DNA of 46,313 bases from Nitrospirota bacterium (GTDB lineage: Bacteria; Nitrospirota; Thermodesulfovibrionia; Thermodesulfovibrionales; UBA9159). The position numbers and the translations under genes were made by a program. Shown here piece after piece: positions 1 through 46,313 of this stretch (its first letter is position 1; each line of letters starts with the position of its first letter). The notes below the pieces were generated by a model that searched no databases, was not told where the DNA came from, and saw only the letters and a program-made list of their open reading frames with translations. The stretch lies in assembly GCA_021790195.1 (NCBI GenBank), contig JAJYIF010000023.1, positions 1-46,313 on the forward strand, read 5' to 3'.

Positions 1-64
1 CGCGAAGGCGGGAATCCAGGTTGAGAAGCATGGATGCTCGACTAAGGACCTCGGGCATGACGGA
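1..64. repeat. Dispersed REP-like repeat fragment at window edge
   Basis: The first bases read CGCGAAGGCGGGAATCCAG and the block ends near GGCATGACGG. These match by eye one arm of the widespread intergenic palindrome whose two arms carry GGAATCCAG and CGTCATTCCCGC. Only part of the element is inside the window. No gene overlaps it. From 65 to 172 I see nothing further. Confidence 0.45.
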
Positions 65-172
65 CGAAAGCCAAAAGTCTGTAAATATTATTTTGAGACT
101 GTTAATAATTCCTGCACAGTGAGACTTTGTCGGTGAATTCCAACCTGCTAAGCTCCAAAAATCCTTCTCTGT

Positions 173-1255
173 TCACAGAAGCTGTATACACTTCACCACG
201 CCAAGATTCTGAAAATCCATGCATCCGTTACAGGATATGCAGTCGGCCTTTTCCTTACCTGCCTCGAATTTTTTCGGAAGGTCCGGCTCTCTTATCAGAG
301 GCCGGGCGATGGAGATCAAATCCGCCTCCCCTTTCTGTAGCACGTCCTCCATAATAGATTGAGACCTCATGCCGCCCACGAGCATCACCGGAATTTTCAG
401 CTTGCTCTTGAATACCTTGCCGAAGCGCCTGAAATACGCCTCTTCCTCCGGACTTGTTATGTCGGGCTGCGCCGCCTTCTGACTGGATTCGTACATGCCC
501 CCGCTCACCTCAACAGCATCGAGTCCCATCTCTTCCAGTCTCACCGCTATCTTCACAGCCTCCTCGACCTTCAGTCCCCCTTCTATCAGATCGTCCGCAT
601 TCATCTTGATCATCAGAGGGTAATCTTCACCGACCTCTTTCCTCATCGCCTTATAAACCTCTTCCAGGAAATGAAACCTTCTCTCCTCATCCCCGCCCCA
701 ATAGTCGTCGCGCCTGTTTGTGTAAGGAGAAATGAATTCGCTCACGAGATAGCCGTGGGCCCCGTGGATCTGCACTGCATCAAAACCCGCGATCCTCGCC
801 CTCCTCGCCGCATCCGCGAAGGCATCGACTATTTTCCATATCTCCGCATCGGTCATCGCCCTAGGCATGATCTTGGTGGAAGTGTCGTAGACCGCGGAGG
901 GAGCAATTGCATCATTGCCGCCAAGGAGAATAGGGAAGGACTGTCTCCCTCCATGTACAAGCTGGATAGCGATCAGGCCGTCAAGGGAATGGACCGCGGA
1001 TGTGAGTTTGCGAAGACCCTGGATATAAATATCGCTATGGATGCAGAGCATTTGGGCCACGGACCTGCCGGACGGATGTACCAGCGCGTTTCCGGTTATC
1101 ATCAGGCCGATGCCGCCCCTGGCAAGGTCCTCGTAAAGTTCTATAAGCGACTCGGTCACAAAACCATCGTCGTCCGCCCTCTTTTCAAAGGTGGCTGAAC
1201 GCACCAGACGGTTTCCGAGATCAAGGCCGCTGAATGAAAAATGTTCGAATAACAT
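173..1255 (-). CDS. NADH:flavin oxidoreductase / old yellow enzyme family protein
   Basis: A 360-residue FMN-dependent TIM-barrel oxidoreductase. Family hallmarks seen are the N-terminal GNRLVRSAT stretch, the QIHGAHGYLVSEFISP segment around residues 165-180, and a C-terminal phosphate-binding region near ISIARPLIREPDLP. The last 25 residues carry C-x2-C-x2-C-x10-C (CISCNGC ... VKC). This resembles the [4Fe-4S] ligands of 2,4-dienoyl-CoA reductase-type members, but the protein stops there and has no second flavin domain. It probably reduces an activated C=C bond of an unknown substrate. The ATG start is supported by AGGAGG five bases upstream. It stands alone on the minus strand, and 1256-1482 upstream holds no gene. 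Confidence 0.85.
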   Translation of the reverse strand: MLFEHFSFSGLDLGNRLVRSATFEKRADDDGFVTESLIELYEDLARGGIGLMITGNALVHPSGRSVAQMLCIHSDIYIQGLRKLTSAVHSLDGLIAIQLVHGGRQSFPILLGGNDAIAPSAVYDTSTKIMPRAMTDAEIWKIVDAFADAARRARIAGFDAVQIHGAHGYLVSEFISPYTNRRDDYWGGDEERRFHFLEEVYKAMRKEVGEDYPLMIKMNADDLIEGGLKVEEAVKIAVRLEEMGLDAVEVSGGMYESSQKAAQPDITSPEEEAYFRRFGKVFKSKLKIPVMLVGGMRSQSIMEDVLQKGEADLISIARPLIREPDLPKKFEAGKEKADCISCNGCMDFQNLGVVKCIQLL

Positions 1256-1482
1256 GATGTCCTCCTATCAAAACAATATCTGTAACGTCAAGAAACTATA
1301 AGAAATGCCGTTTTGAGAAAAAATCTTTACAGCGATACCGATTATGTCCCCCAAGCATTTCTGACCTCAAAAAAGCCGACTATTGGCAACCGGGAAAATG
1401 CATACGCAATTTCGGATTATATCGCATCGTAAAGATTTCAAAGCAAAGCGGCATCGTTTTGTGAATTAACTGGGATCCATGA

Positions 1483-2454
1483 TCAAGTCAACTTCAGTCT
1501 TGTTGCCAGCCTCATCGCCTCGATCATGCTCGATGGATTTGCTTTCCCTTTCCATGCGATATCATATGCCGTTCCGTGGTCGGGAGAAGTCCGGATGATC
1601 GGCAGCCCGACGGTCACATTCACACCCCTGTCGAAGGCTATCATCTTCAGGGGTATCAAACCCTGGTCGTGGTACATACAAACCACGATGTCGACTTCCC
1701 TTCTGTATGCCTTATGAAAAATTATATCGGGAGGGAAAGGACCTTCGGCAGCAATTCCCTCTTTCTGTGCGGCGACAATAGCCGGCATAATATCCGTTAT
1801 CTCCTCTGTTCCGAATATGCCGGATTCGCCGGCGTGAGGGTTGAGTCCTGCCACCGCGATCCTCGGCCTTTTCAGACCCAGCATGGCGCATGCCCTGCCG
1901 GCAAGGCGAACCGCCCGCAGGACACTTTCCTTCGTCACCATGCCTGGGACATTCTTCAAGGCCGTATGTATCGTGACAAGTATGACCTTCAGCGGTCCGC
2001 CTGTGAGCATCATGGCGAATTCCTCTGTTTTAGTCAATTCTGCAAGCATCTCTGTATGGCCCGGCCAGTGAAAACCCCCGAGTTTCAGGGCCTCCTTCGA
2101 TATAGGCGCGGTTACAACGGCATCGACCTTCCCATCCACAGCAAGTTCCACAGCCTTCTTGATATAGCTCACGCATGCGGCGCCGTTGGCCGCATCCGGC
2201 CTGCCTTTCACAAAGGTCTGCAATGCCTTTACGTCGTAACGCCAAAGCACGCCCGGAGAGTGAAAGATGTCATTCACATCTGCAATCGTTCTTATCTTCA
2301 GCGGAGACCCGATCATTCTGACGGCCTCTCTCATCACAGACATATCGCCGATGACAACCGAAAGGCATTTCTCGGACATTGCAGAGACCGCCCGCGCAAC
2401 AATTTCAGGTCCTATGCCGGCCGGATCACCTATGGTTATAGCGAGTTTTTTCAT
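1483..2454 (-). CDS. pdxA: 4-hydroxythreonine-4-phosphate dehydrogenase
   Basis: PdxA oxidises 4-phosphohydroxy-L-threonine with NAD(P) in the DXP-dependent pyridoxal phosphate pathway. The protein opens KKLAITIGDPAGIGPEI, contains the metal/substrate motif GHTEMLAELT, and ends with YHDQGLIPLKM and a conserved TSPDHGTAYD region. All of these are characteristic. From the ATG at 2454 the length is 323 residues, normal for the family. The frame stays open to an ATG at 2526, but those 24 extra residues are not family-like. Neither start has a clear Shine-Dalgarno sequence. It is divergent from the hexomutase gene at 2592. No other vitamin B6 gene is in the window. Confidence 0.95.
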   Translation of the reverse strand: MKKLAITIGDPAGIGPEIVARAVSAMSEKCLSVVIGDMSVMREAVRMIGSPLKIRTIADVNDIFHSPGVLWRYDVKALQTFVKGRPDAANGAACVSYIKKAVELAVDGKVDAVVTAPISKEALKLGGFHWPGHTEMLAELTKTEEFAMMLTGGPLKVILVTIHTALKNVPGMVTKESVLRAVRLAGRACAMLGLKRPRIAVAGLNPHAGESGIFGTEEITDIMPAIVAAQKEGIAAEGPFPPDIIFHKAYRREVDIVVCMYHDQGLIPLKMIAFDRGVNVTVGLPIIRTSPDHGTAYDIAWKGKANPSSMIEAMRLATRLKLT

Positions 2455-2591
2455 ATCAGACAAGTGCTCTATTAATAATACTAAATTGCCATGAATTTTG
2501 AATCGGGCATGAAACACGTTGGTCATTATGGCAGCAGCCGCCGGTAAGTGCTATAATTTTCACAATTCAGAGCACCTCAGGAGGAAATGAA

Positions 2592-4220
2592 ATGACCCAG
2601 GAATTCGAGAATGCCTCCTCATGCTGGAAGACAATTCTCTCGGATGTTTCAAGGAACAGGGGACTGCTGCCGCTTATCGAAAAGTTCGCCCGGGAAAATC
2701 CTTCGCCTGCGAAGATCGTATTCGGGACCTCTGGTTGGCGGGGCGAGATCGGGACCGACTTTACATTCAACAATGTGCGGATCGTTGCCTCCGCAATCAT
2801 CGAGATGCTCAAAGAGGGCGACAGGGCCGTCATGGCGGCGATGGGGGTATCGGGTTTCGACGAGATAAAGCGACGCGGCGTCATCGTCGGGCATGACAAC
2901 AGGTTTCTCGGGCCGGTCTTTGCAGGAGAAGTGATCGGACTTCTCAGAAAGGCAGGGATCAGGACGTGGTATGCGGGCGAGGCGACGACCCCGGAATTTT
3001 CCGCGGGAATCGAAATGCTGCAGGCCGCGTGTTCCATAAACCTCACCCCTTCCCATAATCCGGCGAATTACGCCGGTTTTAAGTTCAATCCGGCAGACGG
3101 CGGCCCTGCTGGCTCTGAGATCACAACGAGGATAGAGGAAATAGCCAACCGGATGATGGACAGGTCCGTTCTTGTGCCTTCATCTCCTGAACAGTGTGAA
3201 AGGGTGGACCTTACCTACCTTTATATTCAGTTCATAAAAGACAGAAAGACTATAGACCTCGGACGGATAAGCGACTTCCTCGCCGGGCAAGATGCGGTCA
3301 TATGCGTAGACAACGTCCATGGGGCAACGCGCGGAAAAGTCGGAAAGGTGCTCGGAGTGAGCGGGAAAATCGTCTATCTGAGGACCGAGGACGATTTCCT
3401 CTTCGGCGGGATAGCGCCGGAGCCTTCAGAAAAGAATATGGCAGGGGTGGAAAAGGTCCTGAGGGAGGCCAAGTCCGGACTCAAACTGGGAGTCATCATG
3501 GACCCGGACGGGGACCGCATACGCTTCGCGGACGGAAGCATGCAGATACCGATGAACTACTTCGGCGCGATGGCCTTCCATTTTCTGCACGTGCATAAGA
3601 AGATTCCGGGCGTAGTAGCAAAATCCGTGGGGACCAGCAACTTTGTCAACGCAATAGCTGAAAGGCTTAGCGCTCCGGTAAAAGAAACCAAAGTGGGCTT
3701 CAAGAACTTCAGGCCTTATCTTCTCAGGACATCCGGAGAAAGGGCGGTTGTAGCCTTTGAGGAGTCTGACGGGATATCGGGATATAATCACACTCTCGAA
3801 AAAGACGCCCTGTTCGGACTTTTCCTTGCCATAGAAATGATGGCTGTGACCGGCAAGGGCCTGAGTACATACCTCCGGGACATCATGGACGAATTCGGAC
3901 ATTATTATCCGGACCGCTCGGGGATTTCAGTAGACCACTCCCTTGTCGGAGAGCCGCTCGTAAAGAGACTTTCTGTGGTAAGGGAAAAATACGGAAAAGG
4001 GACTTCCCTTCTTATCGGGGGCGCAAAGCGCACGGTGAAAGACGTCATAACCGTAGACGGCACGAAGCTTGTCTTTGATGACGGATCGTGGCTCATGATA
4101 AGACCTTCCGGCACGGAGCCGAAGGTGCGGTTCTATATCGAGGCAAGGACGGTAGAAGGGAAAAAGGCCGTCTTTGACACGGCCGAGAGGATGACCAAAG
4201 AGGCCCTGGGGATGACGTAA
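2592..4220 (+). CDS. Phosphoglucomutase/phosphomannomutase family protein
   Basis: An alpha-D-phosphohexomutase of 542 residues. The catalytic phosphoserine loop TPSHNP lies near residue 154, the metal-binding loop MDPDGDRIRFAD near 300, and the C-terminal phosphate-binding motif RPSGTEPKVRFYIEA near 505. FGTSGWRGEIG near residue 45 is the conserved domain-1 entry. Such enzymes interconvert hexose 1- and 6-phosphates for glycogen or cell-surface sugar synthesis. The glucan phosphorylase at 14051 makes a glucose-1-phosphate role plausible, but the substrate cannot be read from sequence. The start has a strong AGGAGG seven bases upstream, and a TATAAT hexamer sits at 2552-2557. Confidence 0.92.
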   Translation: MTQEFENASSCWKTILSDVSRNRGLLPLIEKFARENPSPAKIVFGTSGWRGEIGTDFTFNNVRIVASAIIEMLKEGDRAVMAAMGVSGFDEIKRRGVIVGHDNRFLGPVFAGEVIGLLRKAGIRTWYAGEATTPEFSAGIEMLQAACSINLTPSHNPANYAGFKFNPADGGPAGSEITTRIEEIANRMMDRSVLVPSSPEQCERVDLTYLYIQFIKDRKTIDLGRISDFLAGQDAVICVDNVHGATRGKVGKVLGVSGKIVYLRTEDDFLFGGIAPEPSEKNMAGVEKVLREAKSGLKLGVIMDPDGDRIRFADGSMQIPMNYFGAMAFHFLHVHKKIPGVVAKSVGTSNFVNAIAERLSAPVKETKVGFKNFRPYLLRTSGERAVVAFEESDGISGYNHTLEKDALFGLFLAIEMMAVTGKGLSTYLRDIMDEFGHYYPDRSGISVDHSLVGEPLVKRLSVVREKYGKGTSLLIGGAKRTVKDVITVDGTKLVFDDGSWLMIRPSGTEPKVRFYIEARTVEGKKAVFDTAERMTKEALGMT

Positions 4221-4251
4221 TGACGCCTTTACCGCAGAGGGAAGACAGCGG

Positions 4252-4926
4252 CTATCTTTTCAGAAGCCTGTCCACATACTGCTCTATTTTCGTCTTTGAG
4301 GAAGTGCCCATACCCGTAAACTTCACGCCGTAATTAAAGTGCTCGGGGGATTTCTTTGCAACCCGCACAACTTCACCGTCAGATTCTATCTGGTCTGCGC
4401 CGAGGAAGAAACTGCACGTTATGAGGTCTCCTTTTTCGAAAGACTTGTCCGTTTCGATAAGCATTCCGGAGGCGCTGATATTCTTCGAAGTCGCGAAGAA
4501 CGAATTGCCCCTGAACTTCCCCTTGACAGTGACCTTTATGAGGAGACGCATGCTCAACCTCTCCGGAACGTCCAGCAACGCGCTCACTATTTGAAAAAGG
4601 TCCTGGGGGTTCACCGGCCTCCTTATATAGGCGTTCGCCCCGCAGGCCATGCACCTCCTGATGTCGGATTCACTATGAGAGCATATTATGACCACTGAAA
4701 CCCTCTTAAGGTTTGGGTCCCTTCTCATCCTCAAACAGAGGATATCGCCGCTCATGACCGGCATATCGAGTTCCGTCAGTATGAGGTCAACTTTTTCTTC
4801 GCGGTGAAGCCTGACGGCCTCTTCTCCGGACGCTGCAGAGAGGATCTTGAAATCCGACCTTGAAAGGATGCTCTTCCTCTTTTCAATCAGAGCGCTCAGC
4901 GTATCGACTATGAGTATCTTCTTCAT
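4252..4926 (-). CDS. Response regulator: REC receiver plus PilZ domain
   Basis: A 224-residue two-domain protein. Residues 1-120 form a receiver: KKILIVD, the presumed phospho-acceptor Asp in LILTELDMP, and a late Lys region. Residues about 130-220 are PilZ, a c-di-GMP receptor. Both binding motifs are visible: RxxxR (RLSMR) and NxSxxG (NISASG). It therefore likely links a two-component signal to c-di-GMP control of motility or surface properties. No kinase is adjacent. I chose ATG 4926 over a TTG at 4968 because the receiver begins immediately. There is no Shine-Dalgarno sequence, but a TATTAT hexamer sits 8 bases upstream of the ATG, hinting at a leaderless mRNA. Confidence 0.88.
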   Translation of the reverse strand: MKKILIVDTLSALIEKRKSILSRSDFKILSAASGEEAVRLHREEKVDLILTELDMPVMSGDILCLRMRRDPNLKRVSVVIICSHSESDIRRCMACGANAYIRRPVNPQDLFQIVSALLDVPERLSMRLLIKVTVKGKFRGNSFFATSKNISASGMLIETDKSFEKGDLITCSFFLGADQIESDGEVVRVAKKSPEHFNYGVKFTGMGTSSKTKIEQYVDRLLKR

Positions 4927-5040
4927 GGGTTTCAATAATAACACACATCGTGGAGCGGCTTCCGACAATCATCATCAGTGGATAAACAATCCGGGCGATA
5001 TATGCGGAGATAGTTCGGGATTTTCGGTTTGCACAGCCGA

Positions 5041-5373
5041 TCAAAAATCCGGGAACATCCTCAGAGAGAGCGGGCTTCCGCCTCCGAGCGAAGTGCTGGC
5101 CAGAAGGATTCCGCCCTCTATGTATCTTAATTCGAAGTCTCTGAATCCTGCCGACACGAAGCCCTTTGCGTTGGCCGGACAGCCGTGCTCACATCCGGCA
5201 ATCCCCTTGATCATCCCGGAGATCAGTCTCTTGAGTTCCAGGCCGGCCATGTCGGCGCCCTTTGAGGCGGCAAACCGGTCAATGCGCTTTACAATAGCGT
5301 CAACATCTGCGCGAAAGGGCTCGGATATTTCTATAGTGGTTGAATCACTGCCGACAGCGACATCAAGGATCAT
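5041..5373 (-). CDS. Conserved-looking hypothetical protein
   Basis: A 110-residue soluble protein I do not recognise. From the ATG at 5373 it begins MILDVAVGSDSTTIEIS and contains an amphipathic helix (ADVDAIVKRIDRFAASKG). A compact cysteine pair follows in GCEHGCPANAKGF, then a beta-rich tail ending LSLRMFPDF. The start is well supported by GGAGG six bases upstream. The longer frame to 5436 starts with a lysine-rich, unlikely extension. The Cys-x3-Cys pair could bind metal or be redox active, but that is speculation. It lies on the same strand as the REC-PilZ gene, 115 bases upstream of it, so co-transcription is possible. Confidence 0.6.
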   Translation of the reverse strand: MILDVAVGSDSTTIEISEPFRADVDAIVKRIDRFAASKGADMAGLELKRLISGMIKGIAGCEHGCPANAKGFVSAGFRDFELRYIEGGILLASTSLGGGSPLSLRMFPDF

Positions 5374-5460
5374 CTCATGCCTCCGGACCTTAGTGCATTC
5401 GGTCTTTATTTTACTCTTTCTGATTAAACATATCAAAATAACGCTTCTTTCGGTAGTGTC

Positions 5461-5661
5461 CTACTTGAGCGGACAAGGAACCTCAGGGGCAAACACTTCG
5501 ATCCCAACTTGCTGGACGCCTTTCGCGAATGCAGCAACGAGTTCCATGAGATATTTGAGGCCTGCAGGCTTTTCGACGCTACTTACGGCAAACTCATGAA
5601 CGTCAGGAGCAAAGACGCTCTAAAAATCGCGTGGAGTGAAGACCTGTCGGTCGGAAATTAG
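5461..5661 (+). pseudogene. C-terminal remnant of an HD-GYP domain gene
   Basis: On the plus strand, an open frame reads LRGKHFDPNLLDAF followed by RECSNEFHEIFEAC and ends at TAG 5659-5661. GKHFDPxLLDAF is the typical closing helix of HD-GYP phosphodiesterase domains, usually followed by a short E-rich tail as here. No start codon with ribosome-binding site, no HD motif and no GYP motif precede it. An in-frame TAA lies at 5425. It therefore looks like the 3' stub of a deleted gene, wedged between the hypothetical at 5041 and the convergent DUF1499 gene. Confidence 0.6.
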
Positions 5662-5677
5662 CTGATAGATGGACCGC

Positions 5678-6442
5678 CTATCTGCTTTTCGACAATTCCT
5701 TAAGATACCTGCGTATGCGTTCCGCATTTGTCCCCAGGTCGCTTAATCCGACGCGGGAGACGGACCTCACGTCGATGCGGCTCTTTTCATCCACGGGAGT
5801 TATGCGGACGACAATGTCGTCCTTGAACCCGAACCAGAAGGTTGTGTCGGTGGCCTCGATGCGAAGGTCCCTCTTGCTGGCGCTAACTATGTCCCATCCC
5901 ATTCTGCGCGCAGTGGAGCGTGCCCTGTCAAAGGCATTGTTCGGCGTGGCATCGAGTATCAGCGGCTTTATATCCGGATAGGCCTCGCGCTGCTGCATCG
6001 CCGTCTCGATGCCTCCATACTCAGGCGGATCAGGGGCGTTCTTCCGGAGCGCGAGGACAGCTACAAAGGAAGGAGGGTCCCCGGTGTCTGTGGCTATGTC
6101 ATGGATCTTCGGCAGGCGTTGTGCCGCAAGAAACCACGAAAGGGGAATGCCGAATGTTGTAAGACCAAGGCCAAGCGCCATGCAGGACAGAATCAAGCCT
6201 GCCCGAAGACCCTTGCGAAGGGTTATTACAGCACCGGCCAGGGAAACTACTGAAGCAACGGCGCCTCCAAAGGCGGCAAAGGCGAGAATCTTGAAACCGA
6301 CCGTAAAATACCAGAGTCCCCACCGGCTCCCGAACCCCGCGAGTGCCGCAGCCAAAGCAGCGACGACCGAGAGCGAAAGCCCCAGGACCGGGATTGTTGA
6401 TGAAACTTTAGTCCTGTTCCCCTCTTCTTCAGTCGAAGTCAC
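5678..6442 (-). CDS. DUF1499 family membrane protein
   Basis: A 254-residue protein with about three hydrophobic segments in the first 125 residues (IPVLGLSLSVVAALAAALAG, FKILAFAAFGGAVASVVSLA, and a segment around LILSCMALGLGL). A soluble domain follows, starting PKIHDIATD and containing AFDRARSTARRMGWDIV and FWFGFKDDIVVRI. That C-terminal part matches the DUF1499 pattern, a family without an established reaction. The start is GTG 6442, just behind GAGGAGG with tight spacing. It is divergent from tyrS with 99 bases between. Confidence 0.8.
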   Translation of the reverse strand: MTSTEEEGNRTKVSSTIPVLGLSLSVVAALAAALAGFGSRWGLWYFTVGFKILAFAAFGGAVASVVSLAGAVITLRKGLRAGLILSCMALGLGLTTFGIPLSWFLAAQRLPKIHDIATDTGDPPSFVAVLALRKNAPDPPEYGGIETAMQQREAYPDIKPLILDATPNNAFDRARSTARRMGWDIVSASKRDLRIEATDTTFWFGFKDDIVVRITPVDEKSRIDVRSVSRVGLSDLGTNAERIRRYLKELSKSR

Positions 6443-6503
6443 GTCCTCCTCTGTTCAAACCAATTGTATCAGCATTTGAAGCTTCTACAACTCAGGTAAT
6501 CAA

Positions 6504-6533
6504 TTGACGTAATTTATCCTGCCGTTTTATCAT
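6504..6533 (+). promoter_or_regulatory. Putative sigma-70-type promoter of tyrS
   Basis: TTGACG at 6504-6509 and TATCAT at 6528-6533 are 18 bases apart. The -10 box ends 8 bases before the tyrS ATG, so transcription would begin at or within one or two bases of the start codon. The gene has no Shine-Dalgarno sequence, consistent with a leaderless message. Confidence 0.5.
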
Positions 6534-6541
6534 AATCAACC

Positions 6542-7819
6542 ATGATAGAGCCGGGAAGACAGCTTGAGATAATCAGGAGAGGCGCGGTGGAGATAATCCT
6601 CGAAGAGGACCTCCTGCGTAAACTCGAAAAGTCGCAGAGAGACAACAGACCGTTACGAATAAAGGCCGGGTTTGATCCCACCGCACCCGACATCCACCTC
6701 GGCCACACCGTCCTTCTTGAAAAGATGCGGCAGTTTCAGGAGCTCGGACACGAGGTGATCTTTCTGATCGGGGATTTTACGGGGATGATCGGCGACCCTA
6801 CAGGAAAGAGCGAGACGAGGAAGCCCCTTACAAAGGAAGAGGTGCTGAAGAACGCCGAGACCTATAAGACACAGGTATTCAAGATACTCGACCCGAACAG
6901 GACCCGTATACTTTTTAACAGCGAATGGCTCGGGAAGATGAGCAGTATGGAGATGGTCCGGCTCGGCGCCATGCAGACGGTCGCGCGGATGCTTGAACGC
7001 GAGGATTTCAAGAAACGCTTCAGGAACCAGCAGGACATCAGCATCCTGGAGTTTTATTATCCCCTCTTTCAGGCCTATGACTCGGTCCACCTTAAAGCGG
7101 ACGTGGAGCTAGGCGGCACAGACCAGAAGTTCAATCTTCTCATGGGCAGGACCCTCCAGAGAAAGATGGATATGGAAGAGCAGGTGGTGCTTATGATGCC
7201 CCTCCTCGAAGGGCTCGACGGCGTGAACAAGATGTCCAAAAGCCTCGGGAACTACATCGGCATAGACGAGCCCGCGTTCGAATACGTAAACGGGGAGGCG
7301 ACCGGCATGTTCCCCAAGATCATGAGATTGAAGTCTAAAGAACTGTTGCTGCGTTATTACGAACTCCTAAGTCATATTTCCATAGAAGAACTTGCCGCCT
7401 TAAAGCAAGGGATACAAAATGGCACGCTTAATGATTTAGAGGCAAGGAAGAATCTTGCGATGGAATTGGTTACAAGGTACCATGGGAAAGAGGAGGCGGA
7501 AAGGGCGCGGGCCGAGTTTGAACGCATAAAAGGCAGGGAGCTTCCGACTGATATACCTGAGGTGGCTATCCGGGCGGCCTTGACAGACCCGATGAGCTCC
7601 GTTTCCGGTACAATCAGTCCAACTAATTGGCTACCTTATGTAATGAAAGAATCTAAGCTCGCAAAAAGCACGAGTGAGGCGATGAGACTGATAAAACAAG
7701 GCGGCATAAAGGTGGACGGGGCCATCGTAACCGATCCAAATACAAGACTAGAAATAGGGAAACAATACATCATTCAATCCGGCAAGAGAAGGTTCTGCAA
7801 GGTCAAGATAGAAGCATGA
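6542..7819 (+). CDS. tyrS: Tyrosyl-tRNA synthetase
   Basis: A class I aminoacyl-tRNA synthetase that charges tRNA-Tyr. The HIGH-type signature appears as HLGHT near residue 52 within [16 protein letters not shown] is intact in [14 protein letters not shown] near residue 232. The last 70 residues ([19 protein letters not shown] ...) form an S4 RNA-binding domain. The 425-residue length fits bacterial TyrRS. The ATG at 6542 is the first start in frame and lacks a Shine-Dalgarno sequence. The 3' end overlaps the mgtC-like gene by four bases (ATGA), implying co-transcription and translational coupling. Confidence 0.96.
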
Positions 7820-8487
7820 TCGGTCCGACGGAGATAATAATAAGACTCTTTCTCGGTGCTGTTTTCGGAGGCATCATCGGCTTCGAACGGCATACGCACG
7901 GAAGGGCGGCGGGCTTCAGGACCCACCTTCTCGTCTGCGTGGCATCCGTGCTGGTCATGATGGTCTCGGAGTACTATCACTATCTCAGCCCCTGGGACCC
8001 AGCCTATGTCAGGGCAGACCCGGGGCGAATTGCCGCCGGGGCCATCACGGGTGTGGGCTTTATCGGCGCCGGCGTGATCGTCAAGATGGGGTTCAATGTC
8101 CAGGGCCTGACAACGGCGGCGTGCGTCTGGATCGTTTCGGTCATCGGCCTGGCGATAGGGAGCGGCCTTTATCTGCCCGGGTCGGTGGGCTTTGTGATCA
8201 CGTACGTCGCGCTCTGGCTGCTGAGGGCGATCGAAGACAGGATGCCGGCCCTTTCCTACAAGTTCATGACTGTCGTCACAAACTGGGAAGACGATGAGAA
8301 GGCGATCACCTCTGCGATTCAGAAGTGCGGGGCGTCGATAAGCAACATGGACTATGAGAAGGATGTTGAGAATAAGAAAATGACTTTCGACCTTACCGTT
8401 TCTTATAGAGATACTGATTCCCCAAGAAGGATTCTGAACGAACTGTCCGGGTTGCCGTCCGTAAAGAAAGTGGTAATCCGCGGCTAA
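7816..8487 (+). CDS. MgtC/SapB family inner-membrane protein
   Basis: A 223-residue protein with the conserved MgtC N-terminal half: [20 protein letters not shown] near residues 18-37, and [14 protein letters not shown] near 75-90 inside membrane segments. The C-terminal 80 residues ([13 protein letters not shown] ...) form a soluble ACT-like regulatory tail, as in longer MgtC proteins. The family is linked to magnesium limitation and membrane-potential control, but the molecular activity of homologues is not settled. Its ATG overlaps the tyrS stop by four bases, so the two are probably one operon. Confidence 0.88.
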
Positions 8488-8503
8488 GACCGGATGCTGC
8501 GTC

Positions 8504-8532
8504 TTGTGGATAGCAAGTTTTAGATTTATAAT
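8504..8532 (+). promoter_or_regulatory. Putative promoter of the glycine-zipper lipoprotein gene
   Basis: TTGTGG (8504-8509) and TATAAT (8527-8532) are separated by 17 bases. This places transcription start near 8539, with a leader of about 100 bases before the gene at 8637. Confidence 0.55.
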
Positions 8533-8636
8533 AGGCAAAGAGAAAGAGAAGGGTGAAGGGCATGCTGTTTCGGGACGGGATCACGGACTTTCGGCGGCAG
8601 CAATTCAGTATCAAATCTAAGCGGAAGGAGTGGGAC

Positions 8637-9197
8637 ATGATAAGAGTCAGCGACTTTAAGAGGACCGCCTGTATTTTGATCGTATGTCTTTCGTTGGCAT
8701 TAGGCGCGGGTTGCGCGACACAGGCACAAACAGGCGCACTTACGGGCGCGGGCGCTGGAGCCCTGATAGGCGGCCTCGCCAATATGCACGGGTCCTGGGG
8801 TGCAACGGCGCTGCTCGGCGCGGGCATAGGCGCCGGCGTCGGATATCTCATCGGCAACGAACGGGACAAGAAGGAAGCCGAGATGCGAAGGACGCCTACT
8901 GCAGCCGAGCTGCAGCCTCTCGCAGGGACCAGATGGAAGGTCATCAGGATCGAGCCGGAGCCGGCTGAGACTTTCAGGTCGATCGTTTCAAACTTCAGAC
9001 ATGACGGGACCGTCGTAACCACCAAGACAACGATGGACGGGAAGGAATGGAGGACGATCGAGCATTACCGCATTGTTGGCTCAACGCTCATTCTCAGCCA
9101 TCCGGACTACATGGAGGACACCAACTTCAGTATTGAAGGCGATAGATTGACTATAGATTATGGAAACGGGCGCACCGTCTTGAAGCGCATCATCTGA
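8637..9197 (+). CDS. Glycine-zipper lipoprotein with beta-rich C-terminal domain
   Basis: A 186-residue exported lipoprotein. A hydrophobic signal ends in the lipobox LALGAGC, giving a lipidated Cys near residue 25. A glycine-zipper region follows (TGAGAGALIGGLA ... GAGIGAGVGYLIGNERDKK). Residues about 95-186 form a beta-rich domain (LAGTRWKVIRIEPEPAE ... LTIDYGNGRTVLKRII) that I cannot assign. It probably sits in the outer membrane facing the periplasm. ATG 8637 is chosen because AAGGAG lies six bases upstream and the signal peptide starts there. The longer frame from 8553 adds a non-signal extension. A strong terminator follows. Confidence 0.8.
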   Translation: MIRVSDFKRTACILIVCLSLALGAGCATQAQTGALTGAGAGALIGGLANMHGSWGATALLGAGIGAGVGYLIGNERDKKEAEMRRTPTAAELQPLAGTRWKVIRIEPEPAETFRSIVSNFRHDGTVVTTKTTMDGKEWRTIEHYRIVGSTLILSHPDYMEDTNFSIEGDRLTIDYGNGRTVLKRII

Positions 9198-9224
9198 CTG
9201 AAATAATCTTATAGCGCAGCAGAT

Positions 9225-9268
9225 AAGAAAGAGGGAAGACCGGACATCGGTTTTCCCTCTTTCTTCTT
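9225..9268 (+). terminator. Long perfect hairpin terminator
   Basis: Bases 9225-9242 pair with 9248-9265 in an 18-bp stem with one G-T pair and a five-base loop. The top ends AAGAAAGAGGG and the 3' arm ends CCCTCTTTCTT. It lies 28 bases after the lipoprotein stop. The U-rich 3' arm fits intrinsic termination, and the A-rich 5' arm would let it work in both directions. Confidence 0.8.
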
Positions 9269-9275
9269 AGTAGAC

Positions 9276-9473
9276 ATTATTCATAAAATATGGGCAGGCG
9301 TTGCGCAAAACTTTTTTGTTTCGACACCTTAAATATAAATTTCCAATAAACATTTCGAACATACTGCCACGATCGGTTTTCATTAATCCCGGCTTCACGA
9401 TCATGATACTCCGTCGATTTCAAAAAAGTTTTGAGTCGTGTCTGCCCTTCACACAACAAAGTTCATGAATAAT
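9276..9473. mobile_element. MITE-like element or IS remnant, 198 bp
   Basis: The ends are inverted copies. ATTATTCAT (9276-9284) matches ATGAATAAT (9465-9473); GGGCAG (9292-9297) matches CTGCCC (9442-9447); CAAAACTTTTTTG (9306-9318) matches CAAAAAAGTTTTG (9421-9433). The last two blocks are separated by eight bases in both arms, so they are in register. The outer spacer differs by ten bases. The middle (9319-9420) codes for nothing I recognise. A 60-residue minus-strand frame spans much of it but starts with TTG without a ribosome-binding site. I see no clear target-site duplication. The family is unknown. Confidence 0.55.
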
Positions 9474-9498
9474 CCGGGTTAATCTGCGAAGCGACTGT

Positions 9499-11046
9499 TC
9501 AGCGCAGCGTCTTCTTCCTTATTATCTCTCTTACCATGGCATCAACGGTCGCTTCTTCGGGCATGATATCGACCTTCAGCCCCGCCTTTTCGATGGCCTT
9601 TGCCGTTATGGGACCGATGACCGCGATGCTCACTTCCTTCAAAAGGTCCTGCGCCTCCTGTCCCATGATCTCAACGAAATTGCTGAAGGTAGCAGCGCTC
9701 GTAAAAGTCGCCACGGTGATACGGCCTTCCTTTAAAAACCGCTTCAGTCTTCTGCCGTGAAGCTCCGGCTTAACGGCCCTGTAAGCCGGCGGGATGTCTA
9801 TTACGCCGCCGAGTTCTCTCACCTTCTGGGGGAACAGCTCTCTTGCGACTTCCGCTCTCGGCAGGAGAAAACGCATTCCCTTCAAAAGCAGGGGCGGGGT
9901 CGCCCCGCCGTCGCTCCTGACCTCCCTTATGAACATCTCGATGAGACCCTCGGCCCTGAATTCCTCCGGGATCAGATCGACCTTCATCCCATATTTCCTG
10001 ACCTCCTCCGCTGTTTTGCTTCCGATGGAGCATATCTTCAGCCCTTTAAGGTCCCTTATGTCGCGCTCCAGTTCGAAGTATCTTCTCAGGAAATGCCTGA
10101 CGCCGTTTGCGCTCGTAAATATTATCCAGTTGTAGGACTGGATCCGCTCTATTGCCGAATCCAGCTCCTCATAGCTCTCCGGAGGAACGACCTCGATGGT
10201 CGGGAACTCTATTATCTCCGCGCCCAAGTCTTCGAGGAGTTCAAACCCGCCCGAATGTTCCCTCGTAACGAGCACCCTCTGGCCGAACAGGGGTTTGTCC
10301 TCGTACCATTTAAGTTTGTCCCTCAACCTCACCACGTCACCTATAACCACCACGGCCGGAGGTTTTATCTCTTTCTCCCTTACTGTCGCAACTATCTCAG
10401 CAAGCGTGCTGACTATCGTCCTCTGATCGGGCCTTGTGCCCCACCTGACGACCGCAACCGGCGTGTCCGGGCTTCTTCCGTTCTTGACAAGTTTTTCCAC
10501 AAGCGCCTTAAGGTTCCTTACCGCCATAAGGACCACGAGGGTCCCGACCCCTGTGGCGAGCTTGGCCCAGTCAATGGCCGATTCTCCCTTGGTCGTGTCT
10601 TCGTAGCCGGGCACTACGGCGAAGGAGGACGAATAAAGTCGGTGGGTAAGAGGTATGCCGGCATAGGCCGGCGCCGCCACCGCCGAACTCACCCCCGGGA
10701 CAACTTCGAATTCAATGCCGGCGCCCACAAGGGCCTCGGCCTCTTCTCCTCCCCTTCCAAAAACAAAGGGATCACCCCCTTTAAGCCTGCAGATGATCTT
10801 GCCCTCTCCTGCTTTCTCTATAAGGAGCGAGTTTATCTCCTCCTGCGTCATGGCGTGGTGCCCGCCCCTCTTCCCAGCATAGATAAACTCCGCATTGTGG
10901 TTGATGTAGTTCAGGATCTGGGCGTTCAGGTGAAAATCGTAGACCACAACCTCAGCCTTTTGAAGACACCTCATCCCTTTTACGGTGAGGAGACCTATAT
11001 CTCCCGGACCCGCTCCTACAAGATAAACCTTCCCTTTCTTTTTCAT
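9499..11046 (-). CDS. cobA-hemD: Fused uroporphyrinogen-III C-methyltransferase / uroporphyrinogen-III synthase
   Basis: A bifunctional tetrapyrrole enzyme of 515 residues. Residues about 5-240 are the SAM-dependent methyltransferase making precorrin-2: VYLVGAGPGDIGLLTVKG, RLKGGDPFVFGRGGEEA and VPGVSSAVAAPAYAGIPLTH are diagnostic. Residues about 255-510 are HemD, which closes and inverts ring D of hydroxymethylbilane: RVLVTRE, IIFTSANGVRHF and TFTSAATFSNF are visible. The fusion is known in several anaerobes. It feeds siroheme, cobalamin or alternative haem routes, relevant to the multihaem cytochrome at the right edge. The ATG at 11046 has no Shine-Dalgarno sequence. No other haem gene is adjacent. 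Confidence 0.95.
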   Translation of the reverse strand: MKKKGKVYLVGAGPGDIGLLTVKGMRCLQKAEVVVYDFHLNAQILNYINHNAEFIYAGKRGGHHAMTQEEINSLLIEKAGEGKIICRLKGGDPFVFGRGGEEAEALVGAGIEFEVVPGVSSAVAAPAYAGIPLTHRLYSSSFAVVPGYEDTTKGESAIDWAKLATGVGTLVVLMAVRNLKALVEKLVKNGRSPDTPVAVVRWGTRPDQRTIVSTLAEIVATVREKEIKPPAVVVIGDVVRLRDKLKWYEDKPLFGQRVLVTREHSGGFELLEDLGAEIIEFPTIEVVPPESYEELDSAIERIQSYNWIIFTSANGVRHFLRRYFELERDIRDLKGLKICSIGSKTAEEVRKYGMKVDLIPEEFRAEGLIEMFIREVRSDGGATPPLLLKGMRFLLPRAEVARELFPQKVRELGGVIDIPPAYRAVKPELHGRRLKRFLKEGRITVATFTSAATFSNFVEIMGQEAQDLLKEVSIAVIGPITAKAIEKAGLKVDIMPEEATVDAMVREIIRKKTLR

Positions 11047-11145
11047 TGGCGATTCAAAAAAAGACCCTTCTCAAGAGAAATCAAGCATTGATTGCGACAT
11101 GCTCTGACCATACGGCAGCTGTCAAGGATATAAGAATATAAAAGC

Positions 11146-11403
11146 TCAGGGGTGAGAACCGGGCGGCATCACTGTCATGCCCTTATGGATTCTTTCTCCC
11201 CCTTCGACCGGCCTTCCGATAGAAATCTTTTCTTTAACGGATTCAATCACGATCGTTCCGGCCCTTTCCATGGACGTATCCAGGACCTCGCCCGTATCAG
11301 GGTCCCTGATCTGTTCAGAGCTTCCGATTACAAAGGTCTGTCCGGGTTCGACCCCTTCTCTTGCGCCGCGATTTATGTAGACCATCCCGCCCTTGGTAAT
11401 CAC
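11146..11403 (-). CDS. Orphan CsgG/FlgT-type C-terminal domain protein (possible remnant)
   Basis: An 85-residue protein: GGMVYINRGAREGVEPGQTF, then DPDTGEVLD, and IESVKEKISIGRPVEGGE. This order (inside-out Gly-x-x-x-G start, DPxTGEVL, then a K[LI]S motif) resembles the C-terminal domain found after CsgG-like or FlgT-like periplasmic domains. Here nothing precedes it. There is no signal peptide, and an in-frame TAA lies just before the start. The start is GTG 11403 with AAGGAA six bases upstream, so translation is plausible. It could be a real mini-protein or the 3' fragment of a lost exporter/assembly gene. It sits upstream of cobA-hemD on the same strand. Confidence 0.5.
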   Translation of the reverse strand: MITKGGMVYINRGAREGVEPGQTFVIGSSEQIRDPDTGEVLDTSMERAGTIVIESVKEKISIGRPVEGGERIHKGMTVMPPGSHP

Positions 11404-11584
11404 GACGGTTCCTTATATGCAACTCCCCCTTTCGAAAGATAAAATCATTATATGTGAGAGTTCCTTTATTTTTCAAGCTTCCGACGTCGCTTCATAGGGA
11501 TCGAAAGGAGACCGGAATAGTTAGCGCGCTGCTCAGGTCTCACACTTAGGGTCTCTCCGGATCGTGCTATACTTTGAGGAAAAG

Positions 11585-12925
<1,341 letters not shown>

Positions 12926-12966
12926 TACCCGGGAAATCTGTTTAGTCTTTTTTAGCGTTCTTTGCG

Positions 12967-12986
12967 CCTGCCTGCCGGCAGGCAGG
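12967..12986. repeat. Perfect 20-bp palindrome between nucleoside genes
   Basis: CCTGCCTGCCGGCAGGCAGG is a perfect palindrome in the 91-base gap between the phosphorylase and dGTPase genes. No U-tract follows, so it is not a standard terminator. It has the look of a dispersed REP-type unit, and its arm contains a direct repeat of CCTG. Confidence 0.6.
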
Positions 12987-13016
12987 GCTTTGCATGAAAT
13001 ATTTTTGGATTCTTTA

Positions 13017-14054
13017 ATGACGATCCGTGAGCAGACAGAAGAGATAGAGAGGAAGACCCTTCATCCAAAGGCTTGTCTCAGCTCCAGAAGCAGGGGCAGG
13101 GCCAAGAAGGAAAAGGAAGGGGATATAAGGACATGCTTTCAGAGGGACAGGGACAGGATCATCCATTCGAAGGCCTTCAGGAGGCTGAAGCACAAGACGC
13201 AGGTCTTCCTCGCTCCGAAGGGGGACCATTACAGGACGAGACTGACACATGTCCTGGAAGTCTCACAGATTGCAAGGACGATTGCTAGGGCGCTGCGGCT
13301 TAACGAAGACCTGACCGAGGCCATCGCCCTCGGGCACGACCTCGGCCATACTCCCTTCGGACACGCAGGAGAATCCGTACTGAGGGAAATCCACCCGGGG
13401 GGCTTTGACCACTACAAACAGAGTCTCAGGGTCGTGGACTTTCTCGAAAGAAAAGGCGAAGGACTCAATCTCACCTACGAGGTCAGAAACGGGATAGTGA
13501 CACATTCCAAGGGCAAAGGGGCGATAATTCCGGAGAAGCAAAAAGAGAGGTCTCTGACACTTGAGGGACTCGTTGTGAGGATATCAGACATCATCGCCTA
13601 TACTAACCATGACCTGGATGACGCCCTTAGGGCGGGCGTGATAAAGAAGACCGACATCCCCAAAGACATTGTATCGGCCCTTGGCGACACCCAGTCAAAA
13701 AGAATAGACACAATGGTGAAGGATGTGGTTTATAATACTTTTTCTTCCGATATGGAGCTGATCTCGATGAGTGAAGATATTTCGTTTGCCACTTACAAAC
13801 TGAGGGACTTTCTGTTTGAACGAGTATACGAAGGGAAAAAGATAATGGTCGAATTCAACAAGGCGAGGAAGATCCTCCGGGACCTCTATGAATATTATCT
13901 CGAACATATCGAGGAGGTCTTCAGAAATATTCCTGCGGAAAAGAAGGCGAGCAGGCACAGGGTCGTGTGCGACTTTGTCGCGGGCATGACCGACGGCTTT
14001 GCAATGGAGACCTACGAGAGGCTGTTCCTGCCGCAGCAATGGGCGACCCTATGA
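13017..14054 (+). CDS. dgt: Deoxyguanosinetriphosphate triphosphohydrolase-like protein
   Basis: An HD-superfamily dNTPase of 345 residues that removes triphosphate from dNTPs. The metal site is visible: [19 protein letters not shown] (H), then [15 protein letters not shown] (HD), and the late Asp in [31 protein letters not shown] near residue 55 is family-typical. The N-terminus [11 protein letters not shown] matches the start of the dGTPase-like subfamily, so I take ATG 13017 rather than the TTG at 12990. There is no clear ribosome-binding site. The stop overlaps the glucan phosphorylase start (ATGA). Confidence 0.92.
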
Positions 14055-15778
14055 GTCCGGAGCTATTGCAAAGGCTCACCGAGGAGCCGAAGATAGCCTA
14101 TTTCTCCATGGAGATAGGCCTCACCGCCGAGATTCCGACTTACAGCGGCGGTCTCGGGGTGCTGGCGGGCGATACCATAAAATCCGCCGCCGACCTCGCT
14201 CTTCCCATGGTAGCGGTCACCCTCATCGACAAAAGGGGTTACTTCCGTCAGGTACTCGACAAGAACGGCAGGCAGACCGAGGAGCCAGAGGAATGGAAGC
14301 CTTCCCAGTTCATGAAACTCCTGCCGGATAAGATATCGGTCGAGATCGAAGGCCGGGAAGTCCTTGTGCAGTCGTGGCTGTATGAGGTGAAGAGTCTGAC
14401 CGGGGGAAACGTCCCTGTCTTCTTCCTCGACACCGACATGCCCGAAAACGGGGCGGATGACCGCGAGATCACCGCTTCGCTTTACGGAGGAGACAGGACC
14501 TACAGGCTGAAGCAGGAGATTGTGCTCGGCATCGGAGGCGCACGGATGCTTCGCCGTCTGGGCTTCGAGATCAAGAAATACCACATGAACGAGGGACACG
14601 CGAGTCTTCTTGCCCTCGAACTCCTTAAGGAGCATAAGAGAGACATAGAGGAGGTGTGGGATGAGCGTCTCGTATGGGACGTGGAGAAGGTGAGAGGTCT
14701 GTGCGTCTTTACGACCCACACCCCGGTCGAGGCGGGGCACGATAAATTCCCCTATGATCTGGTCTCAAAGGTCCTCGGGGAGCCGATACCCCTCGAAGTG
14801 ATAAAGGACCTGGGCGGAAGGGACAGCCTCAACATGACCCTCCTTGCGCTGAATCTGAGCAGATATATAAACGGCGTCGCGAAAAAACATGGGGAGGTCT
14901 CCCAGGACATGTTTCCCGGATACAAGATACACGCGATAACTAACGGCGTTCATTCTTACACCTGGACGTGCGAGAGTTTCAAAAAGATCTACGACAAGTA
15001 TCTTCCGGGATGGGCCAACGAGCCTGAGTTGTTTGTGAGGGTGGGTCGCATTCCCGACGAAGAGATCTGGGCCGCCCACATGGAGGCAAAGAAGATCCTT
15101 GCGGACTTCGTAAAGGCCGGGACCGATATAGTCATCAATCCCGAGCTATTTACCATAGGCTTTGCAAGAAGGGCAACCGCTTACAAGCGGCCCGATCTGC
15201 TCTTCACGGACATGGACAGACTTCTCAAGATAGGGAGAGGGAGACTGCAGATAATTTACGCCGGAAAGGCCCACCCAAAAGACGAGGCCGGCAAATGGCT
15301 GATAGAAAAGATATTTGCGATAGAGGAGAAGCTCAGTGGGAGCATCGACATAGCCTATCTTCCGAACTACAACATGGACATGGCACTTAAGCTTGTCTCC
15401 GGGGTCGATGTGTGGCTGAATACGCCGAAGAGACCTCTGGAGGCTTCAGGGACAAGCGGGATGAAGGCGTCGCATAACGGCGTCCCCAATTTCAGCGTTT
15501 TGGACGGCTGGTGGATAGAGGGACATATCGAAGGCTTCACCGGCTGGTCCATCGGTCCGTATCATTCCGGGAACCACTTTTCCGAAAGCGGCGGGCAGGA
15601 CGACTCAAAAGATGCCGAAGACCTCTATGACAAGCTTGAAGACATAATCCTGCCCACGTATTATAACGACAGGCACAGGTGGATCAGGATAATGCAGAAC
15701 GCCATAGGGAAAAACGCCTATTACTTCAACTCCCACAGGATGATGCGCCGTTACGTCACCGAGGCGTATATAAGGTAA
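14051..15778 (+). CDS. glgP: Alpha-glucan (glycogen/maltodextrin) phosphorylase
   Basis: A GT35 phosphorylase of 575 residues that releases glucose-1-phosphate from alpha-1,4-glucans. The N-terminus [35 protein letters not shown] near residue 180, [12 protein letters not shown], and the PLP-lysine region [19 protein letters not shown] near residue 475 are all present. The length fits the short alpha-glucan phosphorylase subfamily rather than the 800-residue classical type. ATG 14051 overlaps the dgt stop by four bases. A second ATG at 14039 is possible, and neither has a strong ribosome-binding site. Its product would be used by the hexomutase at 2592, if that enzyme acts on glucose. Confidence 0.93.
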
Positions 15779-15797
15779 TATCGCTCTCGCTCAGCAT

Positions 15798-16328
15798 TTA
15801 CCGCCGCGCTAGAAGTCTTCCCTCGATATCTATATGGTCCGATTCTATCTCCGATAGGGCGGTGAAGACCTTCCTCACCCTCGGTTCTATTGCATCTCCG
15901 GCGAATTTCTTGTAGAGGGTTGAAGCGGCGACTTCGCGCGCATGCGCCGTTGTCAGGTTCTTCTTGTCATCATCGCTTGCCTGTGATTCCTCGCGCCCGG
16001 GCTGGGGCACTTCGCACTTGAGCATCTTTCTGATCACCGAGGCATGTTCGGCCTCTACCTTCGAAAGATATTTAAAGATCCCCTGAAGTTCGACATCGCT
16101 TGTCCTTGCCATAGCGTCCCGATAGAAAGGCGCATTGTCCACTTCCAGCTGAAGCGACCTTTCGAGGTTCTTCTTCGAAGCATCCGATAGCTCCATGTCC
16201 ATATTCTCGTCTTTCCACCGGTCCGCCTCGACAATATATACGGCCTTTGCGCCGCAAAAGGGGCAGTTCGAAGGTTTTCCCTTTCCCATGTAGGTCTCGC
16301 CGCAGATCAAGCACCGATAAGCATCCAT
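15798..16328 (-). CDS. Rubrerythrin-like protein with N-terminal rubredoxin-type knuckle
   Basis: A 176-residue non-haem iron protein. Residues 1-30 carry two zinc/iron knuckles (CLICGETY and CPFCGAK), as in rubredoxin. Residues about 45-175 are a ferritin-like helical bundle with the iron-ligand glutamates expected in LQLEVDNAPFYRDA, KVEAEHASVIRKM, AREVAASTLYKKF and EIESDHIDIE. The order rubredoxin-then-ferritin is that of reversed or nigerythrin-like variants. The likely role is peroxide or oxygen protection in an anaerobe. AGGAGG lies six bases before the ATG. It is convergent with glgP, 19 bases away. Confidence 0.85.
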   Translation of the reverse strand: MDAYRCLICGETYMGKGKPSNCPFCGAKAVYIVEADRWKDENMDMELSDASKKNLERSLQLEVDNAPFYRDAMARTSDVELQGIFKYLSKVEAEHASVIRKMLKCEVPQPGREESQASDDDKKNLTTAHAREVAASTLYKKFAGDAIEPRVRKVFTALSEIESDHIDIEGRLLARR

Positions 16329-16642
16329 ATCGCACCTCCTAAAAACAATATTCTCAAGAATCAGATTGTTCTATTCTACCGGCTATGAAGTTAGAGTTGC
16401 AAATTCCGTTTAGAACTGTCTTATGGTTTACCTTGTCTGAGTCTAAAAGTGTACCCCCAAAATACCCATATCGGGTGATTTACTTTGTTTACGTGAAATG
16501 ATAGCCTTGACCAATATTCCCGGGAGACAAGCGTAAACTGCGTCTCTGAATAGACATAACCGTCAGGCCTCTCTCTTCAAGGGAGAGAACCAAACAAGGA
16601 GGGGCTATGGAAAGTTCGCGACAAACAAACCACCAAGGCTTC
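16329..16642 (+). other. Intergenic region with leader-like structure and a strong start site leading nowhere
   Basis: No gene is evident in this 314-base gap. On the plus strand it contains a hairpin (GAGAC ... GTCTC, about 16523-16546) and another around CTCTCTTCAAGGGAGAG (about 16569-16585). AAGGAGGGGCT follows, with an ATG at 16607. After about 12 codons that frame runs antisense into ogt and codes for nothing recognisable. It looks like a truncated gene start with its 5' leader, or chance. The left part would carry the rubrerythrin promoter on the minus strand. Confidence 0.3.
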
Positions 16643-17128
16643 TTATTTCTTCCCCATAAGATAATAGTACTCCATATCGAGGAGCCGCCGCTTTATGTCT
16701 ATCCCGGAGGAGTAACCTCCGATGGAGCCGTCGGATTCGATGATCCGGTGACACGGAATGACTATGGGAATAGGGTTCCGGCCCAGTGCGCGGCCGACGG
16801 CCCTCACCGCCTTTGGATTTCCCACCTTCTCCGCAAGCCACTTGTACGGCCTCGTCTCTCCGAAAGGCACCTGTCTCAGGGAAAGCCATACCTTTTTTTC
16901 GAAGTCAGTGACCCGTAGAAAGACGATGTCCTGATCGAATTCCCTCAGCCTGCCGTGGAAATAGTCGTTCAGTTGCTCCTTGAAAGACCCTTTCACCCTC
17001 CCTTTCGAACACGAGGGCTTCTCCCGGTTGAACCTTATCTCGGCAAGCCTTCCGCCCGAAAACACGAGATAGAGAACGCCCAGAGGACTTTCCACGGAGT
17101 CAAAAAACAGGTCAGTCTTTGGACTCAA
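16643..17128 (-). CDS. ogt: Methylated-DNA--protein-cysteine methyltransferase
   Basis: A suicide DNA-repair protein that transfers O6-alkyl groups from guanine to its own cysteine. The active site PCHRII lies near residue 126 within PIPIVIPCHRIIESDGSIGG. The winged-helix part starts FEKKVWLSLRQVPFGETRPY with KWLAEKVGNPKAVRAVG. The 161-residue length is normal. The start appears to be TTG 17128 with GGAAGAGG a few bases upstream; a GTG slightly downstream is an alternative. It overlaps the 3' end of the hybrid kinase gene by 17 bases, so it is probably the last gene of that transcript. Confidence 0.93.
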   Translation of the reverse strand: MSPKTDLFFDSVESPLGVLYLVFSGGRLAEIRFNREKPSCSKGRVKGSFKEQLNDYFHGRLREFDQDIVFLRVTDFEKKVWLSLRQVPFGETRPYKWLAEKVGNPKAVRAVGRALGRNPIPIVIPCHRIIESDGSIGGYSSGIDIKRRLLDMEYYYLMGKK

Positions 17129-20102
17129 AGGCCTCTTCCATTTCTTTCGAGTAGATCTCGACCCTGTCGCCGCCCTTTCTTATGGCCTGAGCAAGGGCCT
17201 TCTCGCAGCACATGATGAGTCCTTCCGGCGTCTGTCCGTCAAGGAACGCCAGGCCTACGCTCGCCGTTATCCGTTTCTTTGGCTGCGACTCGGAACACGG
17301 AAACGGATAATTCTTGATGATGGCATTATAGCGGTTGCCAAGCGAAAGCGCGGCTGAGAGAACAGTGTTGGGCAGGATTATCGCGTAGGCGTCTCCCCCA
17401 TATCTGACAACGACATCCGACCCTCTTATGTTCTTTGTGAGAAGCTCCGAGACCTTCTTTAATACCAGGTCGCCGTTCTGACCGCCGTTTTCCTTTATGT
17501 ACTGCCCGAAGAAATCCATGTCGAGAAGGATCAGGTTCAGGGGATGCTTGTATCTGTGCGCCCTCTCCACTTCCTGGGCAAGCCTTATCTGAAAATACCT
17601 GTGGCTGAACACGCCGGTTAGCTCGTCCACAAGTCCGGCCCTTTTTGGATATAGGACCTCCATCTCCATTATGTGGTCGACAAGCTCGTCCAGATTGAAC
17701 TTGTGTTTCTTTATGATCCTCTCGATCTTGCCGACGAGATTTATCCTGTCCTCGACCGATATGTCCTTTTCGGTCAGGATGAATATCGGTATGTTCCTCG
17801 TCGAAGGGTTTTTCTTCAGTTCATTTACCAGGTCGAAGCCGAGCATGTCCGGCAATTCGAAATCCAGCAGTATCACGTCCGGTCTCAATGCCGTGGCGAG
17901 TTCCATGCCCCGCCTGCCTTCCTGCGCGGAATAAACGAGAAACTTCTGTTCGTCGAGATTCTCTTTAAGCGAGTCCCCGTCCCCGTCGGGATTGATCACG
18001 AGCACCGTAGTGGGGTGTTTTCTGCCCTTCAGGATATTGAGACCGTTTATCTTGTCAAGGAGGGCCTCCTTATCAAGCGGCTTAAGCAGATAGTCGGCAG
18101 CGCCGAGGACGAAAGCGAGTTCTTTATTGTCGACCACGGAATGTATCAGAACGGGTATATTGGACGTCGCCTCATTGCTCTTGAAAGACTGAAGGACCTC
18201 CCAGCCGTCCTTCTTCGGGAGCATAATGTCCAGTAGAACTGCAAAAGGCCTCAGGGCCTCGGCCTTTTGAATAGCGTCTTCGCCGTCAAAGGCATGGGCC
18301 ACTTTGTATCCCGCCTGCGCAAGATGCAGCGTCAGAAGCTCCGCGTTCGCCCGGTCATCTTCCACAACCAGGATCAACGGCGCCTTCGCATCCATCCATG
18401 GAAAGTTCAAATCCACCGCCTCTGCTTCCCCGTTCCGGTCCTCCTGGGCCGGAGAGATGAAGGGGACAGAGACAAAAAAAGTGCTTCCCTCGCCCAGTTT
18501 GCTGTCGACCGTTATAACACCGCCGTGCAGCTCGACGAGCTTGCGGGTGAGAGTAAGGCCGAGACCGGCGCCCCCGTATTGCCTCGAAAAAGCGCCCTCC
18601 ACCTGCTCGAATTCGTCGAATATCCTCTCCAGGTTGTCGGGACTGATGCCGATCCCTGTGTCGGAAACAAAGAATTTGAGGAAACCGTGATTCTGAGTAT
18701 TTCCGCGTCCCTCCTCGCGCACGACTCCGAACCTGACCTTACCTTCCCGGGGTGTAAATTTTATTGCGTTGGAAAGGAGATTATAGAATATCTGTTTGAG
18801 CTTGACCCTGTCGGCGGTTATAGAGTCCACTCCGTCGCCGATTGCGAGATTGAGTTCAATCGCCTTTTGAACTGCCATCGGCCTCATGACCGCAACCGTC
18901 TCGGTCATGACCTCGGAAAGGGCAAAGGTCTCATAGCTCATCTCATATTTACCGGCCTCGATCTTTGCTATGTCGAGAACATTGTTCACGAGTTCGAGAA
19001 GATGCCTGCCCGAGGAGCATATATTCTTCACGTACCGCTCCTGATTCTCGGTCAGCTCCCCGAAGGTCTTGTCGAGAAGGACGTCCGAAAATCCAAGGAT
19101 AGAATTGAGGGGCGTCCTCAGCTCATGGCTCATGTTGGCGATGAACCTGTTCTTATGGCGGCTTGCCTGGAGCAGTTCATTGTTCGTCCTCTCGAGCTCC
19201 TCCGTCCTTTCTTTCACCTTTCTGTCGAGCCTCTCGTTCAGGCGGGAGACCTCTTCTTCCTTCTCTGTGGACCTCGTCAGACGGCGTATCCTATCGAGGA
19301 CAAGGGCCGAGACGATCGCTAAAAGGCTGAGCGCCCTCTTCTGTCTTTCCGAAAACTGCCGTGCCTTGAAATCATCGAGATAGACTATCCCATAAACGCG
19401 CTCCTCAAGCATGATCGGACAGGCGATGACCGAGGCGATGCCTTCACTCACAAGGGCGGGGTTATTGATATAACCGACCTGCCGGATGTCCTGTATCTCC
19501 ATGAGCTTCTTCTCTTTAAGCACCCTGTCGGTAAGACCTTCGGGCATAACCTTCCACCTCCTGTTCTCCACAAACTTTCCGGAGAGCCCTTTTGAGGCGA
19601 TAAGACAAATCTCGTCGCCGTCGACCATAACTATGCTGCCCGCAGGACAGTCGGCTACCTCCATGGCCGTCCCGAGGACCGCGCCGGCCAGATCGTCCGC
19701 TTCCTGCAGTCTGCATGCGCTCTCTGCCACGGAAAGGACCTTTTTCTCGTATTCCGTTGTCCGGTTAAGTTCGATCTGGGCCTTCTTCTGCTTCTCTATG
19801 GTCTTCCAGAGCAGCCTTGCTCCTGTAGCGTCGATGACCTCTATCCGCCCTGACAGCGTTTTCACGGTCTCGCTCAATCCTGCATCGCCGGTGACATTAA
19901 TAATGATCTCCGGATGAGCCCTTGCCACGAGAGCGGCAATATCGTTGAACAAGGGTATGCGCCATTTTTGAGCAAGCACGACGCCGGGGGTTTCCATGTT
20001 CTTTTCATAAATCCCGGAGATCTCGATGTCCGGGTCGCCCCTCAGCATAGAAAGGACCGTGCTTCCCGCAATATTCCCCCCGGCTATCGCCAGCTTCACC
20101 AT
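17112..20102 (-). CDS. Hybrid sensor kinase: Rossmann-like, GAF, HisKA-HATPase, two REC, degenerate GGDEF
   Basis: A 996-residue, apparently cytoplasmic sensor. Residues 1-115 look like an NAD(P)-type Rossmann domain (KLAIAGGNIAGSTVLSML). Residues about 130-285 are GAF, then a coiled coil. HisKA has the phospho-His in ANMSHELRTPLNS (about 325). HATPase follows (DTGIGIS, GGAGLGLTL). REC1 has Asp in VLLDIMLPKKDGW (about 626) and REC2 in ILLDFELPDMLGF (about 744). The C-terminus is diguanylate-cyclase-like, but the signature is GGDAY near residue 902. RGSD five residues before it preserves an RxxD inhibitory site. It may therefore bind rather than make c-di-GMP. The start overlaps the upstream REC-HD-GYP gene by 7 bases. 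Confidence 0.9.
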   Translation of the reverse strand: MVKLAIAGGNIAGSTVLSMLRGDPDIEISGIYEKNMETPGVVLAQKWRIPLFNDIAALVARAHPEIIINVTGDAGLSETVKTLSGRIEVIDATGARLLWKTIEKQKKAQIELNRTTEYEKKVLSVAESACRLQEADDLAGAVLGTAMEVADCPAGSIVMVDGDEICLIASKGLSGKFVENRRWKVMPEGLTDRVLKEKKLMEIQDIRQVGYINNPALVSEGIASVIACPIMLEERVYGIVYLDDFKARQFSERQKRALSLLAIVSALVLDRIRRLTRSTEKEEEVSRLNERLDRKVKERTEELERTNNELLQASRHKNRFIANMSHELRTPLNSILGFSDVLLDKTFGELTENQERYVKNICSSGRHLLELVNNVLDIAKIEAGKYEMSYETFALSEVMTETVAVMRPMAVQKAIELNLAIGDGVDSITADRVKLKQIFYNLLSNAIKFTPREGKVRFGVVREEGRGNTQNHGFLKFFVSDTGIGISPDNLERIFDEFEQVEGAFSRQYGGAGLGLTLTRKLVELHGGVITVDSKLGEGSTFFVSVPFISPAQEDRNGEAEAVDLNFPWMDAKAPLILVVEDDRANAELLTLHLAQAGYKVAHAFDGEDAIQKAEALRPFAVLLDIMLPKKDGWEVLQSFKSNEATSNIPVLIHSVVDNKELAFVLGAADYLLKPLDKEALLDKINGLNILKGRKHPTTVLVINPDGDGDSLKENLDEQKFLVYSAQEGRRGMELATALRPDVILLDFELPDMLGFDLVNELKKNPSTRNIPIFILTEKDISVEDRINLVGKIERIIKKHKFNLDELVDHIMEMEVLYPKRAGLVDELTGVFSHRYFQIRLAQEVERAHRYKHPLNLILLDMDFFGQYIKENGGQNGDLVLKKVSELLTKNIRGSDVVVRYGGDAYAIILPNTVLSAALSLGNRYNAIIKNYPFPCSESQPKKRITASVGLAFLDGQTPEGLIMCCEKALAQAIRKGGDRVEIYSKEMEEAFESKD

Positions 20103-21094
20103 GGCGTTGTCTCGTCTCTTCCGTTCATGACCATCATATCTATAAACCGTTCCACAAGAGAAGGGTCCCATTGTCCGTCGTATTTCTCTTTTCTGAACAC
20201 GTCAACCACTGTCACCGCGGACCTTCCGTTCCTGTAAGGCCTCTCTGAGACCATTGCGTCGTACGAATCTACAATAGAGAGGATCCTTGCATTAAACGGT
20301 ATTCCCTCTCTTCCAAGACCGTCGGGAAACCCGGCGCCGTCCCACCTTTCGTGATGGTTCCTGATGGCGGGAAGTATGCCCTTGACGGAAACAAGGGGCT
20401 TGCAGATCTCCTCTCCGAGAACAGTATGCCGCTTCACGGCCTCCAGTTCCTCATCGGTAAGCTTGCCTTCCTTGCATAGAAGATCGGTGCTTACGCCGAT
20501 CTTGCCGATGTCGTGCAATATCCCGGCCTTTCTGATCTGCTCCTGCTCCTTAGCGCCGAAACCCAGAAAAGAAACAAATTTCTTCGATATCTCCCCCACT
20601 CTTGCCGAATGGCCGCAGGTATACGGGTCTCTCGCCTCCAGCGCAACGGCCAGCGTCAGAATCACATTTTCAGAGTGTTCGAGTTCGTCCTGGAGCATCT
20701 TCAGTTTCGTAAGAGACTTCGCCTTAATGATTAGCTCGGCGGCATCGAACGGCTTGCTGATGAAATCGTTCGCCCCGCTCTGAAGTCCGGTTATTCTGCT
20801 CTGTCTGTCGGTGAGTGCAGTAAGAAGTATCACCGGAAAGAAACGTTTTTCGGTCAAGGACTTCAGTTTCCTGCAAAGCTCATATCCGTCCATGCCCGGC
20901 ATCATGACATCGACGACGGCTATGTCGATATTGCTGGACTCGAAGAGGGAAAGGGCCGAAGATGCATCGCGGCAGCTCAGGACCTCAAAACCGGCACTTA
21001 TAAAGATAGCTTCGAGCAGCTCGAGATTGGCGGAAAGGTCGTCCACAATGAGGACTGCAGGCCTCTCCCCGGCGCTTACATAATGCTGGATCAT
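20096..21094 (-). CDS. Response regulator with HD-GYP c-di-GMP phosphodiesterase domain
   Basis: A 332-residue REC-HD-GYP protein. The receiver occupies residues 12-130, with phospho-Asp in IAVVDVMMPGMDGYE and Lys in FISKPFDAAEL. The HD-GYP part has GHSARVGEISKKF, LHDIGKIGVS (about 190), KRHTVLGEEI and NHHERWDGAGFPDGL. The last motif has Phe where GYP has Tyr, a mild change seen in some active members. It likely degrades c-di-GMP when phosphorylated, and the hybrid kinase encoded immediately downstream with a 7-base overlap is its probable partner. A TTGACA-17-TTTAAT promoter ends six bases before the ATG and no Shine-Dalgarno sequence exists, so the mRNA is probably leaderless. Confidence 0.93.
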   Translation of the reverse strand: MIQHYVSAGERPAVLIVDDLSANLELLEAIFISAGFEVLSCRDASSALSLFESSNIDIAVVDVMMPGMDGYELCRKLKSLTEKRFFPVILLTALTDRQSRITGLQSGANDFISKPFDAAELIIKAKSLTKLKMLQDELEHSENVILTLAVALEARDPYTCGHSARVGEISKKFVSFLGFGAKEQEQIRKAGILHDIGKIGVSTDLLCKEGKLTDEELEAVKRHTVLGEEICKPLVSVKGILPAIRNHHERWDGAGFPDGLGREGIPFNARILSIVDSYDAMVSERPYRNGRSAVTVVDVFRKEKYDGQWDPSLVERFIDMMVMNGRDETTPW

Positions 21095-21100
21095 AGGAAG

Positions 21101-21129
21101 ATTAAAACATTCCCTTTAGCTTTTGTCAA
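21101..21129 (-). promoter_or_regulatory. Sigma-70-type promoter of the REC-HD-GYP / kinase operon
   Basis: On the minus strand TTGACA (21124-21129) and TTTAAT (21101-21106) are exactly 17 bases apart, and six bases separate the -10 box from the ATG. Transcription should begin at or next to the start codon. Confidence 0.7.
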
Positions 21130-21185
21130 GAATTTTCTTTTAAAGTTTTATAGTTACAATTCAAACTTCATCTAAAACATTAGCT

Positions 21186-21401
21186 TTAGATCGCTTTTAG
21201 GCCGGCGTAATAACAGCAGCACTCGTTATCGAGGTCGTTTATGAAGGATCTTTCAATGCCGTCATCGAAGAGAACTCTGACAAGACAAAAGCCACCGTCG
21301 AGCGTAGAATGGCTTTCTTCCACAACAACACCGCTCCCCCAGGCGCAGTTCCTGAGATGTCTTACCTTGTCCCCGACTCTTAGATATAATCTCGGTTTCA
21401 C
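21186..21401 (-). CDS. Small DUF3553-like protein
   Basis: A 71-residue protein with a short SH3-like beta pattern: VGDKVRHLRN, then WGSGVVVEES, then LVRVLFDDGIERSF. This resembles DUF3553 and related C-terminal domains, in which GDxVxH, WGxGxV and VxFDxG recur; the function is unknown. It ends with an unusual cysteine-rich tail (NECCCYYAGLKAI). The start is GTG 21401. There is no Shine-Dalgarno sequence at normal distance, but a TATAAT hexamer lies five bases upstream on the coding strand. It is divergent from the methionine-synthase-like gene at 21456. Confidence 0.6.
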   Translation of the reverse strand: MKPRLYLRVGDKVRHLRNCAWGSGVVVEESHSTLDGGFCLVRVLFDDGIERSFINDLDNECCCYYAGLKAI

Positions 21402-21455
21402 AATTGATTATACCACCTGCGGCCGCTTCAGTTCATTGCCTTTGCCCTGCCGTTC

Positions 21456-22475
21456 ATGTATCATTTAACGATGATAAATCCCATGTCGACAACGGGAATC
21501 GGCAGCCTTCCACATCTTGACCCTGAAGAGGCATGCCGCCTCGTGCTCGAAACCTTCGACATACCCTTCTGGCCGCAGCTTCCGAGGTCATCTTTCCTGG
21601 AGTGGATGATACCTCAGTACTCTGAAGGTATGCCGTTCATCCGTATCGATGCGGGTTCCGAAACCATGTTCATAGACAGAGACCGGGGTGACGAACTCGA
21701 AAGGTTTTACGAGACCTGTTCGGACGAATGCAGAATCGCCATATCTGACGATTATGCGCGGGGTCTTCATTCCTTTATCAGGATGATCAGGGGAAGACGC
21801 TTCAGTGCCCTTAAGGGCCAGATAACGGGTCCCATGACCTTCACTCTCGGCCTGAAAGACAGGGAAGGCAGACTCGTCTTTTTCGACGAGGAGCTCCGGC
21901 AGATATCTCTTATGCTGCTCCAGGCTAAGGCGAGATGGCAGATAGACCAGCTGAGGCCCCATTGCGAAGAGGTCATCATATTTCTGGACGAACCGATATT
22001 CTCGGCGCTGGGAAGCAGCACGTATCTCGGCGTCAGCAGGGAGGAGACCCTGAGGCTCCTTTCCGAGACGACCTCGACGATCTCGGGTGCCGGCGGCATC
22101 CCGGGCATTCATTGCTGCGGCAGCGCTGACTGGACCCTGATTATGGAGAGCGGCGCAAAGATACTCAACTTCGACGCCTATGGCTATTTCGAGAACCTCG
22201 CAATATATCATGCCGAAATCAACGCATTTCTCGAAGAGGGAGGATATCTGGCCTGGGGCATAGTTCCAACAACGGGAGAAATAGAAAAAGAGACCTTTGA
22301 GTCCCTTGCGCAGAGATTCGAGGGCAGCCTTAAGAGTCTGTCAAGGCATGTGCCCAAGGACACCCTCATGTCCCGCTCCATTCTCTCTCCCTCCTGCGGA
22401 ACGGGTTCGCGCAGTCTCGGTGAGACGCTAAGGATATTCCAGCTCCTGATCAGACTCAAAGAGGCCTTTGCGTAA
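21456..22475 (+). CDS. Cobalamin-independent methionine synthase (MetE C-domain)-like protein
   Basis: A 339-residue TIM-barrel protein corresponding to the catalytic C-terminal half of MetE, related also to UroD-type folds. Zinc-ligand motifs expected in the family are present: IHCCGSADW (His-x-Cys) near residue 221 and SPSCGTGSR near residue 320. GIGSLPHLDPEEA opens the barrel and KGQITGPMTF is conserved. There is no N-terminal MetE domain, so it is a core-MetE type; such proteins are thought to take methyl groups from corrinoid proteins or unknown donors. Starts at 21456, 21471 and 21483 are all possible and none has a good ribosome-binding site. Confidence 0.75.
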   Translation: MYHLTMINPMSTTGIGSLPHLDPEEACRLVLETFDIPFWPQLPRSSFLEWMIPQYSEGMPFIRIDAGSETMFIDRDRGDELERFYETCSDECRIAISDDYARGLHSFIRMIRGRRFSALKGQITGPMTFTLGLKDREGRLVFFDEELRQISLMLLQAKARWQIDQLRPHCEEVIIFLDEPIFSALGSSTYLGVSREETLRLLSETTSTISGAGGIPGIHCCGSADWTLIMESGAKILNFDAYGYFENLAIYHAEINAFLEEGGYLAWGIVPTTGEIEKETFESLAQRFEGSLKSLSRHVPKDTLMSRSILSPSCGTGSRSLGETLRIFQLLIRLKEAFA

Positions 22476-22522
22476 CTGGAGGGACTCGTTAGGCCGGACC
22501 GAAAAACCTTATGTCGCCGCGG

Positions 22523-23470
22523 TCAGTCAGGCCTCTGAACAGACAACTGCGGGAAGACGGCAGTAAACGCTTTTACGACCCCGGGGTCGAAGTATGTCCT
22601 CACACGCTCGATGATCTGCTGTTTCGCCTCTGAGGGAGTCAATCCCTTCCGGTAAGAAAGCCCACAGACCAAAGAATCGTAGGTGTCTGCTACGGCAATG
22701 ACCCTGGCCCCGAGCGGGATATCGTCACCTGAAAGCCTGAAATCTCCGGCGCCATCGAATCTTTCCCCATGGTAGAGGATCAAAGGCAGTATATCGAGGA
22801 TCTTTCCGCAAACAGGTTCGAGCGTATCAGTGCCCCTGGCAAGACGTTTGCCGTCCCCCGGATCGCCGCCGGCCATCATATCGATCTTCTTCAGTATCTC
22901 GCCGCTTACGCCGATCTTGCCCAGATCATGCAGGATCGCGGCTATACGGATATTCTCAACCCACAGCTCGGACAGCCCCATCTCGCGCGCAATCATCCCT
23001 GAGATGACGGAAACCCTGTAGGAATGGCTCTGGGCCGCCTTATCCGCCGAATCTATGACCAGCGACATCATTTCGACAATGCCCTGATAGGTCTTCTTCA
23101 TCTCCATATTCGCCCTCTCTTTTTTTTCATAAAGATGGCCCATCAGGTAGCCGGTAACGATCAGGAAGGCGCCCCACGTCGAGATATCGAGCCATCTGTG
23201 GAACTTGTCGTCGCGTGCAAAGGTGAACATGGAGGGATAAAGATATGCGATCAGAGAAACGAGTATTACCGAAAGCAATGCGGACTGAGTCGCATAGCGT
23301 TTGCCGAAGAAATAGGCGCCGACCAGAACCGGCAGATAGAAGAAATTCAAGAAGGCCCTCTGGTTGGAAACAAAGAAGAAGATCATCCCCGAGACGGCCA
23401 CAAGAAAGAAGATAATCAGTAGTTCCTTGTCGACCTTGAAGTAATCTCTCAGATCCCGTTTGCGCAGCAT
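22523..23470 (-). CDS. Membrane-anchored HD-GYP domain protein with altered GYP motif
   Basis: A 315-residue protein. Residues about 18-125 hold four to five hydrophobic helices (LLIIFFLVAVSGMIFFFV, FFYLPVLVGAYFFG, LLSVILVSLIAYLY and FLIVTGYLMGHLYE). Then comes an HD domain: SHSYRVSVISGMIAREMG, ILHDLGKIGVSGEIL, and the closing YFDPGVVKAF. The HD metal pair is intact. The HHxxxDGxGYP signature is replaced by YHGERFDGAGDFRLSGDDIP, with the first His changed to Tyr and GYP lost. Catalysis on c-di-GMP is therefore uncertain, and it may be a sensor or a phosphodiesterase of altered specificity. The start is ATG 23470 with a poor ribosome-binding site. Confidence 0.85.
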   Translation of the reverse strand: MLRKRDLRDYFKVDKELLIIFFLVAVSGMIFFFVSNQRAFLNFFYLPVLVGAYFFGKRYATQSALLSVILVSLIAYLYPSMFTFARDDKFHRWLDISTWGAFLIVTGYLMGHLYEKKERANMEMKKTYQGIVEMMSLVIDSADKAAQSHSYRVSVISGMIAREMGLSELWVENIRIAAILHDLGKIGVSGEILKKIDMMAGGDPGDGKRLARGTDTLEPVCGKILDILPLILYHGERFDGAGDFRLSGDDIPLGARVIAVADTYDSLVCGLSYRKGLTPSEAKQQIIERVRTYFDPGVVKAFTAVFPQLSVQRPD

Positions 23471-23561
23471 TTCCCTGAAGAATAATATCAGACCTTACCT
23501 AAAAAAGCCACTCTTGGGCGGCCATGGTGAACAGTCTTCACGAGATGCTATACTAACGGCC

Positions 23562-24152
23562 ATGAGCATAGGGTTGTGCGGAAGTCACAGAACGGGAAAG
23601 ACGACTCTGGCTGATCTGGTCTCGCAAAAGACCGGCATTCCGTTCGTGAGGACGAGCACGTCCGAAGTGTTCAGGGAACATGGTCTGGATCCCTCACGAC
23701 CCCTGGATTTCAAAAAGAGGCTTTGGATTCAGCATAAAATACTCGAGGCTGCGGAGAAAGTCTGGAACGCTAAGCGCGGGCGGTTCATCACGGACAGGAC
23801 CCCCATAGACATGGCCGCATACGCTCTGGCGGACATCCAGGGTTCCACGGATATAAGTTTCACCGGCCTGGAAGAGTACATCAGCCGTTGTTTTGACGCC
23901 ACCAATAAGTTCTTCCGGGTTCTCGTCCTGGTACAGCCCGGCATTCCCCTTGTGCACGAAGAGGGCAAGGCAGCGCTTAACGAGGGGTACCTCGAACACC
24001 TGAATTTTCTGATGCTCGGTCTCTGCAACGACGAGCGCGTCTCAAGCAAGTTTCTCCGCCTGCCGCGAGAGATGACGGCTATTGAGGACCGCGTCGACTC
24101 AATCCTGCAAGAGATCAACGAGATCGGGGACAAAGACAAAAAAGTCCGGTGA
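23562..24152 (+). CDS. P-loop NTPase/kinase-like protein (NadR/Ttd14-type AAA)
   Basis: A 196-residue single-domain protein. The Walker A motif GSHRTGKTTLADLV is at residue 7, directly after the start. FITDRTPIDMAAYALADIQ near residue 77 resembles the DR-type acceptor/lid region of deoxynucleoside or nicotinamide-riboside kinases. LVLVQPGIPLVHEEGKAAL near residue 125 is the strand plus LID-like segment. The fold is that of small-molecule kinases annotated AAA_28; the substrate is unknown. ATG 23562 is chosen because the Walker A must be near the N-terminus. TATACT sits seven bases upstream and there is no Shine-Dalgarno sequence, again suggesting leaderless expression. Confidence 0.72.
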   Translation: MSIGLCGSHRTGKTTLADLVSQKTGIPFVRTSTSEVFREHGLDPSRPLDFKKRLWIQHKILEAAEKVWNAKRGRFITDRTPIDMAAYALADIQGSTDISFTGLEEYISRCFDATNKFFRVLVLVQPGIPLVHEEGKAALNEGYLEHLNFLMLGLCNDERVSSKFLRLPREMTAIEDRVDSILQEINEIGDKDKKVR

Positions 24153-24162
24153 AGAGGGATGT

Positions 24163-25131
24163 CTACATCTCAAGTATTCTCTTCTTCAGAAGTATAATCT
24201 CAAAAGCGATGCCGGCCATGGAGACAAGCTTCGACAAATACCCCACGTTCGCGTTGAGGACCGAAGTATTGCCGTTATCGACATAGAGAAGGGCAATCAC
24301 CTTTTCCCTGATATTGACCGGCATTAGAAGAATGTCCTGGGGCGTGCCCGAGAGGATCTTTATCAAAGGCTTGTTCCCCTTAATATTCAATACGGGACCT
24401 CTGTAATAACTCCTTCGCTTCAGCACATCGGAAAAAATCGAAAACTCTTCCGACCTCAACTCCTCCTCCGGGATGACAAATTCATCTATGTTAAGCCCCC
24501 TTGCCTTCCAGCCCACGAGCGTCCCGCCTCTAAGGATAAAAATAGCCACCCTCGCGGCGAACTTGTACGCCGCCTGAAGGAGGATGCCGGCTATCTCCTC
24601 CGTCTCCTTGACATCCGCAAAGGCGCTCTTTATCTTGTCGACCGACTCCTTTTCAACCTCGGCCTCCGGATTAAACCTGTCTATCACGCTCACGTAGCGC
24701 AGCTCGCGCTTTATCCCGTAATACTTTTCGAGGGCGTAGAGAAGCCTCAGTTCCGTGATCACGTAAGGGATAATGTCAAACCCCGTGATGAACCTGAGCT
24801 CGTCGATTTCCTTCATGTTCTTGGGATTCAGAACAGCGGCATGGAGTCTGTTTCGCTCTTTCTTAAAAGGAAGTATCCGGTACTTGTCCACGATTTCGGT
24901 ACTTATCGAGCCCAGCGTCTCCTCATCGATCGCTGCGATCATTTCCGGCGAAACCGACGGGATCCTGAAATACTTACTAAGAAACCTTGTCAGCTCATCC
25001 TCACCCAGAACCCGAAGCTCCACGAGGTTAGTGCCGATCCTTCCGCCGAACTGGACCTGTCTCTGGAGCGCAAGCTCCAACTGCTGCCTCGTGATAAGTC
25101 CTTCTTTGACCAACGCCTCTCCGAGCTTCAT
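24163..25131 (-). CDS. MshEN (GspE N-terminal) domain protein with C-terminal GAF-like region
   Basis: A 322-residue protein. Residues 1-150 match the N-terminal domain of type II secretion/pilus ATPases: LGEALVKEGLITRQQLELAL, GRIGTNLVELRVLGEDEL, FRIPSV and KYRILPF. MshEN domains bind c-di-GMP through paired RLGxxL-type motifs; here the first is KLGEAL and the second RIGTNL. There is no ATPase domain. The remainder, after a charged linker near residue 155, is GAF-like (AARVAIFILRGGTLVGWKA ... VIALLYVDNG). It may be a c-di-GMP receptor acting on another partner. The ATG lies six bases after the comM stop, so the two form an operon. Confidence 0.8.
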   Translation of the reverse strand: MKLGEALVKEGLITRQQLELALQRQVQFGGRIGTNLVELRVLGEDELTRFLSKYFRIPSVSPEMIAAIDEETLGSISTEIVDKYRILPFKKERNRLHAAVLNPKNMKEIDELRFITGFDIIPYVITELRLLYALEKYYGIKRELRYVSVIDRFNPEAEVEKESVDKIKSAFADVKETEEIAGILLQAAYKFAARVAIFILRGGTLVGWKARGLNIDEFVIPEEELRSEEFSIFSDVLKRRSYYRGPVLNIKGNKPLIKILSGTPQDILLMPVNIREKVIALLYVDNGNTSVLNANVGYLSKLVSMAGIAFEIILLKKRILEM

Positions 25132-25137
25132 ATTCGT

Positions 25138-26670
25138 CTAAGACACCCCTCTGTCCAAAGTCCTGTATTGAATCGCCTCGGAGATATGGTGCGACTGGAT
25201 GTCTTCAGAAGATTCCAGGTCCGCTATGGTGCGCGACAGTTTCAGGATTCTTGCATACGCCCGCGCGCTCAGCCCCAGTCTCTGCATAGCCGTGTCCAGA
25301 AGACTGTGCGCCTCTTCCTTGAGCCTGCAATACTTTTTGATATGCCTCGTCTTCATCTGTCCGTTACAGTAAATCTTATCTCCCCTGAATCTCTCAAGCT
25401 GTATTCCCCTTGCCGCGACGACCCTCTTTCTGATGTCAGAGGATCTTTCTCCGGCATAATCAGCCGACAGATCCCTGTACGGGACCGCCGGGACTTCTAT
25501 ATGGATGTCGATGCGGTCCAAAAGGGGCCCTGACACCCTCCTTCTGTATCTATGCACCTGTCCCGGACTGCACGTGCATTGATGACGCGGGTCGCCGAGA
25601 TATCCGCAGGGACAGGGGTTCATGGCGCTGATAAGCATGAACGAGGCCGGATATGTAATCGAGGCGACCGCCCTCGATACGGTAACGTCTCCGTTTTCGA
25701 GAGGCTGCCTCAGTACTTCAAGGGCATTTCTCTTGAATTCGGGAAGCTCATCGAGAAACAGAACGCCGTTATGCGCAAGGCTGACCTCGCCTGGCCTGGG
25801 TGTCTGTCCCCCTCCTATCAGTGCGACGTCGGAAATCGTATGGTGCGGGGACCTGAAGGGCCGCGTAGCAAGCAGCGGCTGTCCGTTCTTCAGAAGCCCG
25901 GCCACACTGTGGATCCTCGTGCTTTCCAGCGCCTCGTCAAAGGTCATTCCAGGAAGTATAGTAGGCAGCCTTTTTGAAAGCATGGTCTTTCCGGAGCCCG
26001 GCGGTCCTATGGCCAAAACGTTATGACCTCCTGCCGCCGCCACTTCAAGCGCCCTCTTGGCGTGCTCCTGCCCCTTTACCTCCGAGAAATCCTCCTCGTA
26101 TATTGAATTTTCCTCAAGGGCCTTTTCGGGGTCCACACTTAAGGGGACCTTCTGACAATTACCGGAGAGGAAATCCATTACGTCCGGCAGGCTCTCAAGG
26201 CCGAACACATTCACTCCGCTGACAACCGCTGCTTCCGGGGCATTCTCTTTCGGCAGGACCAAGCCCCTCAGTCCCGAGGCCTTGGCGAGGATCGCCATCG
26301 AAAGCGCCCCCCGGACAGGCTTTATCCGTCCGTCGAGGGAAAGCTCGCCTGTAAACAGGTAACCATCGAGACACGCCGGATCGATAACGCCTTCAGCGGC
26401 GATGATACCTATGGCAACCGGAAGATCGAACGAAGAGCCTTCCTTCTTGAGATCGGCCGGGGCAAGATTGACCGTAATCTGCTTGAGTGGGAAATTGAAA
26501 CCGATATTCTTAAGGGCCGGCCTCACCCTATCGCGGCTTTCCTTCACCGCAACGTCGGGGAGCCCTACAACCGAGAAATGAGGCAGACCTCTCGCAGTTA
26601 TATCGACCTCGACCTCAACCGGATGGGCATCGATACCGACAACGCTGGCGCTTCGTATCTTAGCGAGCAT
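25138..26670 (-). CDS. comM: YifB/ComM family Mg-chelatase-like AAA ATPase
   Basis: A hexameric helicase-like ATPase; ComM promotes branch migration during natural transformation in Gammaproteobacteria. This 510-residue protein has the ChlI-like N-terminal domain ([31 protein letters not shown] and [20 protein letters not shown]), Walker A in [15 protein letters not shown] near residue 195, and Walker B near [19 protein letters not shown] is family-typical, and a C-terminal helical domain ends in RTLDRG. The start at ATG 26670 is supported by family alignment and by a promoter whose -10 ends six bases upstream. The frame extends to 26736 without a good start signal. Confidence 0.93.
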
Positions 26671-26676
26671 CAGCAT

Positions 26677-26705
26677 ATTATATTTTTTGGATACTACAAA
26701 AGCAA
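26677..26705 (-). promoter_or_regulatory. Putative comM promoter
   Basis: On the minus strand TTGCTT (26700-26705) and TATAAT (26677-26682) are 17 bases apart. Six bases separate TATAAT from the ATG, the same spacing as at the REC-HD-GYP gene, and no Shine-Dalgarno sequence is present. Confidence 0.6.
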
Positions 26706-26757
26706 CTAGAGTAATAGGAAGAAACTGCGGTTTCATTCACAGTTACAGTTCCCAAGA

Positions 26758-26787
26758 TTGACAAGAAATTGTGCTTATAGGTATGCT
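26758..26787 (+). promoter_or_regulatory. Putative tRNA-Lys promoter
   Basis: TTGACA (26758-26763) and TATGCT (26782-26787) are spaced by 18 bases. Transcription start would fall about four bases before the mature 5' end of tRNA-Lys. Confidence 0.55.
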
Positions 26788-26797
26788 AATAAACTCA

Positions 26798-26873
26798 GGG
26801 CCGCTAGCTCAGTAGGTAGAGCAACGCCCTTTTAAGGCGTGGGTCGTTGGTTCGAATCCAACGCGGCTCACCA
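26798..26873 (+). tRNA. tRNA-Lys (anticodon TTT)
   Basis: A full cloverleaf can be drawn: acceptor GGGCCGC with GCGGCTC (one G-T pair), D stem GCTC/GAGC, anticodon stem ACGCC/GGCGT enclosing CTTTTAA with TTT at 34-36, and T stem GTTGG/CCAAC enclosing TTCGAAT. The discriminator is A, and CCA is encoded. Confidence 0.97.
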
Positions 26874-26960
26874 AGACCGTAATGAGTAACGCGTAATAAG
26901 ACAAAAAAGTTTTGGAACTTATTCCGTTGTTACAGATTTCCGATTGCGTATCACGGTCTT
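26874..26960. repeat. Inverted-repeat-bounded spacer between the two tRNA genes
   Basis: AAGACCGT at 26873-26880 is repeated inverted as ACGGTCTT at 26953-26960. The similarity continues inward imperfectly (TAATGAGTAACGCG against the complement of GATTGCGTATCA). The interior also contains GTAATGAGTAACGCGTAAT, which is internally repetitive. It may be a small insertion or a processing structure; no gene is present. Confidence 0.35.
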
Positions 26961-26965
26961 TGAAT

Positions 26966-27043
26966 GTCCCTATCGTCTAGCCCGGCCTAGGACATCGCCC
27001 TTTCAAGGCGGTAACGCGGGTTCGAATCCCGCTGGGGACGCCA
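26966..27043 (+). tRNA. tRNA-Glu (anticodon TTC)
   Basis: The acceptor GTCCCTA pairs with TGGGGAC (one T-G pair). The anticodon stem TCGCC/GGCGG encloses CTTTCAA with TTC at 34-36. The T arm is CGCGGG-TTCGAAT-CCCGC. The discriminator is G, and CCA is encoded. The D arm is GTCTAG...CTAGGAC. An integrase remnant lies just downstream, so this 3' end is a likely former attachment site. Confidence 0.95.
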
Positions 27044-27052
27044 ATGAAGGTT

Positions 27053-27083
27053 AAAAGGGGTTGCAGTCGGCGGCCCCTTTTTT
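27053..27083 (+). terminator. Intrinsic terminator after tRNA-Glu
   Basis: AAAAGGGG (27053-27060) pairs with CCCCTTTT (27074-27081) around a 13-base loop, and the T run continues to 27083. It lies ten bases after the tRNA CCA end. Confidence 0.75.
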
Positions 27084-27260
27084 GATTTCACAGGATTGTA
27101 GCAAAATTGTAGCAGTCCCCTTGTACTCAATCGCCTTGATTGCCCCTCTCAAACTATCAGCAGCAAGTGCGCATACCGTTGTGCCATCCCCTGACCCTTG
27201 TGTCCCTTTTTCACTTTCTCATAAGTCAACAGATTCAAACGTTGTTATCTTTATAATGTA
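27061..27260 (-). pseudogene. Decayed C-terminus of a tyrosine recombinase (integrase)
   Basis: On the minus strand one frame reads GHKGQGMAQRYAHL and, after a one-base shift, another reads AADSLRGAIKAIEYKGTATI and then LLQSCEIKK. Joined, this resembles the end of phage-type integrases, in which the catalytic Tyr lies in a T-x-R-Y-A-H-L motif followed by a helix such as LRxAVxxLE. No intact gene remains: there is a frameshift, in-frame stops upstream and no N-terminal part. It points toward tRNA-Glu, as integrase genes beside their tRNA attachment site do. The rest of the 308-base gap to 27351 holds nothing else clear. Confidence 0.55.
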
Positions 27261-27351
27261 TTCAACCGACAATCGATACATTGGCGTCTCAAAAGTCAAT
27301 AGTCAAGCCTGACCCCCATGCCCTCATAGCAGCATGAAGTGAAGATTCGAA

Positions 27352-27750
27352 TTACTTCTGAGCCGCCAGCTTTATTTCAAACTCCCCTATTTTCTTTTCG
27401 AGATCGTCATCGATCTTCAAGAATATTCTATAAGTTCCGAGAGTCTTTATCTGAAATGGTATAAAGGAAAGGTGCATTATCAACCGTTCACCCTTAATGT
27501 TATGAGGGGCTTTTGCGGTAATTGGGCCTAATGGGTTGCCATCTGGTTGTTCAAGTCTGAAAACAATTTCGTTGAATGTGCCTGCTGAGATGTCCCATTT
27601 TGTAATAAGACAGAGTTGCGGCATTATCATAGGCGTCAAAGGAACAACGATGTCGCTTCCATACATGCCTATTATAGATGTTTTACCGCTAACTTCTAAC
27701 CTGACGTCATCACAAATTATCCAGTCAATGAGTTTTGGTTTCTTGCTCAT
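27352..27750 (-). CDS. DUF6941-like protein
   Basis: A 132-residue protein beginning KPKLIDWIICDDVRLEV, then GKTSIIGMYGSDIVVP, with a beta-sandwich-like remainder (FNEIVFRLEQPDGNPLG, LGTYRIFLKIDDDLEKKIGE). The opening pattern xxCDDVRxExxGKxSxIGxY matches DUF6941, a family of unknown function common in accessory regions. The ATG overlaps the stop of the XRE gene by four bases, with AAGGAAC upstream. It is the third gene of the toxin/XRE operon, which suggests co-regulation, though its role there is unknown. Confidence 0.7.
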   Translation of the reverse strand: MSKKPKLIDWIICDDVRLEVSGKTSIIGMYGSDIVVPLTPMIMPQLCLITKWDISAGTFNEIVFRLEQPDGNPLGPITAKAPHNIKGERLIMHLSFIPFQIKTLGTYRIFLKIDDDLEKKIGEFEIKLAAQK

Positions 27751-28250
27751 GGTAGAAGTTCCTTATAATTTACATTGAAAACTTTAGCGAGCTTTTTGTA
27801 TGTTTCTGTGTCAGCCGAATAACCAGGCTTTTCCAAACGGGAGATATTGGGTTGCTTTATGCCAGAAAGGTGTGACAATGTTTTTTGATCCATATTATTT
27901 ATGAGACGGTAATACTTAACACGGTTTAACTTTCCTTTTTTTGCCTGGTCGCGGAGTTCACTGTGCAATTCTTCCTCTGCTTTTTGCAAAGCCATCTTGC
28001 CTTTCTCCGTTGTCGTGTACTTTGCAATGACATCATCAATATCAATCAAATCATCGCAATGATAGGTTATCTCATCAGACGGTACGAAGAACACTAACAC
28101 GCAAGGCTTTGTCATTTCCCGATATGTTGCTGGCTTATGAAAGGGCGCTAATCCACTCGTCTCCGTTGCTAATGTAGTACAGCTGAAATATGTTGGCACG
28201 CCTTTCTGTACTACTAGTACCGCGTTATCTTGCTGTCTTATTTTATTCAT
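27747..28250 (-). CDS. XRE-family HTH protein, probable antitoxin
   Basis: A 167-residue protein. The C-terminal 55 residues form a lambda-repressor-type HTH: MDQKTLSHLSGIKQPNISRL, then TYKKLAKVFNVNYKELLP. The first 100 residues (PTYFSCTTLATETSGLAPFH ...) are unrecognised. They contain the acidic helix LIDIDDVIAKY and a charged helix (KMALQKAEEELHSELRDQAKK). The toxin-first, antitoxin-second order is that of HigBA-like modules. It starts two bases after the toxin stop, with GGAG upstream, and probably represses its own operon through the palindrome at 28646-28665. Confidence 0.75.
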   Translation of the reverse strand: MNKIRQQDNAVLVVQKGVPTYFSCTTLATETSGLAPFHKPATYREMTKPCVLVFFVPSDEITYHCDDLIDIDDVIAKYTTTEKGKMALQKAEEELHSELRDQAKKGKLNRVKYYRLINNMDQKTLSHLSGIKQPNISRLEKPGYSADTETYKKLAKVFNVNYKELLP

Positions 28251-28251
28251 A

Positions 28252-28632
28252 TCATCTCCGAATGCCGGAAATTAGCTTATAGTGTTTCCTGTATGCATCT
28301 TTTATTCGTATGATGTGTAGAGCTTTCTCGTCATATGTATCATCAGTTCTTTCTATTATTTCGCATATAACAACCAATTCAACTTTTTCGTCAACAAAAT
28401 AGAAAACACGATATTTATCGAATTCACTGCATCTCAACTTCCGAACATCAAACCCTTGATCCTTGAGGAACTGAACTGTTTCAGAATTAATAGTTACGTC
28501 ACCAAAGCTATGAGGATAAGGATCAATTTTAAGTTTCTTCAACCTTGCCAGAACCTTGTACCCTAAGCCTTCATCGTCCCGCATAATATATGCGAGAGCC
28601 TCCTCTGCCGGACGTTCAAATTTAACGTCCAT
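28252..28632 (-). CDS. RelE/HigB-like toxin
   Basis: A 126-residue protein with the RelE/ParE-fold layout: an N-terminal helix pair (EEALAYIMRDDEGLGYKVLA), a strand containing VRKLRCSEFDKYRVFYFVDE, and VELVVICEIIERTDD near the end. The R-x-x-Y-R-V-F-Y pattern is typical of ribosome-associated mRNase toxins of this fold. It is first in an operon with an XRE-type protein. The ATG at 28632 lies 12 bases after a TATATT box, leaving a leader of only a few bases, and there is no Shine-Dalgarno sequence. A tight start like this may lower toxin synthesis relative to the antitoxin. Confidence 0.75.
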   Translation of the reverse strand: MDVKFERPAEEALAYIMRDDEGLGYKVLARLKKLKIDPYPHSFGDVTINSETVQFLKDQGFDVRKLRCSEFDKYRVFYFVDEKVELVVICEIIERTDDTYDEKALHIIRIKDAYRKHYKLISGIRR

Positions 28633-28644
28633 GCGGTTGATTAC

Positions 28645-28672
28645 AATATATCACATGTGATATATATGTCAA
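28645..28672 (-). promoter_or_regulatory. Toxin operon promoter with overlapping palindromic operator
   Basis: On the minus strand TTGACA (28667-28672) and TATATT (28645-28650) are 16 bases apart. A perfect 20-bp palindrome ATATATCACATGTGATATAT (28646-28665) fills the spacer and covers most of the -10 box. This is the expected position for autorepression by the HTH antitoxin. Confidence 0.75.
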
Positions 28673-28897
28673 GAAGCTTATGTGGTAGTTATAGCGATCC
28701 GAAGGTACGATATATGGTATACTCACATTGCGGTCTATTTTCATAACAGTTTCAACAATAAAACGCATGTCATTAAGACCTTCGGAAGAGATGCGTTCAT
28801 ATCTCTGAGGACTTTCTCTATCCGTTCTCCGAGCCTCCACAAACAAACCCTCCAAGAAATTTCTCGAACGAAATGAGGCGTGACCCAATAAGCCTCC

Positions 28898-30721
28898 CTA
28901 GATCACTTTTTGTGATCGCTTCGCGCCCAACTTCGAGCCCAACTCCCTCTTTACCGAGTTCAGAACATGGTAGCGTTGCATAATAGCTGTTGTAAGGGCT
29001 TCTTCGGAATATGCGTTTTCTATCTGAAGCTCTGACCACTCCTTGCTGCCTCGAAGCCCCTGAATACCAATAACCGTTTCAACAAGTGCCTGCTCAAACC
29101 AAGCATGGACTGCATCCCGAGCTATATCAGCAATTCCGGGGTAATCGTGAAACTCCTTTGTAAAATGCAAAACCATGTCTGCAAATGCTCGAAAGTCAGC
29201 ATTAATTAATAGAAGGTTTTGATCAGACAAGTATTTTGCCGCGCGATCCTCAATGTCGCCGTATTCACGCGTTCTGTCTTTAATACTTACCCATCTGACT
29301 GTGGGAAAAACATCTGGCTTTGCCTTCTTTGCGGGAATCCCATCAGTCTTTTCGAATACGGCGTAAACATTTCCCCCAGTTCCCCCAGAAGAATTCCTTT
29401 CTCTTTTGGCTCTAGTAGTGGTTTGTGCGCTACCCGCCATACCGCCCCTGGCCAGTTGGTCTGTATCAACAAGAATATTGCCATCCGAAACGGGTTTATA
29501 ACGGCTTATTTTGAAAAGCTCAATTACGTCTTTTAATCGTTCTCGAATTGATTTTGAGTGATCTGTCTCAGTAGCGTCAGCAGCCTTTTCTGCCACGAGT
29601 TCAGCAATCTCTCGCGGAAGCTTTTCCCGAAATTCGGCAGCCCAGTCAGCCCAAGGTAACGACTCATTATCAAGGAGAAGAGCCGTTCTCGCCGTGTTAG
29701 TTGTAAGTCTTGTCATATCATTGTTATGCGGTTCGACATAAATAACAACCTGACGGTAGCCAAATATAACACCAAACTGCTGCAATCTTGACATTCCGGC
29801 TCTCGCTGTCGCTTGTTCATATAGCTCATTCTGATATAAGGCGGCGACGTGCCCTGCGGACTCAATAAATCCTGAGTTGTTTGTTAGCGCTGGTTCATCC
29901 TTCAGAATCCACCAATAAGCAGTGGCGCCAGACAGGTCCACTTTTCCTGATGAGACAGAATGCTGTTTGAGATAGGCCTCTTGACCCGTTAAAGTACGCA
30001 GATAGTTACGATCTTTGTCATTCCTCTCATATTCCCATCCTTCACGAGCCCGAATTGTGACCCCATCAGGAAAACGAAAATACCGGGTATTAATATACTT
30101 GGATATCCACCGAGAAGGAGAAGGTGCCCCCTCAGGAGCCTTCATTGTGCTCTCAGCATCAGACATCCCCAAAAGAACCACCTTTGTCCCATGTTGCACG
30201 ATATTCTCAGGACGGACATAATCATCAATCGGCAGATAATGTCCATACCTTCCGTCAGAATGTTGCCACTGTTTCAATCCATATTGACCACTGTCTTCCT
30301 CGCGAAAGAGATGGATCATTGAACCCTCAGCGTCCTTCCAGGAAAGATATAAAACACCTACGGGATTTCTGGTCGCTGCAGCAATTTTAGCTCCGACACC
30401 ATAGTTGCCAGAAAATGATTGTTGAGAGACCGAAGAGGAAAGCTGATTAATGAAATGGACCATATCTTCTCCACTCATACCGATACCCGTATCGGTAATG
30501 CAGAGTTTTTGGACCCCCTGCATTAAGAAATAAGTCCAATCAACATCCCATATAATCTCTCCGGACTTCCCTGAGCGCTGTATAGCCTCGATTGAATTCT
30601 GGGTGAGCTCTCTGAGAAATTGAAGGGGATGACAATCTTGTCCCAAACGATCGAGAAGGAAACCAATGTTACTTACAGTCATGGCGAGGAAAGCCTTCTC
30701 GCCACCCTTTTGGCGGATCAT
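28898..30721 (-). CDS. Stand-alone GHKL (Hsp90/MORC-like) ATPase
   Basis: A 607-residue protein with a Bergerat ATP-binding fold in the N-terminal third: N-box RELTQNSIEAI near residue 38, G1 box ITDTGIGMS near 75, and G2 box SGNYGVGAKIAAATRNP near 105. The middle third is beta-rich (WWILKDEPALTNNSG, FGYRQVVIYVEPHNNDM). A basic, Gly-rich linker near residue 425 (RAKRERNSSGGTGGN) leads to a helical C-terminal third. There is no HisKA or Hsp90 middle-domain signature, so the nearest analogy is the MORC/Hsp90-like group. ATG 30721 has a perfect AAGGAG six bases upstream. Its neighbours are toxin-antitoxin genes; a defence role is inference only. Confidence 0.75.
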   Translation of the reverse strand: MIRQKGGEKAFLAMTVSNIGFLLDRLGQDCHPLQFLRELTQNSIEAIQRSGKSGEIIWDVDWTYFLMQGVQKLCITDTGIGMSGEDMVHFINQLSSSVSQQSFSGNYGVGAKIAAATRNPVGVLYLSWKDAEGSMIHLFREEDSGQYGLKQWQHSDGRYGHYLPIDDYVRPENIVQHGTKVVLLGMSDAESTMKAPEGAPSPSRWISKYINTRYFRFPDGVTIRAREGWEYERNDKDRNYLRTLTGQEAYLKQHSVSSGKVDLSGATAYWWILKDEPALTNNSGFIESAGHVAALYQNELYEQATARAGMSRLQQFGVIFGYRQVVIYVEPHNNDMTRLTTNTARTALLLDNESLPWADWAAEFREKLPREIAELVAEKAADATETDHSKSIRERLKDVIELFKISRYKPVSDGNILVDTDQLARGGMAGSAQTTTRAKRERNSSGGTGGNVYAVFEKTDGIPAKKAKPDVFPTVRWVSIKDRTREYGDIEDRAAKYLSDQNLLLINADFRAFADMVLHFTKEFHDYPGIADIARDAVHAWFEQALVETVIGIQGLRGSKEWSELQIENAYSEEALTTAIMQRYHVLNSVKRELGSKLGAKRSQKVI

Positions 30722-30822
30722 GATATGCTCCTTTCTTCCGACGGTGGGTATCTAACGACCATCGGAAAGCAAGTTTTTTATCCTCTATTAGAAAGGTGGG
30801 GGCCAAGAGGCTGCGACCTCTT

Positions 30823-30852
30823 AGAATAGAAGATGAATTCATCTTACAACAA
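30823..30852 (-). promoter_or_regulatory. GHKL gene promoter with palindrome centred in the spacer
   Basis: On the minus strand TTGTTG (30847-30852) and TATTCT (30823-30828) are 18 bases apart. The 16-bp perfect palindrome AAGATGAATTCATCTT (30830-30845) is centred in that spacer, leaving one base on each side. This arrangement suggests a repressor or MerR-type activator site. From 30853 to 31019 I see no gene. Confidence 0.5.
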
Positions 30853-31019
30853 ATATTTTTCTAAGGCAAGATAATTCCTTCGTCACAGAGGCAAGCGTAA
30901 CACTTGGCCACGGGGTCTCGCACTCATGCCAGTTTCGAACGGAATTCGTCAGTTATAATAAGGATCTCTTTACTGCCGACTTTCAGGCGCAGTTTACGTC
31001 AGTGAGCAGCAACAACCCC

Positions 31020-31361
31020 TCATCCGCCAGAGCGCTTCGGCCTGTGGCCGATCCTGACCAACTCGTCCATAATCGCACCGCAATGGTCCCCTTGGATCTC
31101 GATTAAGCCGTCCTTAACGGTCCCTCCGGCGCCGAGTTTCGCCTTTAATTGTTTCAGGAGTTTCTCGCACTCGTTAACCGAAAGCTGAAGCCCCTCAATT
31201 ACGGTGACTGACTTGCCGCCCCTGCCCTTCCGGTCGAGGCGTACGATCGTTCTGGATTTTGAGGGACCGCCAGTCGCGGGAAGGTCGCGCCCGGCCGACT
31301 TCTGCTTCCCTATGACCGTCTTGTCCGTTGAATAGACCAGCTTGGAATCGTCTTTAGGCAT
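31020..31361 (-). CDS. yciH: SUI1/YciH family translation initiation factor-like protein
   Basis: A 113-residue homologue of eukaryotic eIF1 and bacterial YciH. The conserved core is RLDRKGRGGKSVTVIEGL, then LKQLKAKLGAGGTVKDGLIE and IQGDH, ending RIGHRPKRSGG. YciH affects fidelity of start-site selection and stress-related translation in E. coli. The N-terminal 40 residues (KLVYSTDKTVIGKQ) match the usual extension. There is no Shine-Dalgarno sequence, but TAAAAT lies six bases upstream of the ATG. It is divergent from the Phd/RelE module. It may mark the return to core genome or lie within the island. Confidence 0.9.
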   Translation of the reverse strand: MPKDDSKLVYSTDKTVIGKQKSAGRDLPATGGPSKSRTIVRLDRKGRGGKSVTVIEGLQLSVNECEKLLKQLKAKLGAGGTVKDGLIEIQGDHCGAIMDELVRIGHRPKRSGG

Positions 31362-31545
31362 AAAGCCATTTTAACACAAGAGCGCCTTCCGAAAAGAAAG
31401 GCAGTCATCGAGGGGTCAACATATTTCTTTAAGCCGCTCATCTCCTTAACCTCCTCTGCCTTCTGACAATGATAACCTACACGTTAACCATCGTCCAGGC
31501 AATTGACTTTCACAAGAATTCTCTCGTCCTCCCATCATAATGAAA

Positions 31546-31575
31546 TTGACATACATGCTATTCTATGTATATAAT
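31546..31575 (+). promoter_or_regulatory. Promoter and probable operator of the Phd/RelE module
   Basis: TTGACA (31546-31551) and TATAAT (31570-31575) are spaced by 18 bases. The spacer holds an inverted repeat ATACAT ... ATGTAT (31551-31556 and 31565-31570), a likely antitoxin-binding site. AGGAGG lies six bases before the ATG at 31599. Confidence 0.65.
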
Positions 31576-31598
31576 TATGTATTAACAGGAGGTCCAAG

Positions 31599-31880
31599 AT
31601 GCTGATCAATTCCGAAAAAATGATACCCGTAACCAAACTGCAGAGAGAGCTGACCAAAAGGCTCCGGGAAGTTGCTGAGAGTAAAGAAGCCTTATATATC
31701 CTGAGGAACAATGAAATGGCGGCGGTCATCCTGTCTGCCGAGGAATATGCGATGCTGAAGAATGCAGAGGAGATCCTCGAACACGTTGAGATATCCGAAA
31801 CAGTGAAGGAGGGGCTGAAAGACTACAACCGCTCCAAAAACATTTCATGGGATAAGATAAAGAAGAAACATGGCTTGTAA
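31599..31880 (+). CDS. Phd/YefM family antitoxin
   Basis: A 93-residue antitoxin. The N-terminal DNA-binding domain reads EKMIPVTKLQRELTKRLREV and continues LYILRNNEMAAVILSAEEYAML, the standard Phd/YefM pattern. The C-terminal 35 residues are the toxin-neutralising tail (KEGLKDYNRSKNISWDKIKK). It overlaps the toxin gene by 11 bases and should repress the shared promoter together with the toxin. A canonical AGGAGG supports the start. Confidence 0.9.
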   Translation: MLINSEKMIPVTKLQRELTKRLREVAESKEALYILRNNEMAAVILSAEEYAMLKNAEEILEHVEISETVKEGLKDYNRSKNISWDKIKKKHGL

Positions 31881-32181
31881 AATAGAGTTCATCCCGAAAG
31901 CACGAGACGACTTTGATGCCCTGGACAAATCCGTAAAAAAAGAAGCTGCAAAGAAGATAGACGGCCTTGCAGTAAATCCCTATCTCGGTCAGCCGCTCGG
32001 CAATAAGTTTGGCATTAACCTGACGGGATTTTACAAGTTGTATATCGCAAGAAAGAAATATCGGATCGTTTACAGGTTGCTCGGGGAGAATGTTATTGAG
32101 GTAGTCGAGATCGTCGGCATTGGCAAGAGAGACAAGGGAGAGATTTATAGACTGGTTGCAAAAAGATTGAGGAAACTGTAA
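31870..32181 (+). CDS. RelE/ParE family toxin
   Basis: A 103-residue toxin. KIEFIPKARDDFDALDKSVK is the opening strand and helix, GNKFGINLTGFYKLYIARKK the central part, and KYRIVYRLLGENVIEVVEIV the closing strands. The GFYKLRI..YRIVYR-like pattern is typical of RelE toxins that cut mRNA on the ribosome. Its start lies inside the antitoxin gene (11-base overlap), the usual order and coupling for Phd/RelE pairs. Confidence 0.9.
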   Translation: MACKIEFIPKARDDFDALDKSVKKEAAKKIDGLAVNPYLGQPLGNKFGINLTGFYKLYIARKKYRIVYRLLGENVIEVVEIVGIGKRDKGEIYRLVAKRLRKL

Positions 32182-32186
32182 GGAGA

Positions 32187-32279
32187 GTGAAACAGACAGA
32201 CATAGGAATTAAAGGGCTAAGAGAAAGCCTGAAGGACTTCGCCAAGACGTGGCGGCTTTCTCTATCAGCCAGGTTCTAG
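32187..32279 (+). CDS. Possible 30-residue ORF after the RelE gene
   Basis: A GTG at 32187 follows AAGGAGA directly after the toxin stop and opens a frame reading KQTDIGIKGLRESLKDFAKT and then WRLSLSARF before TAG. The composition is protein-like, but the ribosome-binding site is too close to the GTG. The same DNA forms a hairpin (32220-32263). It may be the N-terminal stub of a third gene. Low confidence. Confidence 0.2.
   Translation: MKQTDIGIKGLRESLKDFAKTWRLSLSARF
32220..32263 (+). terminator. Stem-loop after the RelE gene, possible terminator
   Basis: AGAGAAAGC pairs with GCTTTCTCT as an outer stem, and CGCCA/TGGCG (5-base loop) as an inner stem stacked on its 3' side. No long U-run follows. 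It is a plausible transcript end for the toxin-antitoxin operon. Confidence 0.4.
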
Positions 32280-32305
32280 ACTCGTCAATGAAGGGAACGC
32301 CAATT

Positions 32306-32353
32306 CTCTACATTAAGCCCTTTGACTATCATGTCAAAGGGCTTAATGTAGAG
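32306..32353. repeat. Perfect 21-bp inverted repeat with six-base loop
   Basis: Bases 32306-32326 are the exact reverse complement of 32333-32353. The arm begins CTCTACATTAAGCCC and ends TTTGAC; the loop is TATCAT. There is no U-tract on either side. It lies in the gap between the Phd/RelE module and the chemoreceptor 3' end. It may act as a bidirectional terminator, an RNA stabiliser or a mobile-element relic. Confidence 0.6.
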
Positions 32354-32428
32354 GCGACTCCTTCATCAGCTTTTGAAGCTGTCCGACCGGTTGGCATTCA
32401 ATGCATCCTCGTTTATGAGCCGCGGCAA

Positions 32429-34741
32429 TCACATGCCTTCCGCCACATTCGGAGGGTTGTCTCCTCCGGCATCCGTCTTGAAGATGCTTATGGATTCCTG
32501 AAGTTTCTTCACCTGCGACATCGTGTCCTCCGACGCACCCTTCATGTCCGTGGAGAGTTTCAGGTTCTCTGCGGCGATCTGCCGCATCTCTTCCATCGCC
32601 TTTACCACCGTATCCCCCACCACCTTCTGCTCTGCCGCGGCATCGGCCGCCTTCTGGGTCATGCTCCGCATCTGCTCAGCGGAATCCACTATCTGCCGCA
32701 GGCCGTTCACCTGCTCCTTAACGGCTATGTTAACCTGATGCACAACCGCCTTCATACTTTCAAGGGCCTCACGGATCTGCCTGCTTCCCGCGGCCTGCTC
32801 TTTGGTCGACAGATCGACCTGCTGCGCGTGTCTGTCCATATTCTCGACGATATTCCTTATGGATCCAGCGCTGTCCGCCTGCCCTTTCGCCGCATCAGCC
32901 ACTTCCCCTGAGGAGTTCTTCATGTCCACTATATAGTTCATGACTTGGCCCGTGGCCTTGCTCAGTTCATCCGCCGACCTTGCGATTCCTTCCATGATCC
33001 GCGAAGTCTCTTTCACTGCCTCGATGATATTATTGAAAGAATCCCGGCTGCTCGTCGCAAGCGCCATGCCGGCCTTGCCTTCGCGGTAAGTCTCCTCCTC
33101 GGCCTTGACCGCAGTCGCGGTCTGCCCCTGCACCTGCTTGATCAGGGACCCGATCTCCTTCGTCGCCTCCATAGAGCGCTCCGCGAGCTTCCGTATCTCG
33201 TCCGCCACGACTGCGAACCCTTTGCCCGCCTCTCCGGCTCGCGCCGCCTCTATAGCCGCGTTCAGGGCCAGGAGGTTGGTCTGGTCCGCGATCTCGTCGA
33301 TCACCTGCACTATGCTTCCTATCTCCTCTGAGCGCTTCGACAGGTCTTCTATGATCGCCATGGTCCTCTCGGTAGTCTTCCCCATGTTCTGAAGACTCTC
33401 CATGCTCTGGTAGATCCCCTTGCCGCCCTGCTCCGCTTCCCGGAAAGAGTCCTGACTAAGCCGGTTCGCAGTCGCAATCTTGCCCGCCACCTCCCTCACG
33501 GTGCGCATCATCTCTTCGATTGTTCCGGAACTCTCCGACACCAGGTGCTTCAGCGACTCGGTACCATTTGATATCTGCTCCACCGACAGCAACATGTTCT
33601 TCACCTTCATCGACGTCTCGCCGACCGATTCGGTCATGAACAAGGTGTTCTTCGAAGACTGCTCAATGGAGCCTATCATTTCCTCGATGGTGGCTGAAGT
33701 CTCCTCCACCGAGGCCGCCATGACGTCCGCGTTCCTGCCCACTTGTTCGATGGACGAAGCGACCTCGCCGATGGTGGCGGAGGTCTCGTCCACATTTACG
33801 GCCAACGCCTCGGTGCTCTTGGCCACTACCGCTATGGAGGCCGCCATAGTCTCCATCGAGTCGGTTGTCTCTTCCATCGCGCCGGCCTCCTTCTCGGCAG
33901 ACACCGCTATCCGGTTGGACCTCTTCGAGATGTCCTCTGCGGCCGACGTCACCCGGCCGGCGGAATCCTTCGTCTGTACGATGAGGCCCTTGAAGTTTCT
34001 CACCATATTCTCCAGGGCGCGCTCCATCGCCCCGATCTCATCGTTCGAATCGACGCTCACCACACTGCTAAGATCGCCCCCGGCAATCTTCTGGACAAAG
34101 CCGGCCATGACGTTGAGCGGGCCTATAATCGACCTCCTCATCATTACAAGAAAAAAGATTAGGCCGGCCGCGATCAATATCGACGCGACCATGAGCGCCC
34201 TGCCGAGGTTGGCGTATTTTACCGCATCCACGTTGCGGTCATGAGCTGCAGACACCATCTGGTCTTCTATGTCCTTCAGCGATTTCTCGACAGCGGAGAA
34301 CGGGACGGAGGATTTCTCCGTGACATTTAGAGTGGCCACGTCCACATACAAGTTTTTACAGTCTTCTATGGTCTTTGCTTCAAGGTCGAAATAGGCCTTT
34401 GTCTGCGCCGCGATATTGTCCCGCAAGTTTGCTGCGATATCCAGTTGCGTTATCTTGTCCAACAGCGCTTTCTTTTGCTGCTCGATCTTTCCTTCCAGGT
34501 CGTTTATCTTATCCACTTCACCCAAAGCGCTGTGGTTTACTGCAAGAATCTCCCCAATACGGATATCGTTGAGCATGTTCTGAACGATGCTGACGGCCTC
34601 GATCCCCTTTGTGGACTTCTGATATATTTCCTCATTGGCCTTCATCAATGAATGGCTTGTGAAGAAAGACAGCAGTATCGCGGTTAGGAGCGCCGCGCTG
34701 ACGACCCAGGCAAGAGCGGTAAACTTACTCTTAATAGTCAC
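32429..34741 (-). CDS. Methyl-accepting chemotaxis protein with extended coiled coil
   Basis: A 770-residue chemoreceptor. TM1 lies at residues 10-30 ([18 protein letters not shown]) and TM2 near 185-205 ([20 protein letters not shown]), with a short periplasmic helical sensor between. HAMP follows ([20 protein letters not shown]). The signalling tip is intact near residue 500 ([20 protein letters not shown]). Between HAMP and the tip there are at least four consecutive 28-residue repeats beginning [30 protein letters not shown] and [10 protein letters not shown], making the cytoplasmic rod longer than in short receptors. The start is GTG 34741 with AAGGAGA seven bases upstream. No che genes are nearby. 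Confidence 0.93.
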
Positions 34742-34825
34742 TGTCGCATCTCCTTTTCTTCCGTATTGTCTCGTCTCAGGCCGCGAGTATGGCTTCTGTT
34801 CAGCCCACGTCCGTGGTGCGTATCA

Positions 34826-35644
34826 TCAAAGACCTTCCTTTTTCAGCTCCCTGACGCCGCCTTCCAGAAAATAATAATGCTTGATGCCTGCCTTTATCAA
34901 ATAGTACTGCAGCCACTGCACCTGTTTGCCGACGTTGTCGAGGATCAGCAGATTGCTCGACGGGACCGCTTTGCTCTTGGCCTTGATAAGCTTCACGATC
35001 GTATCAAAAGACATGATCTTCATTTTCGGGAGACTGAAATGCGTCTGGCTCCGCTCATCGGGATCGCGGATGTCGATCACGGTATACTTCCCGGATTTGC
35101 TCCTGGACAGGAATTCCTTCGGGGGCAAGAGGACGGCCTTAAACTGTCTATCGGATATCAGAGACGACTTCAAATCCGCTGCGCTCATTATCTTGCCGAA
35201 GAATCTGGTCTTGCCGGGATTCGTCTTTGCCCACTCGAATATGCCGGCATCGTAACACTTCACGGATTTAAACCCCCACTCTTCAGCGCGCTTTGCAGCA
35301 TTATAGCTCTTCGGGCAGTCTATGCCGTTACAATAAAACACGAGCAGCCTGCTATCGCTCTTAGGCCTCAATTTAAGGAGGTCCTGCTCGGTCATCTTTC
35401 CCACAAGGATGTTGGTAGCCCCTTCGACGTGTATCACCTCGAACTCCCCTTCGTTTCTGGCGTCTACGATAATTGCCTTACCGTAAGCTGCCGTGAGCTC
35501 TTGTGTGTCTATCGGCTTGACCGTTGGGAATTTCGCTCTCAGGGGATATTCGACCGCTCCCGCAACGCCGCTCAGAAGAAAGACCACCAGGAATACCGGC
35601 AGGATAAGAGAACTCTTCCTTTTCAATTCCATTGTCTTACGCAT
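34826..35644 (-). CDS. Exported tandem rhodanese-domain protein
   Basis: A 272-residue protein with an N-terminal signal peptide (SSLILPVFLVVFLLSGVAGA). Two rhodanese-like domains follow. The first (ELTAAYGKAIIVDARNEGEF, EVIHVEGATNI) has the loop FYCNGIDCPKS, with a Cys at the catalytic position. The second (YTVIDIRDPDERSQTHFSLP) reads LLILDNVGKQVQW at the equivalent position and has no catalytic Cys, as in classic two-domain sulfurtransferases whose inactive domain is partner to an active one. It likely handles sulfane sulfur in the periplasm. AAGGAGG five bases upstream fixes the ATG at 35644. The chemoreceptor gene starts 84 bases downstream on the same strand. Confidence 0.85.
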   Translation of the reverse strand: MRKTMELKRKSSLILPVFLVVFLLSGVAGAVEYPLRAKFPTVKPIDTQELTAAYGKAIIVDARNEGEFEVIHVEGATNILVGKMTEQDLLKLRPKSDSRLLVFYCNGIDCPKSYNAAKRAEEWGFKSVKCYDAGIFEWAKTNPGKTRFFGKIMSAADLKSSLISDRQFKAVLLPPKEFLSRSKSGKYTVIDIRDPDERSQTHFSLPKMKIMSFDTIVKLIKAKSKAVPSSNLLILDNVGKQVQWLQYYLIKAGIKHYYFLEGGVRELKKEGL

Positions 35645-35835
35645 ACTGACCTCCTTAAAGGACAAATTTGTTTTATGCAGCGAAAAGCATCACCTTGAAG
35701 ATATCAAAACAAGCCGGGCGTGTCAAGAATTCAGAGCGCAGCAGTCCCGTATCGATGCTCCCCATCGTGGCCTTGCGGTAACCCGCATATTAACTATTTA
35801 ATGTGAAGGAATCCTTGGACCTCACTAACCACCTC

Positions 35836-36081
35836 CTATCTCAGACTGATCAAACGCCTCCTGATTGCCACGGCAACGCAGTGGGACCTAGTGATTACAC
35901 GGAGCTTGCGCATAATAGCCTTCATATGGAATTTCACCGTGTTCTCGCTTATCCCCAACACGATCGCTATGTCGGCGTTCGTCTTCCCGCGCTTAAGGCA
36001 GTTCAGCACCTCACGCTCTCTCTTCGTAACGATCCTTCTCTGCGGAATCCTGTCGCCCTTTCTAACTAAAGCGCCTCTCAT
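35836..36081 (-). CDS. Stand-alone LuxR/GerE-type HTH regulator
   Basis: An 81-residue protein consisting almost only of a LuxR-type HTH: IVTKREREVLNCLKRGKTNA, then DIAIVLGISENTVKFHMKAI. Every core position of the GerE fold is present (TxREREVL, G.xN.eIA, lgiS..TVk.H). There is no receiver or autoinducer domain. The start is ATG 36081 with AAGGAGG six bases upstream, so it is a genuine small gene rather than a fragment of a response regulator. It lies upstream of the rhodanese and chemoreceptor genes on the same strand, with a 191-base gap. It may control them or the surface proteins at 36286. Confidence 0.88.
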   Translation of the reverse strand: MRGALVRKGDRIPQRRIVTKREREVLNCLKRGKTNADIAIVLGISENTVKFHMKAIMRKLRVITRSHCVAVAIRRRLISLR

Positions 36082-36285
36082 TTGTTACCTCCTTATCGAG
36101 TCTCCGAGCTCGTTCCTCTTACCCCTTTATTAACACCGTATCTTTTTTATAGTCGCTAACAGGGACGCATGACGGCGCTTCCCGTGATCATAAGGGTTGC
36201 CGACCTCTTCTTTTTCATCACCTCGCTTCTTCCAGTCCCTTCCCTCTTACTACCATGTGAATCATATTGATCGCCTCAAGCTCCC

Positions 36286-39200
36286 CTAATAGCATGTATT
36301 GCAGCCCGACGAGAAAGCGGGTGTTGCAACACTTGTGACGGAGCTATACGCCGAGTAGTCCGTTTTGCACAACGCTGCACCGCAGGCGCATGGGTTCTTG
36401 TCCAAGTCTTCGCATCGATAGACCCTTGCCCGGTAATTATATGTCGATCCCGGGTTCAACCCCGACTTGTCGATGAACGCCCCGCCCGTGCCTCCCGGAG
36501 CGCTTATCGACGCTATCTCGGACCATATTCCATTGAGCTGTGCCTCAATCGAGATACCGTCGATGCCGCTGTAACCACTCTGGCTGTAGGTCCAGTCCAC
36601 CTCTACGGCCTGACAGCTCACGGCGTGGCTGCCGGTGATGCTTGGAGCGGCAATGCCGGAAGTATAATTGCACTCCGGCGAGCTTGGAGCGGAGTTCGCG
36701 CTAGGGGCCGCCTCCGTGTCGGACCCCGAATTATACGCCACAACTTCATAACAGTAATTTGTCCCTTCCGTAAGGCCGGTGTCGTTATAAGAGGCCGTCA
36801 TAGGCGAAAGAGTGGCGCATCCGACAAAAGGATAAGTTTGACCGCAATAACCCTCCTGATAGGGCTGACTGGTGGCGGCTATCTGTATATATGTCCCGGC
36901 TATACTCGTGCTTCTCAGGATATTGTAATCGCTCGCTCCATAGACTCCGGGCCACAACAAGGTAATCTGCGAGGAAGATGCAATGCTCAGAGTCACCGAC
37001 GGCGCGAGCGGCGTAGTCCTCGCATATTTTTCATTGCTCGGTGCGGACGGGTTGCCTTCGCCGTTTAAGGTATACACCTGATAATAATAGACCTGTCCCG
37101 GATCGAGGCCCGAATCGGTATAGCTCTCCACGTTTGTACCTGTCGTGCCGATCTGTGCATAGGTGCCGCCTGATTTTGTCTTGCGTTGTATCGCATAGCC
37201 CGCGTTATTGTTTACGTGGCTCCAGTTGAGCGACATGCCAGTTGTGCTTATGCCCGAAGGTGCGTTCAGTGCAGGCGCTAAAGGAGTAGTCTCCCTCCAG
37301 CAGTTCGTCGAGCCCGCTGTGCAGCCCGTATTGCTGCACGCAGAGCTTCCCGATCCGTTGATCGCCGCCACGGCGAAGCAGTACGTAGTGGCTTCCGTCA
37401 GGCCGGACAGAACATACTTCGGGCCGCCATAACAATTACTGCATTCGCCCACGCCCGCCTTGCTCCACTGTGTGCAGTCATTATTGCAGTAGTCGTTGCT
37501 GCCCGACCTGGCCCTCCAGTAGAAATTGAATCCCGTCTCTCCAATCACATCATTCCAGTTTGCAGTTATCTGAGTCGTGGAATTCGGCGTCAAGCCCGAT
37601 ATTGCGGGGACCGCCGGTATCGTTCTCACATAGGAGCTCGTGTCACTTGTATACGCAGTATATGATCCGGAGCCATAGGTGGCCCTGGCCCTGTATTTGT
37701 ATCCGTACCCGGCCGTCAAGCCCGTGTCCGTATATGTCAGTGTGGCTGGATTGGTAATAGTTGCGATCTGGGAGTAACCTCCCCAGTTGCCGGCGGTGCC
37801 GTCTCCCCCGGGATCGTCATTAACATTGGCGCTTCTTTCGATCGCGTATCCCGTATATAATCCACCGCCGTTGTTCTGCCAGCTCAGCTGTATCTGGGAA
37901 GACGTTACATTGGACAGCGTAAGAGGGTCCGGCGACGGAGGCGGCACCATCATACACTGTGCATTGCTGTAAACATCCGGGGGAGAACTGAGTCCGTTAG
38001 GGGTTATTGCCGGGAAAGTCGCTATGAAATTATCGACCTGCGCTTTCAGACTGATAGCATTATTCCTCAGGGCGTTCTGGAAGACATAGACCCTTACGGG
38101 CTGCCCTTTAAGATTCGGATCTGTTGCCTCGGCCAGGAGCTTCCAGACGCCGCTTGTCCAAACGTAAGCATATACGGTCGATCCTGAGCGGCTGATTCTT
38201 AATGTGCCTGAGGTATCGCTGGTCGGCATATATGATGTGATGTTACCGGGATTCAGCGGGACGTCACCCACAAAAACGCCGGCCGTATATCCGTTGCCGG
38301 CAGGGTCGACATGACGTTGCACCGCTACCCTCGTCTTGCCGTCGGAGGAGAGATCTACGCGAAAATCCACATAGTAATTCATCCCTTGCAGACCACTATA
38401 TGAAGTGACCTGACCGTTAGGCAGGTTATAGTCGATCTGTGAATCAAAATCGCCCGCAAAAGGCGCAAGATTGTTCAGGCCCATTTGCGACTCATTTGCG
38501 CCCGAAGTGTCGTTCCCGTTGCTCGTCGTATCAAACTCCACAGCTCCGTTTGCCGAGGCAACAGCGGCCGAGCCGTTACCATCGCTGATATTTATGGGGG
38601 GTGTGGTTGAGGGCGTCGATCCCAAATAGCCCGCCTGCCACCACGTCGTGGAGTTTATCCCGCTGCTGAATGTATCATTTATATCGGGATTTGTCCCTCC
38701 CACAGCCGTATTGTATCCCCTTATGATATAGCTGTAAGACACACCCTGGGTAAGGCCGGTGTCTGTAAATGAATTGACATTGTAGGCGAGTCCGGCCCCG
38801 GCTGAAACTGTATTGTAAGTGCCGCCGGTGCAAGTTCCGCCGGTGCACGGGCCGGTACAGTCTTTCCGCTGCACATCGTAGTTAGTGGCCCCGAGAATGT
38901 CGATCCAGTTGGGCTTAAGCGACGTATTGGATACAGGGATAACGGCATTTTGTGTGAGCGTTCCAAGACAGGCCCACACGCCCAGGTCATTGCTGGGGGC
39001 CGATGCTGTGCCGCCGCTGTTCACGGTCGAAGACACTCTGAATTGATAAGCCCAGCCCGGGTTCATGAGAAAGGTGAAAGTCGTCTGTGTCGTACTTCCA
39101 GCAGGCTGCCAATTATTGTTCCAGGAATATCCGCCGATGCAATTGTTTGGGTTCTGATCGGTGCAGGTCGAATACTCGACATTATAGCCGGTTGCTTCGG

Positions 39201-42200
39201 CCACGCTATTCCATGTGATGGTCGCATTGTTGTCGCTGCAGGTGGCGCTCCGGGTCACACTCGAAATGGTCGGCGCTGTTGGAAGCGAAAACGTATAGAC
39301 CGGCGTACTCGGGGCTGAACTGCCGGAGCAGCCGGCCGCATTAACCTGGAAATTATACTCTGTGCCAGGCGTGAGACTGGCAGCCACACATGATGTCCCC
39401 GTTATGCCGACGCAACCGGGAACATTGGTCCATGACGATGGAGTACAGCCCGAAGGCGCCAGACACTCATATTGAAGAGTATAAGAAGTTGCCCCCGTGA
39501 CGCCGTTCCAGTTGACGGTAATAGACGTTGTCTCTATGTCCGAAAAAGGCGTGTTGTTCCACGAGTTGTTCCATGCCGGGGCGGCCGGCAATGTGCAGGC
39601 GTTCACCTGGCTGCTCCACGAGGAATTGCCGTATGAGTCGGTATCGTAAACAGCAAAGTAATATTTGGTTCCGGCCGCAAGCCCCGACGGCGTGCAGCTT
39701 GTAGCGCCAATGCCGGAACAGTTGGTCGGGGTCATAATTGCGGTATATGTCTGAGTCCCATCTGTATTGTATCCCAGCGTATACGAAGTCGCAGACGTCC
39801 CGTTTTGTCCGGGAGGTCCCGGCGCGACAGGTCCGGTGACAGAACTCCACGAGAGAGACATGCTGCCGGTGGTGATGCTTGAAACGTTCACGCTCAGATT
39901 GGCAGGCGAACTCAGCGTTGTTGTAACACCCGCGGTCAGCTTCCTCGACGAGCGGGCCCCTGTGGTCGCTTCTATCCTGTAGCAATAATTGGCGTCTTCC
40001 GATAAGCCGGTATCAGTCCACGAAGCAGCCACGCTTGTCCCCGGACTGAAGGATTTGACGAGGGTCCAGCCGGGGTCAGAGGGTGACGGACACTGTAATA
40101 AACCCGGAAGTACGGCCGGGACTTTCTCAATGTTGACGCCGGTAGTAGCTGTGCACGTATATCCGGAGCCGCAATCGCTGTCCGCGAAACACATGCCGCC
40201 GACGGCAGACCCGTTATAGCATAGTTTTGTATTGTTATGCCATGTCAGATTGACATTATAGTTATTGCTGTAAGTTGTTGCGGCAACGACCGTGAAGGGC
40301 GCCGGGGTCGGCATCACGTACGAGTTCTTCTGCTTCAACACCAAGAAGTCCTGATTCAGGTAGGGGTTCATGGAATAACCGGCTATGAATGCCTCGCCCC
40401 TGTTGTTGACCGCAATAGCGTTCGCAACGTCGTCGCCTCCTGCGCTGCCGGTCAGTCCGGTCAAACAAGTATTCCCGGAGCCGCAATCCGCGCTTTGCGT
40501 GGCCGCCGTGCAAAGCTTGGTGTAATCATTGGAACACCTTGCGCCGTCGAACATCATCGCGTCGAGGACATTGCCCTGAGCATAATCATAAATCACCGAC
40601 ATGATGTCCAGGTTAGAGCCGTTGTATGCATCGCCCGCAACATAGATATATCCCGAAGAATCCATCGCCATGGAACTCACAAGGGCGTCATCGCTGCTCC
40701 GGCTCCGGAAGTCATTCTCCCATATGACCGATCCGTCCGAGGCGGCATAGCGGACGACATGAAAATCATGGCTGTCGCAGTCCGAGCTGGTGCTGCAGGT
40801 CTTGGCCGGGTAATTGGAGCAAGTGGAGGGCGATCCCGCGCAGGTACCCGAGGATACCAGACTCGTGCCTGCCACAACCACGTTGCCGTCAACGGGGTCC
40901 ACCTTTACCGCCTTCGCCTCATCGTCTCCATGGGCCGGGCCGTCATAGAAAGATCTCCACAACACCTGGCCCGTGGAGCCGCTGTATTTTGTGGTGCACC
41001 AATCTTCGTCGGCTACAGCGTTCCAAGCGCAGCTGCCCCATGTTCCGCCGGCCGCTTCACAGGCGCCCTGGGTCGAATACGGCGCGCCGTTGCAGCAGAG
41101 GGCAGAAGCGCAGTCGGACTGGGTCGTAAATGAAGGGTCGGCGCACTGCGCCTTCACAAAACCGGAAGTGTACACATTCCCGTAATTATCCACAGCCAAA
41201 GACGTTGCATGATTGTTTCCATTTCCGGTCCCTGAGTAGATACCGGACCAGATGGTCTGCCCCTTGGACTTGCCGCCGCATTTAGAATACGTTCCTGAGC
41301 ATGTCCCTTCTAACAGCGCCTGGCTGCAGTCCGTGTCCCTGCCGCAGGCCTTATTAGAGTTGCCGGAACAGGCATTGCTGCCGCAGTATTTTGCAATAAA
41401 GAAATCGTCCTGATTGAGCGTGCCGTCGCGGACGTAACCCGCCACAAACACGTTGCCGTCCTGGTCGAAGGCGACTGAGGAGGGACGGTCGTTTCCCTGC
41501 CCCGGTCCGTCGTAACGTGAGATCCAGTTCGAGAGGGACGTGCAATAATCGGGGAACTGACAGTCCGCATCAGAGAGGCAGGAAGTGCCCTGGGAAATGG
41601 CGCACTGTCCTCCGGAGAGATATTTTATGACGTAGATGCCTTCGTTGCCCGTTACGCAGGTATTCCCGGAGCCGCAGTCACTGTCCTGATAACAAACTGT
41701 GGAGGAGTTATTGGAACATACTTTATTCTTGCCGTATCCTGCCACGGCCACATTGTTTGAGCCGTCTATCGACGTGGCTATTGCTACAGGATCGACGTTC
41801 TGCTGGAACGGGTTGTTGAACTGGGACTCCCACAGGGTCATGCTGCCTGAAGAGGGGTAAGCACCGGAATAATTGAGAGTCGAGATCTGGTGCAGATAGA
41901 CAAGTCCGCCCGCGCCCTGCACTTCCGCATAACCCGAGACCAGCGTATTTCCGTTATTGTCTCCCGCTATGCACGCCGCCTCATATTCCCGGTCGACGTC
42001 TCCATAAGTGCCGCTCCATATGAGGCTCATATCCGACCTGTTAAGTTTGGTGGTGTACCACTCGTAGCTCAGCAAGTATGAGGCCCTGTAACCGGTCGCC
42101 ACCGGGTTGTCGTCCGTGCTCGCGGTTATCGCAGTTGCGACTTCGTTGGCGCGGTCCGTTATGCAGTACCCCGATATGCCGGCATTAGTGCAATCAATAT

Positions 42201-44391
42201 TCTTCTTGCACGCGGTTGTCGTTATGGTGTCCGAAGATGAGTCGTAACAGACATAAGCCGAGGCGTTATCGTACAGATAAATGCCGGCAGGCGCGGAAAA
42301 AGATACCACCGTGGTAAGCGCATTGGCCTCGTTGCTGTAATTGGAGTATAGCCCGATGCTCGAATTGTGCGCCCTGACCCTGTAATAATAATTGGTGTTC
42401 GCAGTCAGAGACGGGTCGGTGTCGGTGTAAGAGGAGGCGCCGGCCGACACGGTCGCGGCGACCGCATAGGTCCCGAATTCCCCGAGTTTCCTCTCTATAA
42501 CGAAATCGGTCTCATTCGTTGAATTGTCCTGCCAGCTGAGTCTTATCTTCGTGGCCGCACAGCTCCCAGCGGCTCCTCCGCAGTCGGAATCCTGCGTGCA
42601 GCCCGTAATGTTGTCCGGACACACACCCGCGGAGGCAGTGAGGTCCGTGGGCGGGTTTAGCAGTCCCCGGTCATAATTTATCAAATAGTAATCATAGTCC
42701 TGAGCCGAGTTCGTCCATGCATCGGACCACCCTGCCACATATAAGTTTCCGCATGTGCCGGGCGAGGCACAGTCGGCATCTGTCGCGCAGACAGTGTTGG
42801 GCGCATTGGTGCATGTCATGGAGAAGACCGCTCCAACGGCTTCGTCGTTTTTATGCGCCGCACCGTCAAAGGCTGTCTGCCACAGGAGGTTCCCGTTGGT
42901 CCCCTTGTATTTGGCCGTCAGCCAATCAAAGCCGGCCGTAGACGCGTTATATTCATATCCCATCACAAACACATCGCCCGAGGAGTCCAACACAATCCCG
43001 GAGGCGGTGGCGGAATTGCTGTTGCCAAGTCCGAGTCCTATCGTCTCCCACACCTTTGCGCCCGTGCCACTCGCCCCGTTGTACCTGGCGGCATAGAATC
43101 TGTTTGAGCTGTCGGGGTTCGTTGCATAGCCTGTTATGTATATGTCTCCCGCATTATCGATCAGCATGTCCTTGGGGACATTATCGTAACCGCTGCTGTA
43201 AGTCCATGAACCTATCAGTGTCCCGTTTGTGCCGTTGTACTTCATTGTACGGATGTCGGTGGAGCCGGTGGAATTCATGACATTGCCAGTCACGACGACA
43301 TTGCCCTGCGCGTCCGCCTTTATAATTCGTCGGCTGTCATCTCCGCCAGTCCCCGCTCCGGGGTATCGCTGCGTCCACTGCACTGAGCCGTCTGCGCCGA
43401 TCTTAGCGGTAAAACAATCAAAATTGCTCAGGTTGCAAGTGCCTTTTCCAGACGATTGACAATCAGCATCAGACGAGCAGTTTGTCGAGCTGTCGAGGCT
43501 GCAGATACCTCTCTGCGAATACCCTGCTGCGGCCACAGCGCCGTCGGCGGTCCAGACAAGGGAGGTGAGCACGTCTTTTCCCAGTGGGGTCGCGTCATAT
43601 ATCAGAACCCCGGAGGAATTGAAGCCGGTATCGAGCAAACCCGCAGGCGTGTAGCCGAGAATCAAGAAATTCTCCTGGCCCTGGGGCCCCGTGTGTCCGC
43701 CCACATAAATATCATTGCAGTCGGCGTCCGAAGAGCAGGCGCGGCCCCCGTGGTTGGAACAGACTGAGCCGGAGCAGACCCCTCCCTTTTCCACGGCTAT
43801 CGAGTCGCAGTAAGTGTTCGAAGTCGGCGAGGCCGGGTATGTCTGCTTCCAAAGGACTGAACCGTCCGACGCATTGTATTTGATGACCTCACACTGAAAG
43901 TTGGTCCCGTTGTTCACATGCCCTGCGACAATTACATTGTCGGCCGCGTCCGTGGCCACTGCGCCGATCTGATCGCCCGGCGAGGGAGGCGCCACATTGC
44001 AGGAGCCCGCTCCGCAATCCGCGTCCGCCGAGCAAATCGCCGAGACCGCATTGGAGCACCTGCCGAGGGTGGAAGTCCAGGCTACAGTCGGAGCGCCGGG
44101 GGAAATTGTGCTGATCTTTATGGTGTAAAACTGACTGACTCCCGTCAGGTTCTGCGAGCCCGCGATAACGACATTTCCGTGGGAATCCGCCGTCGCAGCG
44201 ACCGGAAGCTGCTGTCCCGTCTTTGCGTCTCTCAGCTGCCCCGTAATATCTCCGCCCATGCCGTAAGCCGTAAGAGGGAAACCGCCAGATATGAAAAAGA
44301 CAAGGACAAGAAAATATAACCACAGAGGCAAAGAGGCACCTAGAAAAGCCATGACACGTACCGCATGATGCGCGACGCGCAACAAAGACAT
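36286..44391 (-). CDS. Giant secreted protein: beta-propeller repeats, FN3 domains, lectin-like domain, Cys cassettes
   Basis: About 2,700 residues. A signal-like segment near the start reads LWLYFLVLVFFISGG. Two blocks of propeller-like (SBBP-type) repeats such as GNVVVTGNVM, GDIYITGYAT, GNVFVAGYVR and GNVYTSGFVK fill residues about 50-580 and 700-1365. A first FN3 domain separates them, at about 580-690. From about 1370, FN3 domains run to the C-terminus, interrupted at about 1905-2130 by a concanavalin/DUF1349-like domain. At least ten short four-Cys cassettes (for example CYQDSDCGSGNTC) interrupt propeller and FN3 loops. No sorting signal is visible at the C-terminus (SSGCNTCY). It is probably a surface or extracellular protein paired with the upstream cytochrome. 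ATG 44391 best fits the signal; ATG 44463 is also in frame. Confidence 0.8.
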   Translation of the reverse strand: MSLLRVAHHAVRVMAFLGASLPLWLYFLVLVFFISGGFPLTAYGMGGDITGQLRDAKTGQQLPVAATADSHGNVVIAGSQNLTGVSQFYTIKISTISPGAPTVAWTSTLGRCSNAVSAICSADADCGAGSCNVAPPSPGDQIGAVATDAADNVIVAGHVNNGTNFQCEVIKYNASDGSVLWKQTYPASPTSNTYCDSIAVEKGGVCSGSVCSNHGGRACSSDADCNDIYVGGHTGPQGQENFLILGYTPAGLLDTGFNSSGVLIYDATPLGKDVLTSLVWTADGAVAAAGYSQRGICSLDSSTNCSSDADCQSSGKGTCNLSNFDCFTAKIGADGSVQWTQRYPGAGTGGDDSRRIIKADAQGNVVVTGNVMNSTGSTDIRTMKYNGTNGTLIGSWTYSSGYDNVPKDMLIDNAGDIYITGYATNPDSSNRFYAARYNGASGTGAKVWETIGLGLGNSNSATASGIVLDSSGDVFVMGYEYNASTAGFDWLTAKYKGTNGNLLWQTAFDGAAHKNDEAVGAVFSMTCTNAPNTVCATDADCASPGTCGNLYVAGWSDAWTNSAQDYDYYLINYDRGLLNPPTDLTASAGVCPDNITGCTQDSDCGGAAGSCAATKIRLSWQDNSTNETDFVIERKLGEFGTYAVAATVSAGASSYTDTDPSLTANTNYYYRVRAHNSSIGLYSNYSNEANALTTVVSFSAPAGIYLYDNASAYVCYDSSSDTITTTACKKNIDCTNAGISGYCITDRANEVATAITASTDDNPVATGYRASYLLSYEWYTTKLNRSDMSLIWSGTYGDVDREYEAACIAGDNNGNTLVSGYAEVQGAGGLVYLHQISTLNYSGAYPSSGSMTLWESQFNNPFQQNVDPVAIATSIDGSNNVAVAGYGKNKVCSNNSSTVCYQDSDCGSGNTCVTGNEGIYVIKYLSGGQCAISQGTSCLSDADCQFPDYCTSLSNWISRYDGPGQGNDRPSSVAFDQDGNVFVAGYVRDGTLNQDDFFIAKYCGSNACSGNSNKACGRDTDCSQALLEGTCSGTYSKCGGKSKGQTIWSGIYSGTGNGNNHATSLAVDNYGNVYTSGFVKAQCADPSFTTQSDCASALCCNGAPYSTQGACEAAGGTWGSCAWNAVADEDWCTTKYSGSTGQVLWRSFYDGPAHGDDEAKAVKVDPVDGNVVVAGTSLVSSGTCAGSPSTCSNYPAKTCSTSSDCDSHDFHVVRYAASDGSVIWENDFRSRSSDDALVSSMAMDSSGYIYVAGDAYNGSNLDIMSVIYDYAQGNVLDAMMFDGARCSNDYTKLCTAATQSADCGSGNTCLTGLTGSAGGDDVANAIAVNNRGEAFIAGYSMNPYLNQDFLVLKQKNSYVMPTPAPFTVVAATTYSNNYNVNLTWHNNTKLCYNGSAVGGMCFADSDCGSGYTCTATTGVNIEKVPAVLPGLLQCPSPSDPGWTLVKSFSPGTSVAASWTDTGLSEDANYCYRIEATTGARSSRKLTAGVTTTLSSPANLSVNVSSITTGSMSLSWSSVTGPVAPGPPGQNGTSATSYTLGYNTDGTQTYTAIMTPTNCSGIGATSCTPSGLAAGTKYYFAVYDTDSYGNSSWSSQVNACTLPAAPAWNNSWNNTPFSDIETTSITVNWNGVTGATSYTLQYECLAPSGCTPSSWTNVPGCVGITGTSCVAASLTPGTEYNFQVNAAGCSGSSAPSTPVYTFSLPTAPTISSVTRSATCSDNNATITWNSVAEATGYNVEYSTCTDQNPNNCIGGYSWNNNWQPAGSTTQTTFTFLMNPGWAYQFRVSSTVNSGGTASAPSNDLGVWACLGTLTQNAVIPVSNTSLKPNWIDILGATNYDVQRKDCTGPCTGGTCTGGTYNTVSAGAGLAYNVNSFTDTGLTQGVSYSYIIRGYNTAVGGTNPDINDTFSSGINSTTWWQAGYLGSTPSTTPPINISDGNGSAAVASANGAVEFDTTSNGNDTSGANESQMGLNNLAPFAGDFDSQIDYNLPNGQVTSYSGLQGMNYYVDFRVDLSSDGKTRVAVQRHVDPAGNGYTAGVFVGDVPLNPGNITSYMPTSDTSGTLRISRSGSTVYAYVWTSGVWKLLAEATDPNLKGQPVRVYVFQNALRNNAISLKAQVDNFIATFPAITPNGLSSPPDVYSNAQCMMVPPPSPDPLTLSNVTSSQIQLSWQNNGGGLYTGYAIERSANVNDDPGGDGTAGNWGGYSQIATITNPATLTYTDTGLTAGYGYKYRARATYGSGSYTAYTSDTSSYVRTIPAVPAISGLTPNSTTQITANWNDVIGETGFNFYWRARSGSNDYCNNDCTQWSKAGVGECSNCYGGPKYVLSGLTEATTYCFAVAAINGSGSSACSNTGCTAGSTNCWRETTPLAPALNAPSGISTTGMSLNWSHVNNNAGYAIQRKTKSGGTYAQIGTTGTNVESYTDSGLDPGQVYYYQVYTLNGEGNPSAPSNEKYARTTPLAPSVTLSIASSSQITLLWPGVYGASDYNILRSTSIAGTYIQIAATSQPYQEGYCGQTYPFVGCATLSPMTASYNDTGLTEGTNYCYEVVAYNSGSDTEAAPSANSAPSSPECNYTSGIAAPSITGSHAVSCQAVEVDWTYSQSGYSGIDGISIEAQLNGIWSEIASISAPGGTGGAFIDKSGLNPGSTYNYRARVYRCEDLDKNPCACGAALCKTDYSAYSSVTSVATPAFSSGCNTCY

Positions 44392-44570
44392 TTCTTCTCT
44401 TCGTTCCTTTGACTCTTTGACCCTTTGCATTCTTACAATACCGACCACGTTTAATTCATTCATCTTTTTTCAGCGCACCTTCTTGCCCCATTTCACCTCT
44501 TAACCCGTTCTGTCTTTACCTGTTTGACCTTTTACTTTTGACCTCTTTAAACTTCTTGATCTTCTTCCTT

Positions 44571-46313
44571 TTACCACGGCGACTTGATGTTCCAGTAGTT
44601 GTTCGGCCATCCTTCGGGAGTCGGATGGCAATTCGACTGATAGTTCTTGTTGCTGCCTTTAGGAAAACTGCCGTTGTCGTAAGAACCAGCGCCGCTGCTC
44701 GGCTGCCCGCCGGAGGCGACCTGCCCCCTGTGATTGTAATCAAGACAGTTGGTCTGCAGAAGTCTAGGAAGACCTGAATCATGCGGCTGGTGACACTTCG
44801 AACAGGGGTAATTATGCTGTATCGTTGCATCCGCTGTCTTCCAGCCCTTCACTGACTCGTGTATCCTGTTCTTGTCCCTCCATGTGTGGGTCACTCCGTC
44901 CGTGAGATTTGCCTTTGGATGGCAATTCAGGCACAAGCCCGCAAACTGCGAGTCTGTTTCGGATATCGATCCGTTATTGAAAGTGTTCTGGTCTATATGC
45001 ACGGTCTGCAGCGCGCTGGTCGACGGATACTCGTTACTTCTGGACCCCTGTACTCCGCTCGACATCGAAGGTGAATCCTCTTTGTAAGGAGAGGTCAGCC
45101 ACGTGCCTTTCAAAAGGGGCACTCCGTATGCCTGGTTTGTCCCGAGGATAGGGCTTACGCCGTGCGGGTCATGGCAATAAGTGCAAAGACCGTTGATGCT
45201 CTGTTGCGCAGGGGTAATAAGGGAGGACGACGCATGCAAGTGTCCTCCGACGATGGTGTTCTTATTTGCCCTGTAAGTGAAGCGGGACTGGGACGCCTTC
45301 ACTCCCTGCCCGAAACGCGAAGTGTCCTTGTATCCCATTATGGGGTTCGCCACGCCAAAGGTCTCGGAATACCCCCACGGTATTCCCTTGCTCGACCATA
45401 TACAGTTATTGACGTCCGACTGGCAGCTAGTCTGGTCCGTATGTGTGGAACAGGTCCCGGAGCCCGAGCAGGAAGGACGGACGGCGTTCCTGGTCTCATG
45501 ACAGTCGAAGCACTGACCCGCCCCGGCGGCGTAGGGGTTGACCCCCGTGGTATTAGGATTATACGAGGCCGTATAATCCATTGAGTAGCCGCCCCTGTTT
45601 GCCACAGTCTCCTTGAGGTTGCCGCCCCAGTGTCCCACGCTCGTGCACGCAACACCTGCGCTGCAGTCCGCATTCGAAGCGCAGATCTTGAAATTGTCAA
45701 CAGTGCTGTTACATTTTGAGGGGCCGTACGTAGTTATATAACTCGAGGTGTTCCCGACGAGCTTGGAGCCGTGAGAGCTGTGGCAGTCAAAACACTGGAC
45801 ATTGCGTGTAGCGGCCCTCATGTTCTTGCCTGAGAGATCGTTGTCGAGTCCCGTCCCTCCGGTGCTGTCCCACCCGCCTTGATTGGACTTCGCGTTTCCG
45901 TGAGCCGAAAAAGCCTTGGTGAAGTTCCTCGGCGACGTCGTGCACACTCCTGTATCACAGCCTAAATATTCAACCGTTCCCTGCGCGAGGGTCTGGATCT
46001 GGGGAGCGCTCAATGAGCTGCTGTATATGACGACATCGTCTATCAAACCGTTGAAATATTCACCAAATGCCGGGTCCGCACCTATGTAAAGTGCATTCGT
46101 CGTGCTCGGCGAACTATAGGGCACGCTGTTGCTGTTGTCAAGAACTCCATTGATATATATCTTCAGGCCCGTGGAATCCCCTGTGACTGCTATCAGCGTC
46201 CACGCATTCAACGAAATCAGTCCTTTGCTTGAAATGCAACTTCCAACCCCGTTGCTTCCACAGCCCCGATCGAACCATGCCACGGTCCCATTGTTGCTTA
46301 TCCTGAAACGATA
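44571..46313 (-). CDS. LamG-domain multihaem c-type cytochrome (5' partial)
   Basis: The gene runs off the right edge; 580 residues are visible and the true start is outside. The first 100 residues are the end of a LamG/concanavalin-like domain (FRISNNGTVAWFDRG, LKIYINGVLDNS, YFNGLIDDVVIYSSSLS). Then come five CxxCH haem sites: CFDCH twice, CTYCH, CLNCH and CSKCH, mostly followed by H-G or P-H as in doubled-CxxCH cytochromes. Two further sites look damaged: CLDYNH and QSNCH. A Cys cassette (ICASNADCSAGVAC) is inserted between haems. It is probably a periplasmic or outer-surface electron carrier. The next gene on the strand is the giant FN3 protein, after a gap of about 180 bases. Confidence 0.88.
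   Translation of the reverse strand, partial: YRFRISNNGTVAWFDRGCGSNGVGSCISSKGLISLNAWTLIAVTGDSTGLKIYINGVLDNSNSVPYSSPSTTNALYIGADPAFGEYFNGLIDDVVIYSSSLSAPQIQTLAQGTVEYLGCDTGVCTTSPRNFTKAFSAHGNAKSNQGGWDSTGGTGLDNDLSGKNMRAATRNVQCFDCHSSHGSKLVGNTSSYITTYGPSKCNSTVDNFKICASNADCSAGVACTSVGHWGGNLKETVANRGGYSMDYTASYNPNTTGVNPYAAGAGQCFDCHETRNAVRPSCSGSGTCSTHTDQTSCQSDVNNCIWSSKGIPWGYSETFGVANPIMGYKDTSRFGQGVKASQSRFTYRANKNTIVGGHLHASSSLITPAQQSINGLCTYCHDPHGVSPILGTNQAYGVPLLKGTWLTSPYKEDSPSMSSGVQGSRSNEYPSTSALQTVHIDQNTFNNGSISETDSQFAGLCLNCHPKANLTDGVTHTWRDKNRIHESVKGWKTADATIQHNYPCSKCHQPHDSGLPRLLQTNCLDYNHRGQVASGGQPSSGAGSYDNGSFPKGSNKNYQSNCHPTPEGWPNNYWNIKSPW

Follow-up and report, generated by a model that had tools for sequence, protein, structure and literature searches.

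Why does one short, cysteine-rich segment recur in the loops of two unrelated extracellular proteins, and how did it come to lie at so many positions? The 46,313-nt stretch of Nitrospirota DNA analysed here (the window) encodes a giant exported protein of 2725 residues (36286..44463, on the minus strand, as are all features of these two genes located below) with N-terminal propeller-like repeats of the SBBP / delta-60 type and FN3 domains. Beside it lies the C-terminal part of a multihaem cytochrome with a LamG-like domain and CxxCH motifs (44571..46313, open at the contig end). Both contain units of 20-25 residues with four cysteines, which we call type I, and the giant also hosts one insert of a second type. 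The explanation we favour, with a probability of about 0.6, is that type I units are an old, self-contained disulfide microdomain of ~23 residues that exported proteins acquired in frame on many occasions, in exposed loops and in linkers between haems, and then retained. From the sequences compared, its consensus would be [KR]-[VYIL]-C-x7-C-x2-D-x-D-C-x2-G-x2-C. Domain shuffling in bacteria usually involves domains of 50 residues or more. In contrast, a unit of ~23 residues would act here as a part that can be inserted into propellers, FN3 domains, pilus-tip proteins or multihaem cytochromes.

Type I units and their filled and empty sites

An initial annotation of this DNA counted at least ten units in the giant and at least one in the cytochrome. 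We found 12 in the giant ORF and 1 in the adjoining cytochrome ORF, in agreement with those minimum counts, and approximately zero in shuffled sequences. In a six-frame scan of the window the pattern C-x2-[DN]-x-DC occurred ten times in the giant ORF, once in the cytochrome ORF and nowhere else. The core C..D.DC was observed nine times in the giant, compared to 0.01 times per shuffle and a maximum of 1 in 2000 shuffles. The canonical spacing is C-x7-C-x5-C-x5-C, often preceded by [KR]-[VYIL]. Variants include the unit at aa 1310 of the giant, with three additional residues (CTAATQSADC), and that at aa 1215, which reads CSTSSDC. The units at aa 230-249 and 1208-1229 have their fourth cysteine on the upstream side, with none downstream, so that all units still have four. 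About half of the giant's 98 cysteines fall in type I units.

A second operon of the same genome, on contig C33, encodes a 2292-residue cytochrome with 31 CxxCH motifs followed by a 2824-residue giant that is 61% identical to the window giant, and ten type I sites are common to the two giants. The paralogue has a unit too at the sites of unit 1 (aa 136-155 of the window giant, 43999..44058, CSNAVSAICSADADCGAGSC), unit 3 (aa 321-343, 43435..43503), unit 4 (aa 551-571, 42751..42813), unit 5 (aa 615-635, 42559..42621), the long, divergent unit 6 (aa 739-767, 42163..42249), unit 8 (aa 954-974, 41542..41604), unit 9 (aa 1032-1055, 41299..41370), unit 10 (40777..40842, one of the two with the upstream cysteine) and unit 12 (aa 1415-1437, 40153..40221, in an FN3 B-C loop). 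At unit 2 (43717..43776), AVEKGG[unit]NDIYVGG in the window corresponds to AVDGSDNIYVGG in the paralogue, a clean empty junction (AVDGS-DNIYVGG). Unit 7 (aa 916-936, 41656..41718) likewise reads VAGYGKN[unit]VTGNEGIYV against VAGYGKNTSGNDDIYI, again cleanly empty (VAGYGKN-TSGNDDIYI). Unit 11 (aa 1310-1333, 40465..40536), the form with three extra residues, has a relative of the same variant in the paralogue (aa 2383-2406), at an FN3 position that is not homologous. Conversely, the paralogue carries a unit at aa 260-280 where the window giant has none, and its unit near aa 2383 is not in the window giant, in a region where the alignment is less certain.

Empty sites were also found among the cytochromes. 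The cytochrome of contig C13 has units at aa 1141-1162 and 1297-1322 whose sites are empty in that of C33, and GYDGGQGS[unit]YFKTAHKAK in the former corresponds to GYDGGQGSQYFVTALKAK in the latter. The unit of the window cytochrome (aa 201-223, 45645..45713) lies between two CxxCH motifs, CFDCH at 174 and CFDCH at 268. Its site, SSY...GGNLKETVA, is filled in the window and in C33 and empty (ASYASATTNGGILKSTVA) in the cytochrome of G021, a genome from another family of the order; the cytochrome of G002, a genome of the same family but a different genus, lacks the unit as well. Because these outgroup cytochromes have no unit, the polarity is that of gain. The reverse possibility, that the units are ancestral and the empty sites arose by deletion, draws on the ten sites common to both giants, since single-copy losses could then account for the rest. 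However, it conflicts with the outgroup cytochromes, which lack units at alignable sites, and with the mostly lineage-specific sites in PilY1-like proteins described below, and we consider it highly improbable. For the giant itself, a homologue search with the N-terminal half in 60 relatives returned almost only FN3-domain matches, leaving it without an outgroup. Since one genome holds some sites in both states, with and without the unit, microdomain gain is directly testable by swap or deletion.

Host folds and the cysteine frame

The placements first described for these units all held: before DIYVGG for unit 2, before NLYVAG for unit 4, in an FN3 A-B loop for unit 5, and between haem motifs for the unit of the cytochrome. 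The broader proposal, in-frame insertion into loops at many unrelated positions, is borne out by paralogues and outgroups whose homologous sites are empty and by the location of units outside the FN3 core. In an AlphaFold model of the first FN3 domain of the giant (aa 600-718), for which the alignment consisted of the giant's own FN3 domains, the unit lies between strands A and B and forms a short helix at D-S-D-C; pLDDT is 90-97 over most of the core and 47-64 in the cassette. In a second FN3 domain the unit falls between strands B and C and is modelled, with moderate confidence, as short strands at C1, C2 and C4 and a turn ahead of C3. A Foldseek search again assigned the host domain to the FN3 fold. 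With the FN3 strands intact in both models, the units appear as loop excursions, and alignments and models together support the view that type I units are insertions into loops that leave the host folds undisturbed. Neither a cassette in every propeller blade at the same position nor cysteines belonging to the core fold, the two observations that had been named as grounds against insertion, was found.

At the ten sites common to both giants the cysteine frame is retained: 40 of 40 cysteines are kept, compared to 33 of 43 elsewhere, while non-cysteine identity between the giants is 49% inside the shared units and 61% outside them. Retention of cysteines amid such fast drift fits a disulfide frame, and an even, conserved cysteine set is what would be expected of a microdomain with two disulfides. 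The suggestion that the units act as disulfide staples thus receives indirect support from the sequences, with four cysteines per unit and complete conservation at the shared sites. Each unit would close on itself by two disulfides and, with its ends close together, would leave one strand or linker and return to the next as a small covalent knob. Rather than serving catalysis or haem binding, the units may give proteins associated with appendages and electron transfer a surface that is stiffer, adhesive or resistant to proteases.

Spread within the genome and beyond it

Genome-wide, the DNA pattern for C-x2-D-x-D-C gave 29 matches, compared to 3 with a reversed control; the window giant, the paralogous giant and its neighbouring cytochrome account for 18 of the 29. 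A profile of the unit also gave 29 matches in this genome, all in six large exported ORFs, namely the two giants, three cytochrome ORFs (the window's own included) and one PilY1-like ORF; dispersal over many sites is demonstrated. Among 199 genomes of relatives, 53 had a profile match (E <= 0.1), for the most part in ORFs 1300-2100 residues long. Relatives carry type I units mainly in PilY1-like proteins, a label that for 19 of the relatives' proteins rests on conserved C-terminal strands. The PilY1-like set, which comprises these 19 proteins and those of the window genome and Geomonas, contains ~63 units at ~35-40 alignment positions, a few of them common to near relatives and most not. The gain of units would explain some of the differences in length and in cysteine content among such proteins of the order; the giant is an example.

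This distribution bears on the idea that the units are putative metal sites or cytochrome-docking points. The conserved D-x-D and the multihaem cytochrome encoded by the adjoining gene speak for that idea, but the units of relatives are commonest in PilY1-like proteins, not cytochromes, and the D-x-D turn is also found in metal-free knottins. We therefore regard such a role as very unlikely.

In another family of the order the units have expanded independently: one PilY1-like protein of 2108 aa, encoded on contig C4 of genome G089, contains ~11 of type I among a total of 103 cysteines. Large differences in cysteine number were described for myxobacterial PilY1 in a 2026 survey (PMC13190605), and a text search of that survey found no mention of insertions.

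In the phylum sample, 27 of 396 genomes matched the profile at E <= 0.001. Outside the phylum, among the matches listed, units with exact spacing occur in a large protein of Geomonas silvestris and in Parcubacteria, and the myxobacterial matches are mostly tandem cysteine repeats; the taxonomic range is at least this wide. Could loops of secreted proteins have repeatedly evolved the same four-cysteine turn? C-x2-D-x-D-C may be favoured, as it is also found in squash knottins and WAP domains, and the units match unrelated families with the same turn weakly (Squash at E 0.0025, WAP, Dickkopf). Non-cysteine identity among units is 33%, which in segments as short as 20 residues leaves room for convergence, and units do not clearly cluster by genome (overall p 0.26; slightly for the window genome, p 0.04). 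However, a consensus over the whole unit, CSNN-x4-C-x2-DADCGxGNTC, is common across phyla, Geomonas and Parcubacteria included; units appear complete at sites that are otherwise empty; and two units at non-homologous sites match in 54 of 75 bases. Convergence is therefore rather unlikely.

These two units, at aa 1310-1333 of the window giant and aa 2383-2406 of the paralogue, are the best non-homologous pair. They share the three-residue variant in different domains and are identical at 17 of 25 residues, with flanks at chance, and would represent the best case of a cassette copied by itself from one site to a non-homologous one. TCC encodes the serine that follows C1 at 12 of 16 independent sites, compared to 16 of 67 other Cys-Ser pairs. 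Codon identity between units is near chance. A synonymous-resampling DNA score between units reached z 5.7; random host segments averaged z 2.5 with a maximum of 5.1, and for segments surrounding cysteines outside the cassettes z reached 4.5-7.4. As control segments scored equally high, this score was dropped as evidence of copying. With a similar silent-site excess in ordinary host segments, recent spread at the DNA level is not demonstrated. Ten units were folded as DNA and none formed a stable hairpin (z -1.7 to +1.3), no inverted repeats were seen at units, and no consistent target duplication was evident by eye at the insertion junctions.

Would a non-autonomous mobile coding element, like the palindromic elements of Rickettsia, account for in-frame insertion into genes for exported proteins? 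Both involve short in-frame inserts in unrelated genes; Rickettsia elements are ~150 bp of palindromic DNA, whereas type I units are 60-80 nt, not palindromic and confined to exported proteins (PMC10969869). As in Rickettsia, insertion occurred in frame at empty homologous sites of unrelated genes, and the dispersed single copies with clean empty sites, the pair alike in the cassette only and the TCC preference all speak for such an element. Palindromic hairpin DNA and recent near-identical copies were not found among the units, however, silent-site similarity does not exceed the host control, and every detectable copy lies inside an exported ORF, and together these make an element of this kind quite unlikely. 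A related version is also unlikely: a non-palindromic mini coding element of ~70 nt would move or copy in frame into genes for exported proteins, graft a disulfide domain into loops, and have expanded beside a second cassette type in the extracellular cytochromes of one lineage. The proposed spread of a mini-cassette is thus supported as regards in-frame insertion into loops, and not supported as regards a recently copied DNA cassette. In the simplest reading the copies are old; duplication and recombination of short segments, of the ordinary kind, spread them and selection retained them. Under this account of an old microdomain, selection would filter the reading frame, export and loop position, and no dedicated mobile element would be needed.

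PARCELs are another comparable system, with a ~25-residue motif dispersed among membrane and surface proteins, probably by horizontal gene transfer and intragenomic shuffling; unlike type I units, they are tandem and amphipathic and their DNA is palindromic (PMC2996958). Phrase searches of the literature turned up no relevant account of such an insertion.

Named families and a second type of insert

None of the libraries searched names the type I unit. Its nearest named relative, below the cut-off, is TIGR04201 (Myxo_Cys_RPT), built from TraA of Myxococcus (PMC3325183), which shares a length of ~22 residues, the C-x2-D-x-D-C core and a location in secreted proteins. Eleven of 24 units matched it at E up to 10 (best E 5.4e-5). 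Unit 1 scored 17.1 bits against a curated cut-off of 25 bits, its residues 10-22 aligning to profile positions 5-18 with the conserved cysteine core in place. The whole giants and the PilY1-like protein gave no match at E<=1. TraA repeats are largely tandem (the first five of nine; PMC3325183), whereas type I units stand singly inside loops of other domains; host domain sequence separates them and no tandem array was found, with occasional doublets in relatives. The resemblance to Dickkopf-N domains noted in the initial annotation does exist as a weak match, in that 3 of 24 units matched Dickkopf_N (PF04706) below the gathering score with a best E of 0.04, but TIGR04201 is nearer; the whole giant had no Dickkopf_N match. 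The C-x2-D-x-D-C turn is common to type I units and the Pfam families Dickkopf_N, squash inhibitor, WAP, EB and DUF7107 (E 0.0025 to 0.04, the former for the squash inhibitor profile), which have more cysteines and a different disulfide layout. In a search of solved structures with the unit profile, the best matches were engineered knottins at E 0.12.

The second kind of insert, type II, has the form C-x(n)-[YTD]-x-Q-x2-C-x(3-5)-G-x-W and is frequent in cytochromes, with 33 matches in the window genome compared to 0-7 per relative. Several are absent at the same site in a paralogue. The type II insert of the giant (aa 1107-1156, 40996..41145, CADPSFTTQSDC...GACEAAGGTWGSC) is absent from the paralogous giant, and that of the window cytochrome (aa 282-306, 45396..45470, CSGSGTCSTHTDQTSCQSDVNNCIW) is absent from the G021 cytochrome (CFDCH...PWGYSETFG). 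Type II inserts weakly match domain 3 of the phage T4-type baseplate wedge protein gp10 and PSI (E 0.005-0.007), below the cut-off where one is shown, although here they are single inserts in cytochromes; a phage origin or a common small fold is possible, judging from these matches.

Three paralogous, very large multihaem cytochromes (contigs C16, C13 and C33) differ by many type II inserts, some in runs of two or three in succession. The LamG-like coding sequence of the window cytochrome (45955-46313, minus strand) is also where contigs C13 and C16 end. The overlap of C13 with the end of the window is 127 nt long, and C16 is 100% identical to that end over 42 residues; either contig, or both, may precede the window. 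The LamG part, absent from the C33 cytochrome, has ~95% DNA identity between C13 and C16 (420/441), which points to recent spread or conversion of the whole module. Elsewhere in the window, positions 17112-34741 encode a histidine kinase/response regulator/GGDEF fusion, HD-domain regulators, an MshEN-domain protein, a Mg-chelatase-type ATPase and a chemotaxis receptor; with such neighbours, the giant may lie close to genes for surface-pilus or c-di-GMP regulation.
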